DNA from: Incurvaria masculella
Taxonomy: Eukaryota; Arthropoda; Insecta; Lepidoptera; Incurvariidae
NCBI GenBank assembly: GCA_946894095.1
Contig: OX335646.2
Coordinates: forward strand, 19,276,077 to 19,340,076
Direction of reading: 5' to 3'
DNA length: 64,000 nt
The notes under the pieces are model-generated. The model saw nothing but the letters and a program-made list of their open reading frames with translations, was not told where the DNA came from and did not search any database. Numbering within the stretch: position 1 is the stretch's first letter; the number at the start of each line of letters is the position of its first letter. Position numbers and translations under genes: made by a program. This document shows positions 1 through 64,000 of this stretch, in pieces.

Positions 1-671
1 TGGTGGTTAATAAATATAATATATGTATCCAATATTTAGATGTTACTTTGGCAACACAGACTACATTGTTCCACTAGAATCAAAACTCAGCCCAATTTCC
101 AAAGGCTTCGTTTTAATTCTTGGTTTAAACGCTTCACATACGATATGTTTGGAATTCAAACTTTGAGTACCTATTCAATCTTAAGAACGTGCTATCAATG
201 TCATTAACGCGAAGTTTTCTTCCTATAATTAATGTAGTCTTGCGGTCGATCCGACATAGGTTACATGTCACATTCATAACAATATAAGATAAATATTGAC
301 TCCAAAAATGAGGATTATTCTGTTCTAATACTAGTGACCAAAACAACTCTCAATACATGCAAGGACACTATAGTGAAAATAAAAAAAACATAAAGCTGTA
401 TCTTAGTCCTTATTTGCTAACACAAATAGGAGGCAGACATTCTCCCAAAAAATTAACGAGCGCCTCTATTTGTATGCTAAAATATAAGCTGCTTATTTAC
501 CTAATTTGATTTCCCCCCGGAGCGTCTGCGGGCGGGGCGGGGACTGAATGCAACAGGTACGAAAGAACGGGAGTGGCGAAGTAAAGCGAAGCTACTTTTT
601 AGTGATAAGACATACACTGACGGTAGCGCCGGATAGTCAATCAGCAAACGAATGATTTTCGTCCTATACTA
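1..671. other. No gene recognised
   Basis: AT-rich sequence with only short open frames. A small GC-rich patch near 515-545 has no recognisable coding character. Nothing assignable is seen before the MITE at 672. Confidence 0.5.
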
Positions 672-903
672 AGGGCTGATTTTTGAATAGTCAGAAAAAC
701 AGCTAGATAACTATACGAAGGATTTATTTACGCTTCTGCTTATCCATCCGATATAGTAAGTCCATATGTTCATTAGTCAAATTATAATCAGATCATTGTG
801 ATAGAAGATATCATTCTTCGGAAATTATTGTCCGTCTTTTAACAAACGTGAATTTAAGTTATCAGTCCGATAGGTACTATCTGAGGATTAAAAAATCGGG
901 TCT
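672..903 (+). mobile_element. MITE, TA-target family A (copy 1)
   Basis: A 232-bp element with imperfect inverted ends: AGGGCTGATTTTTGAAT on the left, and the reverse complement of the right end reads AGACCCGATTTTTTAAT. The left flank is TA and the right flank is a mutated aa. The body matches the element at 15854-16050 read on the other strand (for example GCTTCTGCTTATCCATC and ACAAACGTGAATTTA). No coding capacity. The superfamily is uncertain; a TA target would suit Tc1/mariner, and a TWA target PIF/Harbinger. Confidence 0.75.
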
Positions 904-1359
904 AACTATCGAACCGCGCGTTATTCTGCCAAGTACTTAAATTTAAATTTACCGGAGCCTCTATTACAAGTAACAAAGTGACAAAAATTGTACAAAATAA
1001 ATATATGAAATAATATAAATGTGTTGAAAGGGTGCGTGTTAAACGTGTTGAATGAATGCCTGATCTAGGGTGCCTAATATTCTACCCAGTAAGAGCGTAG
1101 AAACTGTGACACAAACGCTTATGATTCGTGCAGAATTGATCGAATTCTCTCGCATATTTTTTCACATTTGAGAAAGCATCTCCGCAGGTTTACACCCCCC
1201 TCAATGGTGAATTAACGATTTATCGAAAAGTGATTTGTAACTGTAATAGAGGTTCTGTTCGCATGGTACGAAATACAACTAAATGTCAGACTTAATCAAT
1301 CACAAGTGTGTTCACCCGGCGAATTTATTTACCATAGTGACGCCCCTGAAGTTCTGGAG
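904..1359. other. No gene recognised
   Basis: AT-rich, no plausible exon or RNA gene seen. Confidence 0.5.
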
Positions 1360-1567
1360 TTCCTTTTCCAGGAATTCCGTAATCAGAAATCAGGAATCCT
1401 GAGTCTATACCGGTTTTCAAAGCGATTCCCTTGACGAAAAGATTCCTGAGCCATAGTATTTTAATTAATTAAGGTTTACCGTCGAAAAAACGCTTTGAAA
1501 ACCGTTATAAAACCTGTTTTCTTGTGTCAGGATTCCTGATTCCTGCCGGAATTCCAGGAATAGGAAC
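1360..1567. mobile_element. Foldback MITE, TTCCTGG family (copy 1)
   Basis: A long imperfect palindrome. The left arm starts ttccttttccaggaattccg and contains tcaggaatcctgagtc. The right arm contains gattcctgattcctgccgga and ends ccaggaataggaa. The inner arms carry ttttcaaagcgatt and cgctttgaaaaccg. It is related to the element at 7553-7770. No ORF; non-autonomous. Confidence 0.75.
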
Positions 1568-1611
1568 GAACATTTTAAATTGCGCATCCCGAATTCGTAA
1601 TTGATCGAACT

Positions 1612-1726
1612 GTAGCGACCTAGCGCCATCTACTGAGAGCTGCTAGTTTCGCATGCCACAAATGCGACCAACAGATGCAACAGAAGCTAGTTAACATGGC
1701 GGGCGCTAGATGGCGCTACCAGCCTG
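1612..1726. repeat. Short foldback with 12-bp inverted arms
   Basis: TAGCGCCATCTA near 1620 and TAGATGGCGCTA near 1707 form a perfect 12-bp inverted pair around about 80 bp, with weaker pairing outside. A related agatggcgctact stretch occurs alone at about 50595. Likely a MITE remnant. Confidence 0.5.
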
Positions 1727-3319
1727 AAGTCTATATCGCACTAACGAAGTTTCCCAGCGAGATAACACATATACAACATTCAAATCACGACTAGGGCAGC
1801 TGCGCAGCCGTGGGTCTCAAGACCTGACCCACCTTTTCATCTCTCCACATAACTACCATCACTGGTTTATCATTAATATGTGGCTACTATGCCTCACTCG
1901 CCCACTACTGTCATCCTTCCTTACTCGTTGTTCGCATTGGTCAAATTACCCCGCGCGGGTAAATCTTACCGTTCAATTAGATTTATGACTCAATATTATT
2001 TTCTCTCTTTGTTGCGCCACCTGACGCCCGCTCTTGTTATATTCTTGAGTTCCGAGAAACGCCTCGGAGCAGTTCATATTGTGAAACTTTTTTTGTAGCC
2101 GGCAAAAGACAGAGTTGGGAAAATTATAATGCAAATAACTGAGCTTTCTTCCCGGAACGAGGAATCTTGTTTCGATTGTTCGCAACATACATTGTGGAAT
2201 CAATCTTAGATATAGGCGTGGCGTAGGCCTGTGGTGTCTCGTTTGCGAGACTATTTGTTCGATGCCCAACATTTCTTCTACGATATTACAATCATTTAAA
2301 GGTTTGAAACCCAGCAAAACTACATTTCGCTTACGATCGACACCTTATTTTTCATTTGTCATTAAAAGTTTTCTCAAAAATTTACCGGCCGTCATCCGAG
2401 CTCTCGACACGAGACTTTTTCATTAGAGGGTAGAGTTTTTGTCACGCCGACTTTGCCGCTGCGTACTGTTTCGTTCACAATGAGGAGTTCCCCTCCGCTC
2501 TCCGCCCTCAGACCGCCTCCTGCACGCTCCGAGGGATCACTCGGATGAATAGGAGGTTTCAAGCCTTCGAACTCACTCAGTGCTTTTCTCATTTCTTCGG
2601 ATTTCTTTCTTATAATTAATCTACCAAATCGTAAAGTATCTGCATGAAAAAGTATATCTGAATTATTTAAAGGAAATAGTAATTTCTTGATTTTCAATTA
2701 TATTTGTAGCAATAACCAATGTGGTTTCGTATTCTGAAGTGATCCCAGCAGATTAAGCGTTCCTCGCCTAGCCGCTGTGTAGGAAATACCTACAGTCATT
2801 GTACTTTCATCGTTATACTGAACAGAGAAAAAGAAGCCCGTGCTATTACGGACGTGTTTCTATGTCCAGTGTTATGACCATAGAAATAGGATCATGCTAG
2901 GTCTATGGTTATGACATGGAAGCAAGCTACCGAATTTTCGCATCTCAGTTGCATCGCATCTGGCCCCTGCTACGAATGCTATCGAGCAAGCGATTGAAAG
3001 CAAAGTGTGGTCGATTTCATCCGTCAAACGCATAACATTTTTTTGGCAGGTAATGTCGCCTTCTCAACAGCGCTTTTTCGATCGCGTAACTTTTTTAATG
3101 TAACTGGACATGGTTGGAAGGAAAATTAGTAGTTTTGCAAAACCAAAGAGTTCAAGAAGAGAGTGAAACACTACACATCGTTTAATACGGTTGGTCACGC
3201 ATTAAGCTATTATTGCTACATAAACAACATACAGCGATTAACAAAATATAATGGAGAATATTAAAACTAAATGGGCGCTTCTAAATAAACTAGCTACCAA
3301 ACTGCGGAAAGCAGTGGTT
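1727..3319. other. No gene recognised
   Basis: A minus-strand open frame of 101 codons lies at 2392-2697, with a GC-richer middle (2440-2560). It matches no family I recognise and has no obvious splice context, so it is not called a gene. The rest is featureless. Confidence 0.4.
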
Positions 3320-3412
3320 CCGTACCGCTGAGGGCCGAAGGACTGGAGAAAAAATGGAGAGGCGTATGTCCAACAGTGGACGCAAACACGCTGACTGACT
3401 GACTGACTGACA
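3320..3412 (+). mobile_element. 3' tail of an RTE-like LINE with (CTGA)n
   Basis: The segment reads ggactggagaaaaaatgg, then agaggcgtatgtccaacag, and ends in about five CTGA units. This resembles the C-terminal codons and 3' end of RTE-type LINEs that are very common in Lepidoptera and finish in a short tandem repeat. Only the extreme 3' end is present, as expected for a strongly 5'-truncated insertion. Confidence 0.55.
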
Positions 3413-5916
3413 ATCTACTCACAAGTCCATACTATGGCCACAGGCTTAATCCCTAGGATACATAAACAAAAACATTACACATTTTGTTCAAGTGAAAAGA
3501 TCTGACTATGGGTGTCTTACAGTTAGACGTTTCGTTGCATGCGGCTGAAGCAACGGCGGCGATGTGCGGCGAACTGGTGCAGAGGAGAGGCGGACGGTGG
3601 GCAGAGTGTTGCGATAAGAGGCATTGTGTACCCGATACTACCCCGGAGGACCCGCGGCAGATAATTTCTTTCTTCTTTGCCTAAGCACACCCTCGAGCGC
3701 CGTGCGCTGTGAAAACGAGTTCTCACTCCCACGGTTACACTTGAAGTTGGAAAGCGCTAGCGGCATAAGCATTTGTATCGCCTTACGTGAGCGCGTAGAG
3801 AAATAACATTAGAACAGTATATTTTTTTGTTTAGGGAAATTCACTTTAACTTGGCATCGCTACGAGAGAATAAGTAGTCGGAGGCAAGTGACTGTACTTG
3901 TCTCACATGAAAATGAAAACATAGTAAAAACAATATTTGGACTATTTAGATACATAGAGCGAACGAGTTACGAAAAAGAGGCGAACACATTTTTTATGAG
4001 AACCGGCACATATGGCAGCGACTAAGAGGAAATTAGACACTGCCAATTTCGCCTTAGGGCCTATATTACGTCATCGTTGTTTGCCGAGTTTGAACCCTCC
4101 TCCCCACTACAATCATCCTTCGAACCCCCACCCCCTCCCCCAAAAGCGACATTATTTTACCAAATATTTGTTTAAACATTTGTTTGACGACTAAACAATG
4201 TGTTTTTGCATTTGCTATTGCAAGTTTTTAGAATTAAATTATTTAAAATTCAATTCAATTCCAATTTTGAAAAAAATTGTCTTACAAAAGAAAACATGTA
4301 CTTTTGAGCAGAAATTATGTATTCCAAATCTGAAGTTTATTTTCACAACAAACCAGCGTTGCCATGGCGATGCTTTATTTGTATATATAAAAATGTGTTA
4401 AAGCAGAATGCCTCTTACAACGCGATTCAAAAATATTTGATAAACATTTAGACAAAATCATTTGTATTACCAAACCAAAATAAAATATAACGCCGAGATA
4501 TTGTTAAATATATTAATAAATAGCTCAAAAATCCTTTAGAAAGGCTTTCTTTTACCACCATTCCTACAGAGTTAACATATAGAAATAGCTATTCTATGTC
4601 CAGTGTTCTCGGCAACCCCAACGTACCATAAACGAGCATCAATTTGATATGGATAGTTATCTTTTTATATTCTATATTTTTTTTGTATATTTCTATATTT
4701 CGTATAAATTCTATAGTTCTATATTCTACATTTCGTATAAAAACAAACACCATTGAGTTGTTTGCTTTCTTTCCGCATATTCGGTCTGGTATTAGCTATC
4801 CATGACCAATTACTATTTAAGCAAAATAATTCAGCTGGTTTAGCCAGAAGTCCAACGATAATTGAGACCCGTGCTACGAGATGAAATGACGCAATATCAA
4901 GAGGCAAAGGTCGCATGAAACGCACCTGCAACCAGATAGGATTTCGCCGAGTGCTCCGGAACCCTCGAGCCTAACTCAATTACCTATAGTAAATACCGTT
5001 CGCCTCGACTTCGCCTCCGGCTCCCAGTTCCTTTAATATTCCAGCTCAAATTACTCGCTATTTAGTTATTTGCAGTACATTAGGTAAATAATGTAATCCA
5101 GCGTCCGGTATTTATAATCAGTTATAATCAGACTCATCTCAAATAGATCCTATTTTTCAAAATTGTAATAGATAATGAAGAAAAGTGTCACTAAACGGTG
5201 ACTAGCTAATAACTACTGTCGCGATAATAGCCCAATACCTCATGGGAAGAGAACTTCAATCAAGCATGAATACATAAAAACTAAAGTAATGTATCCAACG
5301 TGGACGCATATTTATTGTTAATGAAAGCAGTACTATGCCTATACCATACAATTTAAACGATAACTACAACCACCCAAGGCTAATGATATGGCTTTTTATC
5401 GATTCTGACCGAAACATGTCAAATCACCAAACAGGTGTCTCTGAAAGGGGTAAACATCTACCCTTAATTATGTATAATCCTATCGAAACCAGAATGGTAT
5501 CATCGTTTAGCCCTCTAAATCTTCCAGGGTCTTTCGTTATCCCTTTTAGTTTCTAAAAAGTTTTATTTATTTTGGTTACGCGGGCGGTTGATGCTTTATA
5601 AAAAAAAACGGCGGAGAAGGTTTGAATAGGATTCAAACATAATTAATTTTGCTGCTAGCTACACACTTACAGCTAGCTGTGACGCTACACAAGTACCCCA
5701 TCCTTATCACTTTCATACTCCTATACAGCTTAACCCATAGACCTGTCTCACCTATCATCTATAGCGCGACGAATGAGTTGAATTCGAATTTCGACGCTGA
5801 GTAACCGAAAAGCTATCGCCGCCAACGGTCTCGCTCGCGTTCCGCGTCGCTATACCTATCTACAAAAATAGTATCCAACCTGATGCCTGTGCCTGTTCGC
5901 TTCACCTCGTCTTCAG
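3413..5916. other. No gene recognised
   Basis: About 2.5 kb of AT-rich sequence. Short open frames at 3523-3806 and 4012-4401 show no domain and no codon pattern. 4620-4740 is low-complexity, rich in ttctatatt. Nothing assignable. Confidence 0.5.
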
Positions 5917-6006
5917 CTCGTCCAAGGACAATTCGTGTGTGGTGGCCACCTTTCTACTGGGACAGTTCCGGATCCAGCAGAACCTCCTGGACTTCGCGGC
6001 TACAGG
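5917..6006 (+). CDS. Candidate single exon of an unknown host gene
   Basis: A 90-bp GC-richer block preceded by a pyrimidine-rich tract ending in cttcag and followed immediately by the donor gtgagt. Read from the second base it is open throughout; its residues include SCVVATFLLGQ and FRIQQNLLDFAAT, a hydrophobic, protein-like composition. One spare base at the start and two at the end give a symmetric-phase exon. I do not recognise the protein and see no neighbouring exon within several kb, so if real it lies between long introns. It could also be a chance ORF or a decayed retrocopy. Confidence 0.35.
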
Positions 6007-7552
6007 GTGAGTCCTTCCATTGTCCTTCCTCTCAAAGCTTGGCGTAGCTGTCACCGCAATAAGCCTGTAACCCTATAAGCATAAAATAAATAGATTTAGG
6101 AAGAAGTAAAATAATTTAAAAACCAACGGCCTAATCCGCGTCATCATCTAATGGTATTATTAGAATTTTTTTATTAAAAATAAAATAAAAAGTAAATTCA
6201 TTCTATGAATAAAGTCCCAAAGGAAAAGGTCAACATTGTTTTTTTTTAAATAAAAAAATATATTTAATAATTTAACCAAAAACAATTCTGCAGTATTGTA
6301 GTATTTTAGTAACGCATTATTTCACACTATTTTAATTCCTCTATCTTAATAATTGAGGAACACTTTTCTTGAAAACGGGAACCCTGCTGAAGAGATAGAA
6401 AAAGCATTTTCAATGCTAAAATAAAGACAATGTTAATTCAATGAATGTGACATATATGTATGTTTAATCGACCGTGAATCAAGGAGTCATTAATTAAAGA
6501 AATAGACTAGAATAAAAACTTGTATGGAGTTAGGAGAAAACGCCAGTCGATCGGTTGCCGTAAACGCCAATTTAGGTGAGAACTCAGACTGACCACTCGG
6601 TTCAACATTTGTTACACTGCCTGAGTTTTCACATGGATATGCATTGTTTCGGTACTTATATACTGCCGCACGCATTTAGTTGCCAGCAAGTTCTCAAGGA
6701 AACATGCCGACAAGCTTAGATGAAAACTTTCAATTTTCGTCTAAGCCGACAAGCGAATTTAATGACGGCGTGGAGGAGATTTTACATCCATCCAGGCGTG
6801 AGGAATTTATCATATAAGCAATAATAATAGTATTTCCCACCAAACTCCCCTAAAACCTCAGATTTCATCAGGGTCTCAATATCCTCGGCCTCAATAGCTC
6901 GGTTCCTAGACAAGGTTTAAGTTCAATGTTTGTGTAACGTATCCAACAATATGTGTCCTCAGTAGTGAGAATAACTATTCTCGTTTCTCTGTAGTTTGAC
7001 CAAGGACGATTTTTCAAAAAAACAACATCACAAATATTTGTAACTTGATATGAAAGACTAAATATCAAGTAAATTGAAACAGTGGTCTTCAAATTATTGT
7101 ATGAGGGGCGTAATTTTCTAATGCTAACGGGCCAACCTTGTTAGACCTCTTTTGCGATTAAATGAACATACTTCATACGTGCTCCTATTTTGCGTGTATG
7201 TTAACCATTCATTTCTTCAAACTTACGCGGGACATAACTATAATATTTATTTTGAAACGTCGAGCATCACGTCCTTCTCCTCATACGCGCGGTAAGCCGT
7301 CAAAGTTAATGTTATAACCATACATTTACTATGTATGATAACAAAAAAAATGATATTTATGATAATCAAAGACATTTAGCTCACTAAGCTATTTATCTCG
7401 CTACAAAGGAGTCATAATTGAAATTGTCTCATGCTGCGCCCAGCCGAATGGGCAGCTCTCGGCAGATAAACACATCGCGTGAATGTTTGATCAGCTGAGG
7501 CGCGGCGTGTCCGCAAACACGGACGTAATCGCGTGATCTTGCTCAGCTGCTG
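6007..7552. other. No gene recognised (possible intron)
   Basis: AT-rich sequence after the candidate donor. 7258-7312 (cgcgcggtaagccgtcaaa) resembles, in reverse, 13020-13070 (tttgacggcttaccgcgcg), suggesting an unclassified interspersed repeat. No coding region seen. Confidence 0.45.
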
Positions 7553-7770
7553 ATATTCCTGGCATTTAGTTTTCAGGAATCAGGAATCTTGAGTCTAGAA
7601 AACCGCTTTTACAGCGATTTTCAATGCGAGTTTTTCAACGGAAAACCTTGATTAATTAAAAAAAATATGCTCCGGAATATTTTCTCCAAGAAAATCGCTT
7701 TGAAAACCGCTGCAAAAGCGGTTTTCTTGATTCAGCATTCCGGTTTCCTGATTACGGAATGCCAGGAATA
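7553..7770. mobile_element. Foldback MITE, TTCCTGG family (copy 2)
   Basis: Inverted arms tattcctggcattta... and ...cggaatgccaggaata enclose inner pairs gaaaaccgcttttacagcg and cgctgcaaaagcggttttc. It shares caggaatcaggaatcttgag with the copy at 1360-1567. No ORF. Confidence 0.75.
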
Positions 7771-7789
7771 GACCTACTGTAGACATATT

Positions 7790-7910
7790 CTACGATCGAG
7801 AAATCTGCTTTTACTTCGGTTGACAAAGCGATTTTCTCGACGGAAAGATTCCGGAGTAAGGTGATTTCAATGCGAGAAAATAGCTTTGACAACCGCTATC
7901 GACCGAAAAC
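7790..7910. repeat. Diverged fragment of the TTCCTGG foldback family
   Basis: Contains aaatctgcttttac, gacaaagcgattttctcgac, gatttcaatgcgag and tagctttgacaaccgct, all variants of the inner arms of the neighbouring element at 7553-7770. Probably a decayed adjacent copy. Confidence 0.5.
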
Positions 7911-8721
7911 ATTTCTGATTTCTAAGCATAGACTCGCTAGAATAGGCCGGCTGTTCGGGGCTGTTGGCGTGCGGAGATGGGTGTCGTTGCGTTTCGGAAA
8001 AAAATCGTCCACCCTCCAGTTTCCAAATCAAAATATATTATGACGTAAAATTGAGAGACGGTTTCTTTATTTCTAAAATGTGTAAAATAAAAAGTTCATT
8101 TTTTTACACACACACCAGTTCAAATGAATGAAGTTGCTGCCTTATTAAGAAGGGCCGTAAGCATCAGAAAATGTCAGGTCCCATAAAACGTAGTTTACTA
8201 ATCATTTGAGAATCGCTGTTCCAATTTACTTGATATTTGTTTTTTTCGGTAAATGTATCCTGTATCAAACTACAGAGAAAACAAATTCGTACGAAGGTTT
8301 TCTTCTGGATTTAATTTGATTCGGTTTGGAGTTTAAAAAAACATGCAGACACAGATATTGTTGCCTGATGTCAATGTCAATGAGGGGAGCATAGCTCGCG
8401 GGCACTGATCAGAGAAAGGACTTACGGGCCATTCTTAACAGCCCGTGTAACCCATCTAAACACATTGATTATTCGTGTAAAGTAGTATCATCACCAATCC
8501 CCTCATATTCGAATCAATTTCCAGTGCCGCTTCGATCGTCTTTCATACAAAACGATGGTACCAACCCGGGTTTGATTAAACGAGTAAAGGGTAAATGCAC
8601 CGCGGTTTGGTTATATAGAGTACATATCTAAGGAAGGTTAGCTTCGATAATTCAACATCATTGTTGGTGCCAAAGTTAATGTAGCGTTAGGTATCGGATT
8701 GCACTAACTAACAAAGTTCCT
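7911..8721. other. No gene; small SINE scrap at 8521-8590
   Basis: 8521-8590 carries gccgcttcgatcgtc and ggtaccaacccgggtttgatt, pieces of the SINE family described at 58505-58862. The remainder is unassigned. Confidence 0.5.
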
Positions 8722-9110
8722 GTTTTTTATCTAACTGGACATATATGTCTCTAACCTAACCTAACCCAACACGCCGCATTCGTTGCCATAACAGGACTTT
8801 GAGTGAAATGTGAGCACGGCTACATTGAACTGGATGGGAAACACGGACAATTTTTCATGGCCGCTTCGACCACATTTTCATCCAGTGCGATGGTACCAAC
8901 CCGGGCTGGCTTAACCCTACCACTTAGTAGGCAAAGGGGACCTACAGTTTTACATGGATTTAGAACCATGGAGCAGCTCTAATTCGTGACGAAATGCACT
9001 TATCCAACCCAGAAAGAGAGAGAGGGTGGTGCATGAACGGATCAGGGATTTGAACACAGACCTCTGGGGTGGAAAGCATCTCCACCCACCCTGAGCCACG
9101 AGTCGCTCGA
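8722..9110 (-). mobile_element. tRNA-derived SINE, near full length
   Basis: On the minus strand the 5' end reads cgactcgtggctcagggtgg (A-box-like TGGCTCAGGGTGG), followed by a B-box-like TGTTCAAATCCC about 45 nt later. The tRNA-unrelated body contains ccatgtaaaactgtaggtcc and the conserved gtccgtgtttcccatccag. It ends near ctggacat variants as in the other copies. Pol III promoter boxes followed by a conserved body are typical of SINEs. It contains a short run of taacc units at 8754-8768. Confidence 0.7.
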
Positions 9111-9465
9111 ATGTGTGGTGTTTATCCATCACGTCGAATTACTTTTTCGTAAAGCATAAATTGCACTGATATATAGTGACTGCACTACTCCGAACGGAGC
9201 CACGCGGACACGGGATGCTCGGATCGTCCGTCAAATTCGGTTTTGAGCAGCGCCCTTATCCCTTAATACGCGTTGACAATGGGAAATATAACGTTGAAAC
9301 TATGTTTTTTTTATGAAATATATTTTATATTTTAATTTTTATAAACATCTCATTTCATTCTTAGTTTGTAAAGACACCTTGCGAATTATGCCTGTTTTCA
9401 AAAATCAAAGAAAAAATCAAAGAGTTTGAAGGTAAATTCACTGTCTCCTTATGGTTGAGATATTT
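9111..9465. other. No gene recognised
   Basis: AT-rich sequence, nothing assignable. Confidence 0.5.
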
Positions 9466-9592
9466 CAGGGCGTGTATTCTTGGCATTCAGTCATTGCGGA
9501 TTCAGTAGAGTTAACAGTAATGTCAAAGTAAATTCTTCTTCAGTTAACTCTACTGAATTCGCAATGACTGAATGCCAAGAATACACGTCCTG
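9466..9592. mobile_element. 127-bp near-perfect hairpin MITE (copy 1)
   Basis: Arms beginning cagggcgtgtattcttggca and their reverse complement ending ccaagaatacacgtcctg pair over about 50 bp each, leaving a short loop (about 25 nt, containing aatgtcaaagtaaattc). The same 127-bp structure recurs at 61068-61194. No clear target duplication and no ORF. Confidence 0.8.
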
Positions 9593-10370
9593 ATATATGA
9601 ACAAGAGTTGTCTCAGGTATTTTTTTAAATGGTTAAGACGTTTTTATAATTAGGGTTTTAACGGAGGTATAGTCCAAAAGTTAACCACGTATTCCTTAAC
9701 ATATTTGAAGCAAAATAGGTAGAAGACATTTTGTTGTCCAACCTAAAAAAAAATTTCATCCCCATACATTTTTGTATATACCTACACACAAAATGTATAG
9801 GGAGGACGATTTTTTTTTCAGTCGTACAAAAAAATGTTATCTACCTTTTTTGCTCCAAATATGGCAAGGAACACGTGGTTAACGTTTGGACCATACCTCC
9901 GCTAACACCCTATTTGTGCTGTAAATATAATAATGGTTGAGTATATAATTAGCCTCTACTTTCCATTTCATTTATGCGTATATGTTCCACGATTGTAATT
10001 AAAAAAATTGTCTTCTGCGATAATAATTCGATTCAATTAAATAATTCAAAATCAATTAATTAAAAAATATTTGTAAATAAAGCATGAACTTCAATTACCT
10101 TGATTTTTTAATGTTTTTATTGTACACCACCACAGTTGTTCCAGGTACGTTTGCAGTCCTAAAAGTACGTAAAAGGCGGGTAGACCGGCACCGCACCAAA
10201 CATAAACAATTTGCGTGTCTCGTGGAATCGAGGCGACTGCGCTGGCGCCAGTCCAATCCACTCAATTCGCGGCTTCCTCTCTGACTCTTCATCATACTGG
10301 CTTCACATTTCTAGAGAACACTACCGACTTGATTTGATACAATTGTATTAAATGGATTTGTCATTCTGTC
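9593..10370. other. No gene recognised
   Basis: 9660-9905 contains loosely mirrored pieces (tagtccaaaagttaaccacg and cgtggttaacgtttggacca; about 245 bp across), perhaps another decayed foldback element. 10140-10290 is GC-richer with short frames on both strands but no recognised protein. Confidence 0.45.
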
Positions 10371-10856
10371 GAGCGGCCTAGCGTACAGTCGTTTCCTATC
10401 AAATGTATACACTGGAAAGAGAAGGAATTCCTAAGTCCCTTTTACTCTATGGTTGACGTCAGCATGTCAGAAAGAGACCTCAAATTTGTCTCTATTTCCG
10501 GTGTATAGATTTCAGACGAAACGACTGTACCAGAGGTCTCGGTTCAATTCCTCGCCCCGACATGCACGGTGCACCACTTTCTTTCTCTTTCTGAGTTCGA
10601 TAAGTGAATTTCGTCACGAATGCGAGCTGCTCCATGGTTACGAATCCATGTAAAACTGTGGGTTCTCCCCACTAGGTGGTAGGGTTTAAGCCCGCCCGGG
10701 TCGGTTGCATCACATTGGATGAAAAGATGGTCGAAGCGGCAATGAAAAATTGTCCGTGTTTACCATCCAGTTCAATGTAGCCGTGCTCGTAATCCTCCTG
10801 GCATGGCACCTAATTCCTTCGGGAATATAACGGTAGTTGTGTGCCATCCATGTCAG
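10371..10856 (+). mobile_element. tRNA-derived SINE interrupted by a MITE
   Basis: The SINE begins with gagcggcctagcgta, is interrupted at 10386-10527, and resumes as ccagaggtctcggttcaatt with B-box GGTTCAATTCC. The body runs through ccatgtaaaactgtgggttc, gtccgtgtttaccatccag and gtgccatccatgtcag. Compared with the copy at 58505-58862 the A-box region is shortened. Confidence 0.7.
10386..10527. mobile_element. Tc1/mariner-like MITE inside a SINE
   Basis: A 142-bp element with inverted ends CAGTCGTTTC / GAAACGACTG and further inner pairing (tgtatacactgg / ccggtgtataga). It is flanked on both sides by TA (10384-10385 and 10528-10529), the target duplication of Tc1/mariner elements. The surrounding SINE reads continuously (gcg-TA-ccagagg) once the element is ignored. 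Confidence 0.75.
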
Positions 10857-13800
10857 ATTGCATAGTAAAAAAACATATATGTATTTTAAATTGGTTACAT
10901 TGATATATGTATGATAGTAAAGTAAGTACAATATTAAAATCATATTCTGCTCTCGTAGCATCATGTCATACGCTTTATTATTACACGTAGTATAAAGGGT
11001 GATTGAAAATACGATACATTCCTTCTATATTTTAGAACGAATTTGCAACAAATTTGGCCCAGTAAAACGGGGGTGTAAGATCAATAGTTTTAGAGTTATT
11101 TAAGTTTAAAAATATAAACGATTTTACATGTATATTAGTTTTATTTTTATTTTCTGTGTTATTATGTTCTTTCAGAAAAGTTCCATATTTTTTTTTGTTT
11201 AGTTCGGTTTGCGCCGTCGATTTTACTTTAAATAAAGGTCCTCATTAAGGTGTTTAAAACCAGTCAAAAATAAAATAACATTTGCTTATGTACACGATTA
11301 CAATTTGAGTGGTATATTTTAATTAAATGTTTAATTGTGCGCATTCATACATGCTCCAAAAAACTCACTCAACGGGTATTCACATGCAAATAAAAATATT
11401 ATCTTCTTAAAGCTTAATATGTTTATTATTTCATCTATCTTTTTCCACTCTTTATCTAAATCGCACACCAAACTTTGTATGGAATACAAAGTTTGTGTAT
11501 ATTTTAGGAACTGACTTTGGAAGTTCGCCTGCCTCCCGAAAGGTTATAATAATGTATGTTCTCTAAGTGAAAAGCTTGAAGTGAGGTTTTTCCAAACTGT
11601 TCCCGCAATCATTTGGAGCTCACGTAATGAATGGGCGACCCCATATCATATTTAATTTAATTAACAGTTCCTATACAAAACTAAGTTTCAGTTTGACCCA
11701 ACGAATAATGGAGCATTCGGAGAAATAGCGCGTCGCCCTTAGCACAAGATGGCCGGCGCGGCGCGCGGGTGAGGAGGCAAGGGAGGGGGTAACGGGCGGC
11801 AGCAGAGGCAGCACTATGCGGCCTAACCGCTGTCGACAACACCGGTCACTGTTTGCGGCTACAAAGGATGAGTCCAACACACTAGGATTGGTGGCACATG
11901 AAAGCATTTTACAAGGGCTTGCTGACTAGAAGGCATAAGAAATGTTTAATTTGAGCCCTTTCGAAAGTTTTATGTTTATTAATTTATTCGAATTGTAAAT
12001 ATGTTCCTTATCGAGCATTTGGCGGATGAAAAACTATTTGGAAAAAGGTGTCCGACACTTTTGCTGTCAAAGAGACAGAGCTTTGGAAGAAGAGAATTTG
12101 GAAGTTTAGAAGCTCCGCTTGGGTAAATGTTTTTTGCATCTTGTCATTCGCGGGTAATCCCATTCAAATCGCAGGAAAAGCACGATATGTCCAGTCAAAG
12201 AATACGAACTGTCAACCCATGCTTCGTGCACTACTATGGGATGACAGTACGAATTGCTTTATTCTGTGGCGTATGTTCGTTTTAAAATTGTATGAAAAAA
12301 CGGGGCTGTTGTACCTACATAATCCATAACGAAAGAAACTTCCTAACCCAAGTAATTTTTTTACTAGATATTGATCACCATTTCGTTCATCAGCGTGTTA
12401 TTAACGAATGCCGAATGCCTTGGGATTGACGTCCGAATGCCAAATATTAGAAACGCATTGCCAGCTTAGCACAAACTGCGAAGTTGCAGTGGCTCCCAAC
12501 ACGGAAGCGTTATTCAATTTGGGAATGATATTGTTGGAACGTAGCCGCTCGCTGCATAGCATATACTCAGCCAACTCACGGATGGAGGCTCCTTGCGTGT
12601 AAATACGATAAAGTATATGTATGTAATGTATTTTAACGGAAGATGAATTCAATCACTTTGTTCGAGAGAACGTGAAAAAGAAAACTTTATTATTAGAAAG
12701 CTAAAGCAAAGACATGCAAGAATCAACAAGGAATGGTTTCTTAGCTTGATTAAAAAAAGCCAGATTCAAATTACTTATTTATAATTGTAAAGCGTCATAT
12801 GCCATCTACCCTAACAAAACAATTCATTCTAATAGTAGTAACCGATCACAAGCTTTAGGGCAAAAGGGCATGTGACCACGGATATCCTGTGAATATCACA
12901 ATGAATTAGCATGTACATTCAAATATATTACATGTAAATTGTTTATATAATAGACGTTAAATTTTGAATGAATTTAAATATTTTAAATAATATAGTATAA
13001 AAAAAAGGACGAAACTATAATATTTAGTTTGACGGCTTACCGCGCGTGTGAGAAGCAGGACGTTTCAGGAAGTCAGGAGCCTCACATGGGCTCCATCTTC
13101 AGGAGAACGTGCCTGTCGCGACGGAGGTAGGCACGTTACTGACTACTAAACCAGCGGACAATCTAGACGCTTCCAACGATACCTCAATCGTAAAATTATG
13201 ATAAGTAGTCCAGAAGTGATGAGAGTAATAAACGAACATACATACATACCCATATACATTCACATCGGCCAAATACTTTTTGCTTCACCGTAGTCGCGTA
13301 AAAAATGTAGTGAATTGGAACATTAAACCAATGTCAAGTTATTTCCACTCGACATGTTTATGTGGGGACCGTTATTTTAGACCTAGTACAATAGATTTCT
13401 GAAAAGTGGCTCCTTAACGCATATTTTTAGCTTAACCTCCAAAAAAAAAAGGGGTTTACTCGATTTCTCGTTAGCTGCCTGCACATTTAGATAAGGACTG
13501 TGTCAAGCAGCTAAAGGAGGAACAATAGAGCCTGCTACAGCAGCATGGAGCGGGCGACACCGCCACATTATCCCGTCCGAGGCTTAACGTAATGTTGTTG
13601 AGGAAACAACTGGAATTGTTGCAAAGCAAACTCCATTCTGTGGCCCATTGTGGAACAGTTTATGGTAATCAGTATTGTGTTGAGGTTACGATTGATTGTA
13701 TTTTGACCAATAGGAGCAGCATATAGTCATGACGCAATTTTGATTAGAAATTTAAAATGTTTCATTTTATACGGTTTCTGCACACATAAAAATGACTAGG

Positions 13801-15853
13801 CTAATTTCATAATTGAGAAATTCTTCAATTCGCCCTCGATGCTTCAAATGAAAAAACGTTCAATTCATTTCTGATTTCTTCTGTAAGCTCAGATGGCTTG
13901 TGTAAGGCCTAGACTAAAGAGATGGTGGGAAAAAAACAACTACAAAAGCTGTTTGCGCTCTACAAAACTCTACCGATTCGCACTGGCATCTGAGTAATGA
14001 TGTCAACCCCAAGGTTTTTGCTCGTTTAGAAAGACGGACCCGCAGCTACATTTAAACCAGCTCAGTGGATGCTTCGACACTCTGATCTGTCTGGAAACAT
14101 TCGTCCTGTGATAACTACCGCTAGATTTCGTCGCAGGTAGGAGGATTTGCTTGTATAACGGGATGATCTTTGGTCTTCTTGATTCGAAGAACACAGGGCT
14201 ATTCCATTTATGTAGCTGATGGAAACTGGGTGGGTAGATTGAGATTGAATGTCAATACTTAGCTAATAAACAATCATTCGGTGCCAAAGAATTTTTTGGC
14301 AAACCGATCGATGTTGCAATTCAATTTGCTTCGCAATCTTCACCCGCTGAAGGTGAGACCTTGCTCTAAAATGTGCGAGGCGCAAGTAGTGCGGTAACAC
14401 GATTACAAGTTCGCCAGACGGTACATAACGAATGTTCGTGACACGGCTGAGCAGCGCCAAACGCGCAACTGCTCTCTCGCTGCCAAAATTACTTACTTTG
14501 CTCCACCCTTGCCATAGTAAACCAGAGGAATACTTTCTGTTCTTTCTTTCAAATCACAAAGGTTACAAAATATACCAACCATCAAATTTGAAATGTAGAG
14601 ACTTGTCATCATCGAAGGGATGAAAAACGTCAGTTTATTCATTATATCTAACTTTACAAAATTGTTTGGTTTTTTAAATATTTATACTTAATTAGCTATG
14701 GTAGCCGGCTCCACTCGGATCGACTTCGGTTTAGACATTAACGTTTGCGGGGCCTAAAATCAGTATTAGGACTTTTACGAACATTTAAAAAAACATTTTT
14801 TCATTCATTCTATTTTTATAAAACATTGTAAAATGTTTTTGGGGTACACAGAAAAAACACCTAATTTTAATTACGGTTGGATCAATTGTTCTGGAACGCA
14901 TAGAGTTTGTCCTCTACCACAAATATTGGACCGGTTATGTGATTTGATCAAACAGAACTAGTTTAGGGTATTGAAAAAGTCTAGTTAAAAGTCATCCTCA
15001 GTTATTTGATCAAACACATGTTTATATCACTTAACTGTGACGCAAAGCACGAGCATACACGCCACCTTGGATGCTGTTCTTTAAAGAAAACGTACTATAC
15101 TGGTTTTACTATGCCCTAGGTCCTCCGTCACCTGAAGGTGTGCAAACTAATAAGTTCTAAGTGAGTCTTTGCGTTCTCTACGATAATTCAACATCGCTGA
15201 ATCTTGATGGGTAGAGCTTTTTTAATTTTCCTGCGTTAACCTATCTTTACATCTCTAAATATAGCTTAAATAATTCCTGAATTAAGAAATATCAAAGATG
15301 AAGTGGTGCCATATCATAAATGGAACCCCCTAGACAAGTCGGAAATGAATATAACAGACAAATATTTAAATCGATTAAGATCTGTGATCACAAAATTCAT
15401 TCGGAACATCCAGTACACACATATTTAAATATAATCATACATATTATTCCAATGAGTGGGATATGAAAATTAACTATCATGAAAAAATATTTTAGATATA
15501 GTCCCGAGTAGATCCAGTTCCTCAGCTAGTAACGAACACTGGAACACTTTATGTGTTCTCATTTAATACCGACCTATTTTCCTGAAACACTACATAATTG
15601 ACAACACCCTTCAATGTGACTGAATTGAATGAACAATGAGCAAAGGTTCAGGTGGAAAATTTGATTACGTTTATTAATTGATATTGAGAGCGTTCAATAG
15701 AGTTCTGATAGTGGCCTCGCAAATTTACCCTTCATTGACTGTAACAACTATTCAAAATCTACTATTTGAACATTAAACTAAATAACATGAAGAATAAATA
15801 AGAATCTTTGTATACATTATTATAACTTTACATTATTTTACGCTACTGTCTTA
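10857..15853. other. About 5 kb without a recognised gene
   Basis: AT-rich with many short frames. 11740-11850 is GC-rich (ggccggcgcggcgcgcggg) without a convincing ORF. 11469-11496 is a small hairpin (aaactttgtat / atacaaagttt). 13020-13140 is GC-richer and shares tttgacggcttaccgcgcg with 7290-7312 in reverse. No RNA gene or exon could be supported. Confidence 0.45.
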
Positions 15854-16050
15854 AGGGGCGATTTTTCAATCCTCAGATAGTATTTATCGGACTGATAGTA
15901 TAAATTCACGTTTGTCAAAAGACGGATAGTCATTGTCGGAGAATTATATCTTCTATCACAATAATCGTACTATAATTTTACTAATACACATATGGGCTTA
16001 CTTTATCTGATGGATAAGCAGAAGCATAAATAAATTGAAAAATCAGCCCT
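15854..16050 (-). mobile_element. MITE, TA-target family A (copy 2)
   Basis: A 197-bp element with ends AGGGGCGATTTTTCAAT and ATTGAAAAATCAGCCCT, flanked by TA on both sides (15852-15853, 16051-16052). Read on the minus strand it follows the copy at 672-903 along its length, but lacks about 35 bp near one end. Confidence 0.8.
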
Positions 16051-18139
16051 TAGTCTCATAACTTGTTATGTAATTGAAGACAACAAATGACTGTATCATT
16101 AACGTATAGATTCCGAGTAGAATTTATAGTCGATAAAAAAGTAACTTTTTAAGGCTGCGACTTAAAATTTGTATGAATGAAACGAATGGCGAACGTTAGT
16201 AAATAAAGAAAAAAACAGTAATAAAACCTCTTGAACGTAACAAAAATATTTAATCCTGATTCTAGCAGTTAAAAACCCACTAAGAATAACTTCATAATTT
16301 CCCTTAATATTTTATGAAGTCGATGAAACTACAGAATACGTCACAAATTTATATTGGGAAATAATTTTAAATTATTTTCGATTTCCTTATGAAAATAAGA
16401 TATAAATTTTCATGAAATCCGGAATCCGCAGCTTCAAATCCTGCTGCAGATATATTTTGAGACGAAATATTTTCCAAAACTGATACTGATAATCCTTCAC
16501 TTCATAAAATAAATTATGATTAATTTATACTGGAGTGTTATAATTACAGTTAATATAGATCTATCTTCTTAATTCTTCAGGCGTAAAATAGGGACGGAAA
16601 CTATTTAATTTTAAAATTATTACACGCCAGTGATGGTGCACTTCACGCCTATAATTTGCAACAACAATTTACAGGGAGTGTCTTTGGTTTTAACATTATT
16701 AAATTTAGCCTTATCAAACTTAACAGGCCAATTTAAATTAGCATGGTAATATTAGCATGAACTCCGTTGATTGTTGCGAATCTCAAATTTTCGAAATATT
16801 TCTCCGTTCACTGTTTTCCTCCCACGGGCAATTGCTTCCAATCAATACTGATTAGTGCTGGCAGGACATCAAAGGACGTGTATCTCTCTTGATTGGGCAA
16901 ACCACAACCTCTGACTATTAGCAGTGGCGATTCTGCCAACTACTCTTTACTGTGAGCGTGTATGTACATGCATAGCTCCCCCTGTGTCCAACTTAGTGAA
17001 CGATCATAATTTAGATGACAAAGATTGTACGTCTCTACGTCTGTTTCTGGGATAAATCACCAACTAACTTCACTAATCTGGTTTAAGTAGAAGTTTATGC
17101 TATTGCCGGTAACAAGAAATTAATGAAATTATGATTATGCAACTTAAATAATAAAAGACTATTTTCCGAATATCTCCTCGAGCTGAAAGTGTATTAAGGT
17201 AATTTGTGTATAGATGTATGAGTGTATAAAGGTATCTCAACAATTTTTGGATAAACTACAAAATTATTTCCATGAATGTTTACCATATAAAAATTAGTAA
17301 AATTAAGTTTAAAAAATATCAATTACGTAAATTTGAAAAAAAAAATTCAATATCTGAGATGTTTGATTGGATCGTATCACGGATTAAAATATGCGAAAGA
17401 TGTTTTTAATTCGTAATGTTGGTTAGAGTACGACATATTTTTATGTTAAGGCGCTAGGACTAGCCAACTACTCGCGCCATACAAATGCACTTTTTAACAA
17501 ATGTAATAATATGTAGTGAAACGCTTCAGCAAATCCAAATAGAACTCCAGACTGATAATGGATTGTTAATTTTTTTTTATTCCATCATTTATTTAAATAA
17601 TAATAAAAATAAAAAAAGTTGATTTTTCTCATTAGAAATCTTCTAGATATAAGCAAAAACAGTATATATGCATAAACAAAAAATTCCATTTGCTTTTAGA
17701 TTTCTACATTTAGTCAAAAAAGTTCGGAAATGGACACCGTTTCCGCAATGTATTTTGTATAGAAAAAGGAAACATACATTAACGAAAATCATTCGATTCC
17801 TAGACAAGGAATCATATATTGTAAGGATGACACTTATAATCGTCAGACTTAGTTAGTTTACTTGGGGTGCCTCGTCTAACTTTGCGATTTGGCTAGTACC
17901 AGGCCCTTAAAATATAACGCTTTATTGATACGATTTCTTATGAACATAACATTTCTTAAACATGTTTACTATACTGACCACACAATAGGGTATTTTCGAA
18001 CTGTTTCAGGGGTTGCGAAAACCTGTTTCAGGGGGCGCATAAAAAAAAAGGTGCTACTTGACACATTCAATTCGAAGGACCCTAGGGGATACTTTGGGAA
18101 AAAATACCTCGGCTTTCCACAGTTAACCGACACTATAGA
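16051..18139. other. No gene recognised
   Basis: AT-rich; several short frames near 17668-18215 are chance ORFs with no domain. Nothing assignable. Confidence 0.5.
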
Positions 18140-18197
18140 AAACCGGCCAAGTGCAAGTCGGACTCGCACACGAAGGGTTCCGTACTATCGTACCAAA
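18140..18197 (+). repeat. Left part of a (GACG)n interspersed repeat
   Basis: Reads aaccggccaagtgcaagtcg and then agggttccgtac, the typical start of a very abundant lepidopteran repeat. It is cut at the run of A before 18198 and continues at 19557. A second copy at 54204-54497 shows the uninterrupted arrangement. Confidence 0.7.
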
Positions 18198-18510
18198 AAA
18201 AATGAAATGAAATGAAATGAAAAAATACTTTATTTGCAGCCATACGGTACAAAAAGGAGGAAATTAATGTCATAAGGCATTCTCTACCATTCAACCTTAG
18301 AGATGTAGGAGAGGTGCAGTGAGGCGGGCAAAAAATAAACGTAAAACAAAATGAATTAGCGAAAATATTAACTAACCTAAAAATAAGGATTAATATATTA
18401 AAATAAATTACATACAAATATGTACATACAATTAAACATATTAATAGGTATAAGATACAAATACACAAATATTATTTTAGAACATATGAACAGATTTACA
18501 CATAAAAAAA

Positions 18511-18589
<79 letters not shown>

Positions 18590-19556
18590 TATATATATTT
18601 GATAAATGGTGTGAAAAAAAATACTCTTGATTTTTGAGAACAATGTGACAAGAAACAATCAGGAAGTAAGGAAATGACATTTAAGACGCTCTTTAAATAT
18701 ATTAATTGAGATGTGCGTACATCAAGTGGAAGCTGGTTCCACATACGCGCAGCGCTGACAGCGAAAGAATCCGTGTAGAATGAAGAACTATGTCCCGGAA
18801 TAGCAAGAAGCAAATTATTTGAGGATCTGAGAGGTAGGCCATGAGAACAGAGGAGTTCTATCCTATCAGTAAGATTTTTAGGAGCAGCTGGATTATTCAA
18901 TAAACCAAAGAGAAGGGAAAGAACATGGGTATTTCTGCGTTTACGAATGTCAAGCCAATTAAGTGAGGCGCGAAAATTAGAAATATGATCAAACTTACGC
19001 AACCCATATATATATCTTATGCAAATGTTTAGAAGTCGGTCAAGTTTGTTAAGTAGGTATTCATCTAAATCTGGATAGCAGATATCAGCATAATCAAGTA
19101 TGGGAAGCAACAAAGAGTTTACGAGCGTAATTTTAGTGTTGATAGGAATAAAGTTTTGCAAACGCTTGAGAGAGTGCATGCTACCGAAAACCTTGCGACT
19201 AACTTCACTGACTTGTTTACTCCATGATAGAGTTTCATCAATCCAGAGTCCCAGGTTTTTGACATGTTTGCTGTAAGGGACAGCAATCCCGTCAAAAACA
19301 ATGGGAGGCAGACTTTGACGATCCAACTTAGCCAACATCATGTGAGAGCCTATTATGATAGCCTGTGTTTTTGATGGATTGACTAATAATCCAAACCGAC
19401 TAGCCCAATCGAGAGCAGTATCTAAGTCAATGTTCATGAGAGAGATAGCAGATATTACATCATCAAGTCGAAAGTGCCTATACAACTGCAAGTCATCGGC
19501 GTACGAATGGAAGCGGGAAAGAAAGAGTCCAACAATGGAGTTAATAAAGACTGAGA
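18198..19556 (-). pseudogene. 5'-truncated CR1/jockey-type LINE, reverse transcriptase C-terminal half
   Basis: On the minus strand the element begins inside the reverse transcriptase, just upstream of the catalytic YADDLQLY motif (codons near 19490-19510). It is then open to about 18600 and shows typical LINE thumb and C-terminal signatures: the LDTALDWASRFGLLVNPSKT region, DYADICYPDL, RYIYGLRKFDHISNFR and SAARMWNQLPLDVR. Endonuclease, ORF1 and the front of the RT are missing, as expected for target-primed truncation. Compared with the copy at 62118-63029, the last ~20 codons (18690-18730) are frameshifted and the frame runs into a (TA)n microsatellite. The 3' end is a short ttcat repeat instead of poly(A), which fits CR1-like elements. 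It is inserted into the (GACG)n repeat. Confidence 0.8.
18515..18598. repeat. (TA)n microsatellite in the LINE 3' UTR
   Basis: About 40 uninterrupted TA units ending in taaatatatatattt. The copy of this LINE at 62118 has only a short at-rich stretch here, so the repeat probably expanded after insertion. Confidence 0.95.
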
Positions 19557-19820
19557 ATCACTTTTTTGTATGGGGCCCCCCTTTAATTTTAATTATTTTT
19601 TAATCTTACCTATTTGTTGTTATAGCGGCAAAATAAATACACACTCTGTGAAAATTTCAGCTGTCTATCTGTTACGGTTACTGAGATACAGCCCTGTGAC
19701 AGACGGACGGACGGACGGACGGACGGACGGACGGACGGACGGAAGGACGGACGTACGGACGGACAGCGGAGGCTTAGTAATAGGGTTCCGTTTTCACCCT
19801 GTGGGTACGGAACCCTAAAA
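19557..19820 (+). repeat. Right part of the (GACG)n interspersed repeat
   Basis: Continues from 18197: gtatggggcccccctttaat, ttgttgttatagcggcaa, gtgaaaatttcagctgtc, then (GACG)n at 19698-19765, then aatagggttccgtttt and gggtacggaaccctaaaaa. agggttccgtac at 18174 and gtacggaaccct here are inverted partners. Non-coding; the precise class is uncertain. Confidence 0.7.
19698..19765. repeat. (GACG)n microsatellite
   Basis: About 16 GACG units with a few substitutions near the right end (aaggacggacgtacgg). It is part of the interspersed repeat; the copy at 54418-54439 has about five units. Confidence 0.95.
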
Positions 19821-21274
19821 ATTATGTACAGGATCGGGTAGATTTTTTCTGAGGAACTTGGATCTACTGTTTTTCCCATTCTCGAGCTTTGTCACTTTTC
19901 CTATTTCCTCTAAATTAATTTAAATAATCTCACCGAAACCCGCTGCTAACTCTGACGTTGTTTGCTCATCTGCAAAATCTGCATCTGCTTCCACGATCAC
20001 TTTTAATTTTTCAATATTAGGTCCACGGGTTTGTTCTGTAGGTCAAAATTTCCAGAACGAAGAAATCGGAACCAAAATGTACCGTGATTTATTTTATAGT
20101 AGCTTCCCCATACACATAATTAATCCTTAGAGTTTTTTCTGCAACACTGGTGCCACAGTAAAACTCGTATTCGTAAATAACAATCAATTAAGTTTTCCAT
20201 ACTGTCAACAGAACAATGCCAAAGAAAAAAACAAATGGCTCGAAAACAGTGATATGTACGAACATAAATTAATCACTCAATTAACCCAAATATACAAGCC
20301 TACATTTGAATCCTTACCAAACGCCAGTTTTTTTAAATTAAAGTGTCCAGTTCGACAAAATGCCAATTTCATATGTAAAGACCTAATATTATGAACGGAC
20401 ATTCATTAATTATCTTCATGCAAAGAGGTGAAATTCAAATTTCTTCATTAAAATACACAGTCAAACGAATGGAATTGTACTAACCATCTTAGCGAGCAAC
20501 AGAATGGGACTAGCGGCAAGGTGCATGAGGTGATATTCCAAAATACACAATTCTCTCTTGCGGGTATTGTTCACAAAACAAACACAATGGGCTTAAATTA
20601 ATAATACGTTGGGCGATGACAAAGAGATTAATCTATGGAGTGCGGGCTGCGTCCCTTCAGGCAGGCGAAGGGCGGGGCTGGAGCGTTTGCGGGGGCGAAC
20701 TGGAGAGGTTGTGTGAAGGGAACCGACCACAGTAACTCAATTAGTTGGCATTTTGTTTTTTGCGAGATCACTTTGAATGCATTATTATAAATTAATTTTA
20801 ATGTATTTATATTCAATAACAATGAAACGTTTTTTTTGCAAAAGACTTTTGGTGCCACAAATGGAGATCAAAAATAAAAAAAATGGGATTTATTCACATA
20901 TAATACAAAACTGAAAAAAAAAATCATTTATTCGTTTATTTGCTTTCATAAGGTTTGTATACACTAATGGATTCCATGTACGAGATGCTCGATTACCAGA
21001 GACGAAGAAGAATTGACAGGAAACTTCGCCTGGAGTTATAATACAAAAATATATTATAGTCTTAGCTTTTATAAAACATTATGTCAATTATTTTAAATGC
21101 TAACACATACATACCTAGAAGTTTCAGCTGAAAAAATATTCATACACTCTGCATTAATATTTTGGCTTGTTTATTGATTTGAGCAAGATTAAAATGAGGT
21201 TAACAAACTGCACGTCCGAGAATTATATAAAAAACAAAAGAAGCCAGCTATGAAAAAAAAAGAATCAAAGACGC
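19821..21274. other. No gene recognised
   Basis: AT-rich flank of the giant-LTR element. 20640-20710 is GC-rich (ggcgaagggcggggctgg) without a supported ORF. 20990-21060 weakly resembles 32830-32880. The last four bases, acgc, are the target duplication of the element that follows. Confidence 0.45.
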
Positions 21275-22127
21275 TGTAATGAATCCACCCTCCTACAATA
21301 ATCTTTTTTCGGTCGGACTCTTACATAAATGGCAACGTAATCATCTGAGGATCCTACATTTCCGTAGACGTTCAGATTCAAGCTAAATCGTCAAATTATA
21401 TTTCATAGAGTTTATTATTTATTTCACATGGTCATAATTAATTTAGAAAACCTTTTATCGGTAGATAATGTCATTGTAAAGATGTACATGTCAGATTTGG
21501 TTCATGAAATTTACTTTCAATGAATCGTCATGTGCACTTATCAGATTCATTGAATTCTGAATATACAGTGTCGGACTCCAAAGCTTGTGATTTTGGATGC
21601 TCGCTTAAGGGATCCCTTAGACTCTAAAAGAGCCTCTCAATGGCCATCGACACTCACGTATATCCGACACTGATATATGTAATCGATTCAAACCGTATTG
21701 AATGGGTCCTAATTCTTATCTAACCGATCAATGTCGTAAACTTTAGATATTGTTCAATCATTTATTTAAAATTGGAAGTTGTGGGCCCACATTAGAAAGT
21801 TATAAGTATTTCTTAATAATGATAATACATTTATCCACGACTGTTTTGAGTGCAACAAACAACCCAGAGTAATAGGAAGTCAATTATTCGAATCGCGGTG
21901 ACCTGTAACGCCTTAGTTCACCAATAGACAAACTGACATATTGAAGGTTATTATACGTACTGATGATGAGTATTTCCGGCATATTTATATGAATGGTTAG
22001 CTTATATACTGATCATAAAATGTGTTTTAACATCAGTTCAGCCAACATAATAGATTAAGGAGAATAGGCTGCATAAACACTGTAATCAGGGCTAAATGCG
22101 CAATAATAGCAAATCAATGTAGTAATA

Positions 22128-22480
22128 AAACCCATTAAATCTCTTTTAAAGGCTCAATACACAGTAAGAGAAGATAATAGATGAATTAGTCCTTATAAGA
22201 CCACCTTACCAAATGCTTGCTCCATGGCTCAATACACAGTGTCAGCAAACCATTTGGCAATATATTTTAAAACCCATTAAAACTCTTTTAAAGGCTCAAT
22301 ACACAGTAAGAGATGATAATAGATCAGTCTTTATTAGACAACCTTACCAATTGCTTGTTCCATGGCTCAATACACAGTGTCAGCAACCCATTTGGCAATA
22401 TATTTTAAAACCCATTAAATCTCTTTTAAAGGCTCAGTACACAGTAAGAGAAGATAATAGATTGATTAGTCTTTACTAGA
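22128..22480. repeat. ~140-bp tandem repeat inside the LTR, 2.5 units
   Basis: Units start with aaacccattaaa (about 22128, 22269, 22408) and contain ggctcaatacacagtaagag and ccatggctcaatacacag. The same array is at 36704-37056 in the other LTR. An 88-codon open frame across it only reflects the repeat. Confidence 0.9.
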
Positions 22481-24608
22481 TTTATTATATTATATTAAAG
22501 TTGATACGGCATTTAAACAACCACTCATAGAAATAGAACATTTACATTCGTGTAAATATTTTAATCCGACTGCAGTACATTGAGTACTGCATCCAATGCA
22601 AAAATATGTCAAAACGTTCAACGATGACAGTAACATTATCTTGGTATAGTAATTTTATATTCATTTCCAACCAGCTCTGGAACGAGGTTCTCAGTTTAGA
22701 TGGTATTCATATCACCCCTACTCATCTCTAAAATCAAAGCACCATTCAATACTAAGCTGACCTGTAGTTAGGTCTCGAATGTTGATGAATTATATACCTA
22801 ACCCATCCGTTTGTACCTTGTGTATTACAACAACGGCTCTATTCCCAAAACCCTGAATACATACCGCATAAGATGTACACATATATATTTGAAGTCTGAC
22901 CAACTTCGGTATGGCCCGGTGTTTGTAGGCTTAATAACATTAATGATAATTTGTAAACAATGGAAGTTATACTTTGTATTTATGTAAACCCTCATCGACA
23001 CTAGGATAGTCAAAATATGATCTCCCCTTTTTATATTTTTATTCTGTTTTTAAAGAGAATAGGAAACTTCAACAATAGATCAAGGCAATTGCAATTTAAA
23101 TAAGGTAGCACCGAAATGTAACCAAAACTCAAGAAAGCAACAATGTATTAGATGTGATTTTTCCGAGTCTAAAATCCCCTTAATTCGTCCAACATTCATA
23201 CTACCTTCTTGAACGACTGTTCGCCACGTTAAACTCATAGAAATCCGTAAACATATACGGTTACTTATATCTAGCTCACGGTTAATCATTCATCACATAA
23301 ATTTACTTATTTTTAACTACCTAACTCGGATTAATCACAACATGATTATTAAGTAAAACAATAAACAATCTGATCTATAGTAAATTTAACTTATTTCAGC
23401 ACTACCTTTTATAATTCGGTGTATCGGCATCACATGGGTAGACTGATCCTATCAAAAATAATCTGGTTTCTATGTATCTTGTTTCATGCGATTCATTTGG
23501 GTATTGTAGGCAGGCTACAAAAACATAAATCTATGTAAATGTAAAGCAATATGCTTCCTATAACAGAAACAGTCAGTAACTGTAAATATGGTTTATTCTT
23601 CTATTCAATTAGGTGTAAACAAACATTCATTATGAATGTCTAAGGTGAAAATAAGTTAAATTTATCTGGATGAAAACTTAGTGCTGTACCTATTTAGGTG
23701 CAGCCAGGCCTAGGATGGTAGACGCACAAGCTGGTGAACCCTTCAAAGATAATAGCTTGTCCAACACCAACATGTATACACCATTACGCCTTCTTCCAAA
23801 AAGGATTGGCTGATATGATGTATTTTAAGTTATGTGCATCTTCCAATCGCAAATTTACTTATATCTAACTAATCTCTGCCTCAATTACTCCGAATGCCAA
23901 AACAAGATAACTTCCGAACCTTTCAGTCAGCGTCTACACTACATCAACCGTACCTCACAATCTTACAATTTCAAATATCAAAATAATGTATTCATATAAC
24001 TTTGAAGCAAATTTAATTATTTTGAATCCATTCTAACATTAACAAATCAACATTTCAAAAGCTATGAGGTTTGGTTGACTTTTTTGGGTGGGAATACCTT
24101 AATTAACAATACTGGAAGCATTTGAATTTGAAAAGATAACTAACTGCTAATGAATTCTCACAAGCTTCGTCTAGTATCATCCAGTTGATCACATGTTTCT
24201 AGTCTTAACTAATTACTTCATGAAAGTTCGAAACGAATCCAGATTAATAAAACAAGCTAAAAACCCACTCACGTCTCCCGAATGCTCGATACACAACGTC
24301 TTAAATCTAAGGTTACGTTAATAATGCCTTGTCTATTGTTATAACCAATTAAATATAGTCACAATATAATATCCGTTAGCATTTAATCAACGAAACAAAT
24401 GCTTCCTTTCAATGTTAAACTTTGGCCAAACCTTAAATAAATGGTTTAATTCAATAACTTCCAATTAAATAGTGCTTTGATTTAGAAAGAAATAATAAAG
24501 AGTAATAATCTACTCACGTAATGCTGGCACAGTCTCACACTCGCGATAATAATGAAGGCTGCACGGACTGCGGCGGCGGCACGGACGTGGCGGCTGCACT
24601 GGAAGGAG

Positions 24609-24671
24609 ACGTCTTGCGCAGGCGGCTACCGAGGCACGAATGCTCGTTGCGCGTCGCCGCGTAAGGGTATA
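24609..24671 (-). promoter_or_regulatory. Core promoter in the 3' LTR (minus strand)
   Basis: Identical to the element described at 39203-39265: TATA-like TTTATAC with TATA at 24671-24668, initiator A at about 24641, DPE AGACGT at 24614-24609. In this LTR copy, transcription would run leftward out of the element into the flanking DNA. Confidence 0.5.
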
Positions 24672-24990
24672 AACAAACAACGCAAATACCTACGCAGGAG
24701 CGTTGACGTAAACAAAGCATCTATGTTGACCTATGCATGTATTAACAACTAATGTAGCGTTATCGCCATAATCACCAAAACATTATTATTTCTGTGGAGT
24801 TCAATATCTCTAATAACTTTTATGAAATGCTTTAGAATAATTTATGTTTTATTGTTTACTGGGTAAGGCAATATCGAAAGCATTAAAGATGTATTTATTT
24901 CAATACAAACTAGTTTCTGTATTCGAAAGATATTATCTCTTCTGCTGTAAATGATTGAATATTTATTTTGAATAGGTTGGTCCCATTACA

Positions 24991-25004
24991 ATCGCCCCGT
25001 TACC
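24991..25004 (-). promoter_or_regulatory. Probable polypurine tract before the 3' LTR
   Basis: On the minus strand GGTAACGGGGCGAT directly precedes the TGTAATG start of the 3' LTR. It is purine-rich and lies where the plus-strand primer tract belongs, but is interrupted by pyrimidines, so the assignment rests mostly on position. Confidence 0.45.
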
Positions 25005-25048
25005 AGGTCGGACAGAAGTCCATATGACTCTCTGTTTGCCCTGGTAAC
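24999..25048. other. 9-bp stem hairpin next to the 3' LTR
   Basis: gttaccagg (24999-25007) and cctggtaac (25040-25048) are perfect inverted partners separated by 32 nt, overlapping the probable polypurine tract. A shorter ggtaac also sits next to the other LTR at 35840-35845. Confidence 0.5.
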
Positions 25049-25454
25049 AACTTTTCCTGTAGTTATCCTTTTTCCTTTCTATTATTTATTTCCTTGTTAC
25101 AAAATTTCACAACATTCATTTCTGACAAAGGTTTTTTTTTTTTCATGGTAAATATATGATTTTATTAGTTCAATAAAACTCCTTGTTATCATCTAAATAT
25201 TTAGTTTTAATTAAGTGTAATAAACATTGAGTACACATTAACTTATTATTATAATAATGCACCAATATCTCAACTAGGGCTTTATAATTCTAAGAATATA
25301 ATCTAATTGACCATTCATTATTTTTTTCCTTTATTCCCTCCTTTTGTTTTTACAATACCACACTTATATATTTTTAATGTCACTAAATGTATTCCGAAAT
25401 ACTCTTGAATTTTGGACACTGAAATACTAGGTCCTTAAAATAACTATGTTATTA
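25049..25454. other. Non-coding 3' internal region of the giant element
   Basis: AT-rich sequence between the nested LINE and the LTR. No ORF, env-like gene or RNA gene seen. Confidence 0.6.
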
Positions 25455-27364
25455 ATTATATATATATTTTTCTTCATCTCGTTTATTTGAGAGTCGTCGG
25501 CTATAATGATGTTCAGCCGGAAACAATCTGCTCCCGCCCAGGAACCTCCCGGGAAAAAGAGCAGATGTTATTTTCCTTCATTCCTCTTCTTCTGCATTGA
25601 TTTCGCCTAAATATCCACACATAAATTTGGTCATGATCATAGTGGTATCAACAGCCGCTTGTCGTTGGAGGATTTCAATTTTAATTTCTGCTTCCAAATC
25701 TCGTATATAATTATGAACGGTCTTGCAAATGATTCCAGTGTTTCCGATGACTATAGGTACAATTTTGCTGCTTGTGTTCCAAAGTCTTTGAATTTCTATT
25801 TTCAATGCGTGATATTTGGACAGTTTTTCAATTTCTTTTTTTGTGTTATTGTAATCTGATGGCACCGTGACGTCTATTAAATAGGTTATGTTATTTAATT
25901 TGTTGGTATAAATTAGATCCGGTCGATTATTTGGGAGGGCATAATCTGTTGTTACCGGTATTTCCCATAATATTTTTGCACTTTCATTTTCGATGACATG
26001 TGGTTCATTTAAAGGACATTTCCACCAAAATTTTGTAGTTTCAAAATTGTGTTTTTTTCTCAAACACCAATATATATATTTTACAAGTTTATTATGTCTT
26101 TTGAGGTAAAGTGGTTGGACCAAAATCTTGCAGCCTGATATAATATGCATAACGGTTTCGTCTTTCTCGTGGCACAATCTACATTTTCCATCGGAGTCCT
26201 TTTTTAAAATATCTCGTTCAAATTGTCGAGTGATTATAGCCTGGTCTTGAATGGCAAAAATTTGTGATTCCAGTTTAGGTGTGATTGGTTTTTTTTTTAA
26301 CCACGTAAAAGATTTCATGTAGTCAATATTGGGGCATAAAAGAACTTGTCGCACAATTTGACCGTGCAAAGGCTTGATTTTCCATTTTTCTTTCATTTGA
26401 TTTATCTGACATTTTAAAATTTTAGTGTCGTTTTCAGTAGGTTCATCTAAATTCAATTCATAGCGAAATTGGGCACCTTCTTTTTGAATACTGTGTATGG
26501 CTTTTTCGTAGTCGCTTAATTGTATTGCTCGTATGATGATATCACATTCATCTTGTAAATATTTTTCAAATTTAATACTTAATCGTTTGTAGAGGTTTTC
26601 TATGTTCAATAACCCTCTTCCTCCCTCGTGTATTGGTAAGTACAATCGTTCCACATCTGCTTTTTGTTGATGCGTTTTGTAAATATTCAATATTTTTCTA
26701 GTTTTGATATCAATTTTTTGCAACTCTTTTATATTATAATTAATTACATTGAATGTATAAATCAGGACTGGTACTGCGTAACTATTTATTGCTCTTACTA
26801 TGTTACGAGCATTTAATTTAGATTGAAGTATTCTTCTTAACCGGGTGAAATATTCTTTTTTTCTACACAATTTTATGTTTTTATGATCAATTTCTCCATT
26901 TTCATGTATCCCTAAATATTTATACTTTTCATTTATTTTAAGACATTCTATCTCATTTCCATCTAAAAGAATGTGGTTTTCACCATAGCATTGATTCATT
27001 TTTCCACACTTCATTTCAAGAACACTACATTTGTTTAGACCAAATTCCATGCCGATATTTCTCGTGTATATTTCTACAGTATCAATCAAAATTGCCATTT
27101 CATGTTTATTTTTGGCATACAGTTTGATGTCATCCATATACATGAGGTGATTAAATAACATTCCACTTTTCAATTTATATCCAGTTCTCGCGTAATTTTT
27201 CAGCATTATCGATAACGGATTTAGACTGAGGCAAAATAGTAATGGTGACATGGAGTCTCCTTGGTAAATACCTCTATTGATTTTAATTGGACTTGTTGTA
27301 ACTACTGCATGAGCGCCCATAGCTGACATGATCGTTTGCCATTGTTTCATAGATTTTTCAAGAA

Positions 27365-27370
<6 letters not shown>
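25455..27370 (-). mobile_element. 5'-truncated R2/R4/Dong-type LINE nested in the Gypsy element
   Basis: The minus-strand LINE carries the 590-codon ORF at 25578-27350 plus a short 3' UTR. It is flanked by AT microsatellites on both sides: about 31 TA units at its 5' side (27371-27433) and a shorter ta run with attaatta at its 3' side (25451-25467). R4/Dong elements of the restriction-like-endonuclease group are known to insert in TAA/TA-type repeats, which fits. It lies in the same orientation as pol, between pol and the 3' LTR. Confidence 0.7.
25578..27350 (-). CDS. Reverse transcriptase with C-terminal restriction-like endonuclease, N-truncated
   Basis: An uninterrupted 590-codon frame. 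Residues 27-40 (GIYQGDSMSPLLFC) are RT motif B, residues 71-78 (YMDDIKLY) the catalytic motif C, and residues 143-148 (KYKYLG) the following motif E region. Residues 390-407 form a C-x2-C-x8-H-x4-C zinc knuckle, followed by the endonuclease core RPD at 476-478 and LIDVTVP at 491-497, then the KY..LK..E helix near 512-520. This RT-knuckle-RLE order is characteristic of R2, R4/Dong and NeSL-group LINEs, which nick a target and prime reverse transcription there. RT motifs before B, including the first catalytic Asp, and all N-terminal DNA-binding motifs are missing. The listed Met is therefore only the first ATG after truncation, and the protein cannot be an active RT by itself. Confidence 0.85.
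   Translation of the reverse strand: MKQWQTIMSAMGAHAVVTTSPIKINRGIYQGDSMSPLLFCLSLNPLSIMLKNYARTGYKLKSGMLFNHLMYMDDIKLYAKNKHEMAILIDTVEIYTRNIGMEFGLNKCSVLEMKCGKMNQCYGENHILLDGNEIECLKINEKYKYLGIHENGEIDHKNIKLCRKKEYFTRLRRILQSKLNARNIVRAINSYAVPVLIYTFNVINYNIKELQKIDIKTRKILNIYKTHQQKADVERLYLPIHEGGRGLLNIENLYKRLSIKFEKYLQDECDIIIRAIQLSDYEKAIHSIQKEGAQFRYELNLDEPTENDTKILKCQINQMKEKWKIKPLHGQIVRQVLLCPNIDYMKSFTWLKKKPITPKLESQIFAIQDQAIITRQFERDILKKDSDGKCRLCHEKDETVMHIISGCKILVQPLYLKRHNKLVKYIYWCLRKKHNFETTKFWWKCPLNEPHVIENESAKILWEIPVTTDYALPNNRPDLIYTNKLNNITYLIDVTVPSDYNNTKKEIEKLSKYHALKIEIQRLWNTSSKIVPIVIGNTGIICKTVHNYIRDLEAEIKIEILQRQAAVDTTMIMTKFMCGYLGEINAEEEE

Positions 27371-27433
<63 letters not shown>
27371..27433. repeat. (TA)n microsatellite at the LINE 5' junction
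   Basis: About 31 TA units between the truncated LINE and the 3' end of pol. Probably the target tract into which the LINE inserted, later expanded. Confidence 0.95.
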
Positions 27434-27435
<2 letters not shown>

Positions 27436-27517
27436 CCTACCAGTCTCAGTCTTAGGGCAATGATCTTATCATGTTATCAATTGCCTGTTATTAAATGGGT
27501 TGTTATCAATGGTAACT

Positions 27518-29611
27518 TTATGTGTAATATTTACTTAAATGTATCGCATTTATGTTACCCTTCATATGTTTCATTTGTACATCCATTAGCGTGTAGACAT
27601 TTGGGAATGGTATTGCTACAACAATATATGGTCCATCATATAATAATGCAAACTTTTTAGTTATCTTCTTTTGAGAATCTGACTTTGTATACCTTCGTAC
27701 CTTTACTAAATCACCAATATTAAATTCTATGGTTCGATGTGTCCTATCATATCTATCGGAACGATAATTTGCTGCCTTGTTTAGGTTTTGTCTCACTTGT
27801 TCCCAAATATCTTGTTTTTTGTTGTGATCAGTACTAAAACCTATCGATTTGTCCAGTTGCAGACCTGTCGATTTACCAAATAATATTTCATTAGGTGTAT
27901 AACCTGTACTCATGTGTTTAGTGTTATTGTAAAGGATTTCTATATCTTCTACTAAGTCTGCCCAACCCTTATGATTTTTGTGACAATAAGTTCTAAATAT
28001 TCTGCCTAATTCTTTATTTACCCTTTCTGTGGTATTTGGACGAGGATTCCTAACAGTGGTGTGTATTTTGTTTATTCCGAATTTATTTAAAGTTTCACCC
28101 CAAACCTTTCCTATAAATTGTGATCCATTATCAGTCATAACAGCTTTTGGTTGTATGTTTTTCATAAAGTCCCGAAGACGTCCTGCCACCGCTTGTGCTG
28201 TAGCCTTTCGAATTGCATACAGTCTTACAAATTTACTGAATGAGTCTTGTATTACTAATATGTACGTCAACCCAAAACGGCCCACAGGAAGAGGTCCATA
28301 TAGATCGCACATTACTAAATCTCCAATGTTATTTACAATTATAGATTGACACTTCCCTACAAATTTGACGTTATTTGATTTAGCCAATTGACATAGAGAA
28401 CAAGCCCTAATTATTTGTTTAACGCGTTTGGACATATTTTTCCAGAAGAATCTAACTTTCAAAAGTTCCACTACCTTATAAATACCAAGGTGCCCCATTT
28501 CTAGATGGACCTGCATCACAATATCCTTGTGCAAACTTTCAGGTAACAATAACAGTTTATTCGAATCCGGCGCAGGAAAGTAGTAGACAATTTCATTTAT
28601 TAATTTACATTTACTAGCCATTTTTTTTATGACCTTATAATCTTCATTACCTTCTGAATAACTCGCATCAATTATGCAACCCTTGATTTTAGCAATAAGA
28701 TGGTCTGCATTTTGATATTGTTTTATTTCCGTTAGTTTCCTTAGCGTTATCTGGTCCGTTTTGTATTGTAAAAGTGTGATATCGGGGCACCAATTTTTGT
28801 TCTCTTGTACCTCAATAGATTTTGTCGGGTACCTTGACAGAACATCGGCTACTATGTTCTCACAGCCCTTGATGTGTTGAATTTTATAATCAAATTGCTC
28901 TAAATATAACACCCATCGGGTAACTCTATTGTTTTGTAGGTTCCATGTTTTAACAAAAAGAATGGCCTTATGATCTGTTCTTATTACAAGTTTAGCTCCT
29001 CGTAGGAACGTTTCGAATTTTCGAACACAATAAATGATTGCCCAAAGTTCTTGTTCAGTGACAGTCCAACGTAATTCAGATCCTTTCAAAGATCTACTGC
29101 AATATGCTAATACGCGATGGTCTCCTTCTTGTCCTTCCTGATAAAGTTCGCCTGCTATTCCTACCCCAGAGCTGTCGGTCTGAAGGAAGTATGGTTGGTT
29201 AATATCTGCATGATGAAGAATGACAGTAGAGATAAATTTAGACTTCATTTCATCAAATGCTAATTGTTCATTATTTCCCCAATGCCATCGATTGTCCTTT
29301 TTTAATAATGCACACAAAGGAATGATGACGTCACTGTAATGATCAACAAATTTCCTGTAGTAATTGCAAAGCCCCAAAAAGGCACGTAACTGCTTAATTT
29401 TTTTAGGTACTGGGAAATTTTGTATTGACGCTATTTTGTCAGGATCCGTTCGAATTCCGTTGGTGGAAATGATGTGACCTAACATCTTTACTTCCTTCAT
29501 TAAAAACTGACACTTCTCTAAATTGCATGTCAATTCGGCTTGTTTAAGACGTTCAAATATTATATTCAAATGGTCGATATGATCTTCTAATGATCCATTG
29601 GTCAACACAGC
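27518..29611 (-). pseudogene. pol, second part: RT end, RNase H, integrase (giant Gypsy element)
   Basis: The frame is the same as that of 29612-30958 and is separated from it only by a TAA stop at 29612-29614. Counting from the first codon after GCT (29608), the RT thumb occupies residues 1-100 (KMLGHIIS, LRAFLGLCNYYRKF). RNase H starts at about 138 with catalytic TDSSG (Asp145) and TDHK at 211. The integrase zinc domain has His368, His373, Cys403 and Cys406. The catalytic core has Asp435, Asp493 and Glu528, a 34-residue D-E gap close to the usual 35. The C-terminal domain ends at residue 696. All catalytic residues expected for RNase H and integrase are present. There is no ATG-led start here, so expression needs read-through of the stop or an internal start. 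Confidence 0.88.
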
Positions 29612-30958
29612 TTAGTCATCAAGGTAATTGACACAAAAATCCCTTGTATCTTCACCTAAAATTATTCCCATTGCTCTACTGAAGCTCCCGACTGACGTTT
29701 TTAATCCTTGAGGTAATACACAATAAGTAAATGATTTCCCACCGAAAGTGAATCCAGTGTACTTTCTGCTTTCTTCTGACAATGGTATTTGGAAATAAGC
29801 ATTATTAAGATCTATTGTTGAGATAAATTTAACCCCATTAAATCGATGCAGAACATCAGCCTGCAGAGGAGGCGCTTCAGAGTCAGATTCCATATTTTTA
29901 TTTAGTTCTCTAGCATCTAACAACACTCGGACTGATCCATCCTTTTTTAAGGTAAATGTTAACGGACTACTATAGGGAGTAGCTTCTCGCTTGATAATGC
30001 CTAATTCTTCCATTTCTTTTAATTTCTCACCTACCTTTTCTCTATACGCATAAGGCACTGGGTATGAACGCTTAATAAAAGGCCTAAGATCCGTCATTCT
30101 AATTTTGTGTGTATATATTTTAGTCCTGCCCAATCTTTTCGTAAACAATTCTTGGTGTTTGAGTAAAGACTCTCGTAATAACTTTTGTTCCGACTCCTTT
30201 AGGTGACCCAATTTTGATTTTACCTGTTCATTAAAGTTAATGTCAAACTCTGCGGTATCTATTATCATAAGTTGTTGTGATTTTAACTTGCAAGAGTCGC
30301 CCTTTAGTGGTATATTAATATCCTTATTACTGACAGTAAACTGTAGTTTACTTATTCCTCGACAACAGGTTATACTTGCTTTATTCTCCACTAACCAATC
30401 AAACCCTAAAATCATTGGCCTGATCAAATTCGGTACAACTAAAAACCGTGTCTCTACAATAAAAGATCCAAAATTTAAAGGTACCATGACGACCTTGTTA
30501 ATTTTTGTACTTTTTTGGCCAACAGCTCCTCGTATTTGCAATGATTTAATAGGTATGGCGGGTATTAATATATCTGATTTTGAACATAATTCGTTGAGAA
30601 AACCTTCAGCTATGCATGTGATTTGACTGCCAGTATCAATTAGACAAGTGCTTTGTGAATCGTATACAGTTACTGTTACTATCGGAGATACTAAACTGTC
30701 ATTTTCACCTTCACCTTCAGTGTCAAACATCGATAGCACGGTAAGCTTATCTTGGTTTGTGTGTACATTTTGTTCGCCTATATATTTTTTTGAATTGATT
30801 TGTAACGCGTCAACTACTTGATTTAATGAGTCTTTCTGAGCTTCTGTCTTGTAACCTAACCCATAGTTATTTATTTGTTCTCTTATTTTTATTGGCTTAA
30901 GTATACCATTCGAACCTTTTCCAAGTGGGTGGCCTGGTTGCCAACCACACCTTAACAT
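29612..30958 (-). CDS. pol, first part: G-patch, protease, RT to YLDD (giant Gypsy element)
   Basis: A 448-codon frame. Residues 5-37 form a G-patch-like segment (GWQPGHPLGKG ... YGLGYK). The aspartic protease follows with LIDTGSQ (Asp108) and its partner ILGFDWL at 183-189. RT fingers and palm run from about 290: LLDARELNK at 346-354, motif A TIDLNNAYFQIPL at 381-393, LPQGLKTS at 415-422, and YLDD at 445-448. The frame ends there with TAA, in the middle of the RT. The ATG at 30958 is preceded two codons upstream by an in-frame TGA, so pol is not an overlapping frameshift extension of gag. It starts 26 nt after the gag stop in another frame. G-patch domains bind RNA-helicase or nucleic-acid partners and occur beside the protease in some retroviruses. 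Confidence 0.88.
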   Translation of the reverse strand: MLRCGWQPGHPLGKGSNGILKPIKIREQINNYGLGYKTEAQKDSLNQVVDALQINSKKYIGEQNVHTNQDKLTVLSMFDTEGEGENDSLVSPIVTVTVYDSQSTCLIDTGSQITCIAEGFLNELCSKSDILIPAIPIKSLQIRGAVGQKSTKINKVVMVPLNFGSFIVETRFLVVPNLIRPMILGFDWLVENKASITCCRGISKLQFTVSNKDINIPLKGDSCKLKSQQLMIIDTAEFDINFNEQVKSKLGHLKESEQKLLRESLLKHQELFTKRLGRTKIYTHKIRMTDLRPFIKRSYPVPYAYREKVGEKLKEMEELGIIKREATPYSSPLTFTLKKDGSVRVLLDARELNKNMESDSEAPPLQADVLHRFNGVKFISTIDLNNAYFQIPLSEESRKYTGFTFGGKSFTYCVLPQGLKTSVGSFSRAMGIILGEDTRDFCVNYLDD

Positions 30959-30984
30959 TATATTCAGAGCTTTATATGGAATCC

Positions 30985-32025
30985 CTAATTCTGAGACTGG
31001 CTCGGGTCCTCCAACCTCGGGAAGTTTGGCACACTGTTTACACTTGAACTCACTGCACTAACACTCAATCTTGGATCTACCTCCACTACGTTTGCGGATC
31101 TTGGTGAATCGGTGGTCAAGTCTACTGCATTTGCCCGGTTGGACTGTCTCCAATTCCTACTGCGCCAATTATTGTTACGCGTCTGTGGGTAGGTGGGAAT
31201 TGTTGTCATTGGGACAGTGGGAGTGTTATCCAATCTTCGTAAAAATTCAGCTGCCTCCCTTATGGTTCCATTTGACCTTGAAGCCCAAAGAACTATCACC
31301 TCCCTTGGAAAATGTCTTATAACATCCGATATCAACTGGTCTTCCGGAAGCTCATGCTTAAGCATCTTGGCTTGGCTAACCAAATACATAAAGTGCCCAA
31401 ACATCGTAGGGTGTTTTGATCGGTCCCATTGTCCATGGGTTATTTCCCTTCGCAGAGCGCCTTGCTCACTCTCACCCCAGTAGGTCGCCAAAAAATCTTT
31501 CTCAAAGTCATCTAACGTCAGCCAACAGGATTTAGAGATTCGAGCCCAACATTTAGCTTCTCCGTCTAGACATTCTAGAATAATGTCCAATTCACGTCCT
31601 TGTCCGGTTGACCTACGCAGGAACCCTTTTAAGCTCTCGATAAAATCTACTGGGTGTATTTTCCCCTTTCCCGTGAATTTTGGTTTTTCGTGGTGCGACA
31701 AAATAGTGACTACGGCCGGTCGGTCGGTCACAATTGACGGGGTAACGATTGCACCTGTAGTTGAAGCGCTGATAGTGGGTTGGTCAATCGCGATTGAAGG
31801 TGTGTTGTTTGCAGAAGTAGTTGGTATATCAGTGATAAGAGTATTGTCGTGAGATTCCGATCTCTTTATATGTTCTTCCAATAAGGAAACTTTTCTGCTG
31901 ATTGGTTGCATATGACGTTTTATCATAAGATTTATAGCATATAAAGTATTCGGTTTTTTTTTTACAACACCTTTTCCTTTTGTTGCACTCGTTTTTTCGA
32001 GAGCGTTTGCTTTTGGACGAACCAT
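30985..32025 (-). CDS. gag of the giant Gypsy element
   Basis: 346 codons from ATG at 32025 to TAG. The N-terminus is basic (KGKGVVKKK), followed by a Ser/Thr/Ile-rich linker (residues 55-110). The capsid-like region at about 112-275 contains KFTGKGKIHPVDFIESLK, CLDGEAKCWARI, FEKDFLATYWGESEQ and the FGHFMYLVSQA helix, the pattern of Ty3/Gypsy retrotransposon gag. The C-terminus is Arg/Asn-rich (NNNWRSRNWRQ), a likely nucleic-acid-binding tail; there is no CCHC zinc knuckle. The frame is intact. A candidate splice acceptor lies 20 nt before the ATG. The protein should form the cytoplasmic particle that packages the element RNA. Confidence 0.8.
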   Translation of the reverse strand: MVRPKANALEKTSATKGKGVVKKKPNTLYAINLMIKRHMQPISRKVSLLEEHIKRSESHDNTLITDIPTTSANNTPSIAIDQPTISASTTGAIVTPSIVTDRPAVVTILSHHEKPKFTGKGKIHPVDFIESLKGFLRRSTGQGRELDIILECLDGEAKCWARISKSCWLTLDDFEKDFLATYWGESEQGALRREITHGQWDRSKHPTMFGHFMYLVSQAKMLKHELPEDQLISDVIRHFPREVIVLWASRSNGTIREAAEFLRRLDNTPTVPMTTIPTYPQTRNNNWRSRNWRQSNRANAVDLTTDSPRSANVVEVDPRLSVSAVSSSVNSVPNFPRLEDPSQSQN

Positions 32026-32044
32026 TTTGTAATTGGTGATTTAC

Positions 32045-32050
32045 CCTGCG
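32045..32050 (-). promoter_or_regulatory. Candidate splice acceptor just upstream of gag
   Basis: Minus strand: a T-rich stretch then ttaattcgcag|GGTAAATC, with the AG at 32047-32046 and the gag ATG 20 nt downstream. Paired with the donor after the 5' LTR promoter it would remove 7066 nt. Predicted from consensus only. Confidence 0.4.
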
Positions 32051-33074
32051 AATTAATCGTACAAGAACACTTAGGTTTTGCATGAACCAGTAACTATATT
32101 TATATTAAATGGTTAGGGACAAATGAATTTTGAAATAAATTAAAACTTTCGTCAAAAACAGTGGACGAGAGGGACAAGCAATTTTCAAAGAAAATAACCA
32201 TCTTCAAATTCTATTTAACATATTGTATGAACCCTTGTTTGTGTTCGGCCCTTTTTTTAAAATGTCATCTAAATTGGTTCAAAAATAATTACGACCATTC
32301 TAATTAAGTTCATATAATTATTATGATCGATATAGCGTGTGGTAATAATAAGGAAAAAAAAATAACCAATAATTACATTTTACCACTCCAAGTTTAGTTA
32401 TGAGTAATGAGAGAGTTTGATTTTTTAATTTAAATTTATATTATGTTACAACTATAAAATTCCTAACACATATTACTCGCAGGATGTAATACCTACGACC
32501 GCAACTACGCGACGATTTATACCGTAACCCAAACCCTTGAATTTAAACTATAATTAGGCTTTATAAGAAAAATATTTAGCAAATGACAGATGCACTTCAC
32601 ATTCAATGTATAAAATGATCTGTATAAATTCGGTAAGTAAGGTTTGCGAGATGAGTTTAAAGGACCAGTTCCACAGTAGTAAGTTTAGAGAATTTGAATG
32701 CGGCCAAAGTACATACTGACGAGAATTGAGAATGGTTTAGACATGAAGGACACATTTATTTATTAATTTATTTTCTATATACACACTGCTTAATTTGTCT
32801 TTTTAACAGACGGCTTGATCATTATGAAAAAAGAAGAACCAACACAAAACTTCGCTGGGAGTCAAAATACAAATACCTTTCTATTCTTATGGCTAAACAA
32901 ATAATGATATGACACCATCCCTCTGAATGTAATGCAATATAATAAATAAGAGTGCTGTGATTTTAGAGCAACCTTAATAATTAAGTATAATTAACGAAAG
33001 AAAGACGAAACAAATTTATCTATTGGAAGTAAGGGAAACGTGCTGTTTGACGTGGCCTAAAATAACATAACAGT

Positions 33075-33985
33075 GTCCCTCAAAGATCCGTTCTTGGCCC
33101 GCTATTATTTTTAATTTTTATTAATGATCTTCCTAGTAATTTAACTAAATGTGATGTTTATGATACCAGCTGTACATCCTGGAGAAAAACATTACAGGAA
33201 TTACACGAAAGCCTTAAGGTAACACTACATGAATTATCGTACTGGTTTGAGTGTAATAATTTTAAACCAAACAAAAGTAAAAGTCAATATATAACTTATA
33301 GAAGGAAAATATTAATTTAAATAAAAATGAAGATATATTTACTTTTCCATAAAAAGAACGGAACTATGATATTTTTAGGGGTGGTTGTAGACAGTAACCT
33401 AAATTGGAAATAGCACACGGAAAATGTTTCTAAAAAAAAATTAGCAAGTGCATGTTACGCCCTTAAATCCCTAAAGAAAACATCTACTATTAAAACCCTA
33501 AAATTAGTATATTTTTCTAATATTGAATCGATAATAAGATACGGCCTTGAAGTCTGGGGAGCAAGCTCGGGTGTAGCAAAAGTATTAAAATTACAGAAAA
33601 AGGCCATTAGAATCATCAATGGCTCCAAATGGGATACGACCTGTAGACCACTGTTTAGAGAATTGAAATATGTACTGTGATTAACTTATATATCTTTACT
33701 GTGAGCACTATAACTATATACTTTTATAAATCTCCCTAATCTGCCCAAACAAGGCGTCCAGTTGTACTATTCCTTAAGAGACAGAAATAAGCTTGAACTA
33801 ACGTAAGCAAACAGCAAAATAAAGAAACAAAGTTCTATCTACCAATCAATTAACATATTTAGTAGGCTACCGAATGTAAAAGAGACTGCAGATTCAACTA
33901 ACGTATTTAGAAATAAACTTAAAGAATTCCTATTAGAAAATCCTTTCTACTCTCTCAGTGAATATTTCAATTATAATAAATAAAG
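33075..33985 (+). pseudogene. Decayed CR1/jockey-type LINE reverse transcriptase fragment
   Basis: Plus-strand frames, with stops and shifts, give VPQRSVLGPLLFLIFINDLP (RT motif B), then a damaged catalytic segment near 33150-33170 (DVYDTSC, with two residues of YADD apparently lost). These are followed by ELSYWFECNNFKPNKSKSQY, IFLGVVVDSNLNWK, YALKSLKKTSTIKTLKLVYF, RYGLEVWGASSG and a C-terminal NVFRNKLKEFLLENPFYSL. The order matches a CR1/jockey-like LINE from mid-RT to the end. It lies in the gag leader, antisense to the host element, so it was captured or inserted there. Inactive. Confidence 0.75.
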
Positions 33986-34068
33986 ATAATTTAGAACCTT
34001 AAATATAAGAAATAGTATTATTTAGTTGTGCTTATTGTATGTAAAAATTTATTGGTCGGCTTATGTGA

Positions 34069-34149
34069 TGTGTGTACCTATTTGTAATGAAATGTTGTGT
34101 GTACCTATTTATAATGAAATGTTGTGTGTACCTATTTATAATGAAATAT
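34069..34149. repeat. 27-bp minisatellite, three units
   Basis: Three units of tgtgtgtacctattt(g/a)taatgaaat spaced by 27 bp, in the leader of the giant element. Confidence 0.85.
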
Positions 34150-34434
34150 TTATATTCCTGCATGGTAATGATTCCGAAACAATAAACAATATTAGGCTGA
34201 CAAAGCATTTCGTAAAGATCAAATAACTAGCAGATGTAAATACAGCATGTAAGAAGATATACCTATCTGCAAAATATGTAAGTGAATGAAGTATGCTGCA
34301 ATTATAACGAATGGCTTTCCACCATCTCCTCTTCGGAGAAGTAGCTTGATAGTATATACTTGTAAAAATAGTAGATAAATTAAATGAATCAAGATACTAT
34401 ATGGTTTTGTATTTCAAAGTGTGTAGGGAACCAT

Positions 34435-35340
34435 AACTAAAACAATACAAGCATTTATTCCTATTTACGACGATGAACATGCAACTTTTCTGTCGAATCT
34501 CGCCCCGAGATCAACAGATACATTATTAAATAGAATCTTAGATGACAGTTGGGCTTGCGAAAATGTTTTTGTAACTGAACATAACACTTAATACCACACC
34601 TATTGTCATTACATTAGTGTAATACACCTCGTAGAAAGTAGGTACTATGCCAAGACTTCTCCACTATGTTGAACTAGATATAAAACACGGACAAGGTTCA
34701 TTGTCACTTTGACCAGCTAAAACAATACATACATTTATTTCAGTTACAACGATAAATGTGCAACTTTTCTCTGATAAAATATTGTCGAATCTCGCCCCGA
34801 GATTGACAGATATATTATTGTATAGAATCATTTAAACTCAATGAATCTATCGCTACATTCAGTATACAAAATTAGGTTTGCCAAATGTTTTCCGTCACTT
34901 GACAAGCACAGTTAGTACCACACCTACTTTTATGAAATTAGTCTAACACCTTACAGAACAATGTAGGTGCCATACTAGGACCTTCCTTGTGAAAAATACA
35001 CTACATTGAACTGAATAGAAAAGACGGACAATTGTCATTGCCGTTGCTACCAGCTAAAACAACACACAAATTTACTTATTCTGTGACAAAACTTATCGAA
35101 TGTCGCCCCGAGATCGACTTATACATTATTAAATACAATCTATAAATGTATCTTTATAATCAGTATCCAACATAACAGTTGACCCGCTAAGTGTTTCTGT
35201 ACCTGAACATGACCAGCTAATATCATATTCACTGTCATGATACCAGTTCAACACACCACATGAACACTAGGTGACATGTAAGGATCCGCCCTATAATTTA
35301 CAACTACATTGAACTACCGCTTCGACCATCGCTCATTCAA
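34435..35340. repeat. Tandem array of ~280-335-bp SINE-bearing units in the leader
   Basis: Three diverged units start near 34435, 34717 and 35053 with ctaaaacaa(t/c)aca. Each contains tcgccccgagat followed by acattattaaata, and each ends in a SINE-like 3' module (taccacacctac..., then acggacaa...). A fourth tcgccccgaaatcaac occurs at 35581. Divergence between units is far greater than between the LTRs, so the array is older than this insertion. Confidence 0.75.
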
Positions 35341-38300
35341 AGCGATGTCAACAACCTGGCATAATCAACCCTACCACCTAGTAAATAGAAAGGGGACCTA
35401 CAGTTTTAATTGAGGTCGACAATAAGTCACCTCTAACTACATGCACGTTAAGAAATTCAGTAGGACCTCTGAACTTCTATTACATTCCTTAACCCTTGCA
35501 ACAAAATGGAGTAATACGAAAAGTTATTACTCTATGACTCGATTTAAAAGTAATTAATAATTTTAAGGAAAGAGATACATCTCGCCCCGAAATCAACATT
35601 AGTCTTCACGCCCCGTGAGACTTACCTACTCTTCGATTTCAAGCCAATAATTACAGTTGTATCAATATGAAATAAATCGAAATGGAATTCAATCTTATCA
35701 AATTATAAAAAGTGAGAACCATTTATGTTAATAGTTTGAATTTAAATATAATTTTAATTCGTATATTAATTATCATATATTATTATTATTGTATATTATA
35801 TGTTCTTAATATAATAAACACTACCTATCCTGGTCACTTTGGTAACAAATTGTAATGAATCCACTCTCCTACAATAATCTTTTTTCGGTCGGACTCTTAC
35901 ATAAATGGCAACGTAATCATCTGAGGATCCTACATTTCCGTAGACGTTCAGATTCAAGCTAAATCGTCAAATTATATTTCATAGAGTTTATTATTTATTT
36001 CACATGGTCATAATTAATTTAGAAAACCTTTTATCGGTAGATAATGTCATTGTAAAGATGTACATGTCAGATTTGGTTCATGAAATTTACTTTCAATGAA
36101 TCGTCATGTGCACTTATCAGATTCATTGAATTCTGAATATACAGTGTCGGACTCCAAAGCTTGTGATTTTGGATGCTCGCTTAAGGGATCCCTTAGACTC
36201 TAAAAGAGCCTCTCAATGGCCATCGACACTCACGTATATCCGACACTGATATATGTAATCGATTCAAACCGTATTGAATGGGTCCTAATTCTTATCTAAC
36301 CGATCAATGTCGTAAACTTTAGATATTGTTCAATCATTTATTTAAAATTGGAAGTTGTGGGCCCACATTAGAAAGTTATAAGTATTTCTTAATAATGATA
36401 ATACATTTATCCACGACTGTTTTGAGTGCAACAAACAACCCAGAGTAATAGGAAGTCAATTATTCGAATCGCGGTGACCTGTAACGCCTTAGTTCACCAA
36501 TAGACAAACTGACATATTGAAGGTTATTATACGTACTGATGATGAGTATTTCCGGCATATTTATATGAATGGTTAGCTTATATACTGATCATAAAATGTG
36601 TTTTAACATCAGTTCAGCCAACATAATAGATTAAGGAGAATAGGCTGCATAAACACTGTAATCAGGGCTAAATGCGCAATAATAGCAAATCAATGTAGTA
36701 ATAAAACCCATTAAATCTCTTTTAAAGGCTCAATACACAGTAAGAGAAGATAATAGATGAATTAGTCCTTATAAGACCACCTTACCAAATGCTTGCTCCA
36801 TGGCTCAATACACAGTGTCAGCAAACCATTTGGCAATATATTTTAAAACCCATTAAAACTCTTTTAAAGGCTCAATACACAGTAAGAGATGATAATAGAT
36901 CAGTCTTTATTAGACAACCTTACCAATTGCTTGTTCCATGGCTCAATACACAGTGTCAGCAACCCATTTGGCAATATATTTTAAAACCCATTAAATCTCT
37001 TTTAAAGGCTCAGTACACAGTAAGAGAAGATAATAGATTGATTAGTCTTTACTAGATTTATTATATTATATTAAAGTTGATACGGCATTTAAACAACCAC
37101 TCATAGAAATAGAACATTTACATTCGTGTAAATATTTTAATCCGACTGCAGTACATTGAGTACTGCATCCAATGCAAAAATATGTCAAAACGTTCAACGA
37201 TGACAGTAACATTATCTTGGTATAGTAATTTTATATTCATTTCCAACCAGCTCTGGAACGAGGTTCTCAGTTTAGATGGTATTCATATCACCCCTACTCA
37301 TCTCTAAAATCAAAGCACCATTCAATACTAAGCTGACCTGTAGTTAGGTCTCGAATGTTGATGAATTATATACCTAACCCATCCGTTTGTACCTTGTGTA
37401 TTACAACAACGGCTCTATTCCCAAAACCCTGAATACATACCGCATAAGATGTACACATATATATTTGAAGTCTGACCAACTTCGGTATGGCCCGGTGTTT
37501 GTAGGCTTAATAACATTAATGATAATTTGTAAACAATGGAAGTTATACTTTGTATTTATGTAAACCCTCATCGACACTAGGATAGTCAAAATATGATCTC
37601 CCCTTTTTATATTTTTATTCTGTTTTTAAAGAGAATAGGAAACTTCAACAATAGATCAAGGCAATTGCAATTTAAATAAGGTAGCACCGAAATGTAACCA
37701 AAACTCAAGAAAGCAACAATGTATTAGATGTGATTTTTCCGAGTCTAAAATCCCCTTAATTCGTCCAACATTCATACTACCTTCTTGAACGACTGTTCGC
37801 CACGTTAAACTCATAGAAATCCGTAAACATATACGGTTACTTATATCTAGCTCACGGTTAAACATTCATCACATAAATTTACTTATTTTTAACTACCTAA
37901 CTCGGATTAATCACAACATGATTATTAAGTAAAACAATAAACAATCTGATCTATAGTAAATTTAACTTATTTCAGCACTACCTTTTATAATTCGGTGTAT
38001 CGGCATCACATGGGTAGACTGATCCTATCAAAAATAATCTGGTTTCTATGTATCTTGTTTCATGCGATTCATTTGGGTATTGTAGGCAGGCTACAAAAAC
38101 ATAAATCTATGTAAATGTAAAGCAATATGCTTCCTATAACAGAAACAGTCAGTAACTGTAAATATGGTTTATTCTTCTATTCAATTAGGTGTAAACAAAC
38201 ATTCATTATGAATGTCTAAGGTGAAAATAAGTTAAATTTATCTGGATGAAAACTTAGTGCTGTACCTATTTAGGTGCAGCCAGGCCTAGGATGGTAGACG

Positions 38301-39105
38301 CACAAGCTGGTGAACCCTTCAAAGATAATAGCTTGTCCAACACCAACATGTATACACCATTACGCCTTCTTCCAAAAAGGATTGGCTGATATGATGTATT
38401 TTAAGTTATGTGCATCTTCCAATCGCAAATTTACTTATATCTAACTAATCTCTGCCTCAATTACTCCGAATGCCAAAACAAGATAACTTCCGAACCTTTC
38501 AGTCAGCGTCTACACTACATCAACCGTACCTCACAATCTTACAATTTCAAATATCAAAATAATGTATTCATATAACTTTGAAGCAAATTTAATTATTTTG
38601 AATCCATTCTAACATTAACAAATCAACATTTCAAAAGCTATGAGGTTTGGTTGACTTTTTTGGGTGGGAATACCTTAATTAACAATACTGGAAGCATTTA
38701 GACTCCACGTTGATTTTGAATTTGAAAAGATAACTAACTGCTAATGAATTCTCACAAGCTTCGTCTAGTATCATCCAGTTGATCACATGTTTCTAGTCTT
38801 AACTAATTACTTCATGAAAGTTCGAAACGAATCCAGATTAATAAAACAAGCTAAAAACCCACTCACGTCTCCCGAATGCTCGATACACAACGTCTTAAAT
38901 CTAAGGTTACGTTAATAATGCCTTGTCTATTGTTATAACCAATTAAATATAGTCACAATATAATATCCGTTAGCATTTAATCAACGAAACAAATGCTTCC
39001 TTTCAATGTTAAACTTTGGCCAAACCTTAAATAAATGGTTTAATTCAATAACTTCCAATTAAATAGTGCTTTGATTTAGAAAGAAATAATAAAGAGTAAT
39101 AATCT

Positions 39106-39112
39106 ACTCACG
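39106..39112 (-). promoter_or_regulatory. Consensus splice donor downstream of the LTR promoter
   Basis: On the minus strand gcattac|GTGAGTAG: GTGAGT occupies 39111-39106, about 124 nt downstream of the predicted start. It matches the donor consensus exactly. The copy in the other LTR is at 24517-24512. Confidence 0.5.
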
Positions 39113-39202
39113 TAATGCTGGCACAGTCTCACACTCGCGATAATAATGAAGGCTGCACGGACTGCGGCGGCGGCACGGACGTGGCGGCTGCACTGGAAGG
39201 AG

Positions 39203-39265
39203 ACGTCTTGCGCAGGCGGCTACCGAGGCACGAATGCTCGTTGCGCGTCGCCGCGTAAGGGTATA
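39203..39265 (-). promoter_or_regulatory. Core promoter of the giant element (TATA, initiator, DPE)
   Basis: Minus strand: a TATA-like TTTATAC with its TATA at 39265-39262 is 30 nt before an initiator-like gcATTCG (A+1 at 39235). The downstream promoter element AGACGT starts exactly at +28 (39208-39203). It sits in a GC-rich island (39129-39314) inside an AT-rich LTR. The spacing of all three elements matches insect RNA polymerase II core promoters and agrees with the direction of gag-pol. Confidence 0.6.
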
Positions 39266-39584
39266 AACAAACAACGCAAATACCTACGCAGGAGCGTTGA
39301 CGTAAACAAAGCATCTATGTTGACCTATGCATGTATTAACAACTAATGTAGCGTTATCGCCATAATCACCAAAACATTATTATTTCTGTGGAGTTCAATA
39401 TCTCTAATAACTTTTATGAAATGCTTTAGAATAATTTATGTTTTATTGTTTACTGGGTAAGGCAATATCGAAAGCATTAAAGATGTATTTATTTCAATAC
39501 AAACTAGTTTCTGTATTCGAAAGATATTATCTCTTCTGCTGTAAATGATTGAATATTTATTTTGAATAGGTTGGTCCCATTACA

Positions 39585-42143
39585 ACGCCTTCGTTAAATG
39601 ATGTTGTGTTCCAAAACTGGTTCGCTTGCTGTTTCGAGCTTGACTTGTAGTTTTTTTTATAGATTTTTGCGTCAATTTATCGTTACTTCAATGTTGATTC
39701 TTCACATCACGTTAGTCCACAATATTTTCTTTAATCGAAGAGGGACAAATAGTGGTCTCGTTCAAACTTATGGCGTAAGCAAGAACCAGCGCAAGCAAGA
39801 ACACCTACTCCCATGATATTAGCCCAACACACCGCATGAGAACTAGGTTCCAGGCCAGGACCTTCCTTCCACAACCACATTGGACAGGATAGAAAAGACG
39901 GACAATTTTCATTTGCTCATCACGAATACTAGTAACATTATTAGACAGGATGTACGAGGTTGTGCGCATCAACTTTTGAAGATGTACCTGTGGCCTCGCC
40001 CTCTGATTCTCACGTTATCTGAGCTTGTTATTTTTCCATTCACTTGATGCGCCCTTGTGTCGCGGGTCCTGAGTCGTGAAGAGCAATGATGTTGTGGCAC
40101 TTGTTAATAAATTTGACAAACAAACAATGATTGTAAATTCCACTATAATTTACTGACAAGCATCCAAAATATTTTAATCTTCTTCAGTATTTAATTATGA
40201 GTGCATAAACGATTTATTGCGAAAGTTGTAGTAATTTATTAAATATTCTGGACAGATGATCGTGTTCCGTAGGACTGTTGCCCTATTTTTGCAGCAGAAA
40301 TGCAAAAAAAAAACAAAAATGCACAACCATCACTCTCAATTGGTAAATTGTTTGGAAAAACCCCATAATAATAGTGAAAAGTTTTGTATGCTCAAGACAG
40401 ATTTAAAAGTAGTATAGGATTTACAAGTCAACTTCAAAACAAAGTTCAAAACAATAAAATATTTTCGTAGATTTATTACAGTATCACAGTAGGTTTATCG
40501 GTTGGTGTATCGGTTGCACTGATGTTCTTTGCTAAGCATATGTTTTATGAGAAATTAAGACGGTTTAAAAAAATCTTCTCAACGTTTCCATTCTGGTATT
40601 TTAGCAAATCTTTCAATGGCAGATAACTTACGAATTTAAAATATTTACAGCTGAAAATAGTTCCTTAATTAAAGATTGCGAAGTGAATCAAATGGACAAA
40701 CTACGCAATAATTGAATGAGAACATTATCACCTGAAAGAAGATATATTATTCAAGTCAAACGGAAGGTATCCTTCCCTCTTAGACGGTTGGAAGTAGATC
40801 GAAAAATCTAAATCAAAATGTATTTATTAAAAAATATAAATATGCATGCTTTACATTCATAGACCCCTGCACTAGATAAATTCTGTCTTGCAGAGGTCAT
40901 TTTCACTTTAAATTTTTTTTTTAATTCCTTTGCGCTTTCGAAAAAAACAAACAATATGAGCTAAAGCTACTTAAAAATAATTAAATTAAAAACAAATCAA
41001 ATAAAATTAAATGGTTCGATGAAAGTTATTTGAAGCCGTAATGAAACCGTTTGCGTGGGGAGGTGCTGGCACCGAATTCCTTCGGAATGGCCATCCATGT
41101 TTCATAAAAAATAGTTGTAGAATAACTATCGCATTACTAATTAAACTAAGTATTTTCCCATCAGTAACAATTTTTTTTAAATTGTTTTTGGCTAATTTAA
41201 AAATATTAAAATCATCAACAGTAAATCACAATGCTCTCAAAACTCCATATATGTCGTAATAATATTTCAATGCAAACAAAACATCTCCAATGTATTCCAA
41301 CAGCTGGGATAGATTTTCTCGTCAAATATTTCATAACTCCAGGATTATACATTGACGGATTAATATTAATAATTTGTCGGAATGAAATATGGCTTTAATC
41401 CGAATTGGAAAGTTGTACACGTGACGCGCGTCGACGCCATTCTGCCGATACCAGCGCCAACTGTCGGCGGCTGCGGCGGCTCCACAACTAGCAAATTTAC
41501 GAGCTACCCGCGGCCTTGGAGGGGCAGGGTGGGAGTGGCGGGGAGTAGCGGTGGTGAACCGACGCGACTTGAGTCGTAACATTCAAGAAATGTATTGCAA
41601 TAACGCAAATCGTTTGGGGGAAACTCCTTGAACTGTTTTATTTGTTCTCCAACCATTTCGGACCGCCCAAAATAATTTGTATGTATTTTTTCCTGACAAA
41701 TTCTTTGAGTATTTATACCCAGCCCAAAAGGCTAAACCCTGTTTTTCACCATGTGCTGATTTATTTCAATGGACACTTTAATGGCCTTTATTACTAAAGT
41801 GCTGATTATCTTGTACTTGTGCCGATTGCAAGATGGCAAGAAAGGCCCTTAATATGTGGCGATTAAGCTAATCAGCAGTAGGTGAAAAAGGCCCTAATTA
41901 TTGAGAGCATCTTATAGCAAAATTGTATGACGCTATGAAATTTTACTGTCATCATATTAGCCCAACGATCCGTATGGGACCTAGGAATAATGCTAGGAGC
42001 TTACAGCTACATTGAACTGCATGGGAAAATACGAACAATTTTCATTGCCGCTTCAACCATCCTTTATTTAATGCATAATAATGTGCTGTTTGGGTCCCGG
42101 CTCGTAGAAATAATACAATTGGGTCCAGTACATTTATTCCCGT
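39585..42143. other. No gene; scattered SINE scraps
   Basis: SINE 3'-module remnants are visible at 39800-39915 (gatattagcccaacacaccg; minus), 41064-41102 (gaattccttcggaatgg; plus) and 41944-42073 (minus). 41400-41580 is GC-rich with a 65-codon frame but no recognised protein. Otherwise AT-rich and featureless. Confidence 0.5.
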
Positions 42144-42298
42144 GCAATTAGCAAGAGCCTCAAAAAGCTGGGAGTCCTCAACAGGATGCGTTAGTATTTC
42201 ACTCTTGACCGAAAATGGCTCCTTTACAAGGCGCAGATAAGGTCGTGTGTGGACTATTGTTTGCTTTTGTGGGACGGCTCAGCTAATCACCTGCTTGG
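42144..42298 (+). pseudogene. jockey/CR1-type LINE, segment before the mag-like insertion
   Basis: The frame from 42144 reads through LKKLGVLNRMR, a stop, then YFTLDRKWLLYKAQIRS and CVDYCLLLWDGSANHLL, the conserved region after the RT palm of jockey/CR1 LINEs. The frame continues after the inserted element at 46744. Confidence 0.7.
42294..42298. repeat. Target-site duplication of the mag-like element (left)
   Basis: CTTGG, repeated exactly at 46744-46748 after the 3' LTR. Confidence 0.9.
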
Positions 42299-42357
42299 TG
42301 TTGTATAAGTTATGTCAAATACCCTGAATGACAGTTCAATAAATGAATCACACAACA
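42299..42357 (+). repeat. 5' LTR, 59 bp
   Basis: TGTTGTATAAG...ACACAACA, identical base for base to 46685-46743. It contains a polyadenylation hexamer AATAAA at 42338-42343. Confidence 0.95.
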
Positions 42358-42368
42358 TGGTGTCAGAA
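42358..42368 (+). promoter_or_regulatory. Primer-binding site, tRNA-Leu type
   Basis: TGGTGTCAGAA directly follows the LTR and is complementary to the 3' end of animal tRNA-Leu of the ...TTCTGACA-CCA type. Confidence 0.7.
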
Positions 42369-42440
42369 TTTTTTCTCAAATGAAAATTTGTGAAGATTTG
42401 TGTATTTTGGGCGCATGAGATGAGCTAAAATATAAAAAAA

Positions 42441-45400
42441 ATGTTGGCAGAAGACCAAGATACGCGTGGGGAAACGCAGGTTTCTGCGAAACAAAATTGT
42501 AGCAAGAGAGTGTTGGAGCCTCTTAAGATAAACGGAAATTTGTCAATGAATTGGAAAAACTGGATCATGAGGTTCAAGATCTACCTTCGAGCTAATGAAT
42601 TACAAGATGTGAATGCTCAAAGGAAAGTGGCATTATTTTTGCACTACATAGGAAATGACGGGATACAAATTTTCCAGTCACTAAACCTTGATGTAGATAC
42701 TGTAAAGTATGAAGACTTGGTGAACAAGTTCGAGCATCACTGCACGCCGGTAACGAATATCACTTTTGAGAGGTATAAGTTTCTTTCTAAACGCCAAGAA
42801 GACCATGAGTCCACAGATGATTTCGTGACTGAAATAAAAAACTTAAGCTTGTCGTGTGAATTGGCACAGTTGCGAGAAGAATTGGTACGGGATGTTTTCA
42901 TTGTTGGTCTCAACTCACATAATGACTACATACGCGAAAAGCTGTTGCAAGAGGAGAATTTAACATTGGAAAAAGCTTTAAAGATTTCAAGAAGTCTGGA
43001 ATTATCAAAAATACAAAACTTATCTGTGAGCAAGAATAAAGAAAACTCTACGGAGAAAATTTACAAAGTTAAATCAATGGAATCACCTATCAATACAAGT
43101 ACGGTTATGAGTCAAAAGGATACCCAGGCTAAGTATTATACTCCAAAATCAAATGAAAAACAGTCGAGAATGACTTGTCGGAAATGTGGCAGAGGACACC
43201 CGCCTTTTAAATGCCCTGCCTTTGGAACAACGTGCTTCAAGTGCCAGAAAAAAAATCACTTTGCAGCTATGTGCGTGAGAGAGTCAATTCGGCTGCTTGA
43301 TTCTGCAGAGATGGAAGATAGGAAGCTTTTTATTGAGTCAGTATACCATCCTCCAAAAAAAACTAGAGTAGAAAAACATGTTGTTAAGTCTCTTTATCGT
43401 AACAGTACAAATAAAATGTGGACGGTAGATTTTGTAACTAACAATAAAACTGTTAAATGCCAACTCGATACTGGAGCCATGGTTAATGTTATGTCAGAAA
43501 GCACTCTAAAATACCTTAATATACCTAAGGTTGTAATCAATAACAAAATGTTAAAGCTAATTGATTTTTCAGGTAAAGGAATACCGATTCTGGGTGTCTG
43601 TAGTTTCAAAGGAGAACTTAATAAGAAACCAGTTGAAGTCGAGTTCGTGATTACAGGTATCGCTTGTCAAACGGTTCTAGGACTCCCAACATGTGAAGAA
43701 CAAAACCTGGTGAAAGTAGTAAAAAGTGTAAATAGTTCTGATTTATTAAATCAGTTCAAAGATGTCTTCAGTGGTTTGGGATGTTTACCAGGTGCATATC
43801 ATATTAGTACAAAACCAAACTCGGAACCGAAAATCGATGCACCAAGAAAAGTTCCTCTAAAATTAATGGATAGGTATAAAATAGAACTAGAAAGAATGGA
43901 ATCAAAAGATGTCGTTGAAAAAGTATCTGAGCCGAGTGAATGGGTTTCCTCTATCGTATTAGTTGAAAAAAAAGATGGTTCTCTCAGAGTATGTCTGGAT
44001 CCACGGCAGTTAAATAAAGCTATCCAGAGATGTCATTTTCCATTACCAACCATAGATGAAATGAGACACAAATTAGACGGTGCAAAATATTTTTCAACTC
44101 TTGACGCTCAATCTGGTTTTTGGATGATTAAGCTAGATGACCAAAGTTCCCGCTTGTGCACATTTGGGACGCCATTTGGCAGATATCGGTTCAAACGTCT
44201 TCCGTTTGGCGTTTCTTGCGCGCCTGAAATATTTCATAAAAGTATGATTGACATTTTTGGTGAAATTCCTGGGGTTTTAGTTTATCTAGATGATATACTC
44301 GTGTTTGCTGATACAATTGAAAATCATAATAAAATACTACAGGAAGTTTTAGAACGGTCCAGAAAAATGAATGTAAAATTTAACGAAGCGAAGTGTAAAT
44401 TTCTTTTGACTGAAATAAAATATTTGGGTCATCTTTTCAACGCAGAGGGAATGTCGATAGATTCTTCTAAAATTAAAGCAATTTCAGACTTACCAGTTCC
44501 AAAAGATGTCACGGAACTTAAGAGATTTCTAGGAATGATTACATATTTGGGTGAATACATAGAACAATTATCTGAAAAGACAAAAAACATGAGAACTCTT
44601 TTAAAGAATGATGTGGTGTGGCATTGGTCGCATGAACATGATAATGAATTCTTAAAACTAAAAAAAATAATAACAAATGCACCAGTTTTGACGTACTTTA
44701 ACCCGAATATCCCTATAACATTATCGGTTGATAGCTCTAAGTCAGCAGTAGGTGCATCTATCTTACATAATAAAAATCCTATAGCATTTGCTTCAAAATC
44801 ACTCACACAAACGCAATGTCGATATGCTCAAATAGAAAAAGAGTTATATGCGATAGTATATGGTTGCACAAAATTTCATCAATACGTATACGGACAGAAG
44901 ACCATGGTAGAGACAGACCACAAACCTCTGGTGACGTTATTCAAAAAGCCTTTAGCAGAAGTTCCTACACGGTTACAAAGAATGATGATGGTCCTTCAGG
45001 CTTACGATTTAGATGTATTTTATACACCGGGTAAAAATCTTTTTGTAGCGGACACACTGTCTAGGGCTCCGGTAGATACAGCTGAGGAATGTGAACCAGT
45101 AATTACTGATGAGGTGTTAAGAATACATGCTAACCTGTTAGTTTCAAATTTAGCTGTGTCCTCTGAGAAACTAGAACGACTGCAGCTCTTGACCAAATCG
45201 GATGATACATTACAAGCTGTAATAAAACACTACTATGAGGGTTGGCCGATATCGAAAAATAAAGTAAGTGACATGGCGAAGCCATATTATAACATCAGTC
45301 ATGATTTACATGTGGTAGATGGGTTGCTATTCAAGGGAAACTGCATAGTTGTGCCAACGATATTAAGATCAGAAATGTTAGACATAATACACGAAGGGCA

Positions 45401-45833
45401 CTTTGGAATAGAACGATGTCAAAACCAAGCTAGAAATGTGTTATATTGGCCTAATATGTCAGTTGATATTAAAAATAGGGTAGAAAGTTGTGCAACATGT
45501 ATTAAGTATAGAAATGCGAATCCTAGTGAACCTCTAATGCCCCATCCACCAGCTGAATACCCCTGGCAAAAAGTAGCTGTAGACTTTCTAGAATATAAGA
45601 AAAATATGTACCTTTTAGTTACGGATTACTTTTCAAAATATTTTGAGATATCCCCGATGTCGTCGGGTTATACGGCTCAAAAAGTTATAATATCACTTAA
45701 ATCTATTTTTGCGCGACATGGCATACCGCAGATAATGGTAGCTGATAATGGACCGCCATTTAACTCCACAGAATTTCGAAACTTCTTATCAAAATGGGAC
45801 ATAACACCTACATTTATTAGCCCGCGACATTAA
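42441..45833 (+). pseudogene. gag-pol of the mag-like element, cut by a stop in integrase
   Basis: 1130 codons. Gag occupies about residues 1-245, with WKNWIMRFKIYL and the FEHHCTPVTNITFERYKF capsid region. Two zinc knuckles follow, starting at Cys246 (C-x2-C-x3-H-x4-C) and about 264-277 (C-x2-C-x4-H-x4-C). Protease has LDTGA with Asp343. RT includes LVEKKDGSLRVCLDPRQLNK and YLDD at 615-618. RNase H has Asp764 (VDSSKSA) and TDHKPL. Integrase has His984, His987, Cys1017, Cys1020, then Asp1048 and Asp1102. A TAA stop at 45831-45833 ends the frame before the third catalytic residue. The original frame continues past the stop, where the expected Glu codon at 45852 keeps a 35-residue gap. Fused gag-pol is usual in the mag lineage. 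Confidence 0.9.
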
Positions 45834-46528
45834 AAATCAAACGGTCTTGTAGAACGAACCGTTGATATTATAAAGAAAATTTTTCATAAATCTGACGAAA
45901 CGGGAACCGATCCGTATTTAGGATTACTGCAGTACAGAAACGGGGTTCAGGCGACAGTTTTTCGCCGGCTCAGTTATTGATGTCCAGAAATTTAAGAACG
46001 GTCTTACCAGTTAGTGAGGAAAGTTTAAAATCGAAATTAATTGACTATAAAAAGTATAAAAGCAACATAGAATCCAAAAATGCAAAGATGTGTTACTACC
46101 ACGATCGAAGAGTAAAAGAGTTGCCAGAAATAAAACACAATAGTAAGGTATTTTTTAGGAAAACACCAAGAGATAGATGGACCCCGGGTACAGTTGTTGA
46201 AAAATGTTCTCAACCAAGAAGTTATATAGTGAGAAATGAAGAGGGTGTACATTACCGAAGAAATAGACAGCATATATTAGTTCCAGCTCCGTCTAAGAAG
46301 AATAGTGAGGTAGAAGAGGAAGAAATAGTAGAAAGCGGTAATTCGATAGAACACGATAGTTCGATCTCTGATAACGCATCAGGACTCTCCCATCCCTCAC
46401 CACTAAAAACATTTGAACCTGGAGCCGTTCCTAATCCACCTGACAATAGAAACCTGAGTCCAGGAGTGACATGTTATACTCGTTCTGGTAGAGCTGTACG
46501 ACCACCCAGCCGGTTAACCTTTCCTTGA
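45834..46528 (+). pseudogene. Integrase C-terminal part of the mag-like element, frameshifted
   Basis: After the stop the old frame (frame of 42441) carries the NGLVERTVDIIKKIF segment with the catalytic Glu. Between about 45940 and 45957 it shifts by one base, and the frame holding FSPAQLLMSRNLRTVLPV takes over to the TGA at 46528. The remaining residues show YKSNIESKNAKMCYYHDRR, a basic linker, the SH3-like PGTVVEKC...YIVRNE segment and a Glu/Ser-rich tail ending TRSGRAVRPPSRL, all typical of Ty3/Gypsy integrase C-termini. There is no separate ATG-led gene here. Confidence 0.85.
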
Positions 46529-46673
46529 AGTACAGTTCAAATCATTATTTTGTTAAATTCATGTTATCATTTAGTCATAAGTGTTGGTGTTAAACTATTA
46601 ATGTATGTTTTCTGTTAAAGTATAGGAGTAGAAGTATGCTCATTTTAATTGTATTTAAATTAAGTCTTTTCAT

Positions 46674-46682
46674 AAAAAGGGG
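46674..46682 (+). promoter_or_regulatory. Polypurine tract
   Basis: AAAAAGGGG followed by CA and the TGTTG start of the 3' LTR; the plus-strand primer site. Confidence 0.8.
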
Positions 46683-46684
46683 CA

Positions 46685-46743
46685 TGTTGTATAAGTTATG
46701 TCAAATACCCTGAATGACAGTTCAATAAATGAATCACACAACA
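46685..46743 (+). repeat. 3' LTR, 59 bp
   Basis: Identical to the 5' LTR; AATAAA at 46724-46729. Followed by the CTTGG duplication. Confidence 0.95.
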
Positions 46744-46834
46744 CTTGGCTCCCTGGACTCGATACAGCGTCGGGTCGTGCGTCTCGTCGACGATCCTAAA
46801 GTGTACCTGAATTTAGAGACCCTCCAATTCCGAA
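46744..46834 (+). pseudogene. jockey/CR1-type LINE, middle segment
   Basis: Continues the frame broken at 42298 with GSLDSIQRRVVRLVDDPKV and LNLETLQFR. It stops at the junction with another insertion at 46835 and resumes at 47176. Confidence 0.7.
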
Positions 46835-47175
46835 TAGGTTAAGTTGACGACGGCTTTTACACCAGAGTATACTTGTAATGCTATAAATTATATTAATTTA
46901 TATAATTGAATTAGTAACTTTATTAGTTGTAAGTAACTTAAACTTAGGGTTGCTGTTTCTATTGTTCTTTGTTCTTTGCCTTAAACTGTTCTGCCAAGGA
47001 ATTGTTTGGCAGTAGCATTTAGATCTAAGTATGTATTTCATAATTGTGGACGGAAAAATATGTTATGAAGTTTCTTTGCGGGTTATTCTTTACTGGGTTG
47101 ATCGAATCCGCGGATCTTTGTGACGTAACTTGGTGTAGTTTGACTACCAAAAAGTTTAAATAAATGAAATGAAAT
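46835..47175 (+). mobile_element. Short LINE 3'-end insertion with (AAATG)n tail
   Basis: About 340 bp that interrupt the host LINE between its LQFR and SLCVFYR-like codons. It starts at taggttaagttgac and ends aaataaatgaaatgaaatg. The AT-rich, non-coding body with a pentanucleotide tail fits a heavily 5'-truncated CR1-like LINE. The gaa at both junctions may be part of the target duplication. Confidence 0.55.
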
Positions 47176-47330
47176 GAAGGGATATAGGGTCTCTCTCTGT
47201 ATTCTATCGTCTTTACCATGGAGAATGTTCGTCGGAGCTGCATAAAGCTGTACCTCCGTTCCCTTTCCACCTTCGTTCAACGCGGAATAGATAGAAAATG
47301 CACATATTCACAGTCGATGTTCCAAAAAGA
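47176..47330 (+). pseudogene. jockey/CR1-type LINE, last segment
   Basis: Frames here give LSLYSIVFTMENV or SLCVFYRLYHGECSSELHKA and PPFPFHLRSTRNR, the conserved C-terminal region of the same LINE family, also seen at 55140-55275. It fades out after about 47330. Confidence 0.6.
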
Positions 47331-49448
47331 AGAACTCACCGATCTTCTTGATCCTTCATCTAACGGTTCGGAAAACTATAAAATGAACCCTTACGAGGTA
47401 TTTCCCCCAAATTACATCCTGGGGTCCTTCAAACATGGTGTGAAGAAGCACCTGGCCAGCCGGCATGGTTTTCGCAGCCCCCTTGGGCAGATCCCATGGG
47501 CGTGGTCAGGCATCTTAATATGTCCTGGCATACGCCATATGCCGCCCTTCACATCAAAATAGAGTCGACTAAATGCTTCGGCGTTCGTGGTTCGAATTCC
47601 AGTTGATGTTATTGGATTTAATTAAATGATTTATTAGTGTCGTTTATTGATCAATAATGGTACTATGATTATCTGTGTAGAGCTTCCTACGGTAACGCAA
47701 ATAAGCAATCATTTGCTTAAAAGTATGCTGAACAAGTATAAAATATTACCAGCATGTATTATTTGCTACGCTTAGTCCATAGCCGGTTTATTCCGTGCAC
47801 CGCGAACCGCGGCGGCGGCGTAGCCTTGCTACGCCACAAGCGTAGCAAAGTAGTAACTTCGGGCGACGGCGCAGCGTAGCACATGCTACGGAATATGCGT
47901 AGCAACTATATTTATGCGTATCGACCTCGTCGGCGTAGCATATGCTACGCAATATCCGTAACCAGCGCCGATCCGTCTTTAAATGCATTTATATGCAACC
48001 AATCATGGTACGCTTACCTGGGGATTTCAGATATTACAAGATCGATGGACAGAACACAATTCTTAAAGGAATTAGTACCATGCCATGACTATCACTTTAC
48101 TAAAACCCAGCTACATTAAATTGCATGGACATACATATTGGATGTTTCTCCTAGACCTTTCCTTCTTAGCACTAATTTAGACCTTATACTCCCATATTTC
48201 ATGCTCCCATATTACCTAAGTATTTCTAATTTGCTGTATTAAAATTTTTTTTATATTTTTTTATAGATTTCATAACCGGTTATTATATTAGTTAGAGATC
48301 AGTTAACGTTTAATTTTTCGTCAAAGATTAATTTTCTGATGGTATATATTCTGTTATTGTTATTTTACGTACATGTATCGTAAATAATTTCCTCACAAAT
48401 TAAATAAAAATCAAAATAAAATGTGAACTGAAAAACCTAGACGAGGCAAAATCGAAACGTTGAAGGGTGCAAAGAATCATCAGAGGTACGACGGGGGGAG
48501 GCGCGGGGAGTTTTAGCGTTATTTGCGGGTTCCCGTTAGTCTTGAGCAAAACTTGGCTTCCACGGTGTGGAGCTGGGGCTACCGGCAGGTGGAGTAAACG
48601 CTCGAATTGTCAAAAATGTACAGTCACAAAAAATACTACGCTTTGATGAAAAACGTTCGAGTCGCAGAAACCTTTTCCTACTCATTATGACCGAGCAAGT
48701 TGAGTAAATATATTTTGTTTCTATCATGAGTTCCCAATCTTTCTATATTTCCTTAGTTTAAATTGTATTGTGTTGTATGTAAACGGCATCACCCTAGACG
48801 CCACACTGGACTTTGATCCACATACGTTTTCCTTACAAATGCCAATGCCTACTTTGATGCACTCTGTACAAATTCAGGTAGCTTGCATGCCTGCACAAAA
48901 GTAGCTGATTGGGTCATATCCGTCCGGCCAGAACTCTGACATCATCTGAAGTTATCTAACTGTAACCAAATGTAAGCTTTTAATTATGCAGAACTCTCTT
49001 TTTACTAAAGACTCCTGATATAACTTACTCACTATATCCATCACACAAATCAAGTAATATATTTTACATTTTTTTCCGTAGTAAAAATACATCCCTTTTT
49101 TTAAATAAAAAAACTCTTCTCTACAATAATATAGCAATGAGGCCCTGCATCGTCGCTCACTCTCCGCTCCGTTTGCACATCATCAGTGCGCCCAACAAAC
49201 TGCCTTCGCGTCGCCTCCCTCGCGCCCGCCACTACCGCTCCCCCTCCCCCGCCCCCACCGCGTACGCCTTCGCCGCCTTCCATAACTTTGCGCCTAAACT
49301 CTTTCTACCCACCACCCCCTCATTTATATCGGAACTCCACTACCTGCGTCCACGAGGGGGTCCTATTCCGTACTAATCGCTTCACTGGAACTAAATATAT
49401 TTTAAGAGACATAGCTGCAACGAGCCGCTCAGGGGTGGATTTTTGATG
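47331..49448. other. No gene recognised
   Basis: 47400-47565 has GC-richer frames (including ILICPGIRHMPPFTSK) that may be more decayed LINE C-terminus; a similar catacgcca string occurs at 61301. 48480-48600 and 49140-49330 are GC-rich or C-rich patches with only short frames. No exon or RNA gene is supportable. Confidence 0.4.
47765..47965. repeat. CGTAGCA/TGCTACG-rich palindromic patch
   Basis: Within 200 bp gctacg or cgtagc occurs about ten times, including nested palindromes cgtagcatatgctacg (47934-47949), tagcacatgcta (47876-47887) and tagccttgcta (47821-47831). The patch is GC-rich within AT-rich surroundings. Origin unknown; it could be the core of a foldback element. Confidence 0.6.
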
Positions 49449-49632
49449 TGACTGGACATGAATGGCTAATACCAAACCTACTGTCATTACATTAGCCCAA
49501 TCCACCTCATGGGACCTAGGTACCATGCCAGGACCTTCCTGTTATCGCACACCTACATTCTATTTGATGGAAAGTTCGGACAATTATATTGCCGCTTCTA
49601 CTATCGTTCATTCAATGCGATGAACTAACCCT
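49449..49632 (-). repeat. SINE fragment (3' module)
   Basis: Starts actggacatgaatggctaat, then cattacattagcccaatcca, catgccaggaccttcctgtt and gccgcttct, matching the 3' half of the SINE at 58505-58862 on the minus strand. The tRNA-like head is missing. Confidence 0.65.
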
Positions 49633-51765
49633 AACGGGATCCGTCTTTGTTTTTCATGTGAAGGAGAAAGAAAATAGAAGCAGCGATCGTGCACTCCAGA
49701 TATATATGTTAATCTTTTGGGCATTTTCAGTACTCGTGGTTTTAAGAGACGCCACCCTATAGGCCGAGTAATTCAGGTCAGAAACTATACTAATTTATTT
49801 TATCTATAATCAGGACCTCTTTTACCCATTTCCGATTGACTTTTCAATCATGGCTTGTAAGCATTTTACAATTACGCTTGATCTGATATCTTGATCTACA
49901 CGTTTTTGTTTTATTCGAAAAAAAATACAAAGTTTATTTATTTATTTATGGCCAAATATGACAATATGACAACAGAAATAGACTAAATAAAATATTGAAA
50001 AAATAACAATTATGACAATAGTCTATGTCCTAAATTTCTCTCAATGAGTCAAACCATAGAAAATAACAGTTAAATGAAGATTTGATCGATTCGGAAATTT
50101 CATTCGTTCAAGTTTTTTCAAAAACGCGTAGACACATGCATTAAATTAGCTGCCTGGTATTATATACCAAATATCAATTAAATATAAAAAGTGATTTTAA
50201 GCTACGTTTTTCTAAACCTTACGGTAACTCAAGTAAAATTATTAAAATTCATTCTGTTAGGATATACGCTTGGCACATCGCGGGTTATAAACAATAATCA
50301 TAAATAAAAAACATTTTTTTTAGAAAAAAATACATTTTAAAAAAAAGTAAAACCAAAAACGAAAATAATAAATCGAAATAGCGCTAAGATTCCTAAGCAT
50401 TTCCATTAAGGAATATAAATGTTTTTTACTAAATAATAAAGATTATATTCACTTCGTTTCGCGGTGAAGTTTGTGCCAGTAGGTTTTTAATTCTAATAAT
50501 ATATGTCGCAGTGATCGATAATCATTTTAGTTCATGGTTTCGGTTCTAGCATTGTTTATGATGTTGTTTTCGATGTGCGTTTTAATCAAGACAGATGGCG
50601 CTACTAAGAGGAAACGCAGGTGTGCCAACCGAATGACATGCTAGCGACTAATAAGAATCGAGTATGTCAAGTTGTCACACCTGGGCAGGTTTAAAAAGTC
50701 TTATTGGTGGAGTACATGCGGAGTGCCCACGCACTTGTTATTGGATATTCGTCCGCACCAGACAGGCAGATCCAACCTGTCAGTTTCGCCTGTTACTGTG
50801 TAACATGTTCCTAATGTAACGAGTTCGCTGAATTCACTGTGCTCGAAGAAAACCCACGATGCATCAGGTACCAGGAGAGGATGGTGATCATCCTGGTTAG
50901 CCCCATAAAGCCCACGATACGTCATATAGATGTCTTTTTTTTATACGTATCTAGAGAGAAGCATAATTTGTATGCTTTTGATAACTGTATTTTGTTTTTG
51001 CATGCATTGAAGTTGCATTGCACGATATCAAATCCCACAGAGTTCACGATATGATAATATTACATCAACAGAAAGACTTGCATTATTTACACGAAAAGCC
51101 CTTTTGACCTTACTCTTATCTTAAAGACAGTAACGTCACTTCACCAAAAACCTTACCAAGTTTGGTCTACATATATATCAATAGACAAAATGTTTTTCTA
51201 AGTTATTAAAAAAAAATGCCAACAATGTTTAGGTAAGCAGCTTGACTTCATTTCTGCATTTTTTCCGCATAACAAAACACGATCCTGTTTTTTACACGTA
51301 AATTTTTTGAGATCTTCTTGTCACATTACAACTCTGGAAGTGGTTAGAGCATTGATTTTGTTTGTATTGTATTGTATTAATTTTGTAAAATCAATGGTTA
51401 CAGCAAGATGTTGTCCGTTATGACTGCTCGTATTTTTAAATGTGACTGCCGTCCATCGTACTGAATATTCCCCTCACGACGAATGCACTCGAGCGCTATA
51501 TTTGCACTGTTTATATTTTGCTTTAAAATTCTGAAAAATATTATGTGAACGGTTACATGTTTTGTTGGAGTAAGTCTCAGTGAATGTGTGTATGTTATAT
51601 TTGCAATCTTTTTAATATATTTGAAACGGTAACGAAGTACCCATGATTTTAATTGTTTGCTTGTTCAAATCCAGCTTTTTTCAAACGAAATACCTACCCA
51701 TAAATACAAATACAAGTTTATTTAGCGATTCTCTATTCTTTCCATCAAATGTATTTTTGCAAGAC
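49633..51765. other. No gene recognised
   Basis: AT-rich with low-complexity aaataaaa stretches at 50285-50360. A 74-codon minus-strand frame at 50701-50925 has a protein-like composition but no domain I recognise. 51700-51765 (aaatacaaatacaagtttattt...) may be the 3' end of another truncated LINE on the minus strand. Confidence 0.4.
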
Positions 51766-52736
51766 TTTCCTGCGAACTAATTTCGTAGAACACAAAACAC
51801 AAGTTCATGAAACATACTATGTTGGTCTCAGTGGCGTGCACAGACTTTTTGGGTAGGGTAGGTAGGCAGCTAGTTAAAAAAAATGAGGACAAAAAACATG
51901 TATACGAAAAATGGGTGAACTTAACAACCAACTGGATATACCGGAATTCTGTCTTTTATATAAACAAACTTGAAGAGACAATTGTAGTTTTTTCTTGTCC
52001 ACCTCGGGCATCCAGTAGCTGAATGAATATTAAAATATAGATACATGTCAAATTAATGGATACCGAAAATGGCTTTGAAAAAAAATTCTTAAAAAATTTA
52101 CTGTTTAAGCTTATTTCGTTTCGATTTACCTCGAAATACGTGTGAAAAGCTATGCTGCATACTAAATGTTTTTCTGACTGATCATGTTTGTTCGCGGCGT
52201 GAACGCAATTATTCAAATCAACATACCCAGTATAATTCCATACATTTTTCGTATTTGAAAATAAAATGCAAATAAAACAAAACAGTCTCGCTGTGTATTT
52301 ACAGCCGGTTAACCATGAGAATGATACATAGTTACTTGTATTAAATTGACGCGTGATGTTACCTTTCTTTTGAGTAAGTTTAATATCATCTGTTGGACGG
52401 CCAGTCAAAATAATTTTAAACCTCGAAAATGAACACTGTATTAGTTTTTTTAAGCAAATATTTAAGCTTTCACACGACAACCCATCCATTTTCGCGAAAC
52501 TGATAACATTTGAATATTTATAAACTTGAAAAATAACCTAACACAGCACACACAATACATTTTTAAGCTAATTGACATTCATCTTATAGATTTGTTCGTG
52601 CTGCCGCCGCTCGGCTCGCAATGAAAATTTCGCAGAGATCAATTTGTCATATTTCACATTTCACAAACAACAATCCTTTTTATCGATCTAAAAAATACAA
52701 AAAAGAATACAATTTATATCTAAAATTTTTGAAAAC
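51766..52736 (-). repeat. Duplicated mobile segment, copy 1 (hAT-like)
   Basis: From tttcctgcgaact onward this segment is repeated at 63030-64000 at a constant offset of 11264. I found one substitution (A at 52554, T at 63818). It contains cagtggcgtgcacag at 51831, which resembles hAT terminal inverted repeats, and a zinc-finger ORF. The true right boundary is unknown because copy 2 runs off the window. Confidence 0.85.
51956..52489 (-). CDS. hAT/ZMYM-like TTF-type zinc finger ORF, copy 1
   Basis: A 177-codon frame. Residues about 45-115 match the pattern of the TTF-type zinc finger region found in hAT-derived and ZMYM1-like proteins: RQFN, YVSFSWLTGC, ARLFCFICILF, VW...GYVDLNN, then KHDQSEKHLVCS. 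Those domains precede a hAT transposase core and are thought to bind DNA. After about residue 125 the sequence becomes low-complexity hydrophobic (SVSINLTCIYILIFIQLL), which suggests an intron or loss of frame. No transposase core is present, so this is a partial gene at most. The start is taken from the first ATG; the real one may be upstream. Confidence 0.5.
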   Translation of the reverse strand: MDGLSCESLNICLKKLIQCSFSRFKIILTGRPTDDIKLTQKKGNITRQFNTSNYVSFSWLTGCKYTARLFCFICILFSNTKNVWNYTGYVDLNNCVHAANKHDQSEKHLVCSIAFHTYFEVNRNEISLNSKFFKNFFSKPFSVSINLTCIYILIFIQLLDARGGQEKTTIVSSSLFI

Positions 52737-53539
52737 TCACATCATTTTCAATCTTTTCGAAATTCAACTCGAATTTATGGAATTAAAGGCGATTATATAA
52801 TGGCATTGACTACTTGCAGTACCAGAACAGTACTGTTCATGCTACTGCCTAGACAAACCTAAAGGTTTGTTTTGTCTTTAGATTAGGCACAGACTCAGAG
52901 TAATTAGGGCACAAACAATGAATGTGTCTCTTTTTAAGTATGTCAAATAAATGAGCGAGCGCACACGATAGCAGTGCGTTTCGTGTTGCACAAGGGTCGA
53001 AAACAATTTCAATAGGCAGTGCCTTTCTGTGAGTATTTTTGCTGTAAATGTGTGCGTTAAGCGCCTAGGTGTTAAGTACACCTATGCGCTTTTTTGTAGT
53101 AGTATAGAGCGAAAATTAAATTAGTGTGCGTAACTTAGAGGCACTGGCTATGCGTGCCTTTCCATCCATTTATTTGAAGGAATTTCATACTTAATACTTT
53201 GCAATACAGTTCATAAGCTCATAGCATCTTTAACGAGAATGAAACGAAGAAGATATTCTATGGTTTATTACATGACGGACTTGGACTGTATGTATGTACT
53301 AGTATGTTGGGAATCGGAGATCGTGTATCGTCGAACTCGGTGGGCTTGGAGAACGCATTACTACTGCATTAATTTTAAATTATTTTGTACTTTTGTACCT
53401 CTTCTCCTACGCTCAATTTCGGTGGGTTTTCCTGGACTAATAACGCTCCAACACGTTCAGTTCGAATATTTTCCAAATCGCTCGTCCAACTTGCATTAAT
53501 CTGAAGAATTCACTTTAGTCACCTATGCGACCTGTTCCA
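52737..53539. other. No gene recognised
   Basis: AT-rich continuation. It may still belong to the duplicated hAT-like segment, but cannot be compared because copy 2 is cut by the window end. Confidence 0.4.
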
Positions 53540-53745
53540 TTGTTCGGAATCGATGTAAAACTACAGGCTCCCTTCCCCTACTAGGTGGTAGAGTTAAACC
53601 CGCCCGGGTTGGTACGATCGCATTTGATAAAAGATGTAGAAGCGGCGATTAAGAAATATCCGTGTTTTCCATCCAGTTCGATGTAGCCATGCTCATATTT
53701 AGGGAAGGTCCTGGCATGGCACCTAATTAATGCAGGAATGTGGTG
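53540..53745 (+). repeat. SINE fragment
   Basis: Contains atcgatgtaaaactacagg, ctaggtggtagagttaaac, ccgtgttttccatccagttc and ctggcatggcacctaatt, in the order of the SINE body. The tRNA-like head is missing. Confidence 0.7.
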
Positions 53746-54203
53746 ATAATATCAGGATGGTGGGTATACGTAATACTTACACAACGATTGATGTGATTAA
53801 TTCATCGGTGCACTAAGCGTTACATTGTGTTTATTGAAAGTGTTATTATATTATTATTTAAATGCAAATTTTACCTAATTCATGTATTTTGTTTAATAAA
53901 TATTTATTTTCTTCGAAAAATAAAAATAGATCGCATTCCTAAATTAAAAGCTGAACACGTACACGTATTAATAAACTCACTTATCAAAAAACGCAAAATT
54001 TCTCTTAAAACTCGTAATCGCGTGCTCATCACATAATTGAATGGTTTTAGAGAAGATTCACATGCTGGGTAAAAACAAAGTGATGCCACATCACTTAAAC
54101 CGGAATAGGAATACAGGAAAAATCACTTAAGTGGTACAGTGTACACCCACAGGCATAATGGAAGACTGAACAAATTGCGATCAACTCAATACGTATAAAA
54201 AAC
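53746..54203. other. No gene recognised
   Basis: AT-rich sequence, nothing assignable. Confidence 0.5.
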
Positions 54204-54497
54204 TGGCCAAGTACGAGTCGGAATTGCACACAAAGGGTTCCGTACCATCACATAAAATTAAAAAAAAACACTAAATATATTAAAAATTAAAAGGGCCCCC
54301 CTTTTTTCCTTTAGCTTTTATTATTTTTTAATGTTTCCCTTTTTTTTATTAGTCCGGCAAAACTCTTTGCGAAAATATCAGCTGCCTACCTCTTACGGTT
54401 CATAAGATACAGTGTGACAGACGGACGGACGGACGGACATCGGAGGCTTAGTAATAGGGCTCCGTTGGTACCCTTTGGGTACGGAAACCTAAAAATA
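54204..54497 (+). repeat. (GACG)n interspersed repeat, uninterrupted copy
   Basis: Starts ctggccaagtacgagtcgg and agggttccgtacc, then an A-rich centre, agggccccccttttt, a short (GACG)n (54418-54439), aggcttagtaatagggc and gggtacggaaacctaaaaa. It is the intact counterpart of the split copy at 18140-19820. Confidence 0.75.
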
Positions 54498-55139
54498 GAC
54501 CTAGCATTTTCTATGATAAAAACAACGAAATGTATTAGAAATACATTATATATATATCAGATATATTATATCTCTTAGGTTCTATTTAAGTAAGTAAATT
54601 TAAAAAAATACAATTTATTGTCATGCCATCGGCGGTTATCAAAATCAAATGTCTGTATTTGTTTCAGAGTATACGGGAACGACAATAGTTTCCAATTACT
54701 CTAGCTTACACAATCCATTAGGTGAACATGGTACCTAACATAACGTATTTCAAATTTGAAGTCATACAACATCTACCTATTTACTACCTCACGTACAAAG
54801 TGATCGCGCTATGCTCGCGACATCGCGCAAATTTACGTACATACGTTTGCTTATGCTTATACATTTGTAGTGAACTTCCATTAGCACTCCGCTAAGATCT
54901 TTGCATTTCGGATTTAGGTGTTTGGATGGGGCGAGATTAGCAGGCAGCGCAAAAGTGTTTCGAATTCTTTCTTTAGAGACTTTCGGCAGGCATGATGGTA
55001 GTTGGATCCTTTAAGGAAAATATATGTTAATTCACTTTAAAAAAATCAATAAACGGACGTATGGACCAAACTTTAAACAAGTATTTCTTGACATCTTTGG
55101 AGTAAACATTTGGTTGTGCGGCAATTTGGGTTTTCATCA
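54498..55139. other. No gene recognised
   Basis: AT-rich sequence with a short tatata stretch at 54550; no gene seen. Confidence 0.5.
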
Positions 55140-55275
55140 TAATGTTGTGTACCTCGAGCCCGAGGTATTCCTGAATTTGGAAATCCTTCAACTCCGAAGG
55201 GATGTGGGGTCTCCCTGTGTCTTCTATCGTCTTTCTCATAGGTTTTTTTCGAGCTTTCATCATTTCATACCATCC
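55140..55275 (+). pseudogene. jockey/CR1-type LINE C-terminal scrap
   Basis: The frame encodes VYLEPEVFLNLEILQLRRD and VGSPCVFYRLSHRFFSSFHH, related to the segment split between 46834 and 47176. Only about 45 codons are visible. Confidence 0.6.
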
Positions 55276-55466
55276 CATAGGTACTTTAAATCAGCAATTC
55301 TTGTATGCATCTGGGAACCAAAAAAGTTTCGAACCTTTTTGATGAAATTGTGTGCTTAGATATTGTTTTATTTTCTAATTTTATCGAGATAGGTGTCATC
55401 TCTGAGAAATAATAAATAATCAATGAAAAATAATAATGCTGTGAGAAGCTATGGAGGCTTCGCCAT

Positions 55467-55717
55467 ACCGTCATGATAGCAGCCCAACACACCGCATTTC
55501 CGAAGAAGTTAAGTGCCAAGTCAGGACTTTTCCGTTATGAACACGGTTACATTGAGCTAGATGGAAAGCACGGAGAATTTTCATTTCTGTTTCGACCATA
55601 TTTTTATCTAATACGATGACACTGACCCGGGAAGCTTAACGGTACAACGTAGTAGGTGGTTAACATGTTTTACACCCACAGTTTTACATCGATTCCGAAC
55701 CATGGATTAGCTCGCAT
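55467..55717 (-). repeat. SINE fragment
   Basis: Contains catgatagcagcccaacaca, cattgagctagatggaaagc, tttcgaccatatttt, tgacccgggaagcttaac and acagttttacatcgattcc, the SINE body read on the minus strand. Confidence 0.7.
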
Positions 55718-55754
55718 TGGTTAGTTAGCTAATTATTGGTTAGAGCATCAACCT

Positions 55755-56024
55755 CTAAGGCTGAGATAAATAGTCGCCACCGAAACTAATGCTAACGCAA
55801 AGTGGTACTTTGTGACGTCACATTGATACATTTTGTATGGACGAAATCTCAAAGTAATGCCAATTGACGTCACAAAGTACTACTTTCCGTTAGTGTTAGT
55901 TGCTGTTACGACTATTTATCTCAGCCTTTGAGATTTATTTCGTACAAAATGTGTCAAAGTGACTTCACAAAGTACTACTTTTCGTTAGTCTTGGTTTCTG
56001 TTACGACTATTTATCTCAGCCTTA
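55755..56024. mobile_element. Foldback MITE with a duplicated right half
   Basis: The left end TAAGGCTGAGATAAATAGTC pairs with a right end GACTATTTATCTCAGCCTT at 55910-55928. The right half is then repeated, with a second right end GACTATTTATCTCAGCCTTA at 56005-56024. Inner pairs include ctttgtgacgtcac and gacgtcacaaagtac. No ORF. Confidence 0.75.
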
Positions 56025-56819
56025 GACGTCCCACGAAAGGGATCTTTGAACATAACATTAGTGTTTGTGATGTTCTAAGTTTGTATTATGTTATTATTAT
56101 TATTATTTAGTATGTATTCATTTCTATTTTTTAGTGTTGTGTGGTGTTGTTTTTTAAGTTTCGTGTTATTCGACTTTCCTCGGTATTATTCAGTGTTGTT
56201 TAAGTATTGTTTAGTATGTTGATGGTGTTGTTTGATGTTGTTAGGTGTGATGTTCGGTATCGTTCGGGGTTGTTCGTTCGAGGCATTGCTTGGTATTGTT
56301 TTGTATTGATTGGTGAGGTTTGGTATTTTTGGTGTTCTTGGTTGGTTATTGGTATTTTTGTGTTAGAAATAATTTGGTGTTTTAGAAAGGTGCCACCCCT
56401 AAGAAAATATATTATATTATAGAAAATAAGACCTATTATTGAATTTGGATCCGGTGTCTGATCAATATTGTTGCTGACTGATGAAGCAAAATTATTTTCT
56501 CATAGGAACGACCGTCCGTGACAAGTGAAGACAAAAGGACACGTTAAAAAAGCGAGACCCGGGTTGTGGCGCAGTAGAGTTGAGCTACGGCGGCGGTCAC
56601 GGGGGAGGTGGGGCGCCAGCAGGGCGGCGGCGGGGGGGTGAGGGTCCGGCATTTATAGCGGACCCTCCGGCGACCCGCGTCAATGTCGGAGCCGCTTTTT
56701 GCAGACTGATTTACCCCGTGTCTATAGTCGGAGCTCCTGTGATATTCAGAAGGGTAACACGCACAATCGATTTATTTCTTGTATGCTAGCCTGATCAGTG
56801 AGAGTTTCTCTCATTTCCA
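56025..56819. other. No gene; GC-rich block with small hairpin
   Basis: 56130-56400 is T/G-rich (repeated ttggtattgtt-like runs). 56575-56700 is strongly GC-rich (ggcggcggcggggggg), with a hairpin agggtccg / cggaccct at 56641-56667. A 69-codon frame there shows no known domain. Confidence 0.45.
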
Positions 56820-57165
56820 TTAAGGGCGTGATAACAGCGGATTTCGTTCAGTTCAGTGCAGAAAAAATGTACATGTCATTGATAAGCCCCGGTTGCACGA
56901 AGAGACCGCCGAGTTAATCAATGATCAAACACGTCACTTTAAGTGATCCGTATAAAGCTCCTTTCATACTGTCCACACAAAGTGACGTGTTTGATCATAC
57001 TTTGACGGTGATTTTGATTTTTTGTCCTTTCGTGCACTCGGCCCTAAGTCTCCAATGAGACGATCAAAGTATCTTTTAACTTTTGATATCTCCTTTATTT
57101 TAATAATATGCGGTCTCACTTACGCTTCAGTAGAATTAAGTGCAATCAGCTTATCACGCCCTTAA
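56820..57165. mobile_element. TTAA-flanked MITE (piggyBac-like target) with internal foldback
   Basis: TTAA at 56820-56823 and 57162-57165 flank perfect 11-bp inverted ends GGGCGTGATAA / TTATCACGCCC. Inside, 56885-57046 is a second palindrome: ccccggttgcacgaa pairs with ttcgtgcactcggcc, and atgatcaaacacgtcacttt with its complement aaagtgacgtgtttgatcat. TTAA duplication is characteristic of piggyBac-type elements. No ORF. Confidence 0.7.
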
Positions 57166-58224
57166 GGTGGACCCGTGAATATCAGAAAATTACGCTCTCC
57201 GTGCAAACGTAGTTTGATAATAATGGAAAAATCGCTAAAAAGGATTTTTCCCGACTTTGGCAAAAACGATTCGCAACAGATATATGACTCACATATACCA
57301 GGCATTCTTGAAAACTTAGGAAGTTATGAGCCTACTAAGAATTACCCACAATATATAATACATATTACCCACAATCTTTATAATGTTAAACCACTGAACT
57401 TAAACGTCTGAATTACGAGCTTTAACCATTACTAAGACGCCGACACGGTATAGCAGGTATACCCGAGGCAAGAGGCATGTCTGGATTTCATGTGTTAAGT
57501 CGGTTCCGCTGAATAAGCTAATAAAATAATACAGTTATGTAGCTTGGCATTTTTGGAATCGGCAATGCGTTAGTTCGTCTTCATTAGTTCACCATGATCT
57601 TGCGAGAAGGTAGTGCCTGCTTGAGTATTATCTTATAAGTACGATCTACTGATTGACACCCTCATTTCTAATCAATAGTAGAGGATATTGATTAGGGCTT
57701 TCTGACCCTGCTTCTCTTGTCAAAGGTCAAAAACTTGCATCTCTTATCCAACCTCTATCCTAAGCACGCGCCGCAGAGAATCAGAGTATCCCCTTGTGGG
57801 TGACATCAGGCTTTTGATAACGAACTGTTTCTTAAACTCATTACTATGCCATACCGCTAGGATAAGGAACCGACAGACACCAGAGTCAGACCATAAGGGT
57901 CCCATTTTTCGCTTTTTTGCGATGGGAAAGTTTTGAGTTGGATCATTATTCAATTAAACATTATTGTATGTTTTAGGCATCCATCTCACGAAACTGGACT
58001 TGGCAACCCTAATTACAATATTTTTTTAATCGTTCTACAATTGACGAAGAAATCGGTGAACGGACTTTAAAAAATAGGTAAAGTCGAACATAGAACCTAC
58101 TCCTTTTGTAAAGTTGGTTTAAAAATATGTTCCCTGACGAATGTCACATCCAATACTTTTTCAGATTATTTTCAAAATATTATTACAATGCTTCAAATGT
58201 GGATGTCGCTGAAACTCAAATTAA
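57166..58224. other. No gene recognised
   Basis: Mixed-composition sequence; a 78-codon plus-strand frame (57175-57411) and a 69-codon minus frame (57744-57953) show no recognised domain. Confidence 0.45.
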
Positions 58225-58440
58225 TGGTTTAAAAATAGCTTAACACACACCACGTGGGACGAACTGTAAGGCATGCCAAGGACCTTCTCTATAGCACTGC
58301 TGCATAGAACAGAATGGAAAACACGGGGAATTGGGAATTTTCATACAATTCACCAACCCGGGCGAGTATCGTGAGTAAGGAACCGATGCAGCTTGACGTG
58401 GAATCCGAACCACGGCCAGCCTCAACGAAAGAATAATCAT
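58225..58440 (-). repeat. Decayed SINE fragment
   Basis: Contains gcatgccaaggaccttctc, agaatggaaaacacgggg, caattcaccaacccgggc and ggaatccgaaccacgg, diverged from the intact SINE that follows at 58505. Confidence 0.6.
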
Positions 58441-58504
58441 TAATCACTCATCCAGTGAACATCGAACACTGAGGCATCACGCCACTGCGCTAATAAGACT
58501 TTTT

Positions 58505-58862
58505 GTTATATGACCTGACATGGATGGCTAATACCACACAACTACCGTTATGACATTAGCCCAATACACCACATTCCCGAAGGAATTAGGTGACATGCTT
58601 CCTTTATGTGACCTTCCCTTTATGTGCGCGGCTACATTGAACTGGATGGAAAACACGGACAATTTTTAATTGCTGCCTCGACCATATTTTCATGTAATGC
58701 GATGTAACCTACCCCTACCACCTAGTAGGGGAAGGGAACCTACAATTTTACATGGATTCCGAATCACTCGGAAAGAGAAAGACAGTGGTGCATGTCGGAA
58801 TTGAAACCAGGCCTCTGGTACGCTAGGTCAGTCCTCGCGCCACTAGGCTACAAGCCGCTCAC
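58505..58862 (-). mobile_element. tRNA-derived SINE, best copy in the window
   Basis: Read on the minus strand it starts gagcggcttgtagcctagtg. An A-box TAGCCTAGTGGC (58850-58839) and a B-box GGTTTCAATTCC (58808-58797) are spaced as in tRNA genes. The body follows (gcaccactgtctttctcttt, ctaggtggtaggggtaggtt, gtccgtgttttccatccagt, ccttcgggaatgtggtg) to a 3' end at ccatccatgtcagg and aaaaagtc. About 360 bp. RNA polymerase III transcribes such elements and a LINE moves them in trans. At least nine other copies or fragments are in this window. Confidence 0.8.
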
Positions 58863-60180
58863 AGATGTTTTGTATCAGATGTTTGATGCAGGGAGCTAAA
58901 TCCCTTTGCTGTTTATTGTATAGCGCTCTCAATGACCAACCGTGAGGTTATAAGCAAAATGGAGACGCTATTCCATGTAGATCGTCGATCTTCATGCGCT
59001 ATACCCACTGAACGCCCGTAACGTCTGTGGCCATAGCCCAGCAAGACTTCATTAGGTCTTGCCGCCTCCGCATATCGCTTTGGTGTATATATACTTTTTT
59101 TATATACTTTACTTTGGTACTCTTAATGGCGAGTGCTACATAGCACTATTAGTTATTCTGTAGATACATGGACGATGTCTCCCCCCCTATTTTCCAGTTA
59201 GGTACCGGAGATATAATGCACGGTCACCGCATGCAGCCGGAACTGCTAACGCTAATTAAGACTGTCGTGAAATTTGCGGGACTCTGAGATTTTAAAATGA
59301 AAGAAATTATTACTAGATTATATTATAATCTATTATATCTATAATCTATAATCATCTATTATAGAGAAATTAAAACTAGCGAAATCGTCTTCTATGCCAT
59401 AACGTTTCCCTAACCCTAAAAGTTGTCAGATTTTAATAATTTTAATCACTTGAGAAATTATGATTCTATTCCCGTTTGTTTTTATTTTTTAAATATCTGT
59501 ATTTTCTAGTTAAATCCAAAATGACACTATTTAAGACCTTTGTTTAGAATATGTATGTTTAGATTTTCACTGTTGTGTGACATGTGATTTTACGTTTAGC
59601 TAAATACTTACTACTTACTTACTACGTCGGGCTAAATAAGTAAGCTGAACACAACTAATCCGTAAACGAAATATAATACCTTTTTTTAAATGTTTTTAGC
59701 CAATATTTTCCAATTCAAAGGGTAAATGAAAAAAATAAAAACATACAGACGCAGGCACAAAAGAATCCAAAATAAAAAAAACGTAGTAAAACATTTAAAT
59801 GATGTAAACAGGTTATCGCCCGAAGTATAGGGAAACGATAGGATAGGTATTGTCTTAACTAATCCACGCTCGGCACGACAGATAGGCTGACTCCTATATC
59901 TCTAGAATGATAAAGGAACCATTCTACTGGCACACTCACTTACTGATGCACAAAATGAATGTCCCCATTCCTTGTCTACGCGGGTCCGGAGTTTTCTCAA
60001 GTACCTTCCGACTTAACAAGTGCCCACTCGGACTAGATACTAAGGACGCTCACTGCTCGCCGAGTGAACAGCCCTACCACGTTGTGCTTGCCGGACAATT
60101 AATTGCCCACTGATACAGCTAACCACATAGCCCCTGCGAATCCGACTACAATGTCGGGGGCCGAGGGCATCCCCAAGTCC
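58863..60180. other. No gene recognised
   Basis: AT-rich; 59310-59365 is a low-complexity (tataatcta) stretch. 59900-60115 is GC-richer with a 68-codon frame and no known domain. Confidence 0.5.
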
Positions 60181-60390
60181 CATCATACTAGGGTTGCCAT
60201 CCGTCCGGGTTTCCCCGGATTTGTTCCCCGGGCGGGGCTTCATTTGTAGTCCGGGTTTACAAATTGACGGACTATTTAAAAAACCTGTTGACATGTCCGG
60301 GTACTCGGCTCTAAAATCCGGGGTTTTCACGCGTATTTTCACGTCTTGTCCTGGTTGCCAAATTTTAGAAATGGCAACCCTACATTATAC
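60181..60390. mobile_element. Short hAT-like MITE with 8-bp target duplication
   Basis: The element at 60189-60382 (194 bp) has 12-bp perfect inverted ends TAGGGTTGCCAT / ATGGCAACCCTA. It is flanked by catcatac and cattatac, which match at 7 of 8 positions; 8-bp duplications are typical of hAT. The interior is GC-rich (tccgggtttccccggattt). Confidence 0.7.
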
Positions 60391-61067
60391 CCTAATATAA
60401 ACAGCCCGACCCATAATTTAGGGCCAGCCCATCTGATCAGGTCCTTCAGATAGAGACAAACTGGCAGTATCACTAAAATTGCAGCCAATAGCTTTAAAAC
60501 TTTAATCTGTTTACATTTTGTGTACCGCACAATTTTTCTTTTACCTGGTTGCATTTTAAATTGCTGTTTTCATATTTAATCTCCTACGTGGAAATTAAAT
60601 TTCGTGTTATCAATTTATGCTATCGGAGTTCCCGAGTCCTTACAAAAATAAACTGGCCGGACCTGGCGCGCTCTCGGGCTGGGAGCAAATAAAACATGGC
60701 GGCGCTACGTCGTTAGTCGGCCATAATTTAAACGTAATATTATCTTCAATTAGAGCTGTGCCATCAAGATAAAATAAGGTTTCATTCTAGATTTAAACTT
60801 ACTAATGGAAACAAAATTAATCATTCTTGATATGGGGACTAAGTTTTAAACTTGTGACGCTAATTGATAACTGAATTCAAATATTACATAAATACAACTC
60901 ATACTTTTCTAGATAAATGATAGGTTACCGATAGTTTGTTAAAATAATGAGAAAAATATCTGCACATGCATCGGTACATCGGGAATGCAATTATTCACTT
61001 TCCACTAAATAAGAACCAACCGATCCTGTTTATACTTTATCTATAGGTCGGTAATCTGTGCACTGCA
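60391..61067. other. No gene recognised
   Basis: AT-rich sequence with a GC-richer spot at 60655-60715 (gcgcgctctcgggctggg). No gene seen. Confidence 0.5.
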
Positions 61068-61194
61068 CTGGGCGTGTTATCTTGGCATTCAGTCATTGCG
61101 GATTCAGTAGAGTTAACAGTAATGTCAAAGTAAATTCTTCTTCTGTTAACACTACTGAATCCGCAATGACTGAATGCCAAGAAAACACGTCCAG
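61068..61194. mobile_element. 127-bp near-perfect hairpin MITE (copy 2)
   Basis: Same length and sequence family as 9466-9592: ctgggcgtgttatcttggca on the left and ccaagaaaacacgtccag on the right, with the same loop aatgtcaaagtaaattc. Confidence 0.8.
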
Positions 61195-61455
61195 CCGAGG
61201 TATTTCCTCCCAAGTACACCTCGGGCGAACATGGTTTGGAACATGAAACATGGTGGTGGAGATATGAAAATCCGTGGCCGTCGCCCAGGTGAGGGCCTGG
61301 CATACGCCAACAGCCGCGCTTTACATAAAAAAGTATTCACATCTAAAACTTATCACCATTCCAGCTCGAAGGAGCTATAGACGAATTATTGCCAGTTTTG
61401 GTTTTATTGGTCTTACACGTACTTACATGGAAAGATAAAGAATAAAAAATCACTA
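61195..61455. other. GC-richer stretch without recognised gene
   Basis: 61195-61330 has short frames on both strands (for example around gaacatggtttggaacatga) and shares a catacgcca string with 47529. It might be a LINE remnant, but I cannot place it. Confidence 0.35.
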
Positions 61456-61660
61456 AAAAGTAAAAAATCATTTTCATTTTTGTAGTTACGATTTCTGTTA
61501 TTTTTTGAGTCGGCGTCAGCCGGGCACGCGCTGCGCCAATCAAGAGAACCTAACCTAACCTAACCTAACCTAACCTAACCTAACCTAACCTTGGCTGACA
61601 CCGACTCAAAAAATAACAGAAATCGTAACTACAAATGAAAATTATTTTTTACTTTTTTGT
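61456..61660. repeat. Foldback enclosing telomere-type (TAACC)n
   Basis: Arms of about 62 bp: the left arm includes gtagttacgatttctgttat and gagtcggcgtcagcc (to 61520). The right arm starts ggctgacaccgactc (61594) and includes ataacagaaatcgtaactac. They surround eight TAACC units plus AACC (61547-61590). (TTAGG)n is the ancestral insect telomere repeat, but here it is short and inside a palindrome, so it is interstitial. Confidence 0.8.
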
Positions 61661-61724
61661 GCTTTTCTTTGAAGTCGCTTATTTTTTTTGTTAATTTTTT
61701 TTTATTTGTTTATTTTTAGTGAAT

Positions 61725-62045
61725 CTGAAGTACACTTACTAATTTGTACACGTCCTTTCCAATAAAAAAAGAATCACCGAAATCGGTTGGCGTTATATTG
61801 AGTTATTCGTCCATTTGTCGCGCACATCTTAATACAAATTTAAGACTTTTATGATTTCCTCATGGATATCATTATCAGAACTTAACCAAATTAAAATGGG
61901 ACCACTTGAGAAGCACTAGCTAACAATTAAAAAAAATAATCATCAAAATCGGTTCACCCAGGCAAAAGTTATGAGGTAACAAACATAAAAAAAAAACATA
62001 CAGACGAATTGATAACCTCCTCCTTTTTTGAAGTCGGTTAAAAAC
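61725..62045 (+). mobile_element. LINE 3' end (gaagtcggttaaaa type)
   Basis: A 3'-UTR-like block with aatcaccgaaatcggttgg, aaaatcggttcacccaggca, aaacatacagacgaattga and the ending tttgaagtcggttaaaaa, a very common terminal sequence of lepidopteran LINE copies. No coding part is left. Confidence 0.6.
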
Positions 62046-62117
62046 TTAGGACCATGCATAATAAACTAAGCGTATACCTACAATCTGTGTTTATATTCAA
62101 GAAACTCATCATCGGGT

Positions 62118-63029
62118 TACAAAATTAATGAAATGAAAAAAATCTTCATTTGCAAGCCTGCAAGCATGGTTCACAAAAAGGCGGAATTAATGCCATGAGG
62201 CATTCTCTGACATTCAACCTTAGAGACGTAAGAGAGGTGCGGTGTGGCGGGCAAAAGAAAAAAATAAAAAACTAAACACTAAAGAAAATATTAAGTATCT
62301 TAAAAAATATTTTAAAATGAAATGGAAATATATATATTTTCATAAAATAATCGTACATAATATAGGCTTATAATGTATAGTACTTAATATTAACAGATAG
62401 ATACATACAAATATTTACACATATAAATATATAAATATATACCTTTATATTCAATGCACAAAAGAAACAATGTGTCTCTTGAATCAGTAGGATCAGTAAA
62501 AGCAAATAACTACTGATTAAATAATACAAGTCAAAAATCGAGGAACAGACATTTGAGACGCTCTTTAAATATGTGAATAGAATAGGATATTCGTACATCA
62601 AGTGGAAGCTGGTTCCACATACGTGCAGCTCTAACAGTAAAAGAATCAGTGTAAAAAGAAGAATTATGTCCCGGAATAGCAAGAAGCAAATTAACAGTGG
62701 ATCTGAGGGGTAAACCATGAGAACAGAGGGGTTCTATCCGAGCAGTGAGATATTTGGGAGCAGCCGGGTTATTCAACAAACCAAAGAGAAGGAAAAGTAG
62801 ATGGGTATTTCTGCGTTTACGAATGTCAAGCCATTTAAGACTGGTGCGAAATTCAGATACATGATCAAACTTACGCAACCCATATATATATCTTATACAC
62901 AAATTCAGCAGTCGGTCAAGTTTATTAAGTAGAGTTTCATTTAAATCTGGATAACATCAACTGCATAATCGAGAATAGGAAGTAATAAGGAGTTTACGAG
63001 CGTGATTTTAGTGCTGATGGGAATAAAAT
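62118..63029 (-). pseudogene. 5'-truncated CR1/jockey-type LINE, second copy
   Basis: Same family as 18198-19556. The frame at 62531-62902 is open for 123 codons from CIRYIYGLRKFDHVSEFR through AARMWNQLPLDVR to the natural C-terminus FKERLKCLFLDF. Upstream of 62903 the frame is shifted near DYA (62950-62970). The element ends abruptly at gggaataaaa (63029), where the hAT-like duplicated segment begins. The 3' UTR runs to a short aaatgaaatg tail at about 62130. Confidence 0.78.
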
Positions 63030-64000
63030 TTTCCTGCGAACTAATTTCGTAGAACACAAAACACAAGTTCATGAAACATACTATGTTGGTCTCAGTGGCG
63101 TGCACAGACTTTTTGGGTAGGGTAGGTAGGCAGCTAGTTAAAAAAAATGAGGACAAAAAACATGTATACGAAAAATGGGTGAACTTAACAACCAACTGGA
63201 TATACCGGAATTCTGTCTTTTATATAAACAAACTTGAAGAGACAATTGTAGTTTTTTCTTGTCCACCTCGGGCATCCAGTAGCTGAATGAATATTAAAAT
63301 ATAGATACATGTCAAATTAATGGATACCGAAAATGGCTTTGAAAAAAAATTCTTAAAAAATTTACTGTTTAAGCTTATTTCGTTTCGATTTACCTCGAAA
63401 TACGTGTGAAAAGCTATGCTGCATACTAAATGTTTTTCTGACTGATCATGTTTGTTCGCGGCGTGAACGCAATTATTCAAATCAACATACCCAGTATAAT
63501 TCCATACATTTTTCGTATTTGAAAATAAAATGCAAATAAAACAAAACAGTCTCGCTGTGTATTTACAGCCGGTTAACCATGAGAATGATACATAGTTACT
63601 TGTATTAAATTGACGCGTGATGTTACCTTTCTTTTGAGTAAGTTTAATATCATCTGTTGGACGGCCAGTCAAAATAATTTTAAACCTCGAAAATGAACAC
63701 TGTATTAGTTTTTTTAAGCAAATATTTAAGCTTTCACACGACAACCCATCCATTTTCGCGAAACTGATAACATTTGAATATTTATAAACTTGAAAAATAA
63801 CCTAACACAGCACACACTATACATTTTTAAGCTAATTGACATTCATCTTATAGATTTGTTCGTGCTGCCGCCGCTCGGCTCGCAATGAAAATTTCGCAGA
63901 GATCAATTTGTCATATTTCACATTTCACAAACAACAATCCTTTTTATCGATCTAAAAAATACAAAAAAGAATACAATTTATATCTAAAATTTTTGAAAAC
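63030..64000 (-). repeat. Duplicated mobile segment, copy 2 (runs off the window)
   Basis: 971 bp matching 51766-52736 with a single observed substitution. Here its left edge is inside a LINE, while copy 1 has a different flank, so the edge at tttcctgcg is a real element or duplication boundary. Confidence 0.85.
63220..63753 (-). CDS. hAT/ZMYM-like TTF-type zinc finger ORF, copy 2
   Basis: Encodes the same 177 residues as 51956-52489, with the LFCFICILF and KHDQSEKHLVC zinc-finger residues. Both copies being identical indicates very recent duplication; selection cannot be inferred from it. Partial, without a transposase core. Confidence 0.5.
   Translation of the reverse strand: MDGLSCESLNICLKKLIQCSFSRFKIILTGRPTDDIKLTQKKGNITRQFNTSNYVSFSWLTGCKYTARLFCFICILFSNTKNVWNYTGYVDLNNCVHAANKHDQSEKHLVCSIAFHTYFEVNRNEISLNSKFFKNFFSKPFSVSINLTCIYILIFIQLLDARGGQEKTTIVSSSLFI

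Follow-up and report, generated by a model that had tools for sequence, protein, structure and literature searches.

The window, a 64-kb stretch of Incurvaria masculella DNA, contains at 21275-39584 an LTR retrotransposon of 18.3 kb, bounded by the following features (5' and 3' in element sense).

35851..39584, minus strand: 5' LTR, 3734 bp
21275..24990, minus strand: 3' LTR, 3716 bp
21271..21274, no strand: target-site duplication ACGC, one side
39585..39588, no strand: target-site duplication ACGC, other side

Because gag-pol lies on the minus strand, the repeat at 35851-39584 is the 5' LTR. Both LTRs start with TGTAATG and close with CATTACA, giving TG..CA ends. Their end-to-end alignment (21275-24990 against 35851-39584), a comparison that an earlier note on this DNA had proposed, confirmed the sizes and near-identity given there, and the differences found, 2 substitutions and one 18-bp gap, agree with the recent movement it had suggested. 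Its view of the unit as a real Ty3/Gypsy-type LTR retrotransposon also stands, being in accord with the TG..CA ends, the ACGC duplication and the pol domain order. The note had further pointed to other genomic copies with 4-bp duplications, and the eight further LTR pairs examined in the host genome are all so flanked (9/9 with the window), with 0-4 substitutions within each of the nine pairs, along with 11 solo LTRs of the family that also carry 4-bp duplications. An origin of the repeats by segmental duplication, or as an assembly artefact, around a gag-pol fragment is contradicted by such duplications at 9/9 pairs and 11 solo LTRs, which differ in sequence and are spread over many contigs. 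Nothing was found in favour of this explanation, and we consider it practically negligible. The element is a genuine insect retrotransposon that moved recently and whose terminal repeats are very long.

The coding part of the element consists of gag and pol, followed by an inserted retroposon.

30985..32025, minus strand: gag, 346 aa, named by position
27518..31057, minus strand: pol, in frame -1 relative to gag
30848..30970, minus strand: G-patch domain upstream of the protease, residues 30-70 of the frame from 31057
30371..30685, minus strand: aspartic protease
29468..29947, minus strand: reverse transcriptase, broken by an in-frame stop
28892..29206, minus strand: RNase H
28043..28543, minus strand: integrase zinc-binding and core domains
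25465..27370 (about), minus strand: R2-like retroposon, 5'-truncated, in (TA)n, ~1.9 kb of the 18.3 kb

Gag had no match in Pfam, and its predicted fold, with a mean pLDDT of 40.5, was set aside. A pattern search of the gag/pol overlap found no canonical frameshift heptamer. The order of pol domains (protease, reverse transcriptase, RNase H, integrase) is that of Ty3/Gypsy, and the single in-frame stop, TAA at 29612-29614, directly follows YLDD. Pol belongs to a Ty3/Gypsy clade that carries a G-patch ahead of the protease and whose named members come from moths and butterflies; pol genes of the same clade at 41-46% identity are also present in the host genome. The betaretroviral protease likewise has an RNA-binding G-patch alongside, so that the two systems resemble each other in this domain beside a retroviral-type protease, but it is C-terminal to the protease in betaretroviruses and N-terminal in the present insect clade (PMC1224870). 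No report of an N-terminal G-patch in insects was found in the literature searched, the coverage of which excludes subscription journals. The viral contigs searched gave no relative. The R2-like insertion after pol, which we take to be of the R4/Dong type, is missing from the two further gag-pol copies whose sequence was read across this position. An env gene was considered for the ORF at 25.6-27.5 kb and ruled out, as this ORF is the R2-like reverse-transcriptase insertion; unlike insect errantiviruses, where env follows pol, the present element has this insertion instead.

Between the 5' LTR and gag, and next to the 3' LTR, lie the following non-coding features.

32026..35850, minus strand: non-coding leader, 3.8 kb, with diverged ~300-bp repeats carrying the motif TCGGGGCGA
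33066..33980, plus strand: decayed antisense piece of a non-LTR reverse transcriptase, recognised by eye, with 6 stops in its main frame
35821..35850, minus strand: primer-site region, ATT then TGTTACCAAAGTGACCAGGAT
24991..25052, minus strand: terminal hairpin and conserved CGGGGCGAT, adjoining the 3' LTR (PPT position)

The leader is long and non-coding, as the earlier note had stated, but the likeness to Ogre that it drew is weak. Ogre/Tat elements of plants have an extra ORF ahead of gag, which is absent here, the longest Met-started frame in the sense of the leader being 58 aa. With hairpins of the leader considered as a possible packaging signal, two of the four leader repeat units of the window fold better than their own shuffles (z -4.9 and -3.7) and two do not (z 0.0 and -0.6). 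The decayed antisense piece is also found in the other copies read. Rfam gave no match. In the primer-site region, the last 11 letters of TGTTACCAAAGTGACCAGGAT match the site of two other copies, which we take to be tRNA-His-like, whereas the first letters differ; TGG is absent from the first 60 nt beside the 5' LTR of the window. The primer site starts with TGG in 2/29 copies read and is altered in the other 27, including all four gag-pol copies. Self-priming of the Tf1 kind was tried as an explanation and rejected: to the first 20 nt of the primer region, the 5' sequence of the element offers a complement of 8 nt at best. A tRNA scan of the 64-kb window found none. At the PPT position, 10 of the last 15 letters are purines, and a 15/15 purine run lies ~75-90 nt off.

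Copies of the family fall into two subtypes, hereafter A (with gag-pol) and N (gene-less). With all 15 candidates scored, full gag-pol was found at four places in the host genome, including the window, and the four stretches are 99-100% alike, whereas the start of the leader occurs at at least 37 places. The gene-less internal regions read (8/8) are without gag-pol and without any frame of 150 codons; beyond these eight, the N count is inferred from the lack of gag-pol matches. The gene-less copies have the same LTRs, their own duplications and young LTR pairs; they retain ~3.3 kb of leader and, bordering the 3' LTR, the hairpin and the PPT position. The earlier note had taken a 3.7-kb repeat standing without gag-pol as a sign against the element. 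Repeats of this kind prevail in the host genome; since all four gag-pol copies found adjoin the same LTR, however, we regard the gene-less copies as partners of the element and not as its refutation. A and N constitute an autonomous/non-autonomous pair, like barley BARE1/BARE2, in which the gene-less copies probably borrow the proteins of A. The window unit is very likely a young copy of subtype A, paired with a commoner N that is mobilised in trans and recombines with it.

The LTRs of the two subtypes differ in a stepwise manner. Compared with 26 N LTRs, the window LTR diverges by 8.5% over positions 1-550 and by 0.97% over the other ~3.2 kb (551-3734), the step lying at 442-457 in one N LTR, at ~468-481 in 12 and at 535-604 in 13. 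Against another A copy, the window LTR differs at 2/545 positions in the first part and at 34/3181 (1.07%) in R-U5. A U3 tree splits A from N at 100, and in an R-U5 tree the window LTR groups, at 97, with L022 and three N LTRs. In L022, a mixed copy, an A-type LTR is joined to an N-type 3' end. These patterns suggest that co-packaged RNAs recombine and that the LTR comprises a short U3 and a very large R-U5. Strong selective constraint could also produce the R-U5 likeness without exchange, as a conserved 3.2-kb stretch could carry regulatory or structural elements and an AU test on R-U5 did not reject A as one clade (p 0.08). It is an unlikely explanation, given that the window R-U5 is equally far from another A copy and from N, that the step falls into three position classes among the N lineages, and that a mixed copy exists. 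Gene conversion is a further possible cause of the R-U5 likeness, which we count against the recombination model.

It is also conceivable, with a quite low probability, that N is mobilised by another Gypsy family and that the four A copies derive from an N-type backbone which acquired gag-pol recently. The near-identity of the A gag-pol stretches beside the more varied N LTRs would fit this, as would the related G-patch-clade pol genes in the same genome. Against it, the ends, primer surroundings and terminal hairpin of A and N match closely, R-U5 and leader are common to both, and the U3 of A and its leader past ~2800 are as divergent as old sister lineages. Under the preferred reading of A and N as partners, A proteins would copy N in trans, A and N RNAs would be co-packaged and undergo recombination while being reverse-transcribed, and the portion kept by N would be the unit that acts in cis in packaging, priming and integration. 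More tentatively, the 5' part of the genome, with ~3.2 kb of R-U5 and up to ~2.8 kb of leader, might behave as a single cis-module common to A and N and freely exchanged between them, each keeping its own 3' end and U3, and the 27/29 copies with an altered primer site might prime without a tRNA 3' end.

Predicted transcription and splicing signals are listed below.

39106..39111, minus strand: candidate splice donor GTGAGT, LTR position 474, prediction only
35620..35625, minus strand: stronger candidate for a splice donor, GTAAGT, within the leader, prediction only
32046..32047, minus strand: candidate splice acceptor AG, 20 nt upstream of the gag ATG, prediction only

Transcription probably starts ~350 bp into the LTR, which would make U3 short and R-U5 ~3.4 kb. 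The start-site block is present in 34/34 LTRs, but TTGTTTATACC is exact in only 21/34, which counts against the model. The RNA of A is probably spliced to a site just ahead of gag to yield the gag-pol mRNA, and the unspliced RNA would be the genome. The donor at LTR position 474 is present in 26/26 N LTRs and ranks 15th of 474 GT sites by a donor weight matrix; the top donor lies in the leader, and the splice model therefore gives both. An ATG-free first exon also arises in 12% of shuffles; this figure and the rank of the LTR donor weigh against the model.

As to LTR length, the earlier note was right that these LTRs are unusually long, but their length is not outside the range known from insects. 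Insect Gypsy elements with long LTRs have been described before, those of Woot of Tribolium measuring ~3.6 kb. For the Osvaldo lineage, a Culex survey states LTRs of 997-2055 bp in its text, and its table lists 2137 bp (PMC3286476). The present element resembles this lineage and Woot as an insect Ty3/Gypsy element with long LTRs and 4-bp duplications (PMC3286476, PMC3391268), and its 3.7 kb lies within the ~1-2 kb or more by which the Osvaldo lineage is recognised. In contrast, the primer site is tRNA-Lys throughout that lineage in the same survey (PMC3286476), whereas it is tRNA-His-like in two of the 29 present copies and altered in 27. The named hits of pol did not include Osvaldo, Ulysses or Woot.

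The two subtypes recall pairs described in plants. LARD elements and gene-less LTR elements of the Dasheng/RIRE2 type are large, share their LTRs with a gene-bearing partner and include mixed copies; the present pair differs by its insect host and by LTRs several times longer. In barley, BARE2 is a parasite that makes no Gag, outnumbers the gag-bearing BARE1, retains the signals needed in cis and is without the splice signals that serve BARE1 (PMC3735527). N resembles it in these points, the splice signals here being predicted ones. However, BARE is a plant Copia element and the present pair is insect Ty3/Gypsy; BARE2 is described as losing only the gag start, whereas N is entirely without gag and pol; and packaging was demonstrated for BARE (PMC3735527), whereas here we infer it from recombination only.

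The sequence retained by N indicates which parts an LTR retrotransposon cannot lose if it is to be copied. Most known autonomous/non-autonomous LTR pairs are from plants, and the present pair is an insect case with several dozen copies. The G-patch ahead of the protease in this clade is the reverse of the betaretrovirus order. Furthermore, the divergence step between A and N amounts to a natural experiment in strand transfer, and suggests that R-U5 can account for most of a very long LTR.

The window element is a real and young Ty3/Gypsy-type element, as an earlier note had held in calling it a recently moved retrotransposon. Along their whole length its two LTRs are separated by just 2 substitutions and one 18-bp gap, confirming the near-identity described in that note, and the inverted ends and duplication reported there are likewise present: the LTRs start with TGTAATG and end with CATTACA, and ACGC lies on either side of the element. 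At 5.6e-9 substitutions per site per year, the rate used for Parnassius in PMC10713551 and borrowed from a species other than the host, 2/3716 sites correspond to an insertion age of ~48,000 years. The repeats located in the window are listed here.

21275-39584, minus strand: the element, with gag ATG at 32025
35851-39584, minus strand: 5' LTR
21275-24990, minus strand: 3' LTR
22126-22462 and 36702-37038: minisatellite of ~138 bp, 2.4 copies, in each LTR
42299-46743: second Ty3/Gypsy element, LTRs of just 59 bp (TGTTG...CAACA), 5-bp duplication CTTGG
51766-52736 and 63030-64000: 971-bp direct repeat, 99.9% identity, cut by the window end
61547-61591: AACCT x9, insect telomere-type repeat, internal to the contig
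18496-19557 and 62531-63032: related non-LTR retroposon pieces, 84.8% identity over 494 bp, the former adjoining an (AT)n run (18511-18598)

The second element, which we take to resemble the Mag lineage, has TGGTGTCAGAA 3' of its 5' LTR, AAAAAGGGGCA ahead of its 3' LTR and a gag-pol broken into two frames; because of its short LTRs, both extremes of LTR length occur in the window. The 971-bp repeat possibly represents the ends of another element. Long LTRs such as those of the large element are an already known kind of feature in insects, as in the Osvaldo lineage and, reportedly, in Woot.

In the large element, gag and pol lie on the minus strand, with gag overlapping pol, which is in the -1 frame. 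No Pfam family matches gag at E up to 5, and it is therefore named by position. In pol, Pfam places G-patch first, followed by aspartic protease, RT, RNase H and integrase, and the RT-to-integrase portion matches the solved Ty3 Gag-Pol. A single in-frame TAA follows YLDD; the segments on either side align with five relatives with no further break, and other copies include open pol frames. Protein searches matched pol in Parnassius mnemosyne, Plutella, Tuta, Phthorimaea, Arctia and many unnamed contigs, and more distantly in other animals and plants. As far as sequence searches indicate, the element would represent a new family, the best pol identity being 57% among the matches listed. In a FastTree phylogeny of 88 of 120 listed matches and two window proteins, it forms a deep lineage next to 33 rows (34-row set, support 100). 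On another contig, a 46%-identical relative has four pol genes head to tail (G000:C16:8588956, 8601072, 8613189 and 8625305); their spacing of exactly 12,116-12,117 bp is suggestive of one retrotransposon in tandem array.

All 31 tree rows with G-patch among their listed Pfam domains sit in one 66-row clade (support 99), versus 0/24 rows outside it. Among 24 proteins scanned for domains, G-patch was N-terminal to protease in all 8 chosen because they were listed with it; of 6 unlisted clade members, 4 scored above the cut-off, 1 was weak and 1 had none. It was found in 0/10 scanned proteins outside the clade, which is not proof of absence because many predicted proteins there begin near protease. 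G-patch precedes protease in this clade, whereas it is C-terminal to protease in betaretroviruses (PMC1224870); some plant Gypsy elements are noted with G-patch in PMC9289625.

Searching the 552-Mb host genome (31 contigs; window = C6:19276077-19340076) located the LTR at at least 41 places (40 of 150 candidates scored). We read 32 full-length LTRs with flanks: in 8 pairs, as 11 solo LTRs and as 5 single ends belonging to other copies. Duplications of 4 bp flank 8/8 pairs, with 0, 1, 2, 1, 0, 4, 1 and 0 substitutions within pairs, and also the 11 solo LTRs. Full gag-pol DNA matches occurred at only 4 places (all 15 candidates scored), the remaining 11 being short stretches of 66-67% identity. 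The first letters of the leader, the non-coding region between 5' LTR and gag, occurred at at least 37 places (40 of 3137 candidates scored), beside an LTR end in 29 places read and adjoining one by coordinates in 2 more. These 37 include all 4 gag-pol copies; 33 have no gag-pol match. Eight of these 33 were read internally: they span 3.9-5.0 kb, retain the leader to window-internal position ~3280-3296, contain no frame of 150 codons, and show 85-87% identity to the window's 3' end over the 60 letters beside the LTR (8/8). For the other 25, gag-pol absence was judged from genome-wide gag-pol DNA matching (15 candidates scored). One gag-pol copy, ~0.5 Mb from the window's (G000:C6:19786310-19806229), has identical LTRs (0/3726 differences) and an extra leader insert of ~3.1 kb.

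Compared in element sense with LTRs of gene-less type (n=26; paired, solo or single), the window LTR differs by a mean of 8.5% at positions 1-550 and 0.97% at 551-3734; the corresponding differences from another gag-pol copy are 2/545 and 34/3181 sites. As divergence between the two subtypes, gag-pol and gene-less, is concentrated in 1-550, it is U3 rather than R-U5 that distinguishes them. The divergence step falls at 442-457 in 1 LTR, ~468-481 in 12 and 535-604 in 13. Separate trees are in agreement: that of U3 splits the subtypes (support 100), and the R-U5 tree groups the window pair with three gene-less LTRs and that of L022, a mixed copy (support 97).

Identity of the window leader to other copies, by leader segment
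Segment: gene-less copies; gag-pol copy L017
1-1000: 87-96%; 96.0%
1061-1800: 85-86%; 86.6%
1800-2800: 96-97%; 96.5%
2800-3296: 76-78%; 98.9%

L022 joins a gag-pol-type LTR (99.4% to the window's) to a gene-less-type 3' end; of its 5' LTR, the last 1.1 kb alone matched in the 3.9-kb stretch read. We read these patterns as probable recombination between co-packaged RNAs of both subtypes, in which the 5' halves would be exchanged and subtype would go with the 3' end and U3. Against this reading, however, the AU test on R-U5 did not reject the gag-pol subtype as one clade (p 0.08).

The probable mode of expression is predicted from sequence signals. The block AGCATTCGTGCCTCGG is kept in 34/34 LTRs after TTGTTTATACC, itself exact in 21/34. 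A candidate donor, GTGAGT at LTR 474, is kept in 26/26 gene-less-type LTRs, and a stronger one in the leader (internal 226) in 10/10 internals read. The stretch from LTR position 341 to the gag ATG contains 133 ATGs, 0 of them upstream of the candidate donor at 474. In each of the three gag-pol copies read at this point, a candidate acceptor lies 20 nt upstream of the gag ATG, within the part missing from the gene-less copies read. Donors and acceptor would fit splicing of gene-bearing RNA only. Such a difference would resemble that between BARE1 and BARE2, as splicing is reported for the former and not the latter (PMC3735527).

The hairpin adjoining the 3' LTR has one form in gag-pol copies and another in gene-less copies and L022, differing by one compensatory pair change, with CGGGGCGAT after both; with two forms only, this covariation is slight. 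At the putative primer site, the LTR is followed by ATT and then TGTTACCAAAGTGACCAGGAT, or a close variant of it, in 27/29 copies read, all 4 gag-pol copies among them; in 2/29 it is followed by ATT and then TGGTGCCGTGACCAGGAT, and two further loci could not be read. The second form presumably matches the 3' end of insect tRNA-His with CCA. A decayed antisense retroposon piece in the leader, recognised by eye, has 6 stops over 915 bp; since only ~0.25 substitutions are expected in it since insertion at the LTR rate, it was inherited, and it is present, partially in some, in 10/10 other copies with the stretch read. The ORF 3' of pol belongs to an R2-like element, of which it represents the C-terminal half; it lies within a (TA)n run, and this site is empty in both other gag-pol copies read there (n=2).

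What is surprising in this family is its gene-less majority, together with the common 5' module and the displaced G-patch.
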